Under the pieces are notes generated by a model. It was not told the origin of the DNA. It did no database searches and saw nothing but the letters and a program-made list of their open reading frames with translations. 57,345 nucleotides of DNA from a virus. The first letter of the stretch is position 1. Every line of letters begins with the position of its first letter. Location: positions 1 through 57,345 of the IMG/VR virus record IMGVR_UViG_3300009418_002352; one strand, 5' to 3'. Position numbers and translations under genes: made by a program. Positions 1-57,345 of this stretch are shown here, piece after piece.

Positions 1-282
1 CGATATGCGTCGCTATCTGATAATCAGCGTGTCGTTTCCATCAATCCGCCTGCTGCTACTACGAATTCCGGAATTCGTAATTGGTTCAAAACTATCACTA
101 GTCCGGAAAACGTAACACATCAGGTAGTTATGAAAACCGAAACCACAATGGATTTGGATAAATTGACGGAAATCGTCGGCGTTGATTTCAAAAAGGACAA
201 AAACGGTCATAGCCTATCCCATGTAGGAAAACAGAATCTGTTGAAATCCAAAAATTGGACGTGGGAAAACGACCATGAATAA
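1..282 (+). CDS. Unidentified protein, C-terminal fragment
   Basis: Open from the window edge to TAA at 280-282 (93 codons, no start inside the window). I do not recognise it. It is hydrophilic with a basic, Trp-containing tail (NWTWENDHE). Its codons (GTC, GGC, CGT, CCG) are richer in G+C than those of the genes from 432 onward, so it may belong to another module. A strong hairpin follows 34 nt downstream, consistent with the end of a transcription unit. Confidence 0.6.
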   Translation, partial: RYASLSDNQRVVSINPPAATTNSGIRNWFKTITSPENVTHQVVMKTETTMDLDKLTEIVGVDFKKDKNGHSLSHVGKQNLLKSKNWTWENDHE

Positions 283-315
283 CGAATAAACTCCGAAATC
301 CGTCACCTAGGGCAC

Positions 316-351
316 GGGGTGGAAATAGAACGAAAGTTCTGTTTCCACCCC
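316..351. terminator. 16-bp hairpin with GAAA loop
   Basis: The arms GGGGTGGAAATAGAAC (316-331) and GTTCTGTTTCCACCCC (336-351) pair over all 16 positions with one T-G wobble around a GAAA tetraloop. It lies between the partial gene ending at 282 and the early cluster. No long T-run follows on either strand (only ATTTTG at 355-360), so it may be a terminator or another structured RNA. The rest of 283-431 holds nothing I can assign. Confidence 0.6.
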
Positions 352-458
352 AACATTTTGCCAGCAGGCAGGAACTTTTTCCAGGAGATGAAGTTTTTCT
401 CACTTACTTTAATAGGCGAAATCTAAACATTATGTTAACTAGAACAAGAGAGGAAGAT

Positions 459-803
459 GTGAATACTTACAAACCACCAATGCGTTGCTCAGAATGTCAG
501 ACTATCTTATACAGAATAGAATCAAATAGTGGTGTATGGTTTCGCTGTAGCCATTGTGAGATTTACTATCAAATGAAACACAAACCAAGAATCACTACCA
601 CAAACACTCAAGACCCCGTATGCGACAGCTGTCTAGATGCTATCTGGCATGACGATACTGGCCTGATGGAAGATATGGAACAGGAAGTTGTTTCTATAGC
701 TTGCCGAGAGATGGGCGATATGGTAGCAGACCACATTTGCGATACCGTGGAACCCGATTCAGGAAGGAAGGAATGTCTATGCGCTTGCCAGTCTACCAGT
801 TAA
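459..803 (+). CDS. Zinc-ribbon-type small protein
   Basis: 114 aa from GTG at 459, which has GAGAGGA four nt upstream; an ATG at 432 in the same frame is the alternative but lacks such a site. The CSEC and CSHC pairs near the N terminus form a classical four-Cys zinc ribbon, followed by a CDSC pair and a Cys-rich tail (CLCAC). Function is unknown. It is the first of many Cys-rich microproteins in this arm, which may bind host proteins or nucleic acid (inference). Confidence 0.7.
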   Translation: MNTYKPPMRCSECQTILYRIESNSGVWFRCSHCEIYYQMKHKPRITTTNTQDPVCDSCLDAIWHDDTGLMEDMEQEVVSIACREMGDMVADHICDTVEPDSGRKECLCACQSTS

Positions 804-844
804 GCTGGTACTGAAGAGATCTAAAATAAAGGAAGGTAAATCAA

Positions 845-1033
845 ATGGAGAAATCAATTATTTTACGTCATGTCTTTAATGCATTTAGCTCATTATCAGA
901 TACACAAGAATTCCTTTTTGACATAAATGAAGAAAGTGAAAGCCTAAATATGGCAAAAGAGGATTTATATAAAATATTAATTGAAGAGGAAGAGGAGTTA
1001 ATTAAAGTGATGATAGATTATATTAAGGAGTAG
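845..1033 (+). CDS. Small acidic protein, unknown
   Basis: 62 aa, starting at ATG with AAGGAAGG just upstream. Glu-rich and predicted helical (NEESESLNMAKEDL, EEEEEL), without cysteines. I do not recognise a family. It lies in the chain of small early-type genes. Confidence 0.65.
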   Translation: MEKSIILRHVFNAFSSLSDTQEFLFDINEESESLNMAKEDLYKILIEEEEELIKVMIDYIKE

Positions 1034-1154
1034 AAAAATAGGAAAGAAAATACATATAATTAAGTTTCAAACTAACATTAACGTACTAAGTCAACAAGAT
1101 TATTTTATTAAGTACCCACATAAATCTTACTCTGTTGATTACTATAGAGAGGAC

Positions 1155-1352
1155 ATGTTAAGAAGAGTATGTTATTTTGCGTCCCAGTTCACAGTAACTT
1201 GTACTGTTAATGCGACCCACATCTTATTTGGAATAGCCCAATCTGGAAGAGGAGTTGTTGTATGCAAAGAGTGTGCTGACAAGGCACATGGATTAATGCC
1301 AGATTCTACATTTATAGAAGAAAGAGAAAAAATAACTCCAGTGAGGTTTTAA
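1155..1352 (+). CDS. Cys-containing small protein; start may lie upstream
   Basis: 65 aa from ATG 1155, with a CKEC pair. GAGAGG lies only two nt before this ATG. The reading frame stays open upstream to 1017 and reads like protein (GKKIHIIKFQTN...). No ATG, GTG or TTG occurs there, but an ATA at 1038 has AAGGAG seven nt upstream, giving a possible 104-aa product. Its stop overlaps the next start (TAATG). Function unknown. Confidence 0.65.
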   Translation: MLRRVCYFASQFTVTCTVNATHILFGIAQSGRGVVVCKECADKAHGLMPDSTFIEEREKITPVRF

Positions 1353-1612
1353 TGCCTAACTACTTTCAATTCAAGGATAAAGACGGAGAGCCAATTAAAA
1401 TATCCAAATTGGACGATGACCTGCGAGAATTAATAGGCGCAGAACCAGATGAAGATAGATGCCATCCTGCTTTTGGCTATCTTCAAATGGCTGCTGCTGT
1501 TGGATGGTCAATAGACAAGATGGTTGAGGAGGCTAAAAACGAAGCACATCACATGGCTCTATGGATGAAAGATCAAGGATATACAGTCGATGCATGGTAC
1601 ATGAGAAGATAA
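1352..1612 (+). CDS. Small protein, unknown
   Basis: 86 aa. The start overlaps the previous stop (TAATG), indicating translational coupling. It has a hydrophilic N-terminal part (DKDGEPIKISKLDDDL) and a helical C-terminal half with Met and His. No family is recognised. Confidence 0.65.
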   Translation: MPNYFQFKDKDGEPIKISKLDDDLRELIGAEPDEDRCHPAFGYLQMAAAVGWSIDKMVEEAKNEAHHMALWMKDQGYTVDAWYMRR

Positions 1613-1655
1613 TGATTCAGATTCGTTGTCCAAGAGAGGACGAAGGTGAAGCCAA

Positions 1656-1829
1656 ATGAAAGAGAAATATAATCAATGGAACCTAGATGACTCATTGACA
1701 TTAGAAGAGAAACGTGTACAATTAAGGAGGTATTTGTCCAAAATTTATAGGCGGGAAATCAAGGAGAACGAAGTTAACAGATGTTTATCTCAATTAGAGC
1801 ATAAACAAAGGACAGGTCTTATACGTTGA
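1656..1829 (+). CDS. Small basic helical protein
   Basis: 57 aa from ATG 1656, with AAGGTG upstream. It is strongly charged (LTLEEKRVQLRRYLSKIYRR), probably one long amphipathic helix. It ends by overlapping the TTG start at 1826. Unknown function. Confidence 0.55.
   Translation: MKEKYNQWNLDDSLTLEEKRVQLRRYLSKIYRREIKENEVNRCLSQLEHKQRTGLIR
1695..1722 (+). promoter_or_regulatory. Sigma-70-like promoter
   Basis: TTGACA at 1695-1700 and TACAAT at 1717-1722 are separated by 16 nt. The -35 is perfect and the -10 matches five of six positions. It lies inside the small gene 1656-1829 and would serve 1826 onward. Chance occurrence in AT-rich coding DNA cannot be excluded. Confidence 0.4.
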
Positions 1830-2128
1830 AAATGGTTAGTATTAGAGAAGATTACTCTGGTTATATTATCACTCAGTGTATGCCATTACATGAGTGGATT
1901 GAAGGACAAATCGCTTACTATGATGAACAATGGCAAAGACAAGATTTCACTGAAAAGGAATGGGAGGAAATAAACAACGAATTAATCACCGAGTTATACA
2001 ATGCTAACACATTAGAAGTAGGACAAAGAACACAATTTGGAGACAAGGAGGCAGACTTATATTTGTTTCGTTTGATAGATGATACATATTGGGATACTTG
2101 GTTACAAAGATTGGAGATTAAAAGATGA
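1826..2128 (+). CDS. Small acidic protein, unknown
   Basis: 100 aa from TTG 1826, or 98 aa from ATG 1832. Rich in Trp, Tyr and acidic residues (MPLHEWIEGQIAYYDEQW), and probably globular. No known family is recognised. The stop overlaps the start of the zinc microprotein at 2125. Confidence 0.6.
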   Translation: MKMVSIREDYSGYIITQCMPLHEWIEGQIAYYDEQWQRQDFTEKEWEEINNELITELYNANTLEVGQRTQFGDKEADLYLFRLIDDTYWDTWLQRLEIKR

Positions 2129-2268
2129 CTGATCTCAAGTTTACAGAGCCTATTACATATACATGTAGTGGATGCGATAAGAAAGTTACAACAAAATCCT
2201 TGCCTAAAGATTATCAAGTTTACTGTGCAAACACAAGACAGAAAGAACAAATTCTGTTGGAGATTTAA
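2125..2268 (+). CDS. Zinc-type microprotein, paralogue of 2716
   Basis: 47 aa starting inside the previous stop (ATGA). It holds a CSGC pair and a later YCANTRQKEQIL segment. The gene at 2716-2910 has the same plan (CGGC, then YCAITRQKELIL), so the two are tandem paralogues separated by 2271-2669. Function unknown. Confidence 0.6.
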   Translation: MTDLKFTEPITYTCSGCDKKVTTKSLPKDYQVYCANTRQKEQILLEI

Positions 2269-2270
2269 CA

Positions 2271-2669
2271 ATGAAAACAATGACAGAAATAAGAAATATA
2301 CGCGAGCAAAGGTCTAAAGATTCTTCAATATTTAATAAACGTTTAGACCTTTTAGCACACCTTGCTCCAGTATTAGACAAAATACCAGATGAGATTTTCT
2401 CTAAACAATTATTGTATCCAAGCAAAATAAAGTTAGTCGCATTTTATGGTTCTCACACAGATTTAGAAGTTAGAGAATTAAATGCGATAGTCAGGTCTGC
2501 TCTTCATGTTAGAAGAACAGATAAAGCAATGGGTTCTGATGGTGAAATGGTATGGACTACAGAAACTGAAGATATCATAGCAATAGTTTATGGAGGTGAT
2601 ATACCAGCAAATTGCAAACTTATATCTAAAGAGATATCTCACACAGTATATACAATGGAGTGCAAATGA
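2271..2669 (+). CDS. Hypothetical protein
   Basis: 132 aa, with GGAG eight nt before ATG 2271. A charged N-terminal helix is followed by a mixed segment with LVAFYGSHTDLEVRELN and a beta-rich end. Not recognised. It sits between the two paralogous zinc microproteins. Confidence 0.65.
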   Translation: MKTMTEIRNIREQRSKDSSIFNKRLDLLAHLAPVLDKIPDEIFSKQLLYPSKIKLVAFYGSHTDLEVRELNAIVRSALHVRRTDKAMGSDGEMVWTTETEDIIAIVYGGDIPANCKLISKEISHTVYTMECK

Positions 2670-2715
2670 AAAGAACATTAAAGTGGTATCAAAGATTAGA
2701 AATTAGAGGTTAAAT

Positions 2716-2910
2716 ATGGACATAATCTTAAAAGAGTCAATAACTTACATATGTGGAGGTTGCGAAGAAAAGGTTAACGTTAAAAAGTTAATCCCAAGAG
2801 ACTGGAAAACATACTGTGCAATAACAAGACAGAAAGAATTAATTCTACCAGAAGATTGGAAGATATTGAGACTATATGGATTTTTAAAGTGGAGGAAAGC
2901 AAGTGACTAA
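2716..2910 (+). CDS. Zinc-type microprotein, paralogue of 2125
   Basis: 64 aa. ITYICGGCEEKV and TYCAITRQKELILPEDW align with the 47-aa protein at 2125, but with a longer C terminus (RLYGFLKWRK). The three cysteines suggest a degenerate zinc finger. Its end overlaps the GTG start at 2903. Confidence 0.65.
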   Translation: MDIILKESITYICGGCEEKVNVKKLIPRDWKTYCAITRQKELILPEDWKILRLYGFLKWRKASD

Positions 2911-3148
2911 TTCAGAAAAAGAAAGACATTTAGAAATGATGAAGTATCCAGTTTTATGGCCTCATGATATTCTTCCATTAAAAAGAAGAACTAAGGAAAC
3001 TTGGCCTGAGCCTGGATTTCTTGTAGATAATAGGCCAATTATTTACAAGGCAAACATCTTTGAACTACCTGATACTCTCAAAGAGATAGAAAGAGAAGAA
3101 TTCAATTCACATGAAGAACTAATGGAGGCAGGATGGGAAATAGACTAA
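2903..3148 (+). CDS. Small protein, unknown
   Basis: 81 aa from GTG 2903, with TGGAGG upstream. It contains a Pro/Trp-rich stretch (VLWPHDILPLKRRTKETWPEP) and an acidic tail. No family is recognised. It overlaps both neighbours. Confidence 0.6.
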   Translation: MTNSEKERHLEMMKYPVLWPHDILPLKRRTKETWPEPGFLVDNRPIIYKANIFELPDTLKEIEREEFNSHEELMEAGWEID

Positions 3149-3273
3149 AAAGATGTGGTGGTGCTGTTGTGTTCAACAAAAGTTCAAATGGAGTCAATAA
3201 AAGAATTTGTACAAGATGTGGATATGGTTACTCTTCTCGAAAAAGAGCTAATTGTACAAGAATAATAGGATAA
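3133..3273 (+). CDS. Basic Cys-containing microprotein
   Basis: 46 aa from ATG 3133, overlapping the end of the previous gene. Strongly basic, with CTRCGYGYSSRKRANC, the pattern of a small zinc or nucleic-acid-binding knuckle. It ends with TAATG shared with the next start. Confidence 0.55.
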   Translation: MGNRLKRCGGAVVFNKSSNGVNKRICTRCGYGYSSRKRANCTRIIG

Positions 3274-3461
3274 TGTTAAAAGGATACACTCTTAGATGTC
3301 CAGAATGTGGAAGTAAGAATACTTTCTTTGCTATATCACTGCTCTATTCACGTGGTTCTTGGTATTGCATAGATTGTGAGACTTACTTTAATATAGTTAC
3401 ACAGACAATTCAAGAAGAACTCAATGAAATTAATGAAATCCTCAACAAATTAAAGGAATAA
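3273..3461 (+). CDS. Zinc-ribbon protein with helical tail
   Basis: 62 aa from ATG 3273 (TAATG overlap), preferred to the in-frame TTG at 3252. RCPECGSKNT and WYCIDCETYF are the two knuckles of a zinc ribbon, followed by a charged coil (EELNEINEILNKLKE). Such minimal ribbons are common in phages; the target is unknown. Confidence 0.65.
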   Translation: MLKGYTLRCPECGSKNTFFAISLLYSRGSWYCIDCETYFNIVTQTIQEELNEINEILNKLKE

Positions 3462-3462
3462 T

Positions 3463-3651
3463 ATGGTATCACAAATCAAAGTCGATAAATTAATAGAGAA
3501 TTTCACAAATCCTACAGAAGTAATAATGCCATTAGTTAAATGGTATTCTTTATTTTATGGAGTATCATATATAGAATCAATAAAGTCTATACGTTCTGCT
3601 CTCCAGTCTATGAAAAAAGATGAAGAGTTATTTAATAGAACATATCCATGA
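3463..3651 (+). CDS. Small helical protein, unknown
   Basis: 62 aa starting 1 nt after the previous stop, with AAAGGAAT upstream. Predicted helical, no cysteines. Overlaps the next start by 4 nt. Not recognised. Confidence 0.6.
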   Translation: MVSQIKVDKLIENFTNPTEVIMPLVKWYSLFYGVSYIESIKSIRSALQSMKKDEELFNRTYP

Positions 3652-3893
3652 GAGAGTACTTAATATTTAAGGTAAAGATTGACAATGAAGTTTATATAGA
3701 TGCTTATAGGATAGACGATAAGCCTATAGATTGGATTCCTTTCTGGCAACTAGATAAGTTCGCATATGTATGCTCTCCTTCTAGAATAGAAGCTAAGAGA
3801 GCAGCATGGGTAAATTGGATTTCATCAAGCTTAAATGGATTTGATGAGTGGCACAAAAGAGCAATGAACAAGAAAGAGAGTAACGTAATATAA
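3648..3893 (+). CDS. Small protein, unknown
   Basis: 81 aa, overlapping the previous gene (ATGA). A beta-like N-terminal half (YLIFKVKIDNEVYIDAYRID) is followed by an amphipathic helix with many Trp and Ala residues. No family recognised. Confidence 0.6.
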   Translation: MREYLIFKVKIDNEVYIDAYRIDDKPIDWIPFWQLDKFAYVCSPSRIEAKRAAWVNWISSSLNGFDEWHKRAMNKKESNVI

Positions 3894-3908
3894 ACAAGGG
3901 ATGAAGAT

Positions 3909-4733
3909 GTGGAGATAATAGGTAATGAAGACTTTATTAGAATTGTTGAGCTATCAAAACACAATCAACCGTTTCCTCATACTCTAATTTATGGCCCATC
4001 TGGAGCAGGAAAGACAACATTAGCAAAGTATATTGCAAGTGCAGTTAATACTCCAAACTATAATAACCTTTATGCTCCAGACTTAGAAAAAATAGTCTTG
4101 TCTATGATATTGAGTCAAGTTCAAGAGAATAGCTTAGTAGTCATAGACGAGATTCATGCACTCAAGAAAGGACTTGTTGAACAGATTTATCAACCTATCG
4201 AAGAATTCATATATGGAGGTGAAGCAATAAATCCCTTCACTTTAATAGGGATTACAACAGACTTAAATATGCTTCCAGATGCTTTAATTAGGAGGTTTAG
4301 ATTAGTATATCGAGTTACTCTTTATACTATTCCTCAATTATATCAAGTAGTTGAAAGTATATCAACTGGAGATTGGTCTAGTGAAGCAATAGAATCAGTA
4401 GCTACATTTTCAAGAGGAAGTCCAGGATTAGCTCGAAATCATGTTGAGTTAATCCAAACCATGTTTAAAGAACCAATTGATGAAGCAGAAATAACTGAAT
4501 ATATGCGTTTAAAGCATATAGATACACTAGGTTTAGAGGAGGTTGATAGAGAATATATGAGAGTAGTAGGTAGATTTGATGCACTTGCTTTATCTACCTT
4601 ATCTTCAATGCTATCAGAGAGGGAAAAAACTATTGAAGAAAACATAGAACCATTTCTGTTTCGTTGTGGATTCGTAATGAAAACAAGTAAAGGTAGAGTC
4701 TTAACACCAATAGGAAAGAGTTATATACGATGA
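3909..4733 (+). CDS. ruvB: RuvB-like Holliday junction AAA+ motor
   Basis: 274 aa from GTG 3909. RuvB is the hexameric ATPase that drives branch migration of Holliday junctions. Visible are Walker A GPSGAGKT (29-36), Walker B VVIDEIH (77-83), an RRFR arginine region near 129, the loop FSRGSPGLARNHVELI, and a RuvB C-terminal domain (LGLEEVDREYMR, then EREKTIEENIEPFLFRCGF and KGRVLTPIG). It is shorter than bacterial RuvB (about 330 aa), mainly at the N terminus. No RuvA or RuvC was seen here, so it may borrow host RuvA or act alone. A general clamp-loader role is less likely given the C-terminal match. Confidence 0.88.
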   Translation: MEIIGNEDFIRIVELSKHNQPFPHTLIYGPSGAGKTTLAKYIASAVNTPNYNNLYAPDLEKIVLSMILSQVQENSLVVIDEIHALKKGLVEQIYQPIEEFIYGGEAINPFTLIGITTDLNMLPDALIRRFRLVYRVTLYTIPQLYQVVESISTGDWSSEAIESVATFSRGSPGLARNHVELIQTMFKEPIDEAEITEYMRLKHIDTLGLEEVDREYMRVVGRFDALALSTLSSMLSEREKTIEENIEPFLFRCGFVMKTSKGRVLTPIGKSYIR

Positions 4734-5017
4734 GTACTGAAGATAATACAGATATAAACAATTCAAAAACTCTAAGAGGAAGGTTTTATGAATTTGCAAT
4801 AGATAAATATGAAGGAAGATATTGGAACTCTAACGGGTATGGATGTGCCGTTGTAGCTTCAATAGGATACGGAGGAGATTGGTCTGCATATATTGGTGGA
4901 TGCGACCCAAAAAGCGAAGAAGTAGGATTAAAATTTATTGCTGAACATGGTTCAAAGCTTACAGAGAAGGATACTAGATATTTCTTTCCAAATCTTGATT
5001 TACCATATAGGAGATAA
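4730..5017 (+). CDS. Hypothetical protein
   Basis: 95 aa, overlapping the end of ruvB by 4 nt (ATGA), so probably co-translated with it. Gly/Tyr-rich middle (SNGYGCAVVASIGYGGDWSAYIGG). No family recognised. Confidence 0.65.
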   Translation: MSTEDNTDINNSKTLRGRFYEFAIDKYEGRYWNSNGYGCAVVASIGYGGDWSAYIGGCDPKSEEVGLKFIAEHGSKLTEKDTRYFFPNLDLPYRR

Positions 5018-5019
5018 CT

Positions 5020-5229
5020 GTGGTTACAAAACAAGAAAGAAACATCAAAAAATTAGTTACTTCTGCTATATCTGAAAAGCTAGAGAAGATAGCACCAATA
5101 TTTTCAGATGGAAATTTATATGAGGTAGAAACTAAACAAGTAGATGAAAATGAAATTCAATTAAAGATCAAAACAGATGAGGGAATAAATTATTATCTAA
5201 GTCTTAAAATCACAGCACCTTGGAGTTGA
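5020..5229 (+). CDS. Small protein, unknown
   Basis: 69 aa from GTG 5020. A basic N-terminal helix is followed by alternating charged beta strands (YEVETKQVDENEIQLKIKTD). Unknown. Confidence 0.55.
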   Translation: MVTKQERNIKKLVTSAISEKLEKIAPIFSDGNLYEVETKQVDENEIQLKIKTDEGINYYLSLKITAPWS

Positions 5230-5230
5230 A

Positions 5231-5419
5231 ATGATACCTCAATCAGCAATTAGTAAAGATGGTACAAGAGTTAGTAGGAGGAAATTAAGGTTATCTTTAG
5301 GTGGAAGGAGAGGAAGAAAAGCAAACACAAAATCTAATATAGTACAACTTAGACCAAAAATTAAGTTGAATAATCTAGTTCAAGAAGCATTAAAATCAGG
5401 ATACATAATAGGAAGTTAA
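5231..5419 (+). CDS. Very basic small protein
   Basis: 62 aa, high in Arg and Lys (RRKLRLSLGGRRGRKANTK), suggesting nucleic-acid binding. No defined fold recognised. The next gene starts directly at its stop. Confidence 0.55.
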   Translation: MIPQSAISKDGTRVSRRKLRLSLGGRRGRKANTKSNIVQLRPKIKLNNLVQEALKSGYIIGS

Positions 5420-5563
5420 ATGGAATGTCCTGAGTGTTATAGAGAGCTAGAACCATTAGACGGATTACAAGACAGACAATTTCAAGAGTGTTCTAGTAAA
5501 CTAAAGTATAGGTTTACTAAACTTGCAATGACTACGAGTAATATTCATGAAAGAGCAACCTAA
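5420..5563 (+). CDS. Zinc-type microprotein
   Basis: 47 aa from ATG 5420, which overlaps the previous stop (TAAATG). Begins MECPEC, with a third Cys later. Overlaps the next gene by 17 nt in another frame. Unknown function. Confidence 0.5.
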   Translation: MECPECYRELEPLDGLQDRQFQECSSKLKYRFTKLAMTTSNIHERAT

Positions 5564-5720
5564 GAAAGGAGATATATTTTATTTCCAAGCAGAGGTAATT
5601 CATGTAAAATACAAGAAAGATTACATAGAGGTTAGACTGAGAGAGAAATACTCTCAGTCTAGTTTTAATCTAAAGTACTATCAACAGGAGCTTACTAATG
5701 ATAACATTAGATCAAATTAG
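5547..5720 (+). CDS. Small beta-rich protein
   Basis: 57 aa from ATG 5547. KKGDIFYFQAEVIHVKYKKDYIEVRL looks like a small beta barrel. The coding sequence contains a perfect 11-bp hairpin (5633-5661), and the end overlaps the next gene. Unknown function. Confidence 0.55.
   Translation: MKEQPKKGDIFYFQAEVIHVKYKKDYIEVRLREKYSQSSFNLKYYQQELTNDNIRSN
5633..5661 (+). terminator. Terminator-like hairpin inside a gene
   Basis: TAGACTGAGAG (5633-5643) and CTCTCAGTCTA (5651-5661) form a perfect 11-bp stem with a 7-nt loop, followed by GTTTT. It lies within the coding sequence of 5547-5720, so it may act as an attenuator or a translation control for the gene at 5698. Confidence 0.45.
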
Positions 5721-5922
5721 AGAACTCTCACATGGATATATAATTCACGATCAAAGGTGTAGGAATTGGAGAGTAAATGGTAAAACTAAATGGTGGAAAC
5801 GTAGTCCAAGTAGAGTATCAGTGCCATTAAAGTATGGACTCTACAATTATTCATACCTTAATAATAGGACACAAGAAGATTTTCATCTAATATCAGAAGA
5901 AAATTGCAAGAAGGAGGTGTAG
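5698..5922 (+). CDS. Small basic protein, unknown
   Basis: 74 aa; AGGAG lies seven nt before ATG 5698. Rich in Arg, Trp and Tyr (CRNWRVNGKTKWWKRSPSRV), and looks like a compact nucleic-acid-binding domain. The 73 nt after it are T-rich and may end this transcript. Confidence 0.6.
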   Translation: MITLDQIRELSHGYIIHDQRCRNWRVNGKTKWWKRSPSRVSVPLKYGLYNYSYLNNRTQEDFHLISEENCKKEV

Positions 5923-5995
5923 ATGTTTTTTGAGGTGTTTCTTTTTTAAAAATTTTAAATTTTGCTCTTAGTTAATAGCGATTTTTGGAGGTAAA

Positions 5996-7513
5996 ATGGA
6001 GACTATAGGTAAAATATCAGAGATGGTTAAAGCTGGATTTCCATGCTTCTATATTTACACAGAAGATGAGGTATCTGTAAAGAGACAATTAGAAATGCTA
6101 TCAAAGTCATTTGAAAGAGCAGTATTTGGAATAGAATACTGGACTGTTAATACAGGAGAATTACAAGAATTTTTGGAATCAATCTCTAAACAAGAAAAGC
6201 CAGCATTCTGGATAATGACAAATGTGCATTTCTATTTAGAGCAACCTGGGGTAATTCAAGCGATCAAGGATGGACTGTTAAAATGGAAGAATCAACAACA
6301 CAAAGTATTCTTTCTAGAAAATGATAAGAAAATACCACCTGAGATTAATAGAAATATCACGTATATAGAGTTTGATCTGCCTAATGAAGAAGAACTATCA
6401 AGTGAGGTACGATTTATTGAAGAATCTGCTCAAGAAGATGGTTTGTACTTAAATACAACTGATGAAGAAATATCAACTTTAGCAAAATCTGCATTAGGAC
6501 TTACTACTCAGCAGGCACAAGATGCATTTTCCTTGTCATTAGTGCGTAGTAGAACACTATCTCCTGGTGTAGTTACAGAGGTGAAAGCAGCAGAATATTT
6601 AAAGTCAGGATTACTTGAACTAGAACAACCAGTGCCTATAGAAGGTTTACAAGGATATGATAATTTAAAAGAATGGATTTATGATATCAAGGATGGTTTC
6701 TTCGGAGAGTCTAAGTTTGGGTTGCCAGCACCAAAAGGAGTACTTTTACTTGGTCCTCCTGGTGTAGGAAAGACAATTGCATCTAGAGCCTTTGCATCTA
6801 TCTTTAATCTTATGTTGTTAAAATGTGATTTGGGGAAAGTTTTTGGCATGTATGTAGGTGACTCTGAACGTAATTTCAGAACACTTATTAATATTGCCGA
6901 GAGAATGTCACCTATAGTAATGAGAATAGATGAAATTGAAAAGCAACTTTCAGGTTCAGGTGGAGCTTTAGATGGAGGTGTATCAACAAAGGTATTAGGT
7001 GGGTTGTTAACTTGGATGCAGGAATCTACTTCACCTGTCTTTCGAATAGCTACTGCTAATAGAGTAGAAAGTCTACCTCCAGAACTACTACGAAAAGGAA
7101 GATTTGATGAAATATTCTTCCTAGACTTGCCAGATGAAGATGAAAGACTATCTATATTTGATTACCACTTAACTAAAAGAGTAAAAGAGATAAATTGGAC
7201 TGTCCATTTTAATCACTCTAATTGTCAAGATTTACTAAATATGACAAAAGGTTGGTCTGGAGCAGAGATTGAACAGGTTGTAATTCAATCATTAAGAAAA
7301 CACGAAAAAGTAGTAATAAGTGGACATGAAATTATGTATACTGTTGAGTCTGAAGCAGAAAAGACTGTACCATTGTCAGTGATTAGAAAGGAGGATATAG
7401 ATAAAATAAGAAATTGGGCTGTAGATAATGGATGCCGTATGGCAAGTGAAAACAAAGAACTACAACAAAGACAAGAACAAAATAGAAATGGTAGAAGGAT
7501 AATGATAAATTGA
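5996..7513 (+). CDS. Ycf46-like AAA+ ATPase
   Basis: 505 aa, with TGGAGG four nt before the start. The N-terminal domain (about 1-205; AGFPCFYIYTEDE) resembles the regulatory half of cyanobacterial/plastid Ycf46-type ATPases. The AAA+ core has Walker A GPPGVGKT (253-260), Walker B VMRIDEIE (307-314), an ATAN sensor (352-355) and RKGRFDE (366-372), then a GWSGAEIEQ lid motif. FtsH shares the core, but no membrane segment or HExxH protease motif is present. Roles of Ycf46 proteins are poorly known. Here it opens a block with a coiled-coil-like protein and small satellites, perhaps partners or substrates. Confidence 0.82.
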   Translation: METIGKISEMVKAGFPCFYIYTEDEVSVKRQLEMLSKSFERAVFGIEYWTVNTGELQEFLESISKQEKPAFWIMTNVHFYLEQPGVIQAIKDGLLKWKNQQHKVFFLENDKKIPPEINRNITYIEFDLPNEEELSSEVRFIEESAQEDGLYLNTTDEEISTLAKSALGLTTQQAQDAFSLSLVRSRTLSPGVVTEVKAAEYLKSGLLELEQPVPIEGLQGYDNLKEWIYDIKDGFFGESKFGLPAPKGVLLLGPPGVGKTIASRAFASIFNLMLLKCDLGKVFGMYVGDSERNFRTLINIAERMSPIVMRIDEIEKQLSGSGGALDGGVSTKVLGGLLTWMQESTSPVFRIATANRVESLPPELLRKGRFDEIFFLDLPDEDERLSIFDYHLTKRVKEINWTVHFNHSNCQDLLNMTKGWSGAEIEQVVIQSLRKHEKVVISGHEIMYTVESEAEKTVPLSVIRKEDIDKIRNWAVDNGCRMASENKELQQRQEQNRNGRRIMIN

Positions 7514-7604
7514 TAACTCAGAAAATACAAAGTAGAGTGGATAAATACATAGTAGAGAATTACGCAGCAGCTATCAAAGTTGGAATCCTTTGGAGGGTAG
7601 CAAG

Positions 7605-7736
7605 ATGAGCCCAAAAATACTGCAAGAGTTAATAGATTATTTTCAAAATATTGTAGAGATACAACATCACGAAGATACTCTAGAACATAGCTTTTTATTA
7701 GAATTGATATCATACCAGAAAACTTTGACAAGCTAA
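7605..7736 (+). CDS. Small acidic helical protein
   Basis: 43 aa from ATG 7605, with TTGGAGGG seven nt upstream. SPKILQELIDYFQNIVEIQ is an amphipathic helix. A promoter begins inside its 3' end. The 91 nt before it (7514-7604) hold only a weak TTG-initiated 32-codon frame. Confidence 0.5.
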   Translation: MSPKILQELIDYFQNIVEIQHHEDTLEHSFLLELISYQKTLTS

Positions 7737-7753
7737 CAAGAATCCACTATAAT
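7725..7753 (+). promoter_or_regulatory. Consensus sigma-70 promoter
   Basis: TTGACA (7725-7730), 17-nt spacer, TATAAT (7748-7753): a perfect match with optimal spacing. The transcript would begin around 7760, at the G-rich leader, and read into the 7872 and 8005 genes. It follows the stop of 7605-7736 immediately. Confidence 0.75.
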
Positions 7754-7755
7754 TG

Positions 7756-7790
7756 ATGGGTGGAGGTGGGGGACGGGAGGCCTAGCAGGG
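7756..7790 (+). other. G-rich leader, possible quadruplex
   Basis: A run of G-tracts (GGG, GG, GGGGG, GGG, GG and later GGG) in otherwise AT-rich DNA, right where the promoter at 7725 would start transcription. GAATCC upstream pairs with GGATTC at about 7789, bracketing the tract. It could fold as a two-layer quadruplex or another RNA structure controlling the downstream genes. Confidence 0.4.
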
Positions 7791-7816
7791 ATTCAATTAA
7801 TTTTAGGAGCAGAAAG

Positions 7817-7876
7817 ATGAATTGGTCAGATATTAAAGTAGGACATGACTATATAGTTAAAGAAGGAGTGGATTAG
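7817..7876 (+). CDS. Leader peptide or 5' part of a frameshifted gene
   Basis: 19 codons from ATG 7817, preceded by AGGAGC: MNWSDIKVGHDYIVKEGVD then TAG. A +1 shift near 7868 would join it to the zinc-type frame at 7872-8036. It may therefore be a short leader ORF, the N terminus of a recoded protein, or half of a broken gene. Confidence 0.4.
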   Translation: MNWSDIKVGHDYIVKEGVD

Positions 7877-8036
7877 ATATGGATATTGTGAGCATGGTAA
7901 ACCGGAGGTGGTCTACACAAACTATAACAACACACCTATAAAGTATATATTTGATATTTGCAAAATACATAGAACTAGAGAATGTAGTAAAGGAAAGGAG
8001 TATCATGGCATTGAAAGAACAGGAAACTCAAACTAA
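7872..8036 (+). CDS. Zinc-type microprotein with apparent ATT start
   Basis: 54 aa if read from ATT 7872, which has AAGGAG three nt upstream. The product would begin (M)RYGYCEHGKPEVVY and later has ICKIHRTREC, a C/H-rich knuckle like other microproteins here. No ATG or TTG exists in this frame upstream, and the only GTG lies 12 codons in. It overlaps the 8005 gene by 32 nt. Alternatively it is the +1 extension of 7817-7876. Confidence 0.45.
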   Translation: MRYGYCEHGKPEVVYTNYNNTPIKYIFDICKIHRTRECSKGKEYHGIERTGNSN

Positions 8037-8940
8037 AAAATCTATTTTCATAGATGGAGTACTATTTGACTTAGATAGTTATTGGTGGAAGGGATTTGTT
8101 CAACTAGAGGCAGAAGATATTGAAGTAATAAAAGCAGAGGTTCCTGATGTAGTACAACTAGGCAGAGTTAGACTACTTAAACATGCAGCTTTTCAAGACT
8201 TTCAGTTAATTGAATCTAAGGCAAGACTTGCAGTAGATAAGTTTAGCTATCCATTTATGATATCTACTGTACGCTTTGTTCCTTATACTGTACTACCAGA
8301 TTTGATGGATGTACTAGAAGGTCTAAGAAAGGCATTCTTGGTATATGTAGATGACTTTATTTTTCGATATGAGAGTAATAGAAATGATTATCTACTCCAG
8401 TATGAAAAGTTATCAGAGCGTATTAGAGACAGATATCCAGATGTAATGTCATTACGCTCTAGATTCTACTTTGGTTGGACATTCTTTGAAATGGCTATGC
8501 CAGAAGGTATTAGAGCAGAACTAACAGAGGATTTAAAGTTAGACAGACTTAAAAATGCATGGGATGATAGTCAAAGAGAAGTGTCTCGTCGTCTTGACAA
8601 ATGGGTAGATGATGTTGGTGCTGCTATGAGGAAGGAAATCTTAAATACCTGTAAATCTATGAAGGATTCATTGGATGAAGGTAAAGTAATACGTGAATCT
8701 ACCTTGGATAGAGCACGAGAGACTGTTCGTAGATTACGAAGTATGAATTTTATAGGAGATATTCAGGTTGAGGAGATGGTTAATGACTTATCTAAATCAC
8801 TCCCTGGTAACTCTGAACGTGATATTCCAGCAGTAGCACTTGCTTTCAAAGGTAGTCTAGAAAGCATAGTTAAAGAAGCTGGAGATTTATCAGACATTAG
8901 TGAATCTACTGGAGAGTATAAGAGAAGGTTTATACTATAA
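8005..8940 (+). CDS. Coiled-coil-like phage protein (possibly DUF3150-like)
   Basis: 311 aa from ATG 8005, with AAGGAG four nt upstream; an in-frame TTG at 7951 is less likely. Rich in charged helices with a Trp/Tyr-rich central part (YESNRNDYLLQYEKLSERIR, RSRFYFGWTFFEMAMPEG). The layout recalls DUF3150 proteins of phages, which lie near AAA+ ATPases, but I cannot confirm membership. The Ycf46-like ATPase is its nearest large neighbour, so a physical partnership is a reasonable guess. Confidence 0.6.
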   Translation: MALKEQETQTKKSIFIDGVLFDLDSYWWKGFVQLEAEDIEVIKAEVPDVVQLGRVRLLKHAAFQDFQLIESKARLAVDKFSYPFMISTVRFVPYTVLPDLMDVLEGLRKAFLVYVDDFIFRYESNRNDYLLQYEKLSERIRDRYPDVMSLRSRFYFGWTFFEMAMPEGIRAELTEDLKLDRLKNAWDDSQREVSRRLDKWVDDVGAAMRKEILNTCKSMKDSLDEGKVIRESTLDRARETVRRLRSMNFIGDIQVEEMVNDLSKSLPGNSERDIPAVALAFKGSLESIVKEAGDLSDISESTGEYKRRFIL

Positions 8941-8973
8941 TTTAAATTAAGTATAAGAGAGGATATTACGGCA

Positions 8974-9786
8974 ATGACAGAAGAGACAGGATTCAAAACT
9001 GAGCTTATTTTGGTGACTCCAGAGTTAGCTCAAGTATGGTTAGATACCATGCTCAAAAATAGAAGGGTATCTAAGATGACTGTAGATGATTATGCATTAA
9101 GTATAATGTGTGATGAATGGAGAAGAACAGCAGATTTTATTAAATTTGATGAAGACAATCATCTAGTTGATGGACAACACAGATTACTAGGAGTTATTAA
9201 AGCAGAAAAAGCTCAATATTTTGATGTGGCTTATAATTTATCTAGAGACGTTCAACAGTTTCTTGATATTGGGAGAAAGCGTACTGTTGGAGATACCTTA
9301 TCAATGGATGCTATCCAATATCCAAGTCAAACTTCAGCAGCATTAAGATATCTGAACAGTTATAAAGGTGATAATCCAAATTTCTCATCTGAATCGAAAA
9401 ACAAGATCAGTAATAGGCAAATATTGGAGTTATTTCAACTACATGGAGGTATTGAAAGAAGTGCTAGGATAATTATGTCCTTAAACTTTATACGTAAGTA
9501 CACTAGAGCAAGTATTTCAATTGCATGTCACTACTTAATGTCTATATCTAACTCAAATAAGAATGATGTATTTTGGGATAATCTAGAGAAAGGTGTAAAT
9601 TTAAGTAATATAAGTCCAATACTTTGTTTACGTGAAAGATTAATAGATAATAGAATATCTAAATCATCATTACCTCCAGAAACTATGGGAGCATTAATAT
9701 TAAAGTCATGGAAAGCCTTTAAAGATGATAAACAAATGAGGGTATTAAAATACAATAAAGGCGAGTCCTTCCCAATAGATATTTAA
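8974..9786 (+). CDS. ParB-like protein with DGQHRL motif
   Basis: 270 aa; GAGAGGA precedes ATG 8974. VDGQHRLLGVIKA (about 64-76) is the signature of the ParB/sulfiredoxin-like fold found in ParB, Srx and many phage proteins, and is followed by DIGRKRTVGDTLS. The C-terminal two thirds are helical. Related phage proteins are annotated ParB-like nuclease or DNA-binding; activity is not established. It may recognise phage DNA or modify a partner. Confidence 0.7.
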   Translation: MTEETGFKTELILVTPELAQVWLDTMLKNRRVSKMTVDDYALSIMCDEWRRTADFIKFDEDNHLVDGQHRLLGVIKAEKAQYFDVAYNLSRDVQQFLDIGRKRTVGDTLSMDAIQYPSQTSAALRYLNSYKGDNPNFSSESKNKISNRQILELFQLHGGIERSARIIMSLNFIRKYTRASISIACHYLMSISNSNKNDVFWDNLEKGVNLSNISPILCLRERLIDNRISKSSLPPETMGALILKSWKAFKDDKQMRVLKYNKGESFPIDI

Positions 9787-9799
9787 AAGGAGTAAATAA

Positions 9800-10057
9800 A
9801 TGCCTTGTTATTTGCGCGGCAGAGTACTAGTAACAGATGAAGAATTATTAATTAAAGAGGCATCAAAAGTAGGAATTGTTCTTGATAGAATAGGTGCTAG
9901 GGAATGGACTCAATTAGCAAGAGAAGGTAAGATTAATACTAAAGAAGTACTACGTAACTACAGTATTACTAAGGTCAAACTAGCAGCACAAAAGAAAGGT
10001 TGGAAGAGTTCAGTTAAACAAGAGGGCGATAAAATTGTAATTACTTTGAGGGAATAA
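9800..10057 (+). CDS. Small protein, possible Ycf46-system satellite
   Basis: 85 aa with AAGGAG eight nt upstream. VLVTDEELLIKEASKVGI followed by a basic helix and a short beta end. Length and plan loosely recall DUF1257/Ycf35 proteins, known to cluster with Ycf46-type ATPases; the similarity is weak and by eye only. Its stop is joined to the next start (TAATG). Confidence 0.6.
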   Translation: MPCYLRGRVLVTDEELLIKEASKVGIVLDRIGAREWTQLAREGKINTKEVLRNYSITKVKLAAQKKGWKSSVKQEGDKIVITLRE

Positions 10058-10203
10058 TGGATGATGTTATGATACGTTGTAGGAGTTTAAATAAATCATG
10101 GCCTAAAAGACAATGTAAAAGGGAAGGTAAATATTTAAGAGAAAAGAATTGGTATTGTGAACAACATATACCAGAAAGGATAAGAAAATGGAGCAGACTA
10201 TAG
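10057..10203 (+). CDS. Basic Cys/His microprotein
   Basis: 48 aa from ATG 10057 (TAATG). CRSLNKSWPKRQC and WYCEQHIPERIRKW give a C-C-C-H set within a very basic chain, similar in style to 7872-8036. Probably zinc- and nucleic-acid-binding. Confidence 0.55.
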   Translation: MDDVMIRCRSLNKSWPKRQCKREGKYLREKNWYCEQHIPERIRKWSRL

Positions 10204-10454
10204 ATTGTAAAGGATATGTATGTGGAAAGTTTCCACCTGAAGAATGCGTCTGCAAAACAAGAAACGTAGAAGTTAGATTAGAAGAACTTAGGGCAGAATT
10301 AATTAACGTAGTCAGAATGACTGATGAAGTTACTAAGTACTTCATTGACCAGTTAATTGACGAGATACTTGAAATTAAAAATTTGGTGGAGAAATTTGAT
10401 GGCGAACAGGAATCAATCAGAAAAGATACACAGGAAGCAGATAAAGAGGAATAA
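10188..10454 (+). CDS. Cys-cluster protein with coiled coil
   Basis: 88 aa. An N-terminal cluster (DCKGYVCGKFPPEECVC) could bind a metal, and the remainder is a coiled coil (RLEELRAELINVVRMTDEV). It overlaps the previous gene by 16 nt and the next by 56 nt. Unknown function. Confidence 0.6.
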   Translation: MEQTIDCKGYVCGKFPPEECVCKTRNVEVRLEELRAELINVVRMTDEVTKYFIDQLIDEILEIKNLVEKFDGEQESIRKDTQEADKEE

Positions 10455-10524
10455 AAAACATAATAAAGAAGTAGACAGGTTAATTCATGAAGGTAAGTTT
10501 GAATTTAAACTAAGGAAGCGGTAA
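10399..10524 (+). CDS. Very basic microprotein
   Basis: 41 aa from ATG 10399, with GGTGGAG upstream, overlapping 10188-10454 in another frame. Composition is Lys/Arg/Asn/His (KIHRKQIKRNKKHNK). Probably nucleic-acid-binding, if expressed. Confidence 0.45.
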   Translation: MANRNQSEKIHRKQIKRNKKHNKEVDRLIHEGKFEFKLRKR

Positions 10525-10525
10525 T

Positions 10526-10690
10526 ATGTCTGCTCACTTTGAAGTATCATATGCAAAAGTAGGAGACCAAATACCTAATCTTGGAACTCATATAATGAAG
10601 AGTCCAGCAGAGGATAGACTACACAAAACAGTTCTAACATTATCTGAAGAAGCTTTCAAAGAATATGTTATAGCAACTACGGAGAAGTAA
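10526..10690 (+). CDS. Small protein, unknown
   Basis: 54 aa, starting 1 nt after the previous stop with AGGAAGCGG upstream. Not recognised. Its stop overlaps the next start (TAATG). Confidence 0.55.
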   Translation: MSAHFEVSYAKVGDQIPNLGTHIMKSPAEDRLHKTVLTLSEEAFKEYVIATTEK

Positions 10691-10878
10691 TGCCTAGAGA
10701 AATAAAAATCACAATCAATGATGACCTAAGTATGGAAGTTGAAGGTTTAGGACTTCAACCAGGAGAGGAAATTAAAGATGTTGCGAAATTCGTAACAGAT
10801 AGCATTGCTGAGGTAACAGAAACTGGACATCGGCACACGCATTTTGTAGCAGAAACCAATCGAGAAATTGCCCAATAA
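10690..10878 (+). CDS. Small protein, DUF2997-like by eye
   Basis: 62 aa (REIKITINDDLSMEVEGLGL then a helix). The IxITI...xxEVEGL opening resembles DUF2997 proteins, which neighbour Ycf35/Ycf46 genes in cyanobacteria. The later Gly-His-Arg-His-Thr-His segment is unusual. The assignment is tentative. Confidence 0.55.
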   Translation: MPREIKITINDDLSMEVEGLGLQPGEEIKDVAKFVTDSIAEVTETGHRHTHFVAETNREIAQ

Positions 10879-10905
10879 TTAGGGTTGATATAGGGACATA
10901 AACGC

Positions 10906-10933
10906 TTGACAAGGTATAAAACTATGATAAACT
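10906..10933 (+). promoter_or_regulatory. Sigma-70-like promoter
   Basis: TTGACA (10906-10911), 16-nt spacer, TAAACT (10928-10933). It lies in the 92-nt gap before the 10971 gene, the only function obvious there. The transcript would carry the GGGAGG ribosome site at about 10956. Confidence 0.65.
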
Positions 10934-10970
10934 AACCCTAGTGGTTAATAATTTCGGGAGGTTAAATTCT

Positions 10971-11564
10971 ATGTCTAGACCACGTAGTAGACCAAAACAA
11001 CCAGAAACTAACGTAGCAACATTAGAAGATAAAGGAGAAGATATGACTACAGAAGCTACAGAGACTAAAGAACAACCAGAGGTAAATACTACATTTCCAC
11101 AAACCATTGGAGATAAAACCTTTCAGACTCCGGGTGAACTTGCAGAGTATGCAGCTAGCCTATCTAAGCTAATGGCTGAGGTAAAGCCAATTGTCAAGGC
11201 TACTAAGCCTGGTCGTCCCACTCCTCAGAAAAAGCTTGTCTCAACAGCTGTTGCTGAATTCCTGAACTCTGAAATGGATGATGTTCTTCGAGAGGCAATT
11301 GGAAAGGTAGAAGGTGACTTCATGCTTAGATTGAATCTAAGCGAAGGCAAGTTCTCTATGCCAGTAGCTGCCCCTCGTGCTGAAGGCTCCGGAGGTAATC
11401 GTGGTGGACGAGCAATCAACGTTGATGAGCAAGATTATCCTTCAGCAAAGAATGCTCGTGACACTCTACATCCTGATATGAAGGAAAAGAGTCAGAACTA
11501 CGATGCCATTGTTAGGTATCTGCAAGCTCAAGGACATAATGTTGTAGTAAGTCCAAAGTCATAA
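10971..11564 (+). CDS. Acidic-linker protein, possibly DNA-associated
   Basis: 197 aa from ATG 10971, which has CGGGAGG upstream; an upstream in-frame GTG at 10941 is within promoter DNA. Basic head (SRPRSRPKQPE), acidic linker, ordered middle, and a Gly/Arg-rich stretch (EGSGGNRGGRAINVDEQ). Its own promoter and downstream terminator make it a single-gene unit, suggesting high expression. Function unknown; a nucleoid- or single-strand-binding role is possible. Confidence 0.65.
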   Translation: MSRPRSRPKQPETNVATLEDKGEDMTTEATETKEQPEVNTTFPQTIGDKTFQTPGELAEYAASLSKLMAEVKPIVKATKPGRPTPQKKLVSTAVAEFLNSEMDDVLREAIGKVEGDFMLRLNLSEGKFSMPVAAPRAEGSGGNRGGRAINVDEQDYPSAKNARDTLHPDMKEKSQNYDAIVRYLQAQGHNVVVSPKS

Positions 11565-11582
11565 CCAAATTTTAGGAGGAAT

Positions 11583-11624
11583 GAGGGTAGGAAGTAGAGT
11601 AATCTGCTTGCCTACCCTCCTTTT
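11583..11624 (+). terminator. Intrinsic terminator
   Basis: GAGGGTAGG (11583-11591) pairs with CCTACCCTC (11611-11619) across a 19-nt loop and is followed by CTTTTAT. It directly precedes the ATG at 11627 and would isolate the 10971 gene or attenuate the oxygenase gene, which lacks its own clear ribosome site. Confidence 0.65.
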
Positions 11625-11626
11625 AT

Positions 11627-12520
11627 ATGTACGAACAACTTTGGAAAGAATTGGAAGATACAAAAGAAATTCCTCATCGCTTTAATCGTTTACATATCAT
11701 GCCTTGGTATTGGATCAAAGCAGAAATATTGAATGGGATGGCACATAATATAATAAATAATCTTTATAAAGGTGATGCTTATTTAATTAAAGATGCTTTT
11801 CCTAGAGAATTTATGACTGACTTGATTAGTGATGTACATGACTATTGTACAATTAATGAAGAGTCATTCCATAAAATGCTGGAAGGTACGCCAGACTTTC
11901 ATAGAAGAATAACACCAGAACTTAGTAAGAAATATAGTATAGGTTCTTGTAAGCATTCATGTTATTTTTATCATTGGAATGAAGATCCATTTAGTATCTT
12001 CCCTGATATTAATGCGCGTTGGCGTGTACTCAAATCTCTAATGGGGTTACAGTACAATGAATACGAGGATAATACACCAAAGGATGGAGTAGTAGACCGT
12101 ATTCAAGTAGTAAGATATCCTCCACAGATAGGCTACCTAGAACCCCATGTAGATGCTCATCAACATCAGCGTCTTATTTTTTCAGGCTATATGTCAAAAA
12201 GAGGTGTTCACTATCAAGATGGAGGATTCTACTTAATTAATGGCTCAGATGAAGTAATAAATATTGAAGATCAAATAGATGTAGGAGATATACTATTTTG
12301 TTATGCAAGTGTTTATCATGGTGTTGCTCCCTGTGATTTAGATGTAGAACCAGATTGGACTAAGAAAGATGGTCGATGGTTCTTATCTATGTATAGTAAT
12401 GCTAGTGATGAGTTAGTAGACCATCAAGGTAATCCTTTCCCACCTAGAGCTACTGCTGCTCCCACTAAGCTATATATCCCAGAGGTATTACCTCATTATG
12501 AGCCAAAGACAACAAAGTAG
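11627..12520 (+). CDS. 2OG-Fe(II) oxygenase
   Basis: 297 aa. The double-stranded beta-helix core shows the iron ligands HVD in LEPHVDAHQH and the distal His in ASVYHGVAP, with the 2-oxoglutarate-binding Arg in GRWFLSMYSN. Such enzymes hydroxylate proteins, nucleotides or sugars using 2-oxoglutarate and O2. Neighbours are sugar-type enzymes, favouring small-molecule or glycan hydroxylation, though phage DNA-base hydroxylation cannot be excluded. The 5' side carries a terminator hairpin. Confidence 0.8.
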   Translation: MYEQLWKELEDTKEIPHRFNRLHIMPWYWIKAEILNGMAHNIINNLYKGDAYLIKDAFPREFMTDLISDVHDYCTINEESFHKMLEGTPDFHRRITPELSKKYSIGSCKHSCYFYHWNEDPFSIFPDINARWRVLKSLMGLQYNEYEDNTPKDGVVDRIQVVRYPPQIGYLEPHVDAHQHQRLIFSGYMSKRGVHYQDGGFYLINGSDEVINIEDQIDVGDILFCYASVYHGVAPCDLDVEPDWTKKDGRWFLSMYSNASDELVDHQGNPFPPRATAAPTKLYIPEVLPHYEPKTTK

Positions 12521-12884
12521 CAGAGGTCAACACAAAAGAGTTAGACAAGGAAGAATGGATCTTGAAGCTACCTTTGCTATACCAGAGGCTAAGAAAGAAA
12601 GAATAAAGGATGGCATATATACTTTATTCGATGATGATTTCCTTCCATCAACCAGGGCAATTAAAGATTGGATACTAGAGTCACATGAAGCATTAGCATC
12701 ATATTGGATGCGCCCATCTAAAAAGGAAGAAGCATTACGCAAGCATGTAGGTTTTATGGATGGCATGAAGTATATGGCAACAATACTTCTATCAGAGTTA
12801 GTAGCAGACCAAGGTAAGTCATTAGAAGAAATGATAATGATAGACTTGGCTCCATTAGTATCAGATAGCATAGAAGGAGAGTAA
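12498..12884 (+). CDS. Hypothetical protein
   Basis: 128 aa, overlapping the oxygenase by 23 nt. Basic N terminus (RQQSSRGQHKRVRQGR) then an all-helical body (KKEEALRKHVGFMDGMKYMATILLSEL). Not recognised. Confidence 0.65.
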   Translation: MSQRQQSSRGQHKRVRQGRMDLEATFAIPEAKKERIKDGIYTLFDDDFLPSTRAIKDWILESHEALASYWMRPSKKEEALRKHVGFMDGMKYMATILLSELVADQGKSLEEMIMIDLAPLVSDSIEGE

Positions 12885-12885
12885 A

Positions 12886-13020
12886 ATGATTTTAATAGAA
12901 ATTAAAGCCATGCAAAGTAATGAAGTAGAATGTTGTTTAGAATGTCTTTATTTTTGCATAGATACTATTCAAATTGATTGTAAGTGTAGATGCCATCCAC
13001 AAAATCAAGATATTGATTAA
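12886..13020 (+). CDS. Cys-rich microprotein
   Basis: 44 aa with AGGAGAG upstream. Eight Cys in ECCLECLYFCIDTIQIDCKC and the following RCH, suitable for one or two metal sites. Unknown function. Confidence 0.55.
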   Translation: MILIEIKAMQSNEVECCLECLYFCIDTIQIDCKCRCHPQNQDID

Positions 13021-13031
13021 GTCTTAAAGTT

Positions 13032-13397
13032 ATGTTAATTGATATAACACAAGATATAAAGGAGGGAAAATATGACCATCCATCTCTATCTTTCTTTTCT
13101 AGAAAGCTATTTGGTAGACGTGTCTTTGCTAAACTCGAAGATTCTGTTCTTTTAGGACATATACAATATACATTTGACAAAGAGAATCAGAATATTATAA
13201 TTTATATCAATTTTGATTTTCGTAAAAACAAGGAACATAGAGAATATGAATCACACAATTTAATCATAAAAGAATATCCATATGAAGATGGAATGGACTT
13301 AGATAAATACCATATCGAAATTAGAAAGGAGATTATTAAAGACAGTCCTCAATCTGAAGGTTTTACTTGGTCATTCTCAGCTAGAGACTTAATATGA
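13032..13397 (+). CDS. Hypothetical protein
   Basis: 121 aa, beta-rich with charged loops (NQNIIIYINFDFRKNKEHRE). The start has no clear ribosome site, but a stop at 13014 fixes the frame. Contains a consensus promoter. Not recognised. Confidence 0.6.
   Translation: MLIDITQDIKEGKYDHPSLSFFSRKLFGRRVFAKLEDSVLLGHIQYTFDKENQNIIIYINFDFRKNKEHREYESHNLIIKEYPYEDGMDLDKYHIEIRKEIIKDSPQSEGFTWSFSARDLI
13174..13201 (+). promoter_or_regulatory. Sigma-70-like promoter inside a gene
   Basis: TTGACA (13174-13179), 16-nt spacer, TATAAT (13196-13201). Both hexamers are perfect. It could drive the cupin/TPP-enzyme operon from 13394. Position within coding DNA lowers certainty. Confidence 0.5.
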
Positions 13398-13840
13398 TAT
13401 ATTATTTTGATAGAAGAGAACAAGACAAGAAAATATTAGAATCTTTACATTTAACTGAAATTGATAAACTTTCCCTCATTAATGATAACCATAACTACTT
13501 AGGTGAGAAGATAGAAAAGCCTTGGGGTTATGAGTACGAAATTTACTCCAGTAATAGTTTATCAATATGGATTTTAAACATTAAAGAAGGTCAATCAACT
13601 TCATTTCATTGCCATCCTAATAAGTTTACGTTATTACATGTTCTAAGTACAGAAACAAGAGTAGTATGTAATGATGCTTTAACTTATCATTTTTTATATA
13701 AAGGAGATCAGGTATTAATAGACAAAGGAGCATTTCATCAAACTACAGCATGTTTGGCTCCAGCAGTGGTTATGGAGATAGAGAGTCCTAATAACAAGAA
13801 CGACTTAATTAGATTCAAGGATAAATATGGGAGAGTCTAA
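13394..13840 (+). CDS. Cupin, sugar-isomerase type
   Basis: 148 aa, overlapping the previous gene by 4 nt. KPWGYEYEIY followed by STSFHCHPNKFTLLHVLS is the metal-binding HxH motif of cupins, with a later His in KGAFHQTT. The KPWG start is typical of phosphomannose-isomerase-like cupins. It heads the run into the TPP enzyme, so a role in nucleotide-sugar chemistry is likely. Substrate unknown. Confidence 0.75.
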   Translation: MIYYFDRREQDKKILESLHLTEIDKLSLINDNHNYLGEKIEKPWGYEYEIYSSNSLSIWILNIKEGQSTSFHCHPNKFTLLHVLSTETRVVCNDALTYHFLYKGDQVLIDKGAFHQTTACLAPAVVMEIESPNNKNDLIRFKDKYGRV

Positions 13841-14084
13841 GATATTATTACAATTAAATTATCAGGCTTTTGATGGAAATATAACCCAAAATGATATTGA
13901 TGGTGCAATAGGAATATGCGATGAAGACTATGGAGGTAATCCTTTAAATCTAAATGAGGATCAACTTAAAGAAATATTTACAACTGATATAGTTATATCA
14001 TGGTTAAAAGAAAATCATTCAGATGAGCAGTGTTGTGCAATTGACGAGATATGTCACATGATTTATAGTGTTCTAAAAGAATAA
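13827..14084 (+). CDS. Small acidic protein, unknown
   Basis: 85 aa, overlapping the cupin by 14 nt. Acidic with Asn/Asp-rich loops and a Cys-Cys pair (DEQCCAIDEICH). Not recognised. Coupled to the next start by TAATG. Confidence 0.6.
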   Translation: MGESKILLQLNYQAFDGNITQNDIDGAIGICDEDYGGNPLNLNEDQLKEIFTTDIVISWLKENHSDEQCCAIDEICHMIYSVLKE

Positions 14085-14206
14085 TGATATTTCTGATATG
14101 TTTAAAGTGGGGAACATTTGCACTCTATGATACATTTGAGTTCATAATGAAAGGTACTAATGAATGGGCACAGAACGCGAGTTGTACTTGGCAATGGTTG
14201 ATTTAA
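14084..14206 (+). CDS. Microprotein, unknown
   Basis: 40 aa from ATG 14084 (TAATG). Begins MIFLICLKWGTFALYDTF, moderately hydrophobic but short for a membrane segment. Unknown. Confidence 0.45.
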   Translation: MIFLICLKWGTFALYDTFEFIMKGTNEWAQNASCTWQWLI

Positions 14207-14219
14207 GAGAGGATATTTA

Positions 14220-16130
14220 ATGAGATTAGCAGACTATGTAATCCAATTCCTTGAAGAGTATGGAGTAGAACATATCTTTACAGTATGTGGAGGAGGCTCA
14301 GTATTTCTAAACGATGCACTTGGACAGTCAAAGAAAATAAAATATGTAGCAATGCACCATGAACAAGCAGCGTCAATGGCAGCAGAAGGATATGCTCGTA
14401 TTAAGAATAGCTTGGGAGTTGTTATGGTTACCTCTGGCCCTGGTGGTACTAACTCTATCACTGGTTGTGCTGGTGCTTGGACTGATAACATCCCGCATCT
14501 CACGATTAGTGGGCAAGTTTTTCTAAATCAGACAATTAACGAGCATCCAGGATTAAGAACATTAGGTATACAAGAAATTAATATCATTGATATAGTCAAA
14601 CCTATTACTAAGTATGCAGTGCAAATTAAAGATCCATTAAAAATAAGATATCATTTAGAGAAAGCTCTCTATTTAGCAACTCATGGAAGAAATGGCCCTG
14701 TATGGCTTGATATTCCTGCTAACATACAGAATGCTAACATCAATCCAGAAGCATTAGATAAATGGTTAGGACTTTTAACATATCCGTCCGATGAAGCGAA
14801 TGTACATAAAGCTCTATCAGAACAAGTATCAAGGGTAGTAGAGCTTTTAAAAACATCTAAACGTCCTATCTTTCATATTGGACAAGGTATACGCTTTGCA
14901 GAGGCAGAGGAATACTTTAAGAATTTAGTTGAATACCATAACGTGCCTTTCTTAACAGCAAGAAATGGTAACGATTTATTTAGCTTTGACCATGTTCTTA
15001 ATATAGGTAGACCAGGTACTTTTGCCCAAAGAGGAGCAAACTTTGCAGTACAAACCTCTGATGTTTATATTGCTATAGGAACACGTCTATCTCTAGCACA
15101 AACTGGGTATAATGCCAAGGACTATGCTCGTAATGCTAAAATAGTTATGGTAGATATTGATCAAGCAGAACTAGACAAAGATACTGTTCCTATTGATATT
15201 AAGATTAATGCTGACGCTAAAGACTTCTTGATAGAATTAGACATACAAATGTGTGAAAAAACAGCAACAGTCTGGAGTTACTATGAGTGGTCAGATTGGA
15301 TTAATCAATGCCAAGAATGGAAACTTAAATATCCAGCAATAACAGATGAACAGAGAGAACAAAAGTCATTTGTCAATACATATCACTTTATAGATGTACT
15401 ATCAGACTTATTAGAGCCAGATGATGTTATAGTAACTGACATGGGATTTGCTTTTCAGTGTACTCATCAAGCCTTTAGAAATAAAGAAGGGCAAAGATTA
15501 ATAACTAATTGTGGCCTTGCTTCTATGGGATGGGGATTACCAGCAGCAATTGGAGCAGCTTTTGCTAGTGAAAAACCTTGTCCACATGATAGTGATGGTG
15601 CAGCCTCTGGAAGTTGTCCTTCTTGTTTAGCTATTAGTAAGGCACCACATAATAAGATTAGAGGTAGAGTTATATGTATAGCAGGTGATGGTGGACTTCA
15701 AATGACGATACAGGAAATGGCTACTATTAATCATCATCAACTACCTATTAAGTTATTCGTATTTAACAATGAAGGTTATACTACACTTAAGCAAACATAT
15801 GAACTTGGATTTGAAGGTAGATTAATGGGTGTTAATGAAAGTTCCGGGCTTTCATTTCCTAGTTTTGGACAAATTGCTTCTGCTTATGGGTTTAAACATC
15901 TGATACTAGGAGACCATATAGGATTAAAAGAAATTACAAAAGCAGTTATTGATGAAAGAGGACCAATATTGTGTCAACTGCTAGTAGACCCTGATCAAAG
16001 ACAGATGCCAATGGCTATTAACAGAAGAAATGAAGATGGCAGCTTTAATCCTACTTCAATAGAAGATGCGTGGCCCTTTCTAGACCCTGAAGAAGTTAAA
16101 CAAAATCTGGAAATAGCGAATGGAATGTAG
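14220..16130 (+). CDS. TPP-dependent enzyme, acetolactate-synthase fold
   Basis: 636 aa with GAGAGGA upstream. All three domains of the family are present: N-terminal pyrimidine-binding domain with catalytic Glu48 (MHHEQAA), a central domain (about 195-335), and a C-terminal domain with the Mg/diphosphate motif GDGG (489-492) and NNEGY (516-520). Relatives in surface-sugar clusters build or break ketose/branched-sugar C-C bonds. An insertion at about 451-478 contains CPH and CPSC, a zinc-knuckle-like loop just before the cofactor motif. Flanking cupin, SDR and methyltransferase genes support sugar biosynthesis rather than amino-acid synthesis. Confidence 0.85.
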   Translation: MRLADYVIQFLEEYGVEHIFTVCGGGSVFLNDALGQSKKIKYVAMHHEQAASMAAEGYARIKNSLGVVMVTSGPGGTNSITGCAGAWTDNIPHLTISGQVFLNQTINEHPGLRTLGIQEINIIDIVKPITKYAVQIKDPLKIRYHLEKALYLATHGRNGPVWLDIPANIQNANINPEALDKWLGLLTYPSDEANVHKALSEQVSRVVELLKTSKRPIFHIGQGIRFAEAEEYFKNLVEYHNVPFLTARNGNDLFSFDHVLNIGRPGTFAQRGANFAVQTSDVYIAIGTRLSLAQTGYNAKDYARNAKIVMVDIDQAELDKDTVPIDIKINADAKDFLIELDIQMCEKTATVWSYYEWSDWINQCQEWKLKYPAITDEQREQKSFVNTYHFIDVLSDLLEPDDVIVTDMGFAFQCTHQAFRNKEGQRLITNCGLASMGWGLPAAIGAAFASEKPCPHDSDGAASGSCPSCLAISKAPHNKIRGRVICIAGDGGLQMTIQEMATINHHQLPIKLFVFNNEGYTTLKQTYELGFEGRLMGVNESSGLSFPSFGQIASAYGFKHLILGDHIGLKEITKAVIDERGPILCQLLVDPDQRQMPMAINRRNEDGSFNPTSIEDAWPFLDPEEVKQNLEIANGM

Positions 16131-16224
16131 TAATTGCTTATCTAACATTAATATAATATATTGCCCGTTAATGAAAGTATGGTTTTGCAAACCTTGTCAT
16201 AAAGCAATCTGCCACTTAATATAA
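16120..16224 (+). CDS. Zinc-type microprotein
   Basis: 34 aa from ATG 16120, overlapping the end of the TPP-enzyme gene. MECSNC, then YCP, then WFCKPCHKAICH: enough Cys/His for a small zinc ribbon. Fills the gap before the PfpI gene. Confidence 0.5.
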   Translation: MECSNCLSNINIIYCPLMKVWFCKPCHKAICHLI

Positions 16225-16237
16225 ATGGAGGTATAAA

Positions 16238-16774
16238 ATGACTAGCGCAATCATAGTAACTGGAGCCCAGGTACAAGATCACGAGTTTATATATCCATAC
16301 TATCGACTACAAGAGGAAGGATATACGGTAGATGTAGCTGTCAGAGGTGGGCAAGAAGTACTTGGATATTATGGAACTAAGATACCTGTGACTTGTGATA
16401 TACCAAATGTTGATGAATTAGATATAAGATCTTATTATGATTTACTTGTCTTGCCTGGTGGAGCTAAGGCAATGGAATATATGAGACAAGACCTTGAAAT
16501 CATAAATTTTATTGCGGAATTCCATGCCCAAGGCGGAATTATAGCAAGTATATGTCATGGGGCACAACTTTTAATCTCTGCTGGACTAGTTAGAAATAAA
16601 GTGATATCAGGTTATTATAGTATAAAAGATGATATTATAAATGCAGGAGGAGTATGGGGTAATGATCCAGTTACTAAGGATGATAGAATAATTACTTCTC
16701 CACATTATAAATACTTAGGTCAGTGGATGAAACAAGTAATTACTGAAATGAATTTTGCTGGAAGAAATTTTTAA
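16238..16774 (+). CDS. DJ-1/PfpI family protein
   Basis: 178 aa with TGGAGG upstream. YDLLVLPGGAKAMEYMRQD and IASICHGAQLLISAG (nucleophile Cys106 in the elbow) are hallmarks of the DJ-1/PfpI glutamine-amidotransferase-like fold. Known members include deglycases, glyoxalases and proteases. It is stop-start coupled to the phosphatase-like gene. It may detoxify reactive sugar intermediates (inference). Confidence 0.82.
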   Translation: MTSAIIVTGAQVQDHEFIYPYYRLQEEGYTVDVAVRGGQEVLGYYGTKIPVTCDIPNVDELDIRSYYDLLVLPGGAKAMEYMRQDLEIINFIAEFHAQGGIIASICHGAQLLISAGLVRNKVISGYYSIKDDIINAGGVWGNDPVTKDDRIITSPHYKYLGQWMKQVITEMNFAGRNF

Positions 16775-17232
16775 TGAAAATTTTATTTGTATGCTATGCT
16801 AACATAGGTAGAAGCCAAGTAGCAGAGGAATACTTTAAACAACTTACTAACCATGTATATGGATTTACAACATGCTCTGCTGGTATAGGAGTTGACCAAC
16901 TAAGTTATCAAAACAATGAAATTAGTTTTAAAGTAGAGGATTCACCTTATCATCGTTCAATAGACTATTGCAAAGAAAAACTTCATATAGATATATCTGA
17001 AAAACTTAAATTGCAATTAAGTATAGATTTATGTAGACATGCTGATAAAGTAATAATGATATGTGAGAAACAACTTTGGCCCAGTTATTTATATGGACAA
17101 GATCATTCTTTTACAGATAAGTTAATCCACTGGAATATACCTGATACACCAGGATTAAGTGATGAAGAGTCTTGGAAGATATGGGATAGTGTAATGATAA
17201 AGACAGAAGAACTAGTACAGGAGATAATATGA
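16774..17232 (+). CDS. Low-molecular-weight phosphatase-like protein
   Basis: 152 aa. FVCYANIGRSQVAEEYF at the N terminus has the CX5R(S) phosphate loop (Cys7, Arg13) of LMW tyrosine phosphatases and arsenate reductases; WNIPDTPG supplies the general-acid Asp. It could remove a phosphate from a sugar phosphate or a protein; a stand-in for the missing heptose-bisphosphate phosphatase is speculative. Confidence 0.78.
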   Translation: MKILFVCYANIGRSQVAEEYFKQLTNHVYGFTTCSAGIGVDQLSYQNNEISFKVEDSPYHRSIDYCKEKLHIDISEKLKLQLSIDLCRHADKVIMICEKQLWPSYLYGQDHSFTDKLIHWNIPDTPGLSDEESWKIWDSVMIKTEELVQEII

Positions 17233-17936
17233 GAGAATTTAATCTACTACAAGACCTCCCACAATCTACAGAACCTCGAATAGTTAGCCCTACTACTAGA
17301 ACAATTAAGAATAGAATTATTGCTTCAGAACGTGAAGGAGAATTCTATGATGGAGATAGAAACAATGGATATGGAGGATATGAGTATGATGGAAGATGGA
17401 ATCCAGTAGCAGGAAGAATCATTAAAGAATATAATATAGAGAATTATGATAATATATTACATGTTGGAAGTGATAAAGGATTTTTGTTGTATGAACTTCA
17501 CAACAGAAATGATACTTTATACTTAAATGGTATAGAAGTATCTGACTATGCTTTTGACCATACTATTGATGAAGCTTATCATGCTATCCGTAAACAAGAT
17601 TCTTTTAGAGAAATCCCATCTATAGATCATGTGTTTGACTTTATAATAGCCATTGGGCCAGTATACTCTCTAAGTCTACCAGATGCTATCAATTTACTAA
17701 AGGAAATACAACGAACAGGAAAGGGTAAGAGCTTTATAACATTAGGTGCATTTGAAACAGAGGAAGAGGAAAGATTATTTAGACAGTGGACTCTATTAGG
17801 TACTACTATACTATCAAAGGATGATTGGAGGGAAGTATTAGAGCATGTAGGTTATACAGGAGACTACTGGTTTAATACAGCTAAAACACTTAATCTTATT
17901 GAAGAGTATGATAGATTGTCAGAACTACATGAATAA
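17229..17936 (+). CDS. SAM-dependent methyltransferase-like protein
   Basis: 235 aa, overlapping the previous gene by 4 nt. NILHVGSDKGFLLYEL matches motif I of class I methyltransferases, though with VGSDKG rather than the common GxGxG. FDFIIAIGPVYSL fits motif IV. N-terminal 70 aa are polar (DGDRNNGYGGYEYDGRWNP). Context suggests methylation of a sugar or glycan. Confidence 0.65.
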   Translation: MREFNLLQDLPQSTEPRIVSPTTRTIKNRIIASEREGEFYDGDRNNGYGGYEYDGRWNPVAGRIIKEYNIENYDNILHVGSDKGFLLYELHNRNDTLYLNGIEVSDYAFDHTIDEAYHAIRKQDSFREIPSIDHVFDFIIAIGPVYSLSLPDAINLLKEIQRTGKGKSFITLGAFETEEEERLFRQWTLLGTTILSKDDWREVLEHVGYTGDYWFNTAKTLNLIEEYDRLSELHE

Positions 17937-18699
17937 TAAGCTAAAAGATAAGAACATCTTAATAACAGGAGCTTCTAGAGGTCTAGGAGCTGTTGCCGCT
18001 GTAGAATTTGCTAAGCAAGGAGCTAAATTAGCATTAATAGCTCGATCTGAAGATAAACTTTATGATGTTAGAATGAAATGTGAAACTCCTTCATTACATA
18101 TAAGTATCTCTGCTGATTTAACAATTGAAGAAGACTTTTTTAGAGCTATGACTGCTGTACAAACATGGTTTGGAGATACAGATGTAGTATTACATTGCTT
18201 AGGAGGTGGACTAGGATACAAAGATTATCTCTTAAATAATATTCAACTAATGGATCTCTTTAACTTAAATATAGGAGTTGCTGCAAGAATTAATAACCAT
18301 ATAGTCCCTGATATGATTGCACAAAAGTCAGGAAATATAGTGCATGTAGGTTCTATAGCTTCAAGTGAAGGAGTAGGTTCTGTAGGATATAATACAGTTA
18401 AATCAGCACTGGCAGGTTATGTTAGAAGTTTAGGAAGAGAGTTAGCACATCACAATGTCATCTGTACCGGAATTCTTCCAGGTGGTTTTATCTCCCCAGG
18501 AAATTCAATGGCTAGACTTGCAGAATCAAATCCAGAAGTATATAATGATTTCATCATCGAAAGGCTTCCAAGGAATAGTATGGGGCAAACCGACGAACTC
18601 CTCCCTATGTTATCCTTACTATGTTCCGAGGATGCATCAATGATGAGTGGATGTATGGTTCCTATAGATGCTGGAGAAGGTAGAGCTTATGCTTTATGA
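17929..18699 (+). CDS. Short-chain dehydrogenase/reductase
   Basis: 256 aa from ATG 17929, at the end of the methyltransferase gene. NAD(P)-binding ITGASRGLGAVAA, catalytic Ser in HVGSIASSEG and YNTVK for the Tyr-x-x-x-Lys pair, and ILPGGFISPG after it. A classical SDR of usual length. Likely reduces a keto-sugar or similar intermediate made by neighbours. Confidence 0.88.
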   Translation: MNNKLKDKNILITGASRGLGAVAAVEFAKQGAKLALIARSEDKLYDVRMKCETPSLHISISADLTIEEDFFRAMTAVQTWFGDTDVVLHCLGGGLGYKDYLLNNIQLMDLFNLNIGVAARINNHIVPDMIAQKSGNIVHVGSIASSEGVGSVGYNTVKSALAGYVRSLGRELAHHNVICTGILPGGFISPGNSMARLAESNPEVYNDFIIERLPRNSMGQTDELLPMLSLLCSEDASMMSGCMVPIDAGEGRAYAL

Positions 18700-18778
18700 T
18701 ATTATACTACATCTCTTTTCTGGAAGTGGAGTAGCACTGTGGGTTATGTATGGAATTGGTTGGATGAAGTTTGTGTGA
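18689..18778 (+). CDS. Single-pass membrane microprotein
   Basis: 29 aa from ATG 18689, with GGAGAAGG upstream, overlapping the SDR end. The sequence is almost entirely hydrophobic (LFSGSGVALWVMYGIGWM), consistent with one transmembrane helix. Function unknown; possible holin-like or regulator peptide. Confidence 0.5.
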   Translation: MLYDIILHLFSGSGVALWVMYGIGWMKFV

Positions 18779-18779
18779 T

Positions 18780-18992
18780 ATGCCATCAATACGTAGTTCT
18801 GAGTTAACTAAAGAACATATCAAGTTACTAACTCTTGTTTCTGAAGGATATGAAGGAAAAGATTTAAGCAGAATATTGTTTTGTCATAACTCAACTGTTA
18901 AACGTCTCATGTCTGACATATTCGAAAAATTAGGAGCAAACAATCGTGCCCACGCTGTAGGGATTGCCTACCGAACTGGCAAACTAACCTAG
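18780..18992 (+). CDS. Solo LuxR-type HTH regulator
   Basis: 70 aa from ATG 18780, 1 nt after the membrane microprotein. LTKEHIKLLTLVSEGYEGKD and the helix STVKRLMSDIFEKLGANNRA match the GerE/LuxR DNA-binding domain, with no receiver or ligand domain. It lies beside the first intergenic repeat, whose palindromes are candidate binding sites. Confidence 0.8.
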   Translation: MPSIRSSELTKEHIKLLTLVSEGYEGKDLSRILFCHNSTVKRLMSDIFEKLGANNRAHAVGIAYRTGKLT

Positions 18993-19115
18993 TAGGTGCC
19001 AAAAAACGTTTTCTAGGGCGATTCTAGGGGGTCAAACCTGGTTTCAGGTATCAACCGTCACCTAACCCAAAATTAGGCCGTAAATCGACTGACATGCAAA
19101 TTCTCTGGGGTATTA
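18993..19115. repeat. Intergenic repeat E1 (AAAACGTTTT family)
   Basis: 123 nt with no gene. Contains the palindrome AAAACGTTTT (19003-19012), two CTAGG motifs and GGGGTCAAACCTGG (19028-19041; the identical 14-mer occurs in E3 at 39346). CCGTCACCTA (19055-19064) also recurs at 300-309. ACATGCA near the uracil-glycosylase start recurs in E2. One of five similar intergenic blocks, richer in G+C than surrounding genes. Confidence 0.65.
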
Positions 19116-19721
19116 ATGGAAGGACAAGAGAGACAGAAATTAATAGATCTTAACTTACTTATTAAGAATTGTACGGATTGCAAACTCTATAAGGTTAGAA
19201 ATAATACTGTTCCAGGCTCTGGCCCTGTACCAGCAGATATAATGTTTATAGGAGAGGGACCAGGTTATAACGAAGATAGAGAAGGAGAACCTTTTAGTGG
19301 CCCATCTGGAAGATTCTTAATGAGATTGCTATCTTCAATAGGACTGACCAGAGCAGAAGTATTTCTAGCAAATATGATTAAATGTAGAGCGCCAGGTGAT
19401 AGAGATCCTCAAGTGGATGAGATATTAGAATGCAGTAAATATTTAGATAGACAAATAGAGTTAGTTGACCCTAAGTTAATCGTCACTCTAGGTAGATACT
19501 CAACATCTAAATTCTTAAAGTTTAGTAATATGACAGACGTTAGAGGTCAAGTGAAAGAGTTAAACGGGAGGTACATTCTTCCTATCATGCATCCTGCTGC
19601 TGCTCTTCGTAATATTAGATTTGAAGAACCAATAAGAGAGGACTTTAAGTTAATACCAAGGATAATGGAACTACCTAAACTAAAAGTAGTACAACCTACA
19701 AAACAAATGGAGCTATTCTAA
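19116..19721 (+). CDS. Family 4 uracil-DNA glycosylase-like protein
   Basis: 201 aa. Removes uracil from DNA in known members. Four cysteines (C19, C22, C90, C106) fit the iron-sulfur cluster; motif 1 is IGEGPGYNEDREGEPF and motif 2 is MHPAAAL. Length is usual. Stop-start coupled to the SIS isomerase. A phage gene may guard against uracil arising from its own dCTP deaminase, or process viral DNA. Confidence 0.87.
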   Translation: MEGQERQKLIDLNLLIKNCTDCKLYKVRNNTVPGSGPVPADIMFIGEGPGYNEDREGEPFSGPSGRFLMRLLSSIGLTRAEVFLANMIKCRAPGDRDPQVDEILECSKYLDRQIELVDPKLIVTLGRYSTSKFLKFSNMTDVRGQVKELNGRYILPIMHPAAALRNIRFEEPIREDFKLIPRIMELPKLKVVQPTKQMELF

Positions 19722-20392
19722 TGACTGAACGTGACCCAAAATATGATTTTATACATCAATACTTAATAGATATTTCTAATCTTGCTTTATCTATTTCTCA
19801 TAATGAATTAGAAATGATGGTAGATAGCTTGGTTAACCTTCGAAACAGAGAAGGAAGATTATTTTGTATAGGAGTAGGAGGTGGAGCAGCTAATGCGTCA
19901 CATGCTGTTAATGACTTTAGAAAGATATGTAATATAGAAGCTTATGCTCCTACAGACAATGTAGCAGAGTTGACTGCTCGTACTAACGATGAAGGATGGG
20001 ATACTATCTTTGAAGAGTGGTTACGTGTTAGTAAGATAAATTGGAAGGATGGAATATTTGTTTTCTCTGTAGGAGGTGGTGATTTACTTAATAAAGTAAG
20101 TGTTCCTATATGTAATGCTTTTAATACTGATAAACACCCTTTGATACTTGGAATTGTAGGACGTGATGGAGGTGAGACAAAACGTCAAGGTGATAGAGTA
20201 ATAGTAATTCCAACATTTAATGAGGATTTAGTAACAGCATATACAGAGTCATTCCAAATCATACTTTTACATGCTATAGTATTTCATCCTAAGTTAATGG
20301 TTAATAAAGGTAAATGGGAGAGTATAGAAAAACAATCGCCTTGTCCATTTTGTGGAAAAGATTTTTGTATGGAGAGACATTATGAACATTAA
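19721..20392 (+). CDS. SIS-domain sugar-phosphate isomerase, GmhA-like
   Basis: 223 aa. FCIGVGGGAANASHAVNDFRK is the phosphate-binding SIS motif of sedoheptulose-7-phosphate isomerases, followed by ELTARTNDEGWDTIFEEWL and a second phosphate loop (VFSVGGGD). The C-terminal 30 aa carry an added knuckle CPFCGKDFCMERH not usual in GmhA. The adjoining transaldolase could supply sedoheptulose-7-phosphate. Confidence 0.82.
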   Translation: MTERDPKYDFIHQYLIDISNLALSISHNELEMMVDSLVNLRNREGRLFCIGVGGGAANASHAVNDFRKICNIEAYAPTDNVAELTARTNDEGWDTIFEEWLRVSKINWKDGIFVFSVGGGDLLNKVSVPICNAFNTDKHPLILGIVGRDGGETKRQGDRVIVIPTFNEDLVTAYTESFQIILLHAIVFHPKLMVNKGKWESIEKQSPCPFCGKDFCMERHYEH

Positions 20393-21083
20393 GATATTTG
20401 CAGATGGTGCTGTACTAGAAGACTTTATAACACTAGACCAAGATGACATTATAAAAGGCTTTACTACTAATCCCTCTTTAATGAGAGCGGCAGGTGTCCC
20501 AAACTATATGGACTTTGCTCGCATATTAACTCGTCTCATCAAGGATAAACCAATCAGTCTTGAAGTATTTGCAAATGATTGGACTGAAATGGAAAGACAA
20601 GCTCGAATACTTGCTCAGTTAGGAGATAATGTATATGTAAAAATACCAATTACTGATACATTTGGAGATTCTACAGAGTATGTAGTCCATAGATTAAGTG
20701 CAGAAGGTATCAAGGTTAACGTAACTGCTATAATGACTACAGACCAAGTTAAAGATATTATAGGATTTACTAATGTAGATGTACCTTGTTACATTTCAGT
20801 CTTTGCAGGACGTATAGCTAATACTGGTATAGACCCTATGCCTATAATGAAGAGATGTGTAGAAATACTAGAGACTAATAACTCTAATGCAGAACTAATA
20901 TGGGCTAGTCCTAGAGAACTTTTAAATATATATCAGGCAGATGAGGTTGGTTGTCACATCATTACAGTTACCAATACTATACTTAGTAACATGTATTTAA
21001 TAGGGAAAGACTTAACGGAATATTCTTTGGAAACTGTTAAAATGTTCTATGACGATGCGGAAGCTTCTAAATATGTGATATAA
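20382..21083 (+). CDS. talC: Transaldolase, TalC/small-subfamily
   Basis: 233 aa from ATG 20382, overlapping the isomerase; GGAGAG precedes it. GFTTNPSLMRAAG, LEVFA, YVKIPIT with the Schiff-base Lys, VNVTAIMT and a YISVFAGRI strand follow the transaldolase barrel. Length matches the small TalC/FSA subfamily carried by many phages. Transfers a dihydroxyacetone unit between sugar phosphates, here likely linked to heptose supply or pentose-phosphate flux. Confidence 0.88.
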   Translation: MNIKIFADGAVLEDFITLDQDDIIKGFTTNPSLMRAAGVPNYMDFARILTRLIKDKPISLEVFANDWTEMERQARILAQLGDNVYVKIPITDTFGDSTEYVVHRLSAEGIKVNVTAIMTTDQVKDIIGFTNVDVPCYISVFAGRIANTGIDPMPIMKRCVEILETNNSNAELIWASPRELLNIYQADEVGCHIITVTNTILSNMYLIGKDLTEYSLETVKMFYDDAEASKYVI

Positions 21084-21094
21084 CTATAAATTCA

Positions 21095-21145
21095 TTGACA
21101 CTGTAGGAGTTATATGGTACAATGGATAGACAGTTTTCCTACAGT
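21095..21145 (+). promoter_or_regulatory. Sigma-70 promoter with flanking inverted repeat
   Basis: TTGACA (21095-21100), 17-nt spacer, TACAAT (21118-21123). An inverted repeat ACTGTAGGA (21098-21106 region, starting at the last -35 bases) and TCCTACAGT (21137-21145) brackets the -10 and the start site, as an operator or a leader hairpin would. It serves the helicase gene at 21160, whose site CAGGGAG follows. Confidence 0.7.
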
Positions 21146-21159
21146 TTTCAGGGAGTACA

Positions 21160-22851
21160 ATGACAACAGAACAAGTAGACAATTTTGACATTAAATCAGA
21201 TACAGAAATAGTATATGATGAAACATCAAAGATCAGAAAGAAATATACACTAGAAGAAATTGAGGATAAATTAAGAGTAATTGTTCCTGGGTTATATCCA
21301 GAGTGGCGTCCTAATCAATTAACAGTAATACAACAAGTAGTAAACAGTGATAAACAAATAATAGGACTGCAAGCTCCTCCAGGTTATGGTAAATCTGCTA
21401 CAGCCATTGGTGATATGATAATGGGAGATGGCAGAGGAATAGCAGTTACACAGACCAAGCAACTTGGAGATCAATATGTTAGAGATTTCTTTCCAGTAGG
21501 ACTAAAGACAGTTAAAGGACGTGGAAATTTTGCCTGTACTATAATACCTGAAAAAACAGCAGACGTGGCCCCTTGTGTAGCGGGAATTAAATGTATGTAC
21601 AAGGGTGGTGGATGTGACTACTACGATCAAAAGAGAGACGGAGTAGACGCAAAACTATCATCAATGAACATACATTATTTTCTTTATGAGGTAAATTTCT
21701 CAGGACAATTTTCGGATGTAGATGTTTTATTTATAGATGAAGCTCAGAAACTTGAAGGGGCAATGATGAACTTCATCGAAGTTAGATTAAATAAGGCACG
21801 TTATTTCGAAGAGGGTATACCTCTACCTGATAAGATTTCACTTGATACACTGTCAGCATGGGCAGAGAGTGCTGAACCATTAATAAAACGAGAACTACAA
21901 GAAGTATTAGAGGAACTAGAGGAAAATAACACAAATGAAATATTAGCTCTTAGAGGTATTAGATTACAGACAGCTCATAGAAATATTACTAAGTATATTA
22001 ATCTAGTAAATGATACATGGATTATTGAGACAGAAGAGAACAATATTGTTATCAAGCCTACTTTGGTAGGCGAGTACATGGAAAAGTATATTTTCAGACA
22101 TGCTAAAAAGATTGTCTTAATGTCAGCAACACTACCACGTTCTATTATTGAGTCATTTAACATAACAGATTATGAGTATCTCAATGTCCCATCTAGTTTC
22201 TCTCCAACCCAAAGGCCAGCTATATGGATACCTGTTGCTAATTTAGCTCGTTCAGCAGCAGACCCAGGTATGGAGCTAAAGAAACTTACTAATGCTATTG
22301 ATGCTATCCTTAACAAATTTCCAGACCAAAAAGGAATGATACATACTGTTAACTATAAGATTGCTACTCATTTAATGAATAATTCTAAGAATACAAAACG
22401 ATTTAGAACACACAAAGATTCTAATGAACGGTCTGATGTGTTAGAGAAGTTCAAAAATGATAAAGACAATAGTGTGTTGGTTTCTCCCTCCTTTACCGAA
22501 GGTGTGGATTTGCCTTATGATTTATGTAGATTTCAAGTTATTGCTAAGATTCCTTATGAGTCACTAGGTAATCCTCAAGTAAAAGCTCGTATGGATGTAG
22601 ACCCTCAATGGTATGCTACTAATGCTATAGTAACTATGATTCAAGCATATGGTAGAGCAATGAGAGCAGAGGATGATGAAGGTATCACTTATATTTTGGA
22701 CTCATCTTTGATGAACTTAATTAATAGATGGAGGACAGTATTTGATAACATGACATATTTCCTAGATGCTTTATGGATTATGGATGAATCCAAATTAATT
22801 CCATTTAGCGAGTTCGACTCTAGGCCAAAAAATAATAGGAGGAAGTATTGA
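21160..22851 (+). CDS. DinG/XPD-like iron-sulfur helicase
   Basis: 563 aa superfamily 2 helicase. Motif I QAPPGYGKS (71-79), a four-Cys region (C126, C139, C145, C152) placed like the Fe-S cluster of XPD/DinG, motif II IDEAQ (192-196), motif III MSATLP, SPSFTEGVDLP and motif VI QAYGRAMR. These enzymes unwind DNA 5' to 3', including bubbles and R-loops. Driven by its own promoter; likely part of replication or recombination. Confidence 0.85.
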   Translation: MTTEQVDNFDIKSDTEIVYDETSKIRKKYTLEEIEDKLRVIVPGLYPEWRPNQLTVIQQVVNSDKQIIGLQAPPGYGKSATAIGDMIMGDGRGIAVTQTKQLGDQYVRDFFPVGLKTVKGRGNFACTIIPEKTADVAPCVAGIKCMYKGGGCDYYDQKRDGVDAKLSSMNIHYFLYEVNFSGQFSDVDVLFIDEAQKLEGAMMNFIEVRLNKARYFEEGIPLPDKISLDTLSAWAESAEPLIKRELQEVLEELEENNTNEILALRGIRLQTAHRNITKYINLVNDTWIIETEENNIVIKPTLVGEYMEKYIFRHAKKIVLMSATLPRSIIESFNITDYEYLNVPSSFSPTQRPAIWIPVANLARSAADPGMELKKLTNAIDAILNKFPDQKGMIHTVNYKIATHLMNNSKNTKRFRTHKDSNERSDVLEKFKNDKDNSVLVSPSFTEGVDLPYDLCRFQVIAKIPYESLGNPQVKARMDVDPQWYATNAIVTMIQAYGRAMRAEDDEGITYILDSSLMNLINRWRTVFDNMTYFLDALWIMDESKLIPFSEFDSRPKNNRRKY

Positions 22852-23113
22852 TACATACCAGGTAAATAAAGAAGAACGAGGTGCAAGCAAACCAGCTAGA
22901 GAATCAACCAAGGCATTTTATTTCAGGGATACATTGAGAGAAATACAGGTAGGAACTACTGTCAATCTAGACCACAAGAAGTTTTATTGTGAAGGTTGGG
23001 GACAAAGATGTACTCTTTCACATTATGCATTTCAGTTAAAAAGGAAAGGAGAAGGTGAGTGGAAAATTAGACATATCGAATCTGGACTAGCTGAAGTAAC
23101 TAGAATTAAGTAG
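22847..23113 (+). CDS. Hypothetical protein with apparent ATT start
   Basis: 88 aa from ATT 22847, with perfect AGGAGG at 22837-22842, four nt upstream. The frame is closed by TAA at 22796, and no ATG, GTG or TTG lies between that and ATT; the first in-frame TTG is about 29 codons in. The product reads well (DTYQVNKEERGASKPARES) and has two Cys. Overlaps the helicase stop. Unknown function. Confidence 0.6.
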   Translation: MDTYQVNKEERGASKPARESTKAFYFRDTLREIQVGTTVNLDHKKFYCEGWGQRCTLSHYAFQLKRKGEGEWKIRHIESGLAEVTRIK

Positions 23114-23120
23114 AGAAATA

Positions 23121-23552
23121 ATGTCCGAAGAAGAACTTAGAGAATTAACAGTATTTGGTGAAAAAACCTTCAAGATTAAAGTTTCAAAGGATTCTAAAAT
23201 AACATTTAGTCCTTGGAGTCCAGGAGATAAGTACGGAAACAGTGGTAAAAATACAGGTACTTTAAGAATTTATGAAAAAGGAGAAAAAAGCACAGTATTA
23301 GCTATGTTTTCAGGTGTAACATCTTTCAGAGATACCGAGTTAGATTATATGGAACAAGTAACTATTGAACAAGGAGCAACAGTATGGCATAGCGACCAAA
23401 ATGGATATTCAAGAGAAGATAAGTCATCTAGTGAGAGGCAATGGGTTGACCCAAAGGATGAACATATAGCATTACCAGAGCCTGAATCAATTGAAAGTTT
23501 AGGACAACGATTAGATTTATTGAAACAAATAAAACAAATGGAGAGTGCATAA
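23121..23552 (+). CDS. Hypothetical beta-rich protein
   Basis: 143 aa. N-terminal 110 aa alternate strands and Gly-rich turns (SPGDKYGNSGKNTGTLRIYEK, VLAMFSGVTSF), then an acidic linker and a short helix (QRLDLLKQIKQM). Could be a single-stranded-DNA or nucleotide-binding barrel, but no family is recognised. Confidence 0.6.
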   Translation: MSEEELRELTVFGEKTFKIKVSKDSKITFSPWSPGDKYGNSGKNTGTLRIYEKGEKSTVLAMFSGVTSFRDTELDYMEQVTIEQGATVWHSDQNGYSREDKSSSERQWVDPKDEHIALPEPESIESLGQRLDLLKQIKQMESA

Positions 23553-23553
23553 C

Positions 23554-24273
23554 ATGGTAATGGACAATCTTAGTTTAGATATTGGTGAACTTAACGCTCA
23601 GGCTGAACTAGAGTCTCTTATGCCAGCAGAATGTGTTGGTAGCGAGTATAAGGATATTACTTTTACTAATAGGGATGATGGAAGTACTGGAATTCGTAGA
23701 GCTTGGCAGCTACAATGGGATAGACTTGATATAGACACTACAGGAGCTTCTGGACAAAAATATCTGTATCAATCTACTCATAACTTTCCAGCAGAAGGTC
23801 AAATGAGAAGGTCCACACTAAAGAAGCAAGTTGATAGTTTTGCTAAGGTAGGGTTGAAAGGGAAGAATCCAGAGGACTTTCTTGGTGTTAAGCATTGGAT
23901 TAGAGAAATGGTAGAAAGTGCAGGAACTCAGTATGAAAAGTCTTGGTGGAGGTCAGAAGCCTTGTATGTAGAAGGTCAAACTTATGAAGAGGCAATGAAT
24001 GGTGGAGCAGTATCAGTTAATCTCAATCCTCCAACTTCTAGTAATGGTGCTACTGAATCTGAGCCTGAAACAAGTGAAGAAGCACAATCTCAATATGACC
24101 TTTTATTGCAAACAGTCGATGGAAAAACTATGAGGACAGCACTAACAGCATTGCGTGCTGAAGAGGGAATACCAGAAGAGATGGTTAACGCCTTCCAATC
24201 AGGAACACTCCAAGATGATCTCATTGCTCAAGGCTTTATGACCGAAGTCGACGGTAAGTACGCAAAAGTTTAA
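23554..24273 (+). CDS. Hypothetical protein with acidic linker
   Basis: 239 aa from ATG 23554, eight nt after GGAGAG; GTG 23545 and ATG 23560 are alternatives. An ordered N-terminal 150 aa with many Trp/Tyr, a Ser/Glu linker (SEPETSEEAQSQ) and a helical C-terminal domain (RTALTALRAEEGIPEEMVNA). Neighbouring helicase suggests a DNA role. Not recognised. Confidence 0.6.
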   Translation: MVMDNLSLDIGELNAQAELESLMPAECVGSEYKDITFTNRDDGSTGIRRAWQLQWDRLDIDTTGASGQKYLYQSTHNFPAEGQMRRSTLKKQVDSFAKVGLKGKNPEDFLGVKHWIREMVESAGTQYEKSWWRSEALYVEGQTYEEAMNGGAVSVNLNPPTSSNGATESEPETSEEAQSQYDLLLQTVDGKTMRTALTALRAEEGIPEEMVNAFQSGTLQDDLIAQGFMTEVDGKYAKV

Positions 24274-24398
24274 TTAAAGGAGGTGGCTATTATAGAGGAC
24301 TCAACTCCTCAGGTAATAATGTGGGTGGTGTCAAGAGTGTCCACCTTAATCATAAGTCTCGATTAATACTTAGGCCCACATATTAAATATAGGAGAAA
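24274..24398 (+). other. Structured leader with short ATT-initiated frame
   Basis: 125 nt between genes. Begins with AAAGGAGG, five nt before ATT 24289, which opens a 25-codon frame ending at 24366. The RNA can pair ATGTGGG with CCCACAT (outer stem), GAGGA with TCCTC and TTAATC with GATTAA. It may be a leader-peptide attenuator or cis-regulatory RNA for the 24399 gene. No known riboswitch is recognised. Confidence 0.4.
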
Positions 24399-24689
24399 AT
24401 TCTAAGAATTAACGAAAATAATTACGCCAGAATAAATCATATTAATAAGTATAAAGAAGAAGTAGATAAAGATGTGTCATTAGAAATGGAAAGAGCTATA
24501 ATACTTAATGGAGGTTTTCATAGCTATCACGAAGGATATGTAGTTTTACTAGAGGAAGTAGATGAACTATGGGATGAAGTTAAAGCTCATGAACATGACC
24601 CTAACAAGATATACAAAGAAGCAATACAAGTAATAGCAATGGCTAGAGAACTAGCTTTGTGTGCTATGCACGATATAAAAGAGGAATAA
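24399..24689 (+). CDS. Small helical protein, apparent ATT start
   Basis: 96 aa if begun at ATT 24399, three nt after AGGAG; a TAG at 24390 closes the frame. Another ATT at 24408 is possible. The first ordinary start, GTG 24474, has no ribosome site and gives 71 aa. LLEEVDELWDEVKAHEHDPNKIYKEAIQV resembles the helical core of MazG-like pyrophosphatases (EExxE), but is too short to be sure. Confidence 0.6.
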   Translation: MLRINENNYARINHINKYKEEVDKDVSLEMERAIILNGGFHSYHEGYVVLLEEVDELWDEVKAHEHDPNKIYKEAIQVIAMARELALCAMHDIKEE

Positions 24690-25121
24690 ATGATTAGCGA
24701 TGAACGTAAGGCAGAAATAGCTTCCTTAAAAAATAAAGATATGATAGAGGAAGGAATATCTTTACAAGATAAAGCAAACGCATTTTATGAAGAATTAAAG
24801 TTTTTAAAATTTCAACTATTAAGGCGTATGAGAGATGACAAGGCTACTACTTTTCCACATCCTGAAATAGAATGCACAGCTAAAAAGGATAATACATCTT
24901 GGGACTATAATACTCTCAGACCAATATTAGAGTTATTAGATAAATCTGATATCGAAGCATTTTACTCTCCAGAACATGAAGAAACCATAATAGTGGAAGA
25001 GAAATATGATATGAGAATAGGAAAAGGATATTTAAAATATGGAGGTGAGGTCAAGGAAATAATAGAACGTGCTACTCAACCAGGTGAAATTAAGGATGTG
25101 ATTCTTAAACGCAAGGGTTAG
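24690..25121 (+). CDS. Hypothetical phage protein
   Basis: 143 aa, starting directly after the previous stop (TAAATG). Helical N-terminal half, then HPEIECTAKKDNTSWDYNTLRP and a basic end. I do not recognise a named family; similar small proteins occur in nucleotide-metabolism regions of phages. Confidence 0.6.
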   Translation: MISDERKAEIASLKNKDMIEEGISLQDKANAFYEELKFLKFQLLRRMRDDKATTFPHPEIECTAKKDNTSWDYNTLRPILELLDKSDIEAFYSPEHEETIIVEEKYDMRIGKGYLKYGGEVKEIIERATQPGEIKDVILKRKG

Positions 25122-25123
25122 TC

Positions 25124-25309
25124 ATGGTCATGGAACTACAAGTATTTTTAAAAGAGTGTCCACATTGCAAGACTGGTGATTTATTCATAGAGGAATCTAT
25201 AAATAATGATATTGGTAGAATGTATTACTTAAAATGTATTCAGTGTGGATGGGATAAGGATATTACAAATCAAGTAAGGGGTTTTGATGCCACACCAAAC
25301 CAAACCTAA
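25124..25309 (+). CDS. Zinc-ribbon protein
   Basis: 61 aa. ECPHCKTGDLFI and YYLKCIQCGWDKDI form a typical four-Cys zinc ribbon of the transcription-factor type. Overlaps the start of thyX. Function unknown. Confidence 0.65.
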   Translation: MVMELQVFLKECPHCKTGDLFIEESINNDIGRMYYLKCIQCGWDKDITNQVRGFDATPNQT

Positions 25310-26141
25310 AGTCTTTTGCATTGGTGAAACTAAGATTAATCGTGATGAGCTAAAGGCTTATCTAGAATCGCTAGGAGTTCCAGAATGGGAGTCTGATGCT
25401 ACAGATGATGTATCAGAACTTATAGAGATAGAAGGTAGAGGATGTTATTTAAGCTTTGGAACTGAAATGAATGATAACATTAATAGAGTACGTAAAACTA
25501 ATGAAGACTACATTGATAACATTATCAAAGTAAAACATGGCTCTGTATTAGAACATGCCTTTCTTAACTTTCAAATACTAGATGCATCCCGTGTCTTTAC
25601 ACATGAAGTAGTTAGGCATTGAGCAGGTACAGCAAAGAGCCAGGAGTCTCTTAGATTTGTTAGAGCTAATGATTTAGGTTATTGGATTCCTAAATGTTTT
25701 CAAGGTGAAATGTTCAGGGAATATGAGGAACTTTTTGAAAGACACTTTATGTTTAGTGAATCAACGTATAAAGAAGCATTAATACTTGCTTCAAAAGAAG
25801 AACTATTTCAATCTGGTAAAGAATGGTTAGGAAAAACTAACGAAGATTATATAGAACACTTTAATACCTTATCTATGTCTCTTAAAAAGAAATATACATC
25901 TGCTGCTCGTAGATTCTTACCAATAGGTATGGCTACTAAGATAGGATATTCATGTAATATAAGAAGTTTACGTACAGTATTAGAACAGCGTACACATCCT
26001 GAGTCAGAAGAAGAAATTAGATTTGTATTTGATAAGATAGGTCAGATAGCTCAACTACGCTGGCCTTTCCTTTTTAAGGACTACACGCCAGAATTAGTAG
26101 ATGGATATCTTTGGTTCAAAACAGAAAATGTGAAGGTTTAG
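25287..26141 (+). pseudogene. thyX: Flavin-dependent thymidylate synthase interrupted by TGA
   Basis: One frame of 284 codons, the usual length for ThyX, which makes dTMP with FAD and folate. The first 111 codons end VFTHEVVRH; codon 112 (25620-25622) is TGA, and the frame resumes AGTAKSQESLRFVRANDL. The family motif is RHR, so the stop replaces its second Arg; CGA to TGA would be one C-to-T change. The 3' part has an internal ATG at 25710 but would lack the motif. Either an inactivating mutation, a sequence error, or readthrough. Start is ATG 25287. Confidence 0.85.
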
Positions 26142-26143
26142 AT

Positions 26144-26323
26144 ATGAAGGAGATAGCTGAAACGCTACCAGAAACTGATGACTTTACACAAACATGTGGA
26201 GTAGGAGAATGCTTTCATTGTGGAATAACAAGAGAAGTATCAGAATGCAAGCATTGTGAAGTTATTATCTGTAATGAGTGTAGACCAGACCATATGTTTA
26301 GTTCAAGTGAGGGACACAGATAA
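26144..26323 (+). CDS. Zinc-finger microprotein
   Basis: 59 aa from ATG 26144, after GAAGG. CFHCG, CKHCEVIICNECRPDH make eight Cys/His ligands in a B-box/RING-like spacing. TAATG-coupled to the next gene. Unknown target. Confidence 0.65.
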   Translation: MKEIAETLPETDDFTQTCGVGECFHCGITREVSECKHCEVIICNECRPDHMFSSSEGHR

Positions 26324-26700
26324 TGGATGAATTGAAAGTATTTATAGCAGCACCTTATCCTCTAAAAGATTTAGCTAAAGGTCACTCAAAGTTTATAGAA
26401 TCTCATGGAATAGAGGTAGTATCTCGATGGCATAATGTTCCACCATTAAAAGACTATAAACAAGCAGCATTAGATGATATATATGACCTAGATAGAGCAA
26501 ATACTTTTGTAATATTAAAGGACAATGATTTAGGAAATGGTGGAAAGGATATAGAGTTTGGTTATGCTATAGCAAAAGGGTATAACTTATGTGTAGTCTC
26601 GTACTCTGGGCCTAAATGTATATATGACTATTTAGAACAAGTAACAGTTGTGCCCACTCAATCATCAGTGATAAATTGGTTGGACACATTAAATGAGTAG
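26323..26700 (+). CDS. Nucleoside deoxyribosyltransferase-like protein
   Basis: 125 aa. KVFIAAPYPLKDLAKGHSKF at the N terminus, ALDDIYDLDRANTFVILKD in the middle and GGKDIEFGYAIAKG later follow the nucleoside 2-deoxyribosyltransferase-like fold, with the family Glu in IEFGYA. Phage members are proposed to act in nucleotide salvage or base modification. Substrate unknown. Confidence 0.75.
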   Translation: MDELKVFIAAPYPLKDLAKGHSKFIESHGIEVVSRWHNVPPLKDYKQAALDDIYDLDRANTFVILKDNDLGNGGKDIEFGYAIAKGYNLCVVSYSGPKCIYDYLEQVTVVPTQSSVINWLDTLNE

Positions 26701-26986
26701 TTCATACTATATACATGCAACAAGAGGAGATTTACCTCACTATCATAGATACATTGGTGGAAATTCAGTTGGTATAGATTTACAACAACTCTTTGATAAA
26801 CAAAGATACACTGAAATAAAAATAGAGCCAGGATGGGATATATTTGTAACAACTTACTCAGATATAATAGATATGCTAGAAAATATGAGTTCCAATTATG
26901 TTGGTGTATCTGAAAGAGAAATAATTATTCAAGAAATAAAAAGCAAGGACGAATATTGTAAATGGTGTATATGGTATGAATACTAA
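26693..26986 (+). CDS. Hypothetical protein
   Basis: 97 aa, overlapping the previous gene by 8 nt. Mixed sequence ending in a Cys/Trp/Tyr-rich tail (YCKWCIWYEY). Not recognised. Confidence 0.6.
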   Translation: MSSSYYIHATRGDLPHYHRYIGGNSVGIDLQQLFDKQRYTEIKIEPGWDIFVTTYSDIIDMLENMSSNYVGVSEREIIIQEIKSKDEYCKWCIWYEY

Positions 26987-27305
26987 GAATACAGTAGTTG
27001 AACAACTATATGAAGTATTAAAGTTGACTGAAGGTCAATTATCTAAAGAGTATATTTATATAGTGTTAGAGGATATCAAAACCTTTGATAAGAAACAACA
27101 TGATTATGGCCCAGGTAACATAGCAGGTTTTGGAGAGCAAGGTGTTCTAGTAAGAGTTAGTGATAAGATAGCCAGAGTAAAGAACTTAATATGGGGAGAG
27201 AAAAGAACACCCGCAAACGAATCAATAGAAGATAGTTGGGGTGATACCTCTGTATATGGAGTAATAGCTAGACTATGTAGGCGAGGCTTGTGGCCCGGAG
27301 CTTAA
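26976..27305 (+). CDS. DUF1599-like, nucleotide-modification-associated protein
   Basis: 109 aa. KKQHDYGPGNIAGFGEQGVL, VRVSDKIARVKNL and NESIEDSWGDTSVYGVIARL follow the pattern K-x-D-Y-G-x-x-N, DKxxRxxNL, NESxxDxxxD of DUF1599 (nucleotide modification associated domain 1), a MazG-like helical fold. Seen in phages with altered bases. Next to ThyX, a deoxyribosyltransferase-like gene and a DNA methyltransferase. Confidence 0.75.
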   Translation: MNTKNTVVEQLYEVLKLTEGQLSKEYIYIVLEDIKTFDKKQHDYGPGNIAGFGEQGVLVRVSDKIARVKNLIWGEKRTPANESIEDSWGDTSVYGVIARLCRRGLWPGA

Positions 27306-27512
27306 ATGGAAAATTCTGTTTTAGCAGACGTAGAAGTAATAAGAATCCATATCAAGAACATTATTGAAGGAAGAAGACTAGAGGACTTACCATCATATCC
27401 ACATGTAATACTAATTGGTTTCTTTCGTAGGATATACTTTGATGAAGAATTATCAGCAGTAATAGAGATTTTACAAGACAAAGAAAGGTCAGACTACTAT
27501 GAGAAGAAATGA
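27306..27512 (+). CDS. Small protein, unknown
   Basis: 68 aa, starting directly after the previous stop (TAAATG). Helical and charged (VIRIHIKNIIEGRRLEDLP). Overlaps the methyltransferase by 4 nt. Not recognised. Confidence 0.6.
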   Translation: MENSVLADVEVIRIHIKNIIEGRRLEDLPSYPHVILIGFFRRIYFDEELSAVIEILQDKERSDYYEKK

Positions 27513-28228
27513 ACAAACAACACTTTAAAGATGATTTAATAACTCTATATACTAGAACAGACCATTCTATGCCAGAGATAGAAAGTAAAACTATTGATGT
27601 TATCTTATGTGACCCACCATATGGTGTCAAGTATCAAAGCCATACCCGTGTTGCTACTCCTCTCTTTTCAAATATGGCAGATGATGATAATCTTTCTTGG
27701 GTTCCTGAATTCTTAACAGAGGCATATCGGGTTCTTAAAGATCCAGGAGCTTTAGTTCTTTTTACTAGATGGGATGTATATGGTGATTGGCAAGGATATG
27801 TTGAGGAAGCTAAGTTTAATCTTAAACAAGTATGGCACTGGGACAAGAGCGACAGCGCAGGCGGCACAGGAGATCTTGATGGAGCACTCTATGAAGTCTT
27901 CGAATGGATAATATATGCTACCAAGGGACGTTATAGAATGCATAGCAAGCGGCGTTCTAATGCTTTTAGGTATCAACGTGGTTCAAATAAAGAACGATGG
28001 CATCCTATACAAAAGCCAGAAGCCTTACTACAAGATATATTACAAGTGTTGTGCGAGGGTAAAGACAAACCAATTATACTAGACCCATACTCTGGTAGTG
28101 GAAGTACCCTTATGGCAGCAAAGAAATTAGGTGTTAGAGCAGTAGGATATGAATTACCTCCAGATGAAAATCAGCAGTATGCTGATAGAATGAAAGAGAG
28201 ATTTCAGCAAAGTGTGATGATGTTATGA
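27509..28228 (+). CDS. DNA N4/N6 methyltransferase
   Basis: 239 aa. Catalytic DPPYG (35-39) comes first and the SAM motif DPYSGSGSTLMAAKKLG comes near the C terminus, the beta-class order, with HPIQKPEALL between. Methylates adenine N6 or cytosine N4 in a short target. No restriction partner is visible, so it is probably a solitary enzyme protecting phage DNA. Confidence 0.87.
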   Translation: MNKQHFKDDLITLYTRTDHSMPEIESKTIDVILCDPPYGVKYQSHTRVATPLFSNMADDDNLSWVPEFLTEAYRVLKDPGALVLFTRWDVYGDWQGYVEEAKFNLKQVWHWDKSDSAGGTGDLDGALYEVFEWIIYATKGRYRMHSKRRSNAFRYQRGSNKERWHPIQKPEALLQDILQVLCEGKDKPIILDPYSGSGSTLMAAKKLGVRAVGYELPPDENQQYADRMKERFQQSVMML

Positions 28229-28433
28229 AGATTAATCAGACTACTACAGAATCTATACAAAATACACTTAAAGATATTATTACTCCTGAACAACTAAATG
28301 CATAGAAGTAAGATCAGCAGCATGGAATAGGACACATGATAGAATAATGCATGATTCAAATGGTATGCGCTCTGATATATATGCTCTAGTAATTCAAAAT
28401 GATGGAGTCTATTACGAACCACCCCTAGATTAG
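28225..28433 (+). pseudogene. Small gene split by a -1 frameshift
   Basis: ATG 28225 opens 26 codons (KINQTTTESIQNTLKDIITP) ending at TAG 28303. From about 28293 the -1 frame continues CIEVRSAAWNRTHDRIMHDS to TAG 28431 with no usable start of its own. Together they give about 69 aa. The join CAACTAAATGC is not a classic slippery site, so a mutation or base-calling error is more likely than recoding. Confidence 0.5.
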
Positions 28434-28553
28434 CTAGGGATAGGTCATAAAACGTTTCTAACGTTGTTTTAGGGGGTTAAATATGTTCCCAGGTATCCTA
28501 GACCGCAAATCCAGGAAATCGCCTGTACGGGCGTTACATGCAGGCTCTCAGTT
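28434..28553. repeat. Intergenic repeat E2 (AAAACGTTTT family)
   Basis: 120 nt without a gene. AAAACGTTT at 28449-28457 and a second AACGTT at 28461-28466, GGGGGTTAAA (28472 on), CAGGTATC (shared with E1) and ACATGCA just before the dCTP deaminase start (also in E1). CCCTAG/CTAGGG at 28423-28439 and GCCTG/CAGGC downstream can form hairpins. Confidence 0.6.
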
Positions 28554-29123
28554 ATGCTAGGATCAAAAGGAATAGAAAAAGCTCTTAGCAAAGGTGAAAT
28601 AGAAATACTCCCATTTTTTCCTAGACAACTTAATCCTAACTCATATGATATTACATTAGGTAACTGGTTCGCTCTACCTAATGTTTATAACTCCCCAATC
28701 AATTTAGACTTAGAAGAAAGTGTATACTATGTATGGCAAGATCCAATTTTCGTTAGTAGCGAAAATACATTAGTATTAGAGCCTGGTATGTGTATCTTAA
28801 CTCACACTCAAGAATTTATTGGTTCTCGTAAACATGCTATGTTACTTAAAGCTCGTAGTACATTTGGTAGACTCTTTATAGATGTATGTCCTTCTGCTGG
28901 TTTTGGAGATATAGGATATGTTAATAGGTGGACATTAGAAATAAAGAATAACTCTGATAACCACTATATATTGAAACCTCATATGAGAGTAGGACAAATA
29001 TCATTTTTAGAAATTAAAGGAATAGGTATTACCTATTCAGGAGCTTATGTTCAAAGAGAATATATTCATAATTGGAAACCTGAAGATATGTTACCTAAAC
29101 TTGGTACAGATAGAGTATTTTAA
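28554..29123 (+). CDS. dcd: dCTP deaminase
   Basis: 189 aa. LNPNSYDITLGNWFALP and LLKARSTFGRLFIDVCPSAG are the substrate and catalytic motifs (RSxxGR) of Dcd, followed by WTLEIKNNS. Converts dCTP to dUTP; whether it also hydrolyses dUTP cannot be told. Feeds dUMP to thymidylate synthesis, consistent with ThyX and ribonucleotide reductase nearby. Confidence 0.9.
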   Translation: MLGSKGIEKALSKGEIEILPFFPRQLNPNSYDITLGNWFALPNVYNSPINLDLEESVYYVWQDPIFVSSENTLVLEPGMCILTHTQEFIGSRKHAMLLKARSTFGRLFIDVCPSAGFGDIGYVNRWTLEIKNNSDNHYILKPHMRVGQISFLEIKGIGITYSGAYVQREYIHNWKPEDMLPKLGTDRVF

Positions 29124-29165
29124 ATGTTAACTTCTGTAGTATCTTATCCAGATAGAGGCCCATAA

Positions 29166-29360
29166 GTGTGGTTAGTTAATAAGTTATTCCCATGTAGTAT
29201 AGAAGTATTAAAACATAACTTTGCACCTCATGTTTCTGAGGTTGCAATAATAAGATATGAAAATATATATAATGATAATGCAATAATGCCTATATACAAT
29301 AATTATGAAGATGCAGTAAAAGATTTTCCTAATGAAACTATTATAGAGATCAAAAAATAA
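29166..29360 (+). CDS. Small protein, unknown
   Basis: 64 aa from GTG 29166. VNKLFPCSIEVLKHNFAPHV then an acidic end. Not recognised. Only a 13-codon frame (29124) lies between this and dcd. Confidence 0.5.
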   Translation: MWLVNKLFPCSIEVLKHNFAPHVSEVAIIRYENIYNDNAIMPIYNNYEDAVKDFPNETIIEIKK

Positions 29361-30251
29361 ATGGATGATATTTTAGTTCAAAGTCATCATCGTAAACAAG
29401 CTTGGAATAGATGTAAGTTCAAGCACTGGGTTCATTATGAGTTGCGTAAACGTAAACCTCGTAATAATGTTGACTTTATATTTGGAGAATCTATACATGA
29501 TGCTTTGCGTTTATATTACTCAACTAACAGAACAGAACCATTTGAAAGTGTATTAAAACAATTCAAGCTTAGAATGATAACCGAGTCTGATGATATGGTA
29601 CTCAATAATGAGATAGAGGTATGGACTAAATCAGGAGCAACCATATTAGATAGATATTACTCTCAGACTAAAGACGCAGAAACATTTAAAGATATTCAGA
29701 CAGAACATTCTTTCTTTTTGTGCATAACACAAGAAGGCAGAATACTATGTGACTCTAGAGATATACCAAAAGAAACATTTACTGTACTAGCAGGAAAGAT
29801 TGATTTAATAATTGATACTCCAGACGGTATATATTTAGTAGACCATAAGACTACTAGGCAAAAATACGATGACTTCATGAATCAATTTGCTATTGATGAG
29901 CAACTACTAGATTATTCTATTTGGGGAAGGTGGAAATATGGTGATAGATTTAAAGGAGTAATGGTTAATGGTATCAATAAAGACATATCATCACCCAATA
30001 CAATCTTTAGAAGGTGGTTTGGATTTACTGATTATGAAATAGATTATGCATTAGAGTCTTATATAGATTCTGCACAAGAGTATTATATATTGCGTCAAGC
30101 TCCTCATTTAATGCAACAAAGAGAGATTCAATTCGACTGTACACGATGTGAAGATTTAGATGTCAGTATGGCATATAGAAAAGGAGAAGACTTCCATCAG
30201 CTACTCGATTTGTATTATGAGGACATAGAAGTATTTGACTGGGAAGAGTAA
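29361..30251 (+). CDS. PD-(D/E)XK nuclease, RecB/Cas4-like
   Basis: 296 aa. CKFKHWVHYELRKRK and FIFGESIHDALRLYY, then TVLAGKIDLIIDTPDGIYLV followed by DHKTT, give the catalytic G-x-x-D...D-H-K set, with a later Gln/Tyr helix (DEQLLDYSIWG). Cys near the C terminus (FDCTRCEDLD) may hold a cluster as in Cas4/AddB-type enzymes. Stop-start coupled to the Sak4-like ATPase, as in phage recombination modules. Confidence 0.85.
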   Translation: MDDILVQSHHRKQAWNRCKFKHWVHYELRKRKPRNNVDFIFGESIHDALRLYYSTNRTEPFESVLKQFKLRMITESDDMVLNNEIEVWTKSGATILDRYYSQTKDAETFKDIQTEHSFFLCITQEGRILCDSRDIPKETFTVLAGKIDLIIDTPDGIYLVDHKTTRQKYDDFMNQFAIDEQLLDYSIWGRWKYGDRFKGVMVNGINKDISSPNTIFRRWFGFTDYEIDYALESYIDSAQEYYILRQAPHLMQQREIQFDCTRCEDLDVSMAYRKGEDFHQLLDLYYEDIEVFDWEE

Positions 30252-31177
30252 TGACAACCGAGAAAAAGATTTTCAAACCTAGTAGAGTAATAACACCACT
30301 ATCAGACGAATTAAAATCTAAGCACAAAATTCAATCAACTGGAGAAAGACCAAAATTTGCTAGGCTACTTTTATCAGCACTTGGTGGACAAGGTAAAACA
30401 ACTATTATTGGTACAGCATCACGTAGAGTATTTATAAATGATGAGTGGACATTACCTTATAACAATGTCCTGCTTATCGAATATGACCCGGATGGAGACG
30501 ATACCATTGTGGCTATGGGAGCAGAAGTAGATAGAATACAGTCTCCTAGCGAGAAAGAATTAATAGATGTTCTAAGATTTGCTGCAACTAGCAGAGAAGC
30601 AGAACAATATGATGTAGTTGCTTTAGATGCATATAATAGGTTACAAGATATAGAAATTGATACTGTTCTTCCAGTAGGAGCATCACTAAGTGCTCAAAGA
30701 AAAAGACCAAGAATAGATACAGAAACTATGGAGATACAAGACTATCAGAGGTTAAATAAAAGATGTAGAATAATTAATGACCATATTCATGCTATAAAGA
30801 AACATATAATAGTAACTTGTATTATGGGATTTAAAGACCATCCATTAGATATGGATAAAAAGAAGGAGGATAGAAAACAAATAACATCATTAGCATTAGA
30901 TGGTAAAACTGCTCACTTGTTATCTACACAATTCTCATTGCATGGGATAATGACAAAAGAAGGTGGAGGTGTTAACCAAACCGTTAAAACAGTCTTTAGT
31001 CAGTATAACTCAGAAGCTAAGACTAGATTTAGAATGGAGCATGATTGTACAAATATAACATTCCCAGAGATCTTAGAAATGATTGGTATTAATGACCCTA
31101 ACTTTAACAAGATACAATGGGTACAGGATTATAAGGGATTCTTGCCACATATAGTAGGTAGAAATGGAACCAGTTAA
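30251..31177 (+). CDS. Sak4-like RecA-fold ATPase
   Basis: 308 aa. Walker A GGQGKTT (45-51), LLIEYDPDGDD after it, and the acidic strand VVALDAYNRLQD as Walker B, with HIIVTCIMGFKDHP beyond. The compact single domain matches Sak4/Rad51-like phage recombination ATPases. Probably acts with the preceding nuclease and a single-strand-binding protein. Confidence 0.78.
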   Translation: MTTEKKIFKPSRVITPLSDELKSKHKIQSTGERPKFARLLLSALGGQGKTTIIGTASRRVFINDEWTLPYNNVLLIEYDPDGDDTIVAMGAEVDRIQSPSEKELIDVLRFAATSREAEQYDVVALDAYNRLQDIEIDTVLPVGASLSAQRKRPRIDTETMEIQDYQRLNKRCRIINDHIHAIKKHIIVTCIMGFKDHPLDMDKKKEDRKQITSLALDGKTAHLLSTQFSLHGIMTKEGGGVNQTVKTVFSQYNSEAKTRFRMEHDCTNITFPEILEMIGINDPNFNKIQWVQDYKGFLPHIVGRNGTS

Positions 31178-31505
31178 AGCATATCACTGGATAACATCAT
31201 ACTTAGAAGATAATAGTCCTTTAATTTGTGATTGGAAATGTACTATATGTAGAGAAATAGTATTGTGTAACAGTATATCAGATTATTGGAAAATTGAAGA
31301 ACATAGAAAAAGATGTTTGGATAAACCTATGACAGATTCTAAAGCAAGAAGTATATTAGAAAGAAAATGTGCAGCTTTGAATTGCTGGCATAGAACTTTA
31401 AGAGGTTATATTTATTGTTCTCATTGCCTATATAGAGGATGTTCAACAATAAAAGAGGAGGATAGACCACAAATCATAGAAGCTATGAAAATATTAAATG
31501 TTTAA
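31164..31505 (+). CDS. Cys-rich zinc protein
   Basis: 113 aa, overlapping the ATPase by 14 nt. CTICREIVLC with later CAALNCWH and YCSHCLYRGC provide two or three metal sites. No named family. Confidence 0.6.
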   Translation: MEPVKAYHWITSYLEDNSPLICDWKCTICREIVLCNSISDYWKIEEHRKRCLDKPMTDSKARSILERKCAALNCWHRTLRGYIYCSHCLYRGCSTIKEEDRPQIIEAMKILNV

Positions 31506-31542
31506 TTGGTTTTTAAGATTTCATCCAAGGAGATTTATTAAT

Positions 31543-31767
31543 ATGAGTGAAGTTCCAAGTGTATTTCATCAAGGCAAATCTAGTGATTTAACACAAGACA
31601 ATGCCAGAATAAAATGGTGCATGGAAGAAGCTAGATGTAAGAATTGCAAAAGTTTAGTTACTATGCAAATACTAGCTGGCGACAAACCTTGCATGTCTAA
31701 ATGTATGGTTTGTGATGAAGTATATCTCTATACTGAAAATGACTTGAAGGAGTTACATTTGATATAA
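31543..31767 (+). CDS. Zinc-type small protein
   Basis: 74 aa from ATG 31543 after AAGGAG; the in-frame ATG 31498 lacks a ribosome site. CKNCKSLVTMQILAGDKPCMS followed by KCMVCDEVYLY resembles a zinc ribbon. TAATG-coupled to the next gene. Confidence 0.6.
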   Translation: MSEVPSVFHQGKSSDLTQDNARIKWCMEEARCKNCKSLVTMQILAGDKPCMSKCMVCDEVYLYTENDLKELHLI

Positions 31768-32477
31768 TGAATCCTTTAATGGATATCTCGGGCAGTGAGC
31801 CTTCACTATTAAAGACTAAGTTAAGTGATATATCTATAGTTAAGAACGATATGATATATCCAGACTACAAGATTTATTCAAAGCAAGGTTATACAGTTGG
31901 AATTGCTAGAGGTAGGATTAATGACATAGTATCTAATAAGCTAGATGTAGCATCACATATAGCAGAAGAATTAAAAGATTGCAACACTGACATTAAAATA
32001 TTCCTATCTGAAGATTGGATGGGAATGGACCACAGAGGAAAGATTTCTTTGCCAGGAGGTATAAGACGTAACTGGCCTTATACTCTAGTTGTGAATACTA
32101 TAATGATAGCATGTATAGCTAATGGAGCTATTTGGGTTCCGTCTGCTTCTTTAAATGCTACAGCAGAGCTACTAAGGTTATGGAACAATGAAGTGTTTCA
32201 GAGAGAAGAACATCAGTCACTAAAGATTAGACCAAGACCAGTTGATACTTCATTTGAGTTCACATTAGACGAAGAAGAAATGAGATTGAATGATAAGATT
32301 CATTGGCTTGCTCAAATGCCAGGATTACAGTTTGGGCAAAAGAGAGCAACATCATTAATGGAAGCATCTGGAGGTATACTATTATCTGCGTTTATTAAGA
32401 CTAGGGAAGAATTAGCAGATGTGCCAAGTATAGGAAAGGACATAGCAAACAAATTTAGATTATTCTTAGATAGATAA
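31767..32477 (+). CDS. Possible XPF-like protein with helix-hairpin-helix end
   Basis: 236 aa. The first 150 aa resemble an ERCC4-type nuclease fold in layout, but the ERKxxxD motif is not evident. The C-terminal 60 aa hold two helix-hairpin-helix motifs (LAQMPGLQFGQKRATSLMEA and LADVPSIGKDIANKF), which bind DNA. Placed between Sak4-like and reductase genes, it may be a structure-specific DNA-binding protein. Confidence 0.6.
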   Translation: MNPLMDISGSEPSLLKTKLSDISIVKNDMIYPDYKIYSKQGYTVGIARGRINDIVSNKLDVASHIAEELKDCNTDIKIFLSEDWMGMDHRGKISLPGGIRRNWPYTLVVNTIMIACIANGAIWVPSASLNATAELLRLWNNEVFQREEHQSLKIRPRPVDTSFEFTLDEEEMRLNDKIHWLAQMPGLQFGQKRATSLMEASGGILLSAFIKTREELADVPSIGKDIANKFRLFLDR

Positions 32478-32720
32478 ATGAAAACAAAAGAAATAGGTAA
32501 TATAGAAACTTCAAATCTTATTTGGGAATATAAATGTGTATGTGACTTCTTATTTTTTATTACAGGAAATAAACCTTTAGACTGCATGAAAGCATATTTA
32601 GTATGTCCTTAATGTGAAAGTATGTGGGGATGGCAACCTACAGGTATAGTAGTATTTTATGACTCAAAAGACCATTTAGTTAAAGATTATAAAGAAATAA
32701 TGGAGAATTATGACAACTGA
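32478..32720 (+). pseudogene. CPxC zinc-type protein interrupted by TAA
   Basis: A single frame of 80 codons from ATG 32478. CVCDFLFFITGNKPLDCMKA leads to LVCP, then TAA at 32610-32612, then CESMWGWQPTGIVVFYDSKD to TGA 32718. The stop falls exactly at x of CPxC. It could arise from CAA by one C-to-T change. Similar in plan to the neighbour at 31543. Confidence 0.6.
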
Positions 32721-35067
32721 ACTAACTAAGATAGATTTTTCAGATAATGCTAGGAAAGTTCTAGAACTTAGATTTCTTTCTGAAGGTGAGACTGCTGAAG
32801 AAAGAATGTGGGATATGTGCGAATATGTGGCTAGTGCAGAAGTATCTTATAATTTTAATAAGACAGGAAGCTTTTTAAATCAAACTGAGCAAAGAGCAGA
32901 GAATATAAGAACTTGGACTGAAAGATTTTATAACGAACTAATAGTTCCAAAGAAGTTCTTTCCTAACTCTCCTACTATAAAGAATGCTGGTTCTAAAGCT
33001 AAGAAAGGTGGCCTACAAGGTTGTAATGTAATCTCACCAGAAGATACTATGGAGTCTATTTATCAGACAGTTAAAGATTGGGCATTAACAGAAAAGTATG
33101 GAGCAGGTATTGGTGCATACTTTGGAGACATACGTGCTAAAGGTTCTCCAATAGGAACTACACATGGCAAAGCTCTTGGTCCTATAGCAGTAATGAAGAT
33201 TCTATCTGAATCATCTAAGTGGATAACCCAAGGTGCATTTAGAGAAGGAGCCCATATGGCTATCCTTCCTATTGACCATCCAGATATTTTAGAGTTTATT
33301 CATTGCAAAGATGAGTGTAAACTTCCATCTGATATGTTAGCTAACTTTAATATTTCTATACAGATGCCTGATTGGTTTATGGAAAGTCTTACTCAAGGAG
33401 CTTCTATAGTAGACAATGAAGGAAGTAAGTATTTAGTAGATGTTTCGGCAATATGGGAAGAGATATGTGAGTCAGCTTGGAAAACTGGAGACCCAGGGTT
33501 ATTCTTTATAGATAGAATTAGAGAGACAGAACCTAATCCTCAACTTGGATTGATACAATCTCCTAATCCATGTGGGGAGCAACCTCTAGAGAATTATAAT
33601 TCATGTAATTTAGGTTCTATAAACTTAGGAAAGTTTGTATTACCTATACATGAAGAGAAGATAAACAATAATGGAATAGCTTGGAATGAACTTAGAGAAA
33701 CAATTCATCTAGCAGTTAGATTCTTAGATGATGTAATTGATGTAAATACCTTTCCAGAAGATGTACCGCAACTCCAGGAAATGAATCAAAAGACTAGACG
33801 TATTGGTCTTGGAGTTATGGGATGGCATGATATGTTAGTTAAATTGGAAATACCTTATGAATCAGCAGCAGCTATTGACTTAGCCATACAGGTGTCTGAA
33901 TTTCTAACTAAAGAAGCATGGGTAGCTTCACATGATTTAGCAGAAGAAAAAGGAGAGTTTCCAGAGTGGGCCAACTCAAGAATTGGTAGAGGCACATCAC
34001 TTTCAAAACTAGAAATTGAACAAGGAAAACACTTCAGTCTGAAAACTAGAAATTCTTGTGTAACTACAGTTGCTCCTACTGGAACACTTAATATACTAGC
34101 GGGGTGCTCTAGTGGTATTGAACCATATCATAGTCTATATACAGAACGTAAAGCTTTATGGAGCCAAGGTGAAGCTCAATCTACTATCATTGAAGTTCCA
34201 CAAGCAGTTATAGAATATATGCAAAATCAAATGCCTAGAATAGAATTAAAAGATCTTCAAGATCAAGATTTATTCAAGACCGCCTTAGAGATTTCTCCTA
34301 AATGGCATATTGAACATCAAGCAGCTTGGCAAACACATATTAGTAATGGCATTAGCAAGACTATTAACCTGCCTAATGATGCAACAGTAGAAGATATATC
34401 TAAAGCATATATACTAGCTTGGAAATCTAAATGTAAAGGTGCTACTATATATCGTGATGGTAGCAAAGACGTACAAGTATTAAATCTATCAGAACAAGCT
34501 GCTCGAAAAATGGGACATGACGAGGGTGCTACTTTAGATTCAAGGATTAATAATCTCTTTACTAATAATGAAACAGTTATACACCCAATAGAAAGACCTC
34601 AATCTGTAGAGGGAGTTACAGATAAAATACTTACTGGTCATGGTAAAGTATATGTTACCGTTAATAAATTAAATGGAACTCCTATAGAGGTATTTTGCAA
34701 TGGAGGAACAGCAGGAGGATGTGATAGTGCCAATACAGAAGCAATAACAAAACTTATATCTCTTTGCTTACGTTCTAAGGTAGACCCTATGGAAGTAGTA
34801 GAACAACTTAGAAATATAACTTGTTGTCCTATATGGGATAATGGCTTTCATATAATGTCATTACCAGACGCTATATCAAAAGTACTACATGATCATATAG
34901 AAAATAAACTAATAAAAACTATCAGGTACACTGGGAATGGTGAGAAAGCACAATTTATACCGGGATTCAAGTTAGATGCAACTCCTTGTTATAATTGCGG
35001 GGGAAAGCTTATTCATTCTCAGGGATGTGTAGAATGTCAATCTTGTGGTTGGAATAAGTGCGATTAA
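32710..35067 (+). CDS. nrdJ: Class II (B12-dependent) ribonucleotide reductase
   Basis: 785 aa. Reduces ribonucleotides to deoxyribonucleotides using adenosylcobalamin. Visible: FPNSPTIKNAG, LQGCNV (first redox Cys), NPCGEQPLENYNSCNLGS (active-site N-C-E), TVAPTGTLNILAGCSSGIEP, and a C-terminal Cys tail (CYNCGGKL, CVECQSCGW) that re-reduces the active site. The C-terminal TSCPD-like region (KVYVTVNKLNGTPIEVF) fits the long NrdJ type. No NrdB or NrdG partner is needed. Confidence 0.93.
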   Translation: MTTELTKIDFSDNARKVLELRFLSEGETAEERMWDMCEYVASAEVSYNFNKTGSFLNQTEQRAENIRTWTERFYNELIVPKKFFPNSPTIKNAGSKAKKGGLQGCNVISPEDTMESIYQTVKDWALTEKYGAGIGAYFGDIRAKGSPIGTTHGKALGPIAVMKILSESSKWITQGAFREGAHMAILPIDHPDILEFIHCKDECKLPSDMLANFNISIQMPDWFMESLTQGASIVDNEGSKYLVDVSAIWEEICESAWKTGDPGLFFIDRIRETEPNPQLGLIQSPNPCGEQPLENYNSCNLGSINLGKFVLPIHEEKINNNGIAWNELRETIHLAVRFLDDVIDVNTFPEDVPQLQEMNQKTRRIGLGVMGWHDMLVKLEIPYESAAAIDLAIQVSEFLTKEAWVASHDLAEEKGEFPEWANSRIGRGTSLSKLEIEQGKHFSLKTRNSCVTTVAPTGTLNILAGCSSGIEPYHSLYTERKALWSQGEAQSTIIEVPQAVIEYMQNQMPRIELKDLQDQDLFKTALEISPKWHIEHQAAWQTHISNGISKTINLPNDATVEDISKAYILAWKSKCKGATIYRDGSKDVQVLNLSEQAARKMGHDEGATLDSRINNLFTNNETVIHPIERPQSVEGVTDKILTGHGKVYVTVNKLNGTPIEVFCNGGTAGGCDSANTEAITKLISLCLRSKVDPMEVVEQLRNITCCPIWDNGFHIMSLPDAISKVLHDHIENKLIKTIRYTGNGEKAQFIPGFKLDATPCYNCGGKLIHSQGCVECQSCGWNKCD

Positions 35068-35068
35068 T

Positions 35069-35446
35069 ATGAAAGTTATAGACCCAGGACATATGTATAA
35101 GGTAGATATGTTAGATGGTTACTTAAATGACCCATCAAACTTTCTAGTATTTGTAAAACGTAATAACCCACCAGAAAAGTATCCAGGAAATCTTAATTCT
35201 TATCCAGGAACCACCATACAGGAAGTTTTAAGAGCTTTAATAAACAGAATTAAATACCTACAAAATCAGAAAGGATGTGAAGAAGATGTAATATTATTAA
35301 ACATATTCAGAGAGGGTATTCTTCTATTAGAACAAAGGAATGCTCGAGAAAAAGGAAGAGGTTTATTGGTTCCAACTGATATCGTTATAGAAGATATTCC
35401 CACTTGTCCAGAATGCCTACATATAGGTTGTCAAGAGCATGACTAA
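35069..35446 (+). CDS. Hypothetical protein with Cys tail
   Basis: 125 aa from ATG 35069, just past the reductase stop. Mixed fold ending in PTCPECLHIGCQEHD, a metal-knuckle. Overlaps the HldE-like gene by 8 nt. Function unknown. Confidence 0.65.
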   Translation: MKVIDPGHMYKVDMLDGYLNDPSNFLVFVKRNNPPEKYPGNLNSYPGTTIQEVLRALINRIKYLQNQKGCEEDVILLNIFREGILLLEQRNAREKGRGLLVPTDIVIEDIPTCPECLHIGCQEHD

Positions 35447-36968
35447 TGACTACAAACGTAAGATTAAGACAATAGAAGAATTAAAGGAAATAATAGGTGG
35501 ACGACCTAGAGTTAGAAAAGTAATAATGTGTCATGGTACTTTTGACTTAGTACATCCTGGACATATACGTCATTTAATGTATGCTAAGAATAAAGCAGAT
35601 ATATTAATAGTAAGTTTAACTGGTGATGCATTTATTACTAAAGCAGACTATAGACCTTTTGTTCCATCAGAACTTAGAGCAATGAACTTAGCAGCACTTG
35701 AAGTGGTAGACTATGTAATTACAGATGAGTCTCCTACACCTGAAGAAAACATTATTACTCTACAACCAGATTATTTTGCTAAAGGATATGAGTACTCAGA
35801 TGATAATAATGTATTAAATCAAATAGAAAGAGCAGCTATTGAATCATATAATGGTGAGATGATTTATACTCCTGGTGATGTAGTATACTCTTCATCTAAT
35901 ATTATTAATAAAAATCCACCGAACTTGTCAGTTGAAAAGCTACATGTACTAATGGAGTCTAATAGTATAAGTTTTGATGACTTAAAGTATTGTATTAAAG
36001 ATTTTACAGACTTAAGAGTACATGTACTTGGTGATACCATAGTAGATACTTATATTTACTGCAATCTTATATCTAGTGGTATGAGTAAGAATCCTAATAT
36101 AAGTGTTGCACATGAACATGAAGAGAACTTTATTGGTGGTGCAGCAATAGTAGCTAAACATCTCAAAGCTGCTGGTGCAGATGTTAAGTTCTCTACAGTT
36201 ACAGGTGATGATGATTTAGGTTCTTGGGTGACAGGAGAGATATGTGGTAATGGAATAGGTTTTCAATGCTCTATAGATAGAGATAGAGTGACCACACAAA
36301 AACAAGTATATATAACTAATGGGTATAGATTACTTAAAGTAGACAAAGTTGATAATCGTCCTATATCTCAAAGAATCATAGACAGGTTTAGTGAATCTTT
36401 AAGTTGGACAAAACCAGACGCTTATATATTTAGTGACTTTAGACATGGCATATTCAATAGAGATACTATCCCTAAATTAATAGATTGTCTACCAGAGCAT
36501 GGTTTAAGAGTAGCTGACAGTCAAGTAGCTAGTAGATGGGGTAACATTCTAGAATTCAAAGGGTTTGATTTAATTACACCTAATGAAAGAGAAGCACGGT
36601 TTGCATTGGCGGATCAAGATTCAGTAATAAGACCTTTAGCATTAGAATTATTTAAGCAAGCTCAATGTAAAACATTAATACTAAAGCTTGGTAGTAAAGG
36701 AACTTTGACTTATAGATACCCTAATGATGCATCTGGTTCATTCTTTAGTCTAGATACATTTGCTGACAATGTAGTGGATTCTATAGGAGCAGGTGATGCG
36801 TTACTAGCTTATAGTACATTAGCTCTGACATTAAGTCCTAGTGCTCAAGTTATAGCATCTATATTAGGTTCTATGGCTGCTGCTATAGCTTGTGAGACAG
36901 AAGGAAATAATCCAGTTAAGCCAGAAGATGTTATTAAAAAGTTAGAAAGGATTGAACAAAGTTTATGA
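35439..36968 (+). CDS. HldE-like bifunctional nucleotidylyltransferase-kinase
   Basis: 509 aa. Residues about 1-160 are a cytidylyltransferase-type domain (CHGTFDLVHPGHIRHL with HxGH). Residues about 180-509 are a PfkB/ribokinase domain (GGAAIVAKHLKAAGADVKFS and SIGAGDALLAYSTLAL, the GAGDA anion hole). HldE phosphorylates heptose-7-phosphate and transfers AMP to heptose-1-phosphate; here the domain order is reversed relative to E. coli HldE (kinase first). Likely the core of an NDP-heptose route with the SIS isomerase; another phospho-sugar is possible. Confidence 0.85.
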   Translation: MTNDYKRKIKTIEELKEIIGGRPRVRKVIMCHGTFDLVHPGHIRHLMYAKNKADILIVSLTGDAFITKADYRPFVPSELRAMNLAALEVVDYVITDESPTPEENIITLQPDYFAKGYEYSDDNNVLNQIERAAIESYNGEMIYTPGDVVYSSSNIINKNPPNLSVEKLHVLMESNSISFDDLKYCIKDFTDLRVHVLGDTIVDTYIYCNLISSGMSKNPNISVAHEHEENFIGGAAIVAKHLKAAGADVKFSTVTGDDDLGSWVTGEICGNGIGFQCSIDRDRVTTQKQVYITNGYRLLKVDKVDNRPISQRIIDRFSESLSWTKPDAYIFSDFRHGIFNRDTIPKLIDCLPEHGLRVADSQVASRWGNILEFKGFDLITPNEREARFALADQDSVIRPLALELFKQAQCKTLILKLGSKGTLTYRYPNDASGSFFSLDTFADNVVDSIGAGDALLAYSTLALTLSPSAQVIASILGSMAAAIACETEGNNPVKPEDVIKKLERIEQSL

Positions 36969-37093
36969 GAATGCCATTTCTTTTTATAATAATGTTAACT
37001 TTCTTTCCATTAATAATATTATACGAAATACATAAAGACTTAAGTAATATTAAGAAAGGTAAAAGTAAATCATTTATTGTAGGAGGTAATTAA
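36965..37093 (+). CDS. Membrane-anchored microprotein
   Basis: 42 aa from ATG 36965, overlapping the HldE-like stop. RMPFLFIIMLTFFPLIILY is one transmembrane helix, followed by a basic tail. TAATG-coupled to the oxidoreductase, whose GGAGG lies in its last codons. Unknown function. Confidence 0.55.
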   Translation: MRMPFLFIIMLTFFPLIILYEIHKDLSNIKKGKSKSFIVGGN

Positions 37094-37983
37094 TGAGAAC
37101 AATTATAGTTGGACTAGGTAATCAAGGTAAAAAGCATAGAGATATAATAGATAATGATTTAGTAGGAATAGTAGACCCAATATACCCACTAGCTTTAGAT
37201 AGTATAAAAGATGCTTCATTAGACCACTATGATGCTGCTATAGTCTGTACCCCTAACCAAGAAAAACAAGAAATTATAAAATATCTTTTATCTAATAAAA
37301 AGCATGTAATGGTTGAAAAACCATTAATAGGTACGGCAGTAGAGTTAGAGATATTACGTCAATTACAGATTAAAAACGAAGTAGCTTTACAAACAGCTTA
37401 TTGTTATAGATTTGAGCCTCTTGTAATAAAATTAAAAGAGTTAATAGATAATGGTATTCTAGGAGAGATATACCTTGTAAGGATATTCCTTGGTAATGGA
37501 ACAGCTATAAACGTAAAAAACTCTCCATGGAGAGATCGAAGCAGAGGTGTATTAGAAGAAATTAGCTCTCATCAATTTGACCTTGTAAACTATCTATTTG
37601 ATAGAAAGGATATAACTTTTCCTTATATAGTTGCAGGTATGTTAGAAAACAAGGCATTTGACCATGTTATATTACATTCAGAAGGACTTCCACATATTTC
37701 TATAGAGTCAACATATTGCTATTGGAAGAATACTTTCACTATAGATGTTACAGGAGAACTAGGAAGTGCTCATGTTAATGGATTACTAAAATGGGGATGG
37801 AGTCATTTAACTACTAGAAAGAGGATATTCCCAAGTGGAGTACCAGAGGAACAGTATTACTTTTTAGATTCTCCAGACCCAACTTTAACACTACAGTATG
37901 AACACTTTAAAGAACTATGTAAGACTGGTGGAACTAATATAGAGACTGATATTTGGATTAACAATATATTTAACGAGGTTTAA
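37093..37983 (+). CDS. Gfo/Idh/MocA-type oxidoreductase
   Basis: 296 aa. Rossmann start TIIVGLGNQGKKHRDII, AAIVCTPNQEKQEII, and HVMVEKPLIG with the conserved EKP. The C-terminal domain begins at about 120 (YRFEPLVIKLKEL). These NAD-dependent enzymes oxidise or isomerise sugars. Flanked by HldE-like and UDP-sugar-dehydrogenase-like genes, so nucleotide-sugar work is likely. Confidence 0.88.
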   Translation: MRTIIVGLGNQGKKHRDIIDNDLVGIVDPIYPLALDSIKDASLDHYDAAIVCTPNQEKQEIIKYLLSNKKHVMVEKPLIGTAVELEILRQLQIKNEVALQTAYCYRFEPLVIKLKELIDNGILGEIYLVRIFLGNGTAINVKNSPWRDRSRGVLEEISSHQFDLVNYLFDRKDITFPYIVAGMLENKAFDHVILHSEGLPHISIESTYCYWKNTFTIDVTGELGSAHVNGLLKWGWSHLTTRKRIFPSGVPEEQYYFLDSPDPTLTLQYEHFKELCKTGGTNIETDIWINNIFNEV

Positions 37984-37985
37984 GT

Positions 37986-39227
37986 ATGGATATAGGAACT
38001 ATAGGATTTGTCGGACTTAATCACTTAGGTATAGTATCTGCTATCACGACAGCTTTTAAAGGACACTCAGTTTGGGGATACGATTCTAATGAAAGTTTAA
38101 TAAATGACTTACAAAATAAGCGTTTTCCGTTTTATGAACCAGACTTAGAAAATCTATACGAGGAAGTAAAATACAGTATTGATTGGACTATACATCCTGA
38201 GATACTTAAAGAATGTAAGTTAATATTTATTACAATAGATACACCTACAAATGAACAAAATGAAAGTAATTATGACCTTATATTTTCATACTTAGATTTA
38301 ATTACTAATCATATATCACATGAAACTGTTATAGTTATATCAAGTCAAGTATATCCAGGATTTACTCGTAGTTTATTGGGTCAATACCATAATCCTATAT
38401 TCTATCAACCAGAGTTCTTAGTAGTTGGTAATGCTATGGAGTTATCTTGTAATCCAATACAAGTTACAGTAGGATGTGAAGATAAAAATGAACCTTTGCC
38501 AGTTGTATACAAAGAGTATCTAAGTAACTTCGAAACATATGAAACACAAATGATTAGAAAAGTATCTTACGAATCTGCCGAAATGGCAAAGATAGCCACA
38601 AATATATATTTAGCTGCACAAGTATCTACTACAAACGTTTTAGCAGAGGTTTGTGAAAAAGTAAAATCAGATTGGAGAGAAGTAAAATCTATTATAGAAA
38701 ATGATAGTAGAATAGGTTCTTATATTAATCCAGGATTAGGAATATCTGGTGGACATTTAGAAAGAGACATGTATACCATTGAAAAGTTATCTGAACATAT
38801 AGAGTTTGATTTATTATATAGAAAAGATTGGGTTAATAACTTAATCCATTTATATGGACAGAATTTAACAGTTGCCATATGGGGGCTAACTTATAAGCCT
38901 AATACTAATTCAATGAAGAATTCTCAAGCATTACATACTTTAGGTTATCTAAAAACTCTTACTGGAATTAAGATTAAAACTTATGACCCTTATAATATTG
39001 TAACATGGCAACCTTGTCATTCTTGTAACTCACCAGAAGAGGCTTCACACAATGCAGATATACTATGTATCTTAACAGCAGACAAACAATACTCTGAACT
39101 AAGTTTAGAAAATCTTACGGAACATATGAAAGGTGGTATCATAATAGACCCATACGGTATGCTTAATCATGAAGAGTGTATTGAAATGGGATTTAAACAC
39201 TTTCAATTAGGAGTACCAAATGAGTAG
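37986..39227 (+). CDS. UDP-glucose/GDP-mannose dehydrogenase-like protein
   Basis: 413 aa. N-terminal Rossmann domain (GTIGFVGLNHLGIVSA), central YESAEMAKIATNIYLA with the conserved Lys202 and Asn206, and C-terminal domain (WGLTYKPNTNSMKNSQAL). The catalytic Cys of GGSCFPKD is missing: residues 252-261 read GISGGHLERD, with His where Cys is expected. It may stop at the aldehyde or have another role. A CHSC insertion sits near 339. Confidence 0.85.
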   Translation: MDIGTIGFVGLNHLGIVSAITTAFKGHSVWGYDSNESLINDLQNKRFPFYEPDLENLYEEVKYSIDWTIHPEILKECKLIFITIDTPTNEQNESNYDLIFSYLDLITNHISHETVIVISSQVYPGFTRSLLGQYHNPIFYQPEFLVVGNAMELSCNPIQVTVGCEDKNEPLPVVYKEYLSNFETYETQMIRKVSYESAEMAKIATNIYLAAQVSTTNVLAEVCEKVKSDWREVKSIIENDSRIGSYINPGLGISGGHLERDMYTIEKLSEHIEFDLLYRKDWVNNLIHLYGQNLTVAIWGLTYKPNTNSMKNSQALHTLGYLKTLTGIKIKTYDPYNIVTWQPCHSCNSPEEASHNADILCILTADKQYSELSLENLTEHMKGGIIIDPYGMLNHEECIEMGFKHFQLGVPNE

Positions 39228-39324
39228 GTTTATAGAAGGAGAAATACAAGAGGATCGTTATAAACAAGTATTAAGACGCATTCAGCAATTCATACGAGAT
39301 ATAGAATTACAAGTCAAAGTCTAA
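39220..39324 (+). CDS. Small charged protein
   Basis: 34 aa from ATG 39220, with TAGGAG upstream, overlapping the dehydrogenase stop. One amphipathic helix (RYKQVLRRIQQFIRDIELQ). Last gene of the plus-strand arm. Confidence 0.5.
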   Translation: MSRFIEGEIQEDRYKQVLRRIQQFIRDIELQVKV

Positions 39325-39452
39325 CGTCACCAAATCGTTTTTACTGGGGTCAAACCTGGCCCGATTAACCATAGGTCAGCCGGGCCTATTTATGTCAGGA
39401 AACAGCGTTAGAAACGTTTTTTTCGTAGGTCTAGGCGTGGAACACTACCCAG
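39325..39452. repeat. Intergenic repeat E3 at the convergent junction
   Basis: 128 nt between the ends of the plus and minus arms. Holds GGGGTCAAACCTGG (39346-39359, identical to E1), the hairpin GGCCCG (39358-39363)/CGGGCC (39381-39386), which could end transcription from either side, and GAAACGTTTTTTT (39411 on), a member of the AAAACGTTTT palindrome set. Confidence 0.65.
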
Positions 39453-39785
39453 TTATGGACGTAATCGAAGGTATTCTTTAACATCAGATAAAGTAGCTGT
39501 ATCATCATCTATCTTACATTGCAAATTTTCAAGGCGCGTTGGTGCTTTAGCTGCAACTTGAACAACATTTATGCTAACTGATACTGTTTTAATATCACCA
39601 TTAGCACCAAAGGTTTCTATTTTATTATCTCGTTCAGCTTGTGATGACCATATAAATCCTGGTGGCACTATAGCACGAACAAGACCCTTTGCTTCACAAT
39701 TAGCATTTATAGAAAGTTTAGCACTCTCGAAATACGCTTCAATTTGCTTTGTAGATGGGTCATAATAAACATAGCTAACTGACAT
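39453..39785 (-). CDS. Hypothetical virion-region protein
   Basis: 110 aa, last gene of the minus-strand arm. Beta-rich (VSYVYYDPSTKQIEAYFESA) then a charged helix. May be a fibre chaperone or tip protein from position; not recognised. Confidence 0.6.
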   Translation of the reverse strand: MSVSYVYYDPSTKQIEAYFESAKLSINANCEAKGLVRAIVPPGFIWSSQAERDNKIETFGANGDIKTVSVSINVVQVAAKAPTRLENLQCKIDDDTATLSDVKEYLRLRP

Positions 39786-39798
39786 TTGCTTACTCCTC

Positions 39799-40644
39799 TT
39801 AAACCTCGATTCCGATAGCCAGGTAGTTGTAGACTTCGGTATTCTTGTTGGGAGCAGCGTCTACCCCTGCATCATCAACGGTGAACCCATCGGACCCCAG
39901 AGCTATCAGAGCATGGAAAGCGAACTGGGTGCCTCCACCCCAACGGTAGGACTGACCAGATGCATTGTCATCAACTATCGTGTCAGTGGTCACGAACGTG
40001 TTGATATTGGGGGTCTCAGCAGTACCCCTAGGCCATACCCAAAGGAACTTGACAGTGAACCCAACGCCAGTAATTGCCTGTGAAGTAGAACCATCTCCGG
40101 TGTAGGACCCAGTAGCAATCTTACATGCGTCAGCCCCATCTGAGTGTGAAAGTACGGTATGGGTGTGGGTATGTAAGGATGTGTTGGAGCCATCAGTCAG
40201 AGTGTTAAGTTCTGCCCCGGTACCGGTGGTGTCGCTGTGACTAGCAACGGTATGAGCATCAGCGTGGTGAGCAGAACCTGAGTGGGTTCCGTCCACAGTT
40301 GGTGAGGCCCACGTACCACCAAGCTCTCCAGCAGGTGCTGTACCTGCAACAATCTCAGAAGATAGGTTTCCAGTTGCAGTTCCTACTAAGAAATCAATAC
40401 TGTTAGGGACTCCAAGAGCATCTATAGCTTGTTTAACTCTTAATGGAGTCCATCCTGCTATTACTGTTGAAGTACCAGCAGTAGCTAATGCTTGAGTAAT
40501 AGCTGTCCTTACTGTACCAGCATCATTCCCTGTAGATACGAATACTTCATCAGCAGCAGTAAACTGTTGAATTATATCATCACGAAGATCATTTTGTTGT
40601 GAGGCAAGGATCGTGTCCCCAGCAGAGACATCACTACTCCCCAT
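39799..40644 (-). CDS. Tail fibre / receptor-binding protein
   Basis: 281 aa. Low-complexity Ser/Thr/Gly/His sequence with repeats such as HHADAHTVASHSDTTGTG and LHTHTHTVLSHSDG, typical of trimeric fibres with metal-bound HxH turns. N-terminal 90 aa are helical. The part coding for residues about 100-281 (39799-40340) is much richer in G+C than the rest of the arm, a sign of domain exchange. Lies at the distal end of the tail operon. Confidence 0.7.
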   Translation of the reverse strand: MGSSDVSAGDTILASQQNDLRDDIIQQFTAADEVFVSTGNDAGTVRTAITQALATAGTSTVIAGWTPLRVKQAIDALGVPNSIDFLVGTATGNLSSEIVAGTAPAGELGGTWASPTVDGTHSGSAHHADAHTVASHSDTTGTGAELNTLTDGSNTSLHTHTHTVLSHSDGADACKIATGSYTGDGSTSQAITGVGFTVKFLWVWPRGTAETPNINTFVTTDTIVDDNASGQSYRWGGGTQFAFHALIALGSDGFTVDDAGVDAAPNKNTEVYNYLAIGIEV

Positions 40645-40970
40645 GATATATTTCTTCTTTCACTCCCATTCCAGTAATAATAACATGAACACCAGATTTG
40701 TGAGGACATACTCCTTTATTTTGATAACGTGCCATATTACAAGTCCAACACATTACTTGATAACCATTAGGAAAATTATTATTAAACAACCATCTATATA
40801 TCTTCCAAGCTTTATTATCATTATCTCTATGTTTTGACCCATTGTTATCAATTGGAATAACTAGTTTGTTGTTTCCTGTGATAATCACAGGTTTTATAGG
40901 GAGGATTAGAAGGTTTAGAGCACCTTGTACATTTTAGAACTTCTAAAGCACTCACATCTGAACTACCCAT
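40634..40970 (-). pseudogene. HNH-endonuclease-like gene split by a frameshift
   Basis: Frame A from ATG 40970 encodes 40 aa (MGSSDVSALEVLKCTRCSK, then TCDYHRKQQ) to TGA 40848. Frame B, open 40888-40634, encodes IPIDNNGSKHRDNDN, IYRWLFNNNFPNGYQV and CWTCNMARYQNKGVCPH. Together they follow a common phage HNH family with zinc knuckles. The expected first HNH His appears replaced (VIPID instead of DH). Probably a decayed homing endonuclease between tail genes. Confidence 0.6.
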
Positions 40971-41349
40971 TAATTGCCTTCCCTGCTATACTTGATTCAT
41001 ATTTCTGAGATTCATCAGTTTTCTGTTCAACAGTAATTTGATTAGAGTTGTGACTTACCTTAAAAGTCATATATATATTTGCAGAATGAACAAAGAATTC
41101 TTTCCATGCAGTAATCACATTGTCTTTATCATGTGACCTAATTAGTATTTGCGTAGAAGAATGTGCAGAAAGAATTGGCTTTAATTCTCTTATATCTCTA
41201 CAATAACTATCTTTACATATCAAAGTAATTATATTAGGCTTAGGAAAGGGACACTCTTCATATAAAACTTCTACAGATTCTCCTTGCCGAATAAGTTCTA
41301 CCATTTCTTCTATAGTTATCTCTAGAAAACCATCATCTTTATCAGTCAT
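40963..41349 (-). CDS. Hypothetical protein
   Basis: 128 aa from ATG 41349, downstream of AGGATGG; ATG 41358 is also in frame. Begins with an acidic helix (LEITIEEMVELIRQGESVEV) then strands. Virion-region location only. Not recognised. Confidence 0.6.
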   Translation of the reverse strand: MTDKDDGFLEITIEEMVELIRQGESVEVLYEECPFPKPNIITLICKDSYCRDIRELKPILSAHSSTQILIRSHDKDNVITAWKEFFVHSANIYMTFKVSHNSNQITVEQKTDESQKYESSIAGKAING

Positions 41350-41351
41350 AC

Positions 41352-42194
41352 TTACCATCCTACACAACCAATGGTATTTACAGGAGCAGCAGCAGTACCA
41401 AGAGCAGTACCCCATACACTGATTGTAGTTATAGATATTTCCTCATTAAGTAGCTCTAATTTTTCTCCATCTGCTAACCTACCATCATAGTCAGCTGGAG
41501 GATCAGCACCATCTAATGCCTCATTAATTTTAAAAAATATTTGTGTTCCTGTATTATTAGTTAACATTACTATTGTAACAGCACTTGAAAACGTTAATGT
41601 TACAGGAGTGCTATTAAAGAATGTTCCAGTGGCAGCAATACTTGCTCCAGATTTAATAGCCACGTCAAGACTCCTATCAAATATTATATACCAATATATT
41701 GTTAATCGCTCTGAGGAAGTTTTAGTAATATTAACTGCTACCCTTGCCCATAAATTACCTGAATCAGCAGCTGAAAGTAAAGCTAGTTCTCTTATTGTAG
41801 CATTAGCTTCAGTAGTAGCAAATTGAACAACAAACCTAGCAGTATATAGAGATCGAATAGACTTAGAGTCAACTGCTTTAGCATCATTAGAACCGTTATA
41901 CTGAGATACTGTTTCAAGATCAGTATCATCAGCAGCAGGAGTAGTAGTACCTGTACCAACTCCTATAAATCCAGGAAAAGTAACAGAACCACCAGTAATA
42001 GCTGAAGCTAGTTCCTCTCTGGTTTTGTTAACTAATATATTCTCTTGTCCACCAGAATTTTTAAGCTCACCAGTTTCTATATCAGTTAAAAGCCAACGTA
42101 CATACCCTTTAGGTTCCATTGATTCTTTAATTGCACCACGAGAACCCGGAAGCATTAATTTGCTATTAGGATTCATCTTCATATTTAACCCCAA
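41352..42194 (-). CDS. Tail protein, probably tip or fibre-base
   Basis: 280 aa from TTG 42194, three nt after AGGAGG; ATG 42182 is the alternative. Beta-rich with Gly/Ala/Thr repeats (FPGFIGVGTGTTTPAADDTD), the style of baseplate-fibre connector proteins. Lies between the hub-like protein and the fibre. Confidence 0.6.
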   Translation of the reverse strand: MGLNMKMNPNSKLMLPGSRGAIKESMEPKGYVRWLLTDIETGELKNSGGQENILVNKTREELASAITGGSVTFPGFIGVGTGTTTPAADDTDLETVSQYNGSNDAKAVDSKSIRSLYTARFVVQFATTEANATIRELALLSAADSGNLWARVAVNITKTSSERLTIYWYIIFDRSLDVAIKSGASIAATGTFFNSTPVTLTFSSAVTIVMLTNNTGTQIFFKINEALDGADPPADYDGRLADGEKLELLNEEISITTISVWGTALGTAAAPVNTIGCVGW

Positions 42195-42445
42195 CTACCT
42201 CCTTCGCTCCAAACTCCTTGTATATTATCTAATGCTAAGTGATGTGAAACTCCAGATTGTCCCCATAAAGTCTTATTAGTAGCAGTAGTTAATACAGTAA
42301 AGAAATCTTCTTTTAATGTCATTCTATCCTGCTTATGAGATGATTTAGAAAGAGGCTTGTTTTCTTCTTTAACGGTTCTTTGAAACACCTCAGTATAAAG
42401 AATACCTAGCAACCTTGAAAGTTCTATTTCATCTTCTCCAGGCAT
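42185..42445 (-). CDS. Small protein of the tail module
   Basis: 86 aa. Acidic helical start (PGEDEIELSRLLGILYTEVF) then a polar C terminus. Starts 1 nt from the hub-like gene stop. Not recognised. Confidence 0.6.
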   Translation of the reverse strand: MPGEDEIELSRLLGILYTEVFQRTVKEENKPLSKSSHKQDRMTLKEDFFTVLTTATNKTLWGQSGVSHHLALDNIQGVWSEGGSWG

Positions 42446-42446
42446 A

Positions 42447-43868
42447 TTAAAAAGCTATTCCATAAGGTAAGTTAGAATATACTATATTGCTTTGAATAAT
42501 TGTGTCTGATAAGTTATTACTAGTATCTGGAGTCAAAACTATTTTAGTCACAGAGATTACAAACATAGACTCTGACTGAAGTTTGTGCGAATCCCATTTG
42601 CGTTGAAACACTTGTCCAGCTTGCCAGCCTTTAGTCCATGATGAAAATGAGCCACGCCTTAATATTGTAGACTTTTTTGCTCTTAATAATTGAATAACAT
42701 GTTCAGCATCATCTAAATTTTTAAATCTCATTCCAGAAGTTTGAGAATACATAAACTGATGTTTTCCATCTCCTCCTGTACGACGTGCTAATTCATCAAC
42801 TGCTGCAAAGTCAGGACCTTCTAAATCATCTGTTATTACATATTTATAAGTTACTTTAATTATATCAGTATCAGCCACAGCATTGGCAGATGCAAATCTT
42901 ACATACGATCCTTGGTCTTTAACATATATAAATACATCTGTTGCTCCACCTGTCCCATCAGCAGTTTGACCATCTACATCTTCATATTTAAATGTTTGAT
43001 TTACATCTCCTCCTCCAGTATCTTTAGAAACACTTGTAACACCTAAAAATCCATATGGAGTACGTGGCAGCATGAATATCTTATTAGTTTCACTTAAATG
43101 ATCAAGACCCTGAGAACCTAAAAACTTATTTGTCTCAGATTCAGTAGATTGAAGTTTTATATCTCTTAAGATTATTTCTGATGCTACACCATCAATGCTT
43201 TCTAGCTCTTTCCAATCAAAATATTCAGTAATATCATTATTTAAATCTAAAGTTAGTAAATTTAAATGTGTAGCTTGTGACGTATTTAATATTTTAAAAT
43301 ATACTTTCTTATCAAAATCAATCCACCATTGCATACCAGTAGATTGAGCTATCATGTCAAATGCTTGAGATGGTACTATTTTATCAAATGTGAAAGCTGC
43401 TAAGATAGCTCCATCAGTCACATTTTCAACATTATCTTTAAAGAATGAATAATGTATATCAGAATCACTTTTACCATGTAAATCTGTGAGGATATCTTTA
43501 ACTGTTTGTCCAGCAGCTTGTGAAGCGTAAAACTCATTAACCAATCTACGATTTAAAAAATATACATAGTCTTGACAAGTACAAAGTATTTCAACAACAT
43601 TTCTCTCAACGCCAAATCTCCTTTCAATAGAAGTTAAAACACCTCCAAATTCTATAGTAGATCCATCTTTAAATATTACTTCATTTCCAGGTTCTGGTTC
43701 TTCTATATCTTGGTTTACAATTACTAGAGTAAACTCCATAGTATCAGCAGCTATCTGTACACTATTTTGAATTACAATAGTAGAAAAGTCAACATAGGGA
43801 AGATAAGAAGCAGGGCTATTAGCTCCCTGGGATGTAGCCGGTACTCCTATTGTTAATGTTAATGCCAT
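42447..43868 (-). CDS. Tail hub/tip-like structural protein
   Basis: 473 aa directly after the tape measure, the position of the distal-tail or tail-associated hub protein. Beta-rich N-terminal half with TMEFTLVIVNQD and NEVIFKDGSTIEFGGVLTSI, a pattern of gpD/gp27-like hub domains that read as OB or barrel folds. C-terminal half is mixed. Separated from the tape measure by repeat E4, which carries its GGATGTG ribosome site. Confidence 0.68.
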   Translation of the reverse strand: MALTLTIGVPATSQGANSPASYLPYVDFSTIVIQNSVQIAADTMEFTLVIVNQDIEEPEPGNEVIFKDGSTIEFGGVLTSIERRFGVERNVVEILCTCQDYVYFLNRRLVNEFYASQAAGQTVKDILTDLHGKSDSDIHYSFFKDNVENVTDGAILAAFTFDKIVPSQAFDMIAQSTGMQWWIDFDKKVYFKILNTSQATHLNLLTLDLNNDITEYFDWKELESIDGVASEIILRDIKLQSTESETNKFLGSQGLDHLSETNKIFMLPRTPYGFLGVTSVSKDTGGGDVNQTFKYEDVDGQTADGTGGATDVFIYVKDQGSYVRFASANAVADTDIIKVTYKYVITDDLEGPDFAAVDELARRTGGDGKHQFMYSQTSGMRFKNLDDAEHVIQLLRAKKSTILRRGSFSSWTKGWQAGQVFQRKWDSHKLQSESMFVISVTKIVLTPDTSNNLSDTIIQSNIVYSNLPYGIAF

Positions 43869-43995
43869 TTCACATCCGTTGCATGTTTAGTTAGGAACCG
43901 CCAAAAATGGTTTTTCTAGGCCGTTTAATAGGGTTCAACCCAGGTTTAGGTAGATACCATCGGTCATGGTATCAAACGTCCACAAAAACGTTTTC
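43869..43995. repeat. Intergenic repeat E4 (AAAACGTTTT family)
   Basis: 127 nt. AAAAATGGTTTTTCTAGG (43903-43920) and AGGGTTCAACCCAGG (43930-43944) align with E1 read in the same genome direction, although transcription here runs the other way. GATACCAT/ATGGTATC (43953-43973) forms an 8-bp hairpin with a 5-nt loop. AAAACGTTTT lies at 43985-43994 beside the tape-measure stop. Confidence 0.65.
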
Positions 43996-46485
43996 CTACG
44001 CAACTAACGGCGCTCCAGAAAATGTTCCACCCCTAGTAATTCCTTTCAAGATAGCTCCTGCTGCTGTCCTACCAGCAACTTGTGGGTCGTTAGAGAAACC
44101 TCCACTCACGTTGACATTAATACTTATACTATTAGAGGTTCTACTTGAACCAGTGAAACCTTTATTCATACCAATCATAAGTCCTTCAGTAATATTCTGA
44201 CCTAATCCCATCATTAATTTAGAAGGAGAATTAAGACCAAAGAAATTCTTTATTACTCCTGGTATGATATCAATTTGACTAGTTAACCATCTGACAAAAT
44301 CTCCCCATCTTCCACTAACACCATTCCATAGACCTTGAACAATTTGAACTCCAAAGCTAAACATGTCAGGAAGTATCATCTTAGCTACATTTACTAATCC
44401 ATTAAAGCTATCCCTCCACCTCCCAACAATAAATTCAAGTAAAACAGTACCAACCTTCTTAGTAAAACCTACTATACCATCAACCATTAAATTCCATCCA
44501 CCTTGGAGAATACCGCCTAATCTATTGGTTGCAAAGTTAAATAACCTTACTAATGTAACTTCAAATAACTTTTTAATAGCTGCATGAACTAACCTTGTAA
44601 AACCTACTATATCATCAACCATTGCACTCCATGCATTTGATAGTATTTCACCTGATTTACTCATAGCACTTACAAAAAGATCCGGTATTGTCTCTGTAAA
44701 TGTATTTTTTACAAGTTCAATAACTTTCTTTCCAGGTTCTATAAAAGGCTTAAGAAACATATTAAATGCAATTTTGTGCATTATTCTAGTAGGTGCCATG
44801 AATAAATCATCAAGTATTGCCCCGGTACCTTGAAGTATATTTGTTAAACCTTTCTTCCAATCACCTTCAGCAAGTGATACAAATCCGATAGCTAATTTCA
44901 TCCATGCTGATTGGAAACCTTGCCACCAATTTCCAGCACTTGCAGCAGGCCCACTTATTACTTCTCTAAATGCATTGTTTAACTCATTCATTTGCCTTTT
45001 CTTGATACCAAGTTCACTTTTATCAAACCTTTCAAACTGTTCATCTAGCTCTTCAGCAGAAAAACCTAATTCATTAAGTATTTGGTCAAGAGTCTTTCCT
45101 TCGTCAAGTAAACTAATAAACTTGTCTATTAATTCATCTGAGCTTTTAACTCCTTTCACTAACCCTACATCTGCTAATGCTAGCAATTTACCAAACGTAT
45201 CAAACTCTTCATTTAATGGCCCTGTCTTTTCTATCAAAGCAGCTAATTCAAATTTAGTAAGATCATTAATTTTCAAACCATATTTCTCTACTAAAACTCT
45301 AGCAGCATCAAGAGCTAAACCTGAAGCTTCTGTAGAACCAGTCAAGATAAAGAATTTATCTGAAAGTGATTGCAATCTTAAACCTTCAGCTATTAATCCC
45401 TTGAAGCCAATTCCTATTGCACCTACAGCTGCTAAAGCTCCAGCTACAGCAAGTGACAGCTTTAAGAATCCAGAGAATTGTAGAAAGATTAAGCTAAAAG
45501 CTAACCCAGTAACATTTCTCTGTAAGAGAGACATTGCTATCATTGCACCTTGAGAAGCAGATGACAGCTGACGCATACGAGTAGCGGCACCATCACTCAC
45601 ATCTGTCATCATTTGAAAGCCACCTGCGGGGGCTCCAGCTTTTCGAGCCTCTTGCTCTGTAATCCGCAATTGATTAGAAAAGGAAATAAGTTCACCAGAT
45701 GTAATTTTTAAACTGGTACTAAATTTCGGATGGACACTTTGAGACAAAGTATCTAATTGATTTGCCATTTTAAGGATTGTTCCGCTAGAAGCACCACCTA
45801 TAATGCTAAATCTAGTTAAAGAATCAGCTAGTTTTTGTGTTTCATTATGAGCTAAACGTTGGGAATCAGACAGACTTAAATTAGAATTACTAAGTCTCCT
45901 CGCATCACCTTCAGCTGTTTTCATTTGGGCAGAAGCTTGTATTAATCTATTTGATAAATCCGATATTTGTGCAGAAGCTGCACTTCCAGTATTTTGAGAA
46001 AACAGTTGTAATGTTTGAGATAAAGATGATAATCTAGCAGATGTAATTTGACCAGTTGCTCCTACTGACCTAATAGATTCTGCCACATCAAAGAATGCCT
46101 TAGCAGTAGACTTGTTTGCTTCAGTAAGATTCAAACCTAAGTTCAATAGTATACCTTGTTCAGAAGTTAACTGCACAGTTGCTTCTGTTAAGCCTGTAAC
46201 ATCTGTTCCAAGAGTTTTCAGAGCGGAAGCTGCTTCTAAAATAGTGCGTTGTAAAAAGGAAGCCTGAGCATTAATTTGCTCTATAGAAGATTCAAATCCT
46301 CTAAACTGAGACATTCTAGAAGCTGCATTAACCAAACTATCCATTCCAGTGCCAACACGGTTAAGCGAAGGAGCTAACTGAGAAGAAGTTTGAATTAACT
46401 TACTTGAAGCAGTATTCATTTCTTCAAGCACAGGTACAGCATTACCACCTGCACTAAACATCATTCTAAATAAGCCAAAAGCCAT
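43996..46485 (-). CDS. Tape measure protein
   Basis: 829 aa. Long helical N-terminal half rich in Ser, Gln and Leu heptads, a hydrophobic block at about 345-385 (LSLAVAGALAAVGAIGIGF), and the C-terminal signature FGLNSPSKLMMGLGQNITEG found in many siphovirus tape measures. Length sets tail length; 829 aa suggests a tail of about 120 nm by the usual 1.5 angstrom per residue rule. Follows the tail chaperone pair as expected. Confidence 0.9.
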   Translation of the reverse strand: MAFGLFRMMFSAGGNAVPVLEEMNTASSKLIQTSSQLAPSLNRVGTGMDSLVNAASRMSQFRGFESSIEQINAQASFLQRTILEAASALKTLGTDVTGLTEATVQLTSEQGILLNLGLNLTEANKSTAKAFFDVAESIRSVGATGQITSARLSSLSQTLQLFSQNTGSAASAQISDLSNRLIQASAQMKTAEGDARRLSNSNLSLSDSQRLAHNETQKLADSLTRFSIIGGASSGTILKMANQLDTLSQSVHPKFSTSLKITSGELISFSNQLRITEQEARKAGAPAGGFQMMTDVSDGAATRMRQLSSASQGAMIAMSLLQRNVTGLAFSLIFLQFSGFLKLSLAVAGALAAVGAIGIGFKGLIAEGLRLQSLSDKFFILTGSTEASGLALDAARVLVEKYGLKINDLTKFELAALIEKTGPLNEEFDTFGKLLALADVGLVKGVKSSDELIDKFISLLDEGKTLDQILNELGFSAEELDEQFERFDKSELGIKKRQMNELNNAFREVISGPAASAGNWWQGFQSAWMKLAIGFVSLAEGDWKKGLTNILQGTGAILDDLFMAPTRIMHKIAFNMFLKPFIEPGKKVIELVKNTFTETIPDLFVSAMSKSGEILSNAWSAMVDDIVGFTRLVHAAIKKLFEVTLVRLFNFATNRLGGILQGGWNLMVDGIVGFTKKVGTVLLEFIVGRWRDSFNGLVNVAKMILPDMFSFGVQIVQGLWNGVSGRWGDFVRWLTSQIDIIPGVIKNFFGLNSPSKLMMGLGQNITEGLMIGMNKGFTGSSRTSNSISINVNVSGGFSNDPQVAGRTAAGAILKGITRGGTFSGAPLVA

Positions 46486-46492
46486 AATTAAC

Positions 46493-47110
46493 CTACTTTA
46501 AAGAAATGAATCTTCCACCAGGCCCACGAGCAGATATCTGACCTGTTCTTGGATTAGTATAAATGTTAACCAAGTTATCCATTATCTTTTGAGACTCTTC
46601 TTCTGAAATAGCCTCAGCTAATGATGTTAAGCCTGCAACTTCACCATCTGGAGGAGTTAATACAAATATGCTACTTAATATAGGATGTGGGTTTATACCA
46701 CGAGTGCGTATGCTATTTGCTATCCTAAACCCATCTGCACCAGCTCCAAGCTTAACATTAGCCCATTCAACTATTGGAGCAGATAAAACATTTGGACTTG
46801 GTGCAGCACCAAACTCTAGAACTTTCCAATATATCGGAAGTCTAGCAGCTTGTGGGCCAGTTGGGTCTAAAACTAATGACATAGTAGGGTCATCATCAGA
46901 GCCACCTTGCTCTATCTTAACACTCTGTTCATAAGTTCCAGTATATCTGATATTTTGTGTTAATATTTCACTCTGAATAACATTACGATACCTAGTCATT
47001 ATACTTCTTAATAACAAAGATTTAGCAGATGGAATTGAGTTTAAGAGACTTCTCAAACCACTATTTAGTTTTACTAAATCCTCAAAGTTATATGTAAATT
47101 GAACAGGCAT
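46493..47110 (-). CDS. Minor tail protein
   Basis: 205 aa between the frameshifted chaperone and the tape measure. Contains YTGTYEQSVKIEQ and LEFGAAPSPNVLS, patterns seen in HK97 gp10-like proteins, then a C-terminal RGPGGRF. The start overlaps the stop of the chaperone extension. A tail-completion or tail-neck role is likely but not certain. Confidence 0.62.
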   Translation of the reverse strand: MPVQFTYNFEDLVKLNSGLRSLLNSIPSAKSLLLRSIMTRYRNVIQSEILTQNIRYTGTYEQSVKIEQGGSDDDPTMSLVLDPTGPQAARLPIYWKVLEFGAAPSPNVLSAPIVEWANVKLGAGADGFRIANSIRTRGINPHPILSSIFVLTPPDGEVAGLTSLAEAISEEESQKIMDNLVNIYTNPRTGQISARGPGGRFISLK

Positions 47111-47364
47111 TATAGTTGTGACTTAATATCAGATAGTGCATCTTTCATTTTAGATGCTTTGTTTCGAGATTCATTCATAGCACTTAATCTATCAATATCC
47201 CAATATCTAATATTCTCTCTTACATCCCAAGGAGTGGTATTAAACTGTTCCGCTATAAAGATATCCCAATACTCTTGTCCTACCCAACTGAATCTTCCTG
47301 GATTTGGTTTTCTTCCGTTGACGACTGCGATAAAGTATTGGTCAAGCTCGCTACCCCTTGAGAT
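47110..47364 (-). CDS. Tail chaperone C-terminal part, made by -1 frameshift
   Basis: 84 codons in the -1 frame after the slippery site, reading ISRGSELDQYFIAVVNGRK, NPGRFSWVGQEYWDIF, then a helical basic tail ending KSQL at TAA 47112-47110. It has no start of its own in the overlap. Fused to the first 128 codons of the 47280-47747 gene it gives a product of about 212 aa, the counterpart of lambda gpG-T. Confidence 0.8.
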   Translation of the reverse strand: MSRGSELDQYFIAVVNGRKPNPGRFSWVGQEYWDIFIAEQFNTTPWDVRENIRYWDIDRLSAMNESRNKASKMKDALSDIKSQL

Positions 47365-47747
47365 AAAAAATCAGAGCCAGTTGGGTCTTTTTGAATTGTT
47401 GCTACTATATAAGTCATATAGTAACCTGGAATTTCCATCCATATGCCTTCTTCAGCAGACGGTATAGGTAAAGGTTCTCCAGATTTTTCATGTTTAGAAT
47501 GGTAAACCAAGTTCCAACCTGTAATTAATTGAAGAATCCATTCAAACTCAGCTTCACCTTTACTTAAGGCATCAGCCATAGTTGCAGTTTCACCTAATGC
47601 CATGACTTTTGTATTAAATAACTTATGTTTCCTCATAAATGCTTGACCTTCTTTGTAAGGCAAGAGGCCAGGACGACTATAAGTTACCCACAAATCTGGA
47701 GCACCAACTTGTTCTAATGTAAAAGTTTGGTCATCTGAGTAGCTCAT
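47280..47747 (-). CDS. Tail assembly chaperone, short form
   Basis: 155 aa, the gpG-like partner in siphovirus tail assembly, encoded just upstream of the tape measure and downstream of the tail tube region. DLWVTYSRPGLLPYKEGQAF near the N terminus and an acidic C-terminal tail. A slippery T-TTT-TTA in codons 127-128 allows a -1 shift into the 47110 frame. A perfect promoter lies 24-52 nt upstream. Confidence 0.8.
   Translation of the reverse strand: MSYSDDQTFTLEQVGAPDLWVTYSRPGLLPYKEGQAFMRKHKLFNTKVMALGETATMADALSKGEAEFEWILQLITGWNLVYHSKHEKSGEPLPIPSAEEGIWMEIPGYYMTYIVATIQKDPTGSDFLSQGVASLTNTLSQSSTEENQIQEDSVG
47364..47370 (-). promoter_or_regulatory. -1 ribosomal slippery site T-TTT-TTA
   Basis: On the minus strand positions 47370-47364 read TTTTTTA, in zero frame GA(T)-TTT-TTA, an exact X-XXY-YYZ heptamer. 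Slipping back one base continues with ATC-TCA and removes the stop of the short form. Confidence 0.8.
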
Positions 47748-48084
47748 CTAAATTTTCTCTCCTTGTGATTATTATACCCTTATTTGTATAGAATGTCAAT
47801 CTGTACTTTCCGTTATATTCTTTAGGTTTCTCTACTATATATCTATATACATTAAAAGAGTTTCCTTCTATTGTATATATGAATATAATATCTCCTATTA
47901 ACCTACTAAACTTATTACATAATTCCTTTATATCATTTATAATTTCTAAATCGTAACCATAATGAATGCCTTCTTGTTGTAATTTTGGAAGTAGACCAAC
48001 TGACCTCCAGTATCGTAAAGTTCTTATCCCTAAATCATATCCATCCCCATTAAGTAAGTCAACTATTTCTGATTGAGATAACAT
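47731..48084 (-). CDS. MerR-like HTH protein in the tail operon
   Basis: 117 aa. QSEIVDLLNGDGYDLGIRTL followed by RYWRSVGLLPK is the winged-helix start of MerR-type regulators, where RYWxxxGLL is conserved. The second half is beta-rich and lacks a MerR effector domain. Ends over the next gene's start and contains its promoter. May regulate late genes. Confidence 0.65.
   Translation of the reverse strand: MLSQSEIVDLLNGDGYDLGIRTLRYWRSVGLLPKLQQEGIHYGYDLEIINDIKELCNKFSRLIGDIIFIYTIEGNSFNVYRYIVEKPKEYNGKYRLTFYTNKGIIITRRENLDELLR
47771..47799 (-). promoter_or_regulatory. Consensus sigma-70 promoter, minus strand
   Basis: Read on the minus strand, TTGACA (47799-47794), 17-nt spacer, TATAAT (47776-47771). 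Both hexamers and the spacing are perfect. It lies within the MerR-like gene and would transcribe the tail chaperone, tape measure and fibre genes. Confidence 0.7.
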
Positions 48085-48984
48085 TTACATCTTAATAGTT
48101 TTAACTTGGTCTTCACCTATCTCTTCCTTTTCATCAAATAGTTCTTGTGCTATTGCATCCATTGGAACACGTTTCTCAAAGATGTGACTATATCTTTCTT
48201 TATTCATTGCTACTCTAGCTTCATACGACATACTATCTGGACGTGTAGGAGGAGTTAAAGTGTGTAAAATAGAACTTGTATCTATATGTACAGTATGCTC
48301 CCATATGGCAAATCTTTCATAGAATATACCTTCTGTATCCGAATCAACAAACTTAACTCCTGGCAATTGCAATAAAGAAGTTTTAATCAATAATGCAGAC
48401 ATAGAAGCCCACTTCTGATTATATACTCCAGAGTTTTTTTCTCTAAAAGGCCCACCTAACATTTCTCCACTTTTACTATCCATAACCATTGGAGTTATCA
48501 TAGGTACGTTAAATTCTATAAGATCCACTAAAAGATTAGGTTCAGGCATAGCATCATTATCAATAAAGAATGTAAATTGTAGACCACTTTTAATAGCGTT
48601 CATTGCTCCATGTTCACGAGCAGATGCTACCGATGGATTTGGGAAAGCACCAAACCAAACTGGAAACTCTTCAAATGATACTTTGTATCCTCTCTTTTGA
48701 GTATAGATACACATATCTTTAACTAATTGTTCACAGTCGATTCCTTTTTTTTCATCTCTCTTCCAACGATTTCCAACTGCTACTATATAAACAGAACCAG
48801 GACTTGCATGAGGCCAGCTATAATGATCTTGTTCAAAGTATCTGTCTTTCTCTAAATCATTACTAAATGTAATTCTCTTTAAGCAATCTCCATTATGGTT
48901 TTGTATAATGTCAACACCGTCCTCTCCTTCCTTACTAGCCATTAACATTTTATGATAAACAGTATCTTTATTATAATCCGTCAT
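48085..48984 (-). CDS. Glycosyltransferase-like protein (copy 2)
   Basis: 299 aa. GT-A-like layout with a DxD-type metal motif in FTFFIDNDAMPEPNLLVDLI and a downstream GGPFREKNSGVYNQKW. The neighbour at 48971 has the same plan, so the two arose by duplication. No signal peptide. Substrate unknown; lying inside the tail operon, virion protein glycosylation is the leading idea. Confidence 0.65.
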   Translation of the reverse strand: MTDYNKDTVYHKMLMASKEGEDGVDIIQNHNGDCLKRITFSNDLEKDRYFEQDHYSWPHASPGSVYIVAVGNRWKRDEKKGIDCEQLVKDMCIYTQKRGYKVSFEEFPVWFGAFPNPSVASAREHGAMNAIKSGLQFTFFIDNDAMPEPNLLVDLIEFNVPMITPMVMDSKSGEMLGGPFREKNSGVYNQKWASMSALLIKTSLLQLPGVKFVDSDTEGIFYERFAIWEHTVHIDTSSILHTLTPPTRPDSMSYEARVAMNKERYSHIFEKRVPMDAIAQELFDEKEEIGEDQVKTIKM

Positions 48985-49861
48985 TCACATCCTCTTTAGC
49001 TACTTTAGTAACATCAAATTCTGAGACTTGTTGCTGTTGTAGAATTTTATTATCTTCTGATTCACCTAAGACTGCTATATATGTATCATTAGATAAAGCT
49101 TCGTCATATTCTTCTTGAGATACCCAATTTCGTGTAGGCTCTCTATCATATCTTTCCTTTAATCTTTCCATTCTAGTATCCCATTTTACAGAGTCTGGTC
49201 TACCAGGAGGACTAGCTAAAGTTAATACTTGAGAAGTATCAATCTGTTGAGTTAAGCCATATAGAGTTGTTCTATGAGCAAAACCATCTTCAGCTTCATC
49301 ACTGCTAAAATGAATCTCTGGATTATTAAATATAGCAGTCTTGCACAAAAGAAAACACTGAGGTATCCACCTTTGTTCAAATAGACCTGAGTTTATTTCT
49401 CTAGTTGGACCTCCTAATTGTAAGTTAATAGCAGGGTCTATAACATATGGAGTAATAATTGAAACATTATGTGCCAGTAATTTAGCAAGCATATCTTCTT
49501 GTGGAAGCACATCAGTATCTAACATACATACAAATTGCACTCCACCTATTCTTGCTTCGTTTTTAATAGCATTACGAGTTGCCGCATGAGAAGCCTGCGG
49601 AAAAGTATTATGATATACTTGGAACTCTACATATTGAGCTACATAACCAGCTTCTCTAGTATAATCCTTCATTGCTATTATCTTTTCTTTAGATTCACCA
49701 GTAAAGTCAGTACCAACTGTAGCTATTAAGACAGAGCCAGGACTAAAGTGTGATGTACTATTCAAGTCATGAGAAAAGTACCTTTCAGCTACAATCTGAT
49801 TTTCAAAAGTTAAGGACTTGTCAGCAGGGTTTTTCTGCCTTTCTATTTTTGGTTCATCCAT
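48971..49861 (-). CDS. Glycosyltransferase-like protein (copy 1)
   Basis: 296 aa from ATG 49861, after GGAAGAG; an in-frame upstream extension to 49954 is inside a terminator and unlikely. DxD motif in FVCMLDTDVLPQEDMLAKLL, then IITPYVIDP and LGGPTREINSGLFEQRW shared with copy 2. A C-terminal Asp/Glu/Gln tail. Overlaps copy 2 by 14 nt. Confidence 0.65.
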   Translation of the reverse strand: MDEPKIERQKNPADKSLTFENQIVAERYFSHDLNSTSHFSPGSVLIATVGTDFTGESKEKIIAMKDYTREAGYVAQYVEFQVYHNTFPQASHAATRNAIKNEARIGGVQFVCMLDTDVLPQEDMLAKLLAHNVSIITPYVIDPAINLQLGGPTREINSGLFEQRWIPQCFLLCKTAIFNNPEIHFSSDEAEDGFAHRTTLYGLTQQIDTSQVLTLASPPGRPDSVKWDTRMERLKERYDREPTRNWVSQEEYDEALSNDTYIAVLGESEDNKILQQQQVSEFDVTKVAKEDVNDGL

Positions 49862-49915
49862 ATCTCTTCCTTTAAAATTTAGTGTGCCAACTGTCACTAG
49901 TAGCTTTAAAATTAA

Positions 49916-49952
49916 GGGGAAGCAGTAACCTCGCCAAAGAAACTGCCTCCCC
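49916..49952 (-). terminator. Intrinsic terminator after the major tail protein
   Basis: On the minus strand GGGGAGGCAGT (49952-49942) pairs with ACTGCTTCCCC (49926-49916), 11 bp with one mismatch, then TTAATTTT. It should limit expression beyond the tail tube gene. Confidence 0.7.
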
Positions 49953-49973
49953 AAAAAATTAGGGGATTGTCTT

Positions 49974-51074
49974 TTAACCAGTACTTGTGTAAGTTGCTGT
50001 TTTCAAATCAGTAAGTCTAACATGTACTGGGCCAGCATTAAGACTCATACTAGCATCACCTGTTATAGAAGCATCTGTTACTATTACAGAAGCATCTGTG
50101 TTATATAACGCTCTAGCACCTAAAGCAATAGTAGCATGTTCACCCGTTATATCTACTGTAACAGGGCTGTCAATCAAAGAAAATGTACTATTACCAATAA
50201 TAAAGCGTCTTATTGTAGAATTATTACTACTTCTATTTCTAACGAAAGCATTTGTTATTTTAACCTCAGAAGCTGCTCTGTACTTTACTAGTTCTACAGT
50301 ATTATCAAAGTCCATTACCATAGCTACTGTACAAGATAATGGGCCAAGCATAATTTGTTCAGCAGTTTGAGTATTTTGCCCAGTATATAAAACTCCTACT
50401 GGTCTTGATAAAGTCCACTCAGCACTGATTAACTTAGAGAACTCAATTGTGCCAGGATTGTAGGCAGCATCAAAGGCTACTTCTGGAAGCCAACCTTCTA
50501 AAGCACTCTCAATAGTTGCTGCTTGAGCACTCAAATCTGCCACAGCACCGATATTAACATCTGCACCAGTTAAAGTAGCAGTATAAGTTAATATACCTTC
50601 TCCAGCATTCCAAGCAAATACTAGTTCCTGGACTCTACAACCTACAAAAGTTCGATTGCCTGCTGCTACTTGATTATCTGTTTCAATTGTAAGATACTCT
50701 ATAGCGGGGTTAGCAGGCAGTTGAAAGTCATGATTCCATAAGTCGTTAGTTAATGAAGTAGCAACATCTACTCCACCAAATATATTTCTTAGAAATAAAC
50801 CCACTCCAAACCCAAGTGCAACACCTGGGTCTGATTGGACAGCTCCTTCAATTGTAATATTAACTAATTTAACTCCAGCAGGTTGCCTAAAGTCTGCCGC
50901 ATGAGGCCCACGCCGACCATTATCAAGGAGTGGAGTAACTAACTCTTCAGCAGTAAAAGCAGTTACAGGTATTAGGTGACTAGCAGTAGCCTCGCTATGA
51001 ATTGAATTATTAGTTTGAGGCCCACCTACTTGAACTACTTGTCTATGTGAGTGAACAACATCTGTGCCAGCCAT
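49974..51074 (-). CDS. Major tail (tube) protein
   Basis: 366 aa. Beta-rich, Ala/Thr/Asn-rich, without cofactor motifs. Located between the tail terminator and the chaperone pair and followed by a strong terminator, as expected for the most abundant tail protein. ITIEGAVQSDPGVALGFGVG and a C-terminal Ig-like stretch (DASMSLNAGPVHVRL). Identified from context and composition. Confidence 0.75.
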   Translation of the reverse strand: MAGTDVVHSHRQVVQVGGPQTNNSIHSEATASHLIPVTAFTAEELVTPLLDNGRRGPHAADFRQPAGVKLVNITIEGAVQSDPGVALGFGVGLFLRNIFGGVDVATSLTNDLWNHDFQLPANPAIEYLTIETDNQVAAGNRTFVGCRVQELVFAWNAGEGILTYTATLTGADVNIGAVADLSAQAATIESALEGWLPEVAFDAAYNPGTIEFSKLISAEWTLSRPVGVLYTGQNTQTAEQIMLGPLSCTVAMVMDFDNTVELVKYRAASEVKITNAFVRNRSSNNSTIRRFIIGNSTFSLIDSPVTVDITGEHATIALGARALYNTDASVIVTDASITGDASMSLNAGPVHVRLTDLKTATYTSTG

Positions 51075-51337
51075 TAATTAACCTCCTCTAAAGGATTACC
51101 TATCTCCACTGGTTCTTCAGTTACTGGGACTGTTATTGACTCTCCAGGCATACCAGTTTTTGGATAAACATGAAAGTTTAAAAATCTAGGTTCTTTTCCA
51201 ATTCTATCTGAGAAATTATCTAGTAAATGCTTACCTTCTTTAGTGTCACAATCAATATATCCAGTAGCGATAATATGTTGACCATGCTCCTGGCAATCTA
51301 CAGTTAGATGTTCTCCTTGTAGTGTATATAATCTCAT
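51074..51337 (-). CDS. Small head-tail module protein
   Basis: 87 aa, adjoining the tail tube gene by 1 nt. Beta-rich with CDTKEGKHLLDNFSDRIG; an acidic Pro-rich end. Not recognised. Confidence 0.6.
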   Translation of the reverse strand: MRLYTLQGEHLTVDCQEHGQHIIATGYIDCDTKEGKHLLDNFSDRIGKEPRFLNFHVYPKTGMPGESITVPVTEEPVEIGNPLEEVN

Positions 51338-51346
51338 AGTTAATCC

Positions 51347-51841
51347 TTATGATGGTGTGATACCAAATGTTTCTAAGACATACATATTGAAGATTACATG
51401 ATGTACAAAGTAATCTCCAAAGAATTGATGGTCTATACTATAATTAACTGGCCCATGCATATTTGCTGTGTTATTTAAAGAGATGTTAGCTTCTAATTTA
51501 TCTAGTACAGCATCTATTAAATCTTGAAATCTACTGTCTGTATCATCATCTGTAAAAGAAGCCCAACCCTCTATTCTAAAGTCATATCTTTCAAGTGACT
51601 GATGTGTTGTTACAGGATATGAAGTACCTAATCCTCCGTTATTTGGCCCATATGCCATTCCGCCTTCAACTCTGTAAATCATCCAGGTACGAATCTCTGC
51701 TTGGTCTTCTATACCAACAATAAAGTTTTGTATAAATTTATCTTCATACTTTGTCCATCGAATGCTAGCATGTACTTGACCAATATCTGTTACAGTTTCA
51801 AGTATGGTCTTGATTTCTGCCTGTATTAGCTTACGAGACAT
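51347..51841 (-). CDS. Tail terminator-like protein
   Basis: 164 aa directly before the tail tube gene, the position of gpU-type tail terminators. Layout of an N-terminal helix (RKLIQAEIKTILETVTD), strands and a helix (FQDLIDAVLDKLEANIS) fits this small fold. Assigned by position and size. Confidence 0.6.
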   Translation of the reverse strand: MSRKLIQAEIKTILETVTDIGQVHASIRWTKYEDKFIQNFIVGIEDQAEIRTWMIYRVEGGMAYGPNNGGLGTSYPVTTHQSLERYDFRIEGWASFTDDDTDSRFQDLIDAVLDKLEANISLNNTANMHGPVNYSIDHQFFGDYFVHHVIFNMYVLETFGITPS

Positions 51842-52569
51842 TATCTATTGTTAAATGAACGATGAGTTAGAAATGGTTGATTATCAGCAAAACCAAAACC
51901 AAAGTCTATATCTCTTACGATACTAGCACCTTTAATAGGGTCAGATATCCACTCCATATATGCATCACGATATTCTTTAGCTACTCTCATATAGTCTGAA
52001 GACTTGGTTTTATAATTAACTACATCTGCTCTTAATGTAGGGTCAGATGTACCAGCAAATCTAGAGGCCAGCATCATACAAGCTAAGTTAGAAGCCCATA
52101 ATACTACAGCCTCAGAGTCTATACTTGGTACACTATCAGCAGTTTCGCTATCAAGATTATTAATGGTGTGTGGTACTGTATAAGTTACCGATATAGTATC
52201 ACTAGATGAAGGACAGTAACCTATAAAGTGAACATATAAAGCAGTTGAGTTTCTATAATATTCCCATTCATCCCTCTGTATGTATCTTGGGTCTTCATTG
52301 CTTGCAACTGTAGGTGCCTTGGCTTCTATAGATTCAATGGAACTCCAATACTCTACGAAATCAGGTAGATTAGTAGTATTTACTATAAAGTATTCACTAC
52401 TAGTACCAGTTATAGAAGCAGACTTAATTAATGGCTTATCTATAGAATACTTACGAAGTGCTCTACGAACGAAATCTTCATATACATTAACACCAGAATC
52501 ATAGTTAGGAGAATTAGCTTCTCTAACCATAACCCTAACACTTTCTATATATGCTTCTAGTAAGGCCAA
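51841..52569 (-). CDS. Head-tail connector protein
   Basis: 242 aa. Helical start (YIESVRVMVREANSPNY), a beta insertion and a C-terminal helical region (SDYMRVAKEYRDAYMEWI), as in gp6-like adaptor proteins. Immediately before the tail terminator. Preceded by repeat E5. Confidence 0.6.
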   Translation of the reverse strand: MALLEAYIESVRVMVREANSPNYDSGVNVYEDFVRRALRKYSIDKPLIKSASITGTSSEYFIVNTTNLPDFVEYWSSIESIEAKAPTVASNEDPRYIQRDEWEYYRNSTALYVHFIGYCPSSSDTISVTYTVPHTINNLDSETADSVPSIDSEAVVLWASNLACMMLASRFAGTSDPTLRADVVNYKTKSSDYMRVAKEYRDAYMEWISDPIKGASIVRDIDFGFGFADNQPFLTHRSFNNR

Positions 52570-52709
52570 TTTAACCTGCCTGGGGGATTGAATGGTTTGC
52601 CAGAACCCGTAAAAACGTTTTTTCAGACATTTCTAGGCCCATAACCCGGATTTCCTGTGTTCTAGGTCATTTAGATGGATTATAGGCCAGAAAATGATTT
52701 CTGTGCATT
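52570..52709. repeat. Intergenic repeat E5 (AAAACGTTTT family)
   Basis: 140 nt. AAAACGTTTT at 52612-52621, TTCTAGGCCC and a second TTCTAGGTC downstream, in the same genome direction as E1 and E2. No gene seen. Lies upstream of the head-tail connector start. Confidence 0.6.
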
Positions 52710-52778
52710 TTATACTTCTCCAGTTAAACTTACTAGTGGATTACCATTTACATCTACAAGTTTAACATCTTGTATCAT
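52710..52778 (-). CDS. Microprotein of the head module
   Basis: 22 aa from ATG 52778 (IQDVKLVDVNGNPLVSLTGEV). Resembles the start or a fragment of a small virion protein. Ribosome site is weak, so it may not be expressed. Confidence 0.35.
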   Translation of the reverse strand: MIQDVKLVDVNGNPLVSLTGEV

Positions 52779-52782
52779 TTAA

Positions 52783-53064
52783 TTATACCGGAACCTCTAT
52801 TACTTCAGACTCATTAATCTCTGGTTTTAAATTAGCAATTCTAAATAGTTGAGTTCCTTCAGTATTTAAGATGTACATACCGACATCAGGAATAACCACT
52901 ACTGGAGCATGAACTCTACTATCTTTGAAAAGTAATTGGACACCAATCATTAATAATGGATTGTCAATCATTATTTCTCTAATGGTGTGACCTTGTGATT
53001 CTAGCAATTCTCTTGCCTTATCACAAGCATCACACCCTTCGAGTTTGTAGAGGAAAACCTCCAC
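52783..53064 (-). CDS. Glutaredoxin-like protein
   Basis: 93 aa. VFLYKLEGCDACDKARELLE gives the thioredoxin-fold CxxC at residues 11-14, with a cis-Pro at VHAPVVVIP. Thiol-disulfide exchange or electron donation are the known roles. Unusual inside the head-tail operon. Confidence 0.78.
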   Translation of the reverse strand: MEVFLYKLEGCDACDKARELLESQGHTIREIMIDNPLLMIGVQLLFKDSRVHAPVVVIPDVGMYILNTEGTQLFRIANLKPEINESEVIEVPV

Positions 53065-53065
53065 T

Positions 53066-54466
53066 TTATGCAGCAGCCAAAGTAGCGTTGTCAGCCAACC
53101 GTCGGCACAGGAGATAGACGTTAACTACTCCTGCACCAGTACAACTAGATGATGTACATTTAGCTGTTACTTTCTTGCCAGATTCCATTACTACGCTCCT
53201 ACCCTTGTCTGCTGTCTTTTTGTCCATGACAATAGTAGAACCCATTGTGCTCACACTATCTTCACAGAAGGTCTCAGAACCAGCAGCATTGTCTACTTCC
53301 ATCGTAAACAGTGTGCCAGCAGCAAGTCCAGTACCATCACATTGCATTACAAAGTCTTCAATAAGGATCTCTCCAACTGAAGAAGTCCCAGTTACATCCA
53401 CTCCACCTGTAGTAATAGCAGATGAAGTTAATGCTTTCTTTATAATAAATGTAGTGCCCTGCATAGTCCTTAACATACCAGCAGAAGCCGCTACAACAGC
53501 AGTACCATCAAAGCCTATAGCATCATATACATCTTTATTAGCAGCAGGGCCATTACCGGAGGCAGGAGTTCTTGGTGAATGAACAGAAGCTTGGTCAATT
53601 GCATCAGTTTCCTCATTGTCTACACAGAATAAAGAGCCTGGGTCAAAAATTGTACCTAGTGTATCTCCAACAAGCCTGTTACCTACTGCCTGGCCAGTAC
53701 AAGCTGAAACTAGCTCGACAGCATGATCTCCAGTTTGGAGATTTCTTACAAAATTGTCTTTAAGGGTAAGATTAGTACAAACTTTGCCAGAAGGATTATG
53801 GATTCCAGCATCAGAAAAGTCACCATAGATATGGCAATCGTCAATTAATACTTGATCTTGTACTTCAGTTAGTTTAATACCACTATTTGCTCCAGCAGTT
53901 TGCATGTTAATCGTGACACGTCTAAAAGTAGCACGGTCACAAGCATTTGCAGTACCACCATCTACATCAGCAAAGATCAAACACTGAGCAGAGCCATCTT
54001 CTCTAAATTCAACATCTTCTAATGTAAAGTCAGTAGAGTTAATATCAAATAAGGCAGTTAAACTGTCAATAGTAGAAGTAAATAGTATATTCTTTATAGT
54101 AATGTCAGCCGCATCAATGTCAATATCAGCAGCTGTAAGTGTAGCAAGAGTAACAGTTGGTCTTTGCTCACCACGACCCATACCAATAACTGTAATACCA
54201 GCTACATCTAAGTCAAGAGCACCAGCACTAGCTAGAGTCTCAGCATGATTTGGCATTACAATAATATGGTCACCTTGATTAGCAGTACACTTACCAACTG
54301 CAACATCAAGTGTGGCCAAGGCACGATCTTTATCCTTGCCATCATTTGTATCAGACCCATTTACAGAGTCTACAAAGTAGAAATCACCTGTAGAAAATAT
54401 AGGGCCGTTGCCTATCATTGGCATTCCTAAAACAGAAATGCCATTTGGAAAGTTAGTCAGACTCAT
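53066..54466 (-). CDS. Beta-helix virion protein
   Basis: 466 aa. N-terminal 290 aa carry repeats typical of right-handed beta helices (GITVIGMGRGEQRPTVTL, DITIKNILFTS, TNLTLKDNFVRNLQ). The opening DFYFVDSVNGSDTNDGKDKD is frequent in pectate-lyase-like virion proteins. The C-terminal part is Ser/Thr/Ala-rich. Likely a head fibre or decoration protein. Confidence 0.7.
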   Translation of the reverse strand: MSLTNFPNGISVLGMPMIGNGPIFSTGDFYFVDSVNGSDTNDGKDKDRALATLDVAVGKCTANQGDHIIVMPNHAETLASAGALDLDVAGITVIGMGRGEQRPTVTLATLTAADIDIDAADITIKNILFTSTIDSLTALFDINSTDFTLEDVEFREDGSAQCLIFADVDGGTANACDRATFRRVTINMQTAGANSGIKLTEVQDQVLIDDCHIYGDFSDAGIHNPSGKVCTNLTLKDNFVRNLQTGDHAVELVSACTGQAVGNRLVGDTLGTIFDPGSLFCVDNEETDAIDQASVHSPRTPASGNGPAANKDVYDAIGFDGTAVVAASAGMLRTMQGTTFIIKKALTSSAITTGGVDVTGTSSVGEILIEDFVMQCDGTGLAAGTLFTMEVDNAAGSETFCEDSVSTMGSTIVMDKKTADKGRSVVMESGKKVTAKCTSSSCTGAGVVNVYLLCRRLADNATLAAA

Positions 54467-54468
54467 TT

Positions 54469-54771
54469 TTACTCAACCTCCTTGAAATTATCATGCGTAA
54501 TTTCATTTGCTAGTAGATATTTAGTCAAGGTAGTCTTTTCTTTAAAAGTCAAGGTTCCCATCGTATCACCTTGCCCTGTACTACCACTATTCCATATCTT
54601 TATTCCGCTAGAGTATCCTACTCTCTTTGTCATGTTACCAGCAAGGTCATAGTTCTGATAACGGTATTCTCTTTTGCCTTCTTCTGAATCAATAACTAAA
54701 ACAACTTGAGCATGATATTCATCCTCCATACCTTCATTCTCATGTTGCATTTCACCAACTGGAGTTGCCAT
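54469..54771 (-). CDS. Small virion-module protein
   Basis: 100 aa. Acidic N terminus (GEMQHENEGMEDEYH), then strands (AQVVLVIDSEEGKREYRYQN). AAGGAGGAG precedes the start. Between capsid and beta-helix genes. Not recognised. Confidence 0.6.
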   Translation of the reverse strand: MATPVGEMQHENEGMEDEYHAQVVLVIDSEEGKREYRYQNYDLAGNMTKRVGYSSGIKIWNSGSTGQGDTMGTLTFKEKTTLTKYLLANEITHDNFKEVE

Positions 54772-54791
54772 ACTTCTCCTCCTTAAAATAA

Positions 54792-54834
54792 GGTGTAGGA
54801 ATAACGGCGCTCAAGCAAGCATTACTCCTACACC
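54792..54834 (-). terminator. Hairpin after the capsid gene
   Basis: GGTGTAGGA (54792-54800) and TCCTACACC (54826-54834) form a 9-bp stem, extended by TAA/TTA after one mismatch; on the minus strand TTATTTTAAGG follows. Likely a terminator or processing site after the capsid gene. Confidence 0.6.
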
Positions 54835-54847
54835 CATTCAGTTAGAC

Positions 54848-57345
54848 TTATACTATAGAAGCAACCGAGCCACGATAGTCAATCCAGCCTCCACCATAAC
54901 GGTGGCGAATCTTGTACGCTATCACATCATGAGTGAAGTGCATACCTGCTGTTGGGTCACTTTGAACGAACAATTCAGGGTCTCTACGTCCATTCAAGAA
55001 ACCCATCTCTATCATTTCTACCTGTTCAGGACTAGACATCAAATACCAGTTATTAACATCAGTAAACTGAGGTACAACAATAGTCTGGAAGGTTCCAGAA
55101 AAAATATTAACAGCATTGTTAGCAGAGTCAGGTACAGAAGATGAACGCTGCAATTGGAGTGCTACTTCACGTAGTTCAACAGGAACCAAAAGGAATCGTT
55201 CTTCCAAACCAATACGCTTTGAAGATTTATCACGCATGGTACGGATTCTGTTAGCAGCATCATTAAATGATGTTCTATTCAAGGCAGAAGTGATACGGTT
55301 GTTATGCTCAGCAGTACCACTACCTTGGAAAACATTTTCTGAAGCTGATTCAGTGTTACCAGCTTGGTCAACATCAATGAAAACAGGGCCATCACCAGAA
55401 TTTTGAGTAAACAGGTTATCTACATACTCATTAAGAGTAATACCAGCAGAACGACCCATTTCATCAGAGGTACGAGTCAAAGCACCAAGGTCATCGTCTA
55501 CAATAGCCCTTTGAGCAACAGTAAGTAGATTACCATACTCAGTAGGTGTGTAGGTATGCTGGAATTCAGCCCAAGTCAGTTCTGCATACTCTGCACCAGC
55601 AGTAGTACGTTCACTCAAAGCACCAAGAGACTCCAGACGGTTTCTATCTTGCTGTTTCAAGTCATTTAGACTGATAATGGTAGTAAATGGCTCCCACCAC
55701 ATATTCTGACGCTGATATTGTTTAATCAAGCGCCTGTTCATAGAAGTACCTAGAACATTAGCAAAGGTTACAGTAGAACCACCAGTAATCTTGGAAGCAG
55801 TAGGTGTACTACCAGCACCTTCACGAATTCTCTGATCTAGAGGAACAGAACCCCAATTGAACTCCCAATCATCAGTTACAGCAACATATGCTTCTCTGAT
55901 ACCATGCAACCGTGGCACATCAGAGAATTTCTCATCTACTTCCAGACCAAACAATACGTCCATTGCAGCCTGCATTCTCTCATCACTATCAATGATTTGA
56001 TGAGTAGCAGGAAGAACGAAACTATTTTCAGGTTGCGCTAGTCGACCACCAGAGTTATATCCAGCAACCATCGAAGCAGACTCTCGATACATTTCTACAG
56101 TAGCATCAAGATCAGCTTGCTTAAATACAGTATCTCCATACTGCTTGACAACAGCATCCTTCATAGGCTGAGGAAGATTAGACTCGCGTAGCACTTCAGA
56201 AAGAATACTATTACTCTCCCTAATATCTAACCGACGGATCTTTTCCTCTAGTTCCTCATATCGATTAGGATTAGAGTTATTAATCATTTCTACTTTTTCA
56301 GGAGGATCTTCCACCTTCTCAGCAGGTGCATTTAGTTTCAGAATCTCCTCGTACAATGTAGGATTAGCTTCTTTAAGCTCCTCAATAGTCAGTCCTTCTA
56401 TTTCCATTAGTTCGCTCCTAACTTTATTATCATCTGATTCCTTTAGATTTTCAATAACCTTTCCACCAGCACCAGGAATATCTACAAGGTCAACAGACCT
56501 AACATAACTTATTCCTTCACTATATTTAACTGTTTTACCATCTACCTTTTTAAAGGAGTTTTTACCTAAACCTAATAGTGATAGTCCAATTAAGTCTAGT
56601 TTACCTTCATCTGAAAGTTCTAGCAGAAGTGGCTTTAACCAAGGCACTCCAGAATTAGTTAGGATATGCCAATCAGCGTAAAGTCCATCACCCTCCTTAA
56701 GTGTGACATTCTCGTACCACCCTACTAAAGAATTTATTGGCCTATCTCCACCATTATAATCTTCGGCTGGATGGTTAACGTAAGAACGAGTACCCTCAAA
56801 TAGAGGCATTGCTTCTTGGAGTACACTATCTGGAAAATACCTTCCTGATTGTGTATGTCCAGAGACAATCATCCTTACATTCCATACTGAGCCATCTTCA
56901 TTATCAGAAGCAAGCTTCATAACCTTAGCTTCTGTAATGATTTCCTCTTGGCCTTCAAGATCAGTGGGTGGTTGAGCAACTTTCATCATTGCTCTTTCCA
57001 TCAACAATGCTTCTTTCATCTTGCTAGGGTTTGAGTCTTTATCTTCTTTCTTAGACTTTGTATTGTCTTTCTTTTTATCTTTGTTTATTTGTTTGAAAGC
57101 TTCATCCGCCTCAACTAATGATTTAGCTTTGTCTTTAATATCATCAGAGACATTTAGAGATAAAACTTTTTCATATAATGCAGTAGCAGCTTCTTGTACA
57201 CTAGCATTGCTATTAGAAGAGTCTCCAGTTAATGGGAATTTACTAAGAATTGAGCCTAGTCCCTCTGGATCATCTTTAGCAGCAGCAATAATATATCTGG
57301 AAAGTGCATATTCTAGCTCATACTTTAAAACATAATCTAAATCAC
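54848..57345 (-). CDS. Prohead protease-major capsid fusion, 5' partial
   Basis: At least 832 codons, open to the window edge. The frame passes ATG 57019 without a stop or ribosome site, reading upstream as LDYVLKYELEYALSRYIIAA, then a Lys/Asp linker. After the ATG, a protease-like domain (to about residue 230) has VNHPAED with the candidate His and LIGLSLLGLG with the candidate Ser. A coiled region follows, then an HK97-type capsid domain ending RHRYGGGWIDYRGSVASIV. Phages with fused protease and capsid exist; whether a third domain (for example portal or scaffold) is fused is open. Confidence 0.8.
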   Translation of the reverse strand, partial: DLDYVLKYELEYALSRYIIAAAKDDPEGLGSILSKFPLTGDSSNSNASVQEAATALYEKVLSLNVSDDIKDKAKSLVEADEAFKQINKDKKKDNTKSKKEDKDSNPSKMKEALLMERAMMKVAQPPTDLEGQEEIITEAKVMKLASDNEDGSVWNVRMIVSGHTQSGRYFPDSVLQEAMPLFEGTRSYVNHPAEDYNGGDRPINSLVGWYENVTLKEGDGLYADWHILTNSGVPWLKPLLLELSDEGKLDLIGLSLLGLGKNSFKKVDGKTVKYSEGISYVRSVDLVDIPGAGGKVIENLKESDDNKVRSELMEIEGLTIEELKEANPTLYEEILKLNAPAEKVEDPPEKVEMINNSNPNRYEELEEKIRRLDIRESNSILSEVLRESNLPQPMKDAVVKQYGDTVFKQADLDATVEMYRESASMVAGYNSGGRLAQPENSFVLPATHQIIDSDERMQAAMDVLFGLEVDEKFSDVPRLHGIREAYVAVTDDWEFNWGSVPLDQRIREGAGSTPTASKITGGSTVTFANVLGTSMNRRLIKQYQRQNMWWEPFTTIISLNDLKQQDRNRLESLGALSERTTAGAEYAELTWAEFQHTYTPTEYGNLLTVAQRAIVDDDLGALTRTSDEMGRSAGITLNEYVDNLFTQNSGDGPVFIDVDQAGNTESASENVFQGSGTAEHNNRITSALNRTSFNDAANRIRTMRDKSSKRIGLEERFLLVPVELREVALQLQRSSSVPDSANNAVNIFSGTFQTIVVPQFTDVNNWYLMSSPEQVEMIEMGFLNGRRDPELFVQSDPTAGMHFTHDVIAYKIRHRYGGGWIDYRGSVASIV

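Follow-up and report, generated by a model that had tools for sequence, protein, structure and literature searches.

The 57,345-base virus record IMGVR_UViG_3300009418_002352, analyzed here in its full length and referred to as the window, encodes an isomerase, a transaldolase, a kinase-nucleotidyltransferase fusion, and several predicted sugar-modifying enzymes whose homologues lie together in bacterial genomes. These genes rather likely constitute a captured bacterial pathway that would convert sugar phosphates of the central metabolism into a seven-carbon sugar, activated by a nucleotide and then modified further. The product probably ends up on the phage particle or on the surface of the host. 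The underlying SIS-transaldolase-kinase-nucleotidyltransferase module, which is apparently unreported, is common to diverse bacteria, seems to have been captured several times by unrelated phages, and would be expected to yield a novel heptose isomer or derivative.

Phage origin and arrangement of the sugar genes

Judged by its gene content, the contig is that of an uncultured tailed phage. Replication and nucleotide genes are located on the left of the window and the virion genes, including tape measure, head protease, and tail tube genes, on the right. A class II-type RNR adds to the evidence for a viral contig, and terminase- and portal-like genes occur in a 99.9%-identical record (L148) that extends past the right end of the window. 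No further recognized sugar-pathway gene was found in this extension. A second record spans positions 18417-57238 at 99.96-99.99% identity. Two assemblies thus agree on the linkage of the SIS, transaldolase, HldE-like, and virion genes, which makes a misassembly improbable. The region left of position 18417 is represented by one assembly only, and the genome may be incomplete at its left end.

The sugar genes form two blocks (13394-21083 and 35439-39227), which are 14 kb apart. The genes named in an earlier note on this DNA, among them those for the SIS isomerase, the transaldolase, and the HldE-like protein, were recovered as intact ORFs; the first block also contains a UDG-like gene directly upstream of the SIS gene.

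13394-13840, plus strand: cupin, weakly similar to the C-terminus of mannose-6-phosphate isomerase
14220-16130, plus strand: ThDP (TPP) enzyme of the acetolactate-synthase superfamily; homologue in the bacterial cluster L049, 40% identity
16238-16774, plus strand: DJ-1/PfpI protein
16774-17232, plus strand: LMW phosphatase/ArsC-like protein with CX5RS loop; candidate for the missing phosphatase step
17229-17936, plus strand: methyltransferase-like protein; same bacterial cluster, 43% identity to the L049 copy
17899-18699, plus strand: SDR oxidoreductase; 52% identity with its counterpart within the L049 cluster
19721-20392, plus strand: SIS-domain isomerase with GmhA-like fold, non-orthologous subfamily (H61, D65, E176, H184)
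20382-21083, plus strand: transaldolase (TIGR02134 family) with transaldolase-type active site; start overlaps the SIS end
35439-36968, plus strand: HldE-like fusion in reversed order, nucleotidyltransferase (HGTFDLVHPGH) followed by PfkB kinase (GAGD)
37093-37983, plus strand: Gfo/Idh/MocA oxidoreductase; also follows HldE in the bacterial clusters
37986-39227, plus strand: NDP-sugar dehydrogenase-like (UGD-like) protein without the catalytic cysteine

Chance is an implausible source of this gene set, because the same set is collinear in bacteria.

Transaldolase and SIS isomerase

The transaldolase scored 309.9 bits against the NCBIfam model TIGR02134, above the cut-off of 281.95. Its active-site residues are E61, K87, N113, S139, F141, and R178, and the residues E96, N154, S176, F178, and R228 of TalB are kept in all 89 transaldolase sequences compared. 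Supply of sedoheptulose 7-phosphate is therefore the natural reading of this gene. An identity as FSA-type aldolase was considered and rejected based on the active-site residues; the reference sequences for TalB and fructose-6-phosphate aldolase, and the residue roles which we take to set the two apart, are those generally assumed. In one viral heptose cluster (L153:7014-8273) the transaldolase ORF is in frame with an upstream GIY-YIG-like endonuclease sequence, representing either a fusion or a homing-endonuclease insertion.

The SIS gene, encoding 223 aa, begins at the final base of the UDG-like gene (TAATG), and its end overlaps the transaldolase start by 11 nt. The top PDB folds matching its AlphaFold model (pLDDT 90.5) were GmhA or its relative DiaA, with the best matches, each a GmhA structure, reaching E ~1e-9 and TM ~0.74 by target length. 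The score against the NCBIfam gmhA model TIGR00441 was 28.9 bits, below the cut-off of 209.45. The zinc ligands of GmhA (H64/E68/Q175/H183 in Burkholderia pseudomallei numbering) are reported as invariant among orthologues, and the B. pseudomallei variant Q175E bound substrate and was inactive (PMC5705639). At the equivalent positions, the SIS protein possesses H61/D65/E176/H184, which are invariant in 44 of 44 family members compared and differ from GmhA at two of the four positions (E to D and Q to E). The register of E176 and H184, which lie in the C-terminal helix region, was taken from HMMER alignments to 1tk9 and 5ltz, and is preferred because of this pairing and because it preserves a distance of eight residues between the Q/E position and the invariant H184. 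A MAFFT register equating GmhA Q172 with SIS Q179 was rejected, as HMMER pairs that position with E176. Moreover, at least 9 of 20 bacterial SIS carriers contain a separate, much stronger GmhA-type match elsewhere (~180-200 versus ~50 bits). Based on these comparisons, the SIS protein resembles GmhA in fold and place and is not a GmhA orthologue. The altered metal site, the separate GmhA of the carriers, and the missing catalytic cysteine of the UGD-like protein (see below) together suggest that the heptose product probably differs from ordinary core heptose. The SIS C-terminus (20345-20392) carries an extra Cys/His-rich tail, SPCPFCGKDFCMERHYEH, which is absent from relatives and reaches into the stretch shared with the start of the transaldolase gene.

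HldE-like fusion and putative sugar-modifying enzymes

By family match, the HldE-like fusion holds both the kinase and the nucleotidyltransferase domain of HldE, with rfaE domain II preceding domain I, opposite to the order in Escherichia coli. Both rfaE scores were under the curated cut-offs (129 versus 345 bits and 90 versus 181.5 bits). The solved structure nearest to the kinase half is a D-beta-D-heptose 7-phosphate kinase (4e84, E 1e-15), and the nucleotidyltransferase half is nearest to cytidylyltransferase/HldC-type proteins (relatives of 5x9q/5x3d).

The UGD-like protein matched TIGR03026 with 211.3 bits, exceeding the cut-off of 189.8. Its GG.C..KD motif reads GLGISGGHLERD, in which the catalytic Cys is replaced by His; bacterial copies have Asn at this position, and all relatives read have Asn, His, Thr, or Ser. 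Due to this replacement, the protein is unlikely to oxidize its substrate in two steps to a uronic acid, and could possibly catalyze a one-step alcohol oxidation instead.

The family assignments of the cupin, the TPP enzyme, the SDR, the NDP-sugar-dehydrogenase-like protein, the Gfo/Idh protein, and the LMW phosphatase were confirmed. The proposed methyltransferase gene is present, but its product matches no family directly and takes its name only from the L049 homologue. That homologue lies beside the L049 SDR, which was the only match at E ≤ 1e-40 to the phage SDR among 337 alphaproteobacterial genomes. No counterparts of the cupin, DJ-1, LMW phosphatase, and 11627 genes were present in the bacterial HldE-cluster loci compared. 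The last of these (11627-12520) encodes a 297-aa protein with an HxD...H pattern suggestive of a 2OG-oxygenase; as searches against Pfam and PDB returned zero matches, its previous label as an oxygenase is unproven.

A conserved bacterial cluster with homologues of the phage genes

Relatives of the SIS protein were detected in bacterial genomes at 43-56% identity. In Alphaproteobacteria GWC2_42_16 (L008), the gene order is SIS, HAD phosphatase, transaldolase, two NAD-epimerases, HldE-like fusion, Gfo/Idh, UGD-like, RmlD-like, and methyltransferase. Identities to the phage proteins are 56% for the fusion, which has the same reversed domain order, 45% for Gfo/Idh, and 35% each for the UGD-like protein and the methyltransferase. 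This collinear cluster occurs in alphaproteobacteria and Acidobacteriota. Matches to the HldE fusion were found in 24 of 337 alphaproteobacteria (with 23 strong matches) and in 3 of 247 Acidobacteriota, nearly always within this cluster, and the 25 HldE-centered loci contained the transaldolase (20 loci), SIS (17), Gfo (23), and UGD (21) genes despite contig ends. Since L049 (genome G137) additionally contains the SDR, the closer methyltransferase, and the TPP enzyme, with the SDR and methyltransferase genes paired, homologues of eight phage genes, drawn from both blocks, share one bacterial neighborhood. Across the cluster loci (L008, L042-L066), the direct homologues of the phage genes show about 30-61% identity and the HldE-Gfo-UGD order is the same, whereas the phage lacks the HAD and both epimerase genes and has its genes split into two blocks. 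We found no published function for this cluster in the literature.

For each of the 11 bacterial SIS loci L008-L018, the contig or genome also encodes the HldE fusion or else a GHMP kinase, indicating that these bacteria retain a sugar-phosphate kinase but exchange the protein that provides it. TPP chemistry recurs at heptose clusters via different enzymes, as L064 carries an E1-alpha-like TPP gene (4704-5801) and L153 paired E1-alpha/E1-beta-like TPP genes (11512-13816).

Missing steps

The HAD proteins of the bacterial cluster match GmhB models, below the cut-off. A profile built from 83 cluster HADs detected no GmhB-like HAD in the window and 9 kb beyond (best E 1.1; 5e-88 for the SIS control), which bears out the absence of GmhB observed earlier. 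Searches of the same region for a GHMP kinase, the glycosyltransferase of the viral cassettes (see below), and an epimerase yielded nothing significant, and both epimerases of the bacterial cluster were undetected. With the GmhB-type phosphatase and both epimerases undetected, the earlier description of the route as complete does not hold. The phosphatase step could be filled by host GmhB-type or other HAD phosphatases; E. coli gmhB mutants keep partial heptose synthesis. We know of no precedent for an LMW phosphatase at this step.

Related cassettes in other viruses

From an IMG/VR profile scan, 80 of 210 SIS relatives were kept. In counts that include near-duplicates and truncated contigs, the transaldolase was present in 76 and the HAD in 71 of 81 viral SIS loci, and a total of 86 viral loci contained SIS (84), transaldolase (80), HAD (73), and GHMP kinase (66) genes. 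The commonest arrangement, nucleotidyltransferase-SIS-HAD-transaldolase-glycosyltransferase-GHMP kinase in ~44 viral loci, adjoins a T4-type RNase H gene. The best matches of the cassette proteins, all below curated cut-offs, were GmhB for the HAD, HddA for the GHMP kinase, and rfaE domain II for the nucleotidyltransferase. Three T4-like uncultivated viruses (L085, L127, L136) carry a compact, apparently complete NDP-heptose operon together with a glycosyltransferase gene; in L127, an S-adenosylmethionine decarboxylase gene is located just upstream. Like the window, these viruses encode SIS and transaldolase homologues, but all heptose steps are present there, a GHMP kinase takes the place of PfkB, the nucleotidyltransferase is a separate protein, HAD and glycosyltransferase genes are included, and the SIS proteins form their own clade.

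In the SIS tree, the window phage is placed among the bacterial cluster copies, apart from the T4-like virus clade. In the HldE tree it groups with Acidobacteriota copies (support 100/99), and at least four changes of the virus label are required. Based on these two trees, capture of the module by phages more than once is most likely. Five other viral contigs contain the full HldE fusion at 50-55% identity, accompanied by transaldolase, UGD-like, or epimerase genes.

Among isolated phages, Caulobacter phage Cr30 and Synechococcus phage SynMITS9220M01 carry genes annotated as phosphoheptose isomerase and D,D-heptose 7-phosphate kinase, and phage heptose genes are thus not a new kind of finding. 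The window SIS had zero tblastn matches in the isolated-phage genome collection, and the HldE fusion had no full-length relative there. To date, we found no phage SIS-transaldolase-heptose operon described in the literature. The isomerase, C1 kinase, and nucleotidyltransferase steps are common to the phage and the bacterial ADP-/GDP-heptose pathways (GmhA, HldE or HddA, GmhB, HddC), for which a transaldolase can supply the precursor. In contrast to these pathways, the phage has a SIS protein with an altered metal site and a score below the GmhA cut-off, reversed HldE domains, and no GmhB, and it encodes the additional Gfo/Idh, Cys-less UGD-like, SDR, TPP, and methyltransferase proteins.

Proposed pathway and alternative explanations

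From these genes, folds, and active-site residues we infer the following reactions, products, and recipient. The transaldolase would act on fructose 6-phosphate and erythrose 4-phosphate to give sedoheptulose 7-phosphate, which the SIS protein would convert via the altered H/D/E/H metal site to an aldoheptose 7-phosphate whose configuration possibly differs from the common D-glycero-D-manno one. C1 would be phosphorylated by the PfkB half of the fusion, the 7-phosphate would be removed by a host phosphatase or possibly by the phage LMW phosphatase, and the nucleotidyltransferase half would yield an NDP-heptose, with the NTP not being predictable. The Gfo/Idh, SDR, cysteine-less UGD-like, methyltransferase, and TPP proteins would elaborate the sugar, which GT-A-like proteins of the virion block may then transfer onto head or tail proteins.

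The heptose route put forward earlier is supported by the conservation of one cluster, the transaldolase signature, the GmhA fold, and the heptose-kinase-like structure, but not as a route to a standard heptose, as the active sites of the SIS and UGD-like proteins depart from the known enzymes. A check of whether the enzymes group with unrelated pathways left this reading standing. It is quite unlikely that the enzymes use another sugar phosphate (C5, C6, or C8) and produce a non-heptose nucleotide sugar: such a use would fit the SIS and HldE scores below the cut-offs of all curated heptose models, the metal site altered throughout the SIS family, and the separate GmhA of the carrier genomes, whereas the transaldolase signature, the GmhA fold, and the heptose-7-phosphate-kinase-like, GmhB-like, and HldC-like partners point to C7. 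We regard as very unlikely that the transaldolase and SIS protein, unrelated to HldE, serve the nucleotide and pentose-phosphate supply for phage DNA synthesis in the manner of the TalC common in cyanophages. The phage does encode an RNR, a thyX reading frame, and dCTP-deaminase-like and other nucleotide genes, but its transaldolase is a TIGR02134 member that shares only ~28-31% identity with cyanophage TalC, and the transaldolase gene is linked to SIS in the viral loci (76 of 81) and to HldE in bacteria. Equally improbable is a decaying, incomplete acquisition that has lost its pathway function. The absent phosphatase and epimerases, the dispersal of the genes, and an in-frame stop in thyX of the same genome would agree with decay; against it, all sugar ORFs are intact with conserved catalytic residues, and their freedom from stops despite 40-60% divergence from the bacterial copies indicates selection.

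Possible destination of the sugar

No Pfam-recognized glycosyltransferase was present among the window proteins scanned, and the only glycosyltransferase-like genes found are located inside the virion block:

48085-48984, minus strand: putative GT-A glycosyltransferase, virion gene block, DND motif
48971-49954, minus strand: putative GT-A glycosyltransferase paralogue, virion gene block, DTD motif
L148:7408-8289, beyond the window: third putative GT-A paralogue, between portal and head protease

The first two lie between the tail tube and tape measure genes, and D141 and D143 of the DxD motif are invariant in the paralogues. The best match to Anp1 had E 0.0063, below the curated cut-off, and COLGALT1 was also matched; Foldseek retrieved COLGALT1 (4.6e-5) and the PBCV-1 capsid glycosyltransferase with a poor model (pLDDT 46.8). 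As these individually weak matches agree, the 48085 and 48971 paralogues are likely GT-A proteins. Their placement suggests virion proteins as acceptors and supports, as a hypothesis, the capsid or tail glycans considered in the earlier note. Transfer onto head or tail proteins would be the likeliest use of the sugar, a proposal that we make tentatively and with less certainty than the pathway itself. Mycobacteriophage glycosyltransferases are likewise believed to glycosylate virion proteins (Freeman et al. 2023, as cited in PMC12619734; phage Maravista, PMC11256854). In comparison to the mycobacteriophages, the GT-A assignment in the window is weak, and a nucleotide-sugar pathway is encoded as well.

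A serious rival, if a somewhat unlikely one, is that the same pathway delivers the sugar to the host surface (LPS or capsule), where it would alter the receptor and block superinfection. In agreement with this explanation, the authors of a pelagimyophage study assign rfaE and UDP-glucose 6-dehydrogenase genes to O-chain modification (PMC7029224), the T4-like viral cassettes contain a glycosyltransferase, and in L011 the bacterial cluster is surrounded by ORFs that by eye resemble polysaccharide genes (ABC transporter, ligase, aminotransferases). The confinement of glycosyltransferase-like genes to the virion block speaks against it. We consider unlikely, and less probable than this rival, the most far-reaching version of the virion proposal, in which a non-GmhA isomerase and a cysteine-less dehydrogenase would make an undescribed modified NDP-heptose that three virion-operon glycosyltransferases attach to head and tail proteins, as a self-contained programme from a captured bacterial cluster. 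The gene sets suggest that phages pay for an entire route from central metabolism to glycan, instead of drawing on the nucleotide sugars of the host; should the sugar indeed reach the virion, this would provide a reason why such costly gene sets are kept.

Further observations on the phage genome

The thyX-like frame (25284-26141) is interrupted by an in-frame TGA (25620-25622). This codon immediately follows VVRH and takes the position at which the RHR motif should have its conserved Arg. The stop is also present in the second assembly and indicates either a pseudogene, recoding, or a split gene. In L148, the terminase large subunit (2097-4912) is apparently split into ATPase and nuclease ORFs separated by ~1 kb with three small ORFs, and the adjoining 153-aa protein (918-1379) ends in a RuvC and zinc-ribbon part that resembles TnpB (CxxC, DVNAARN).
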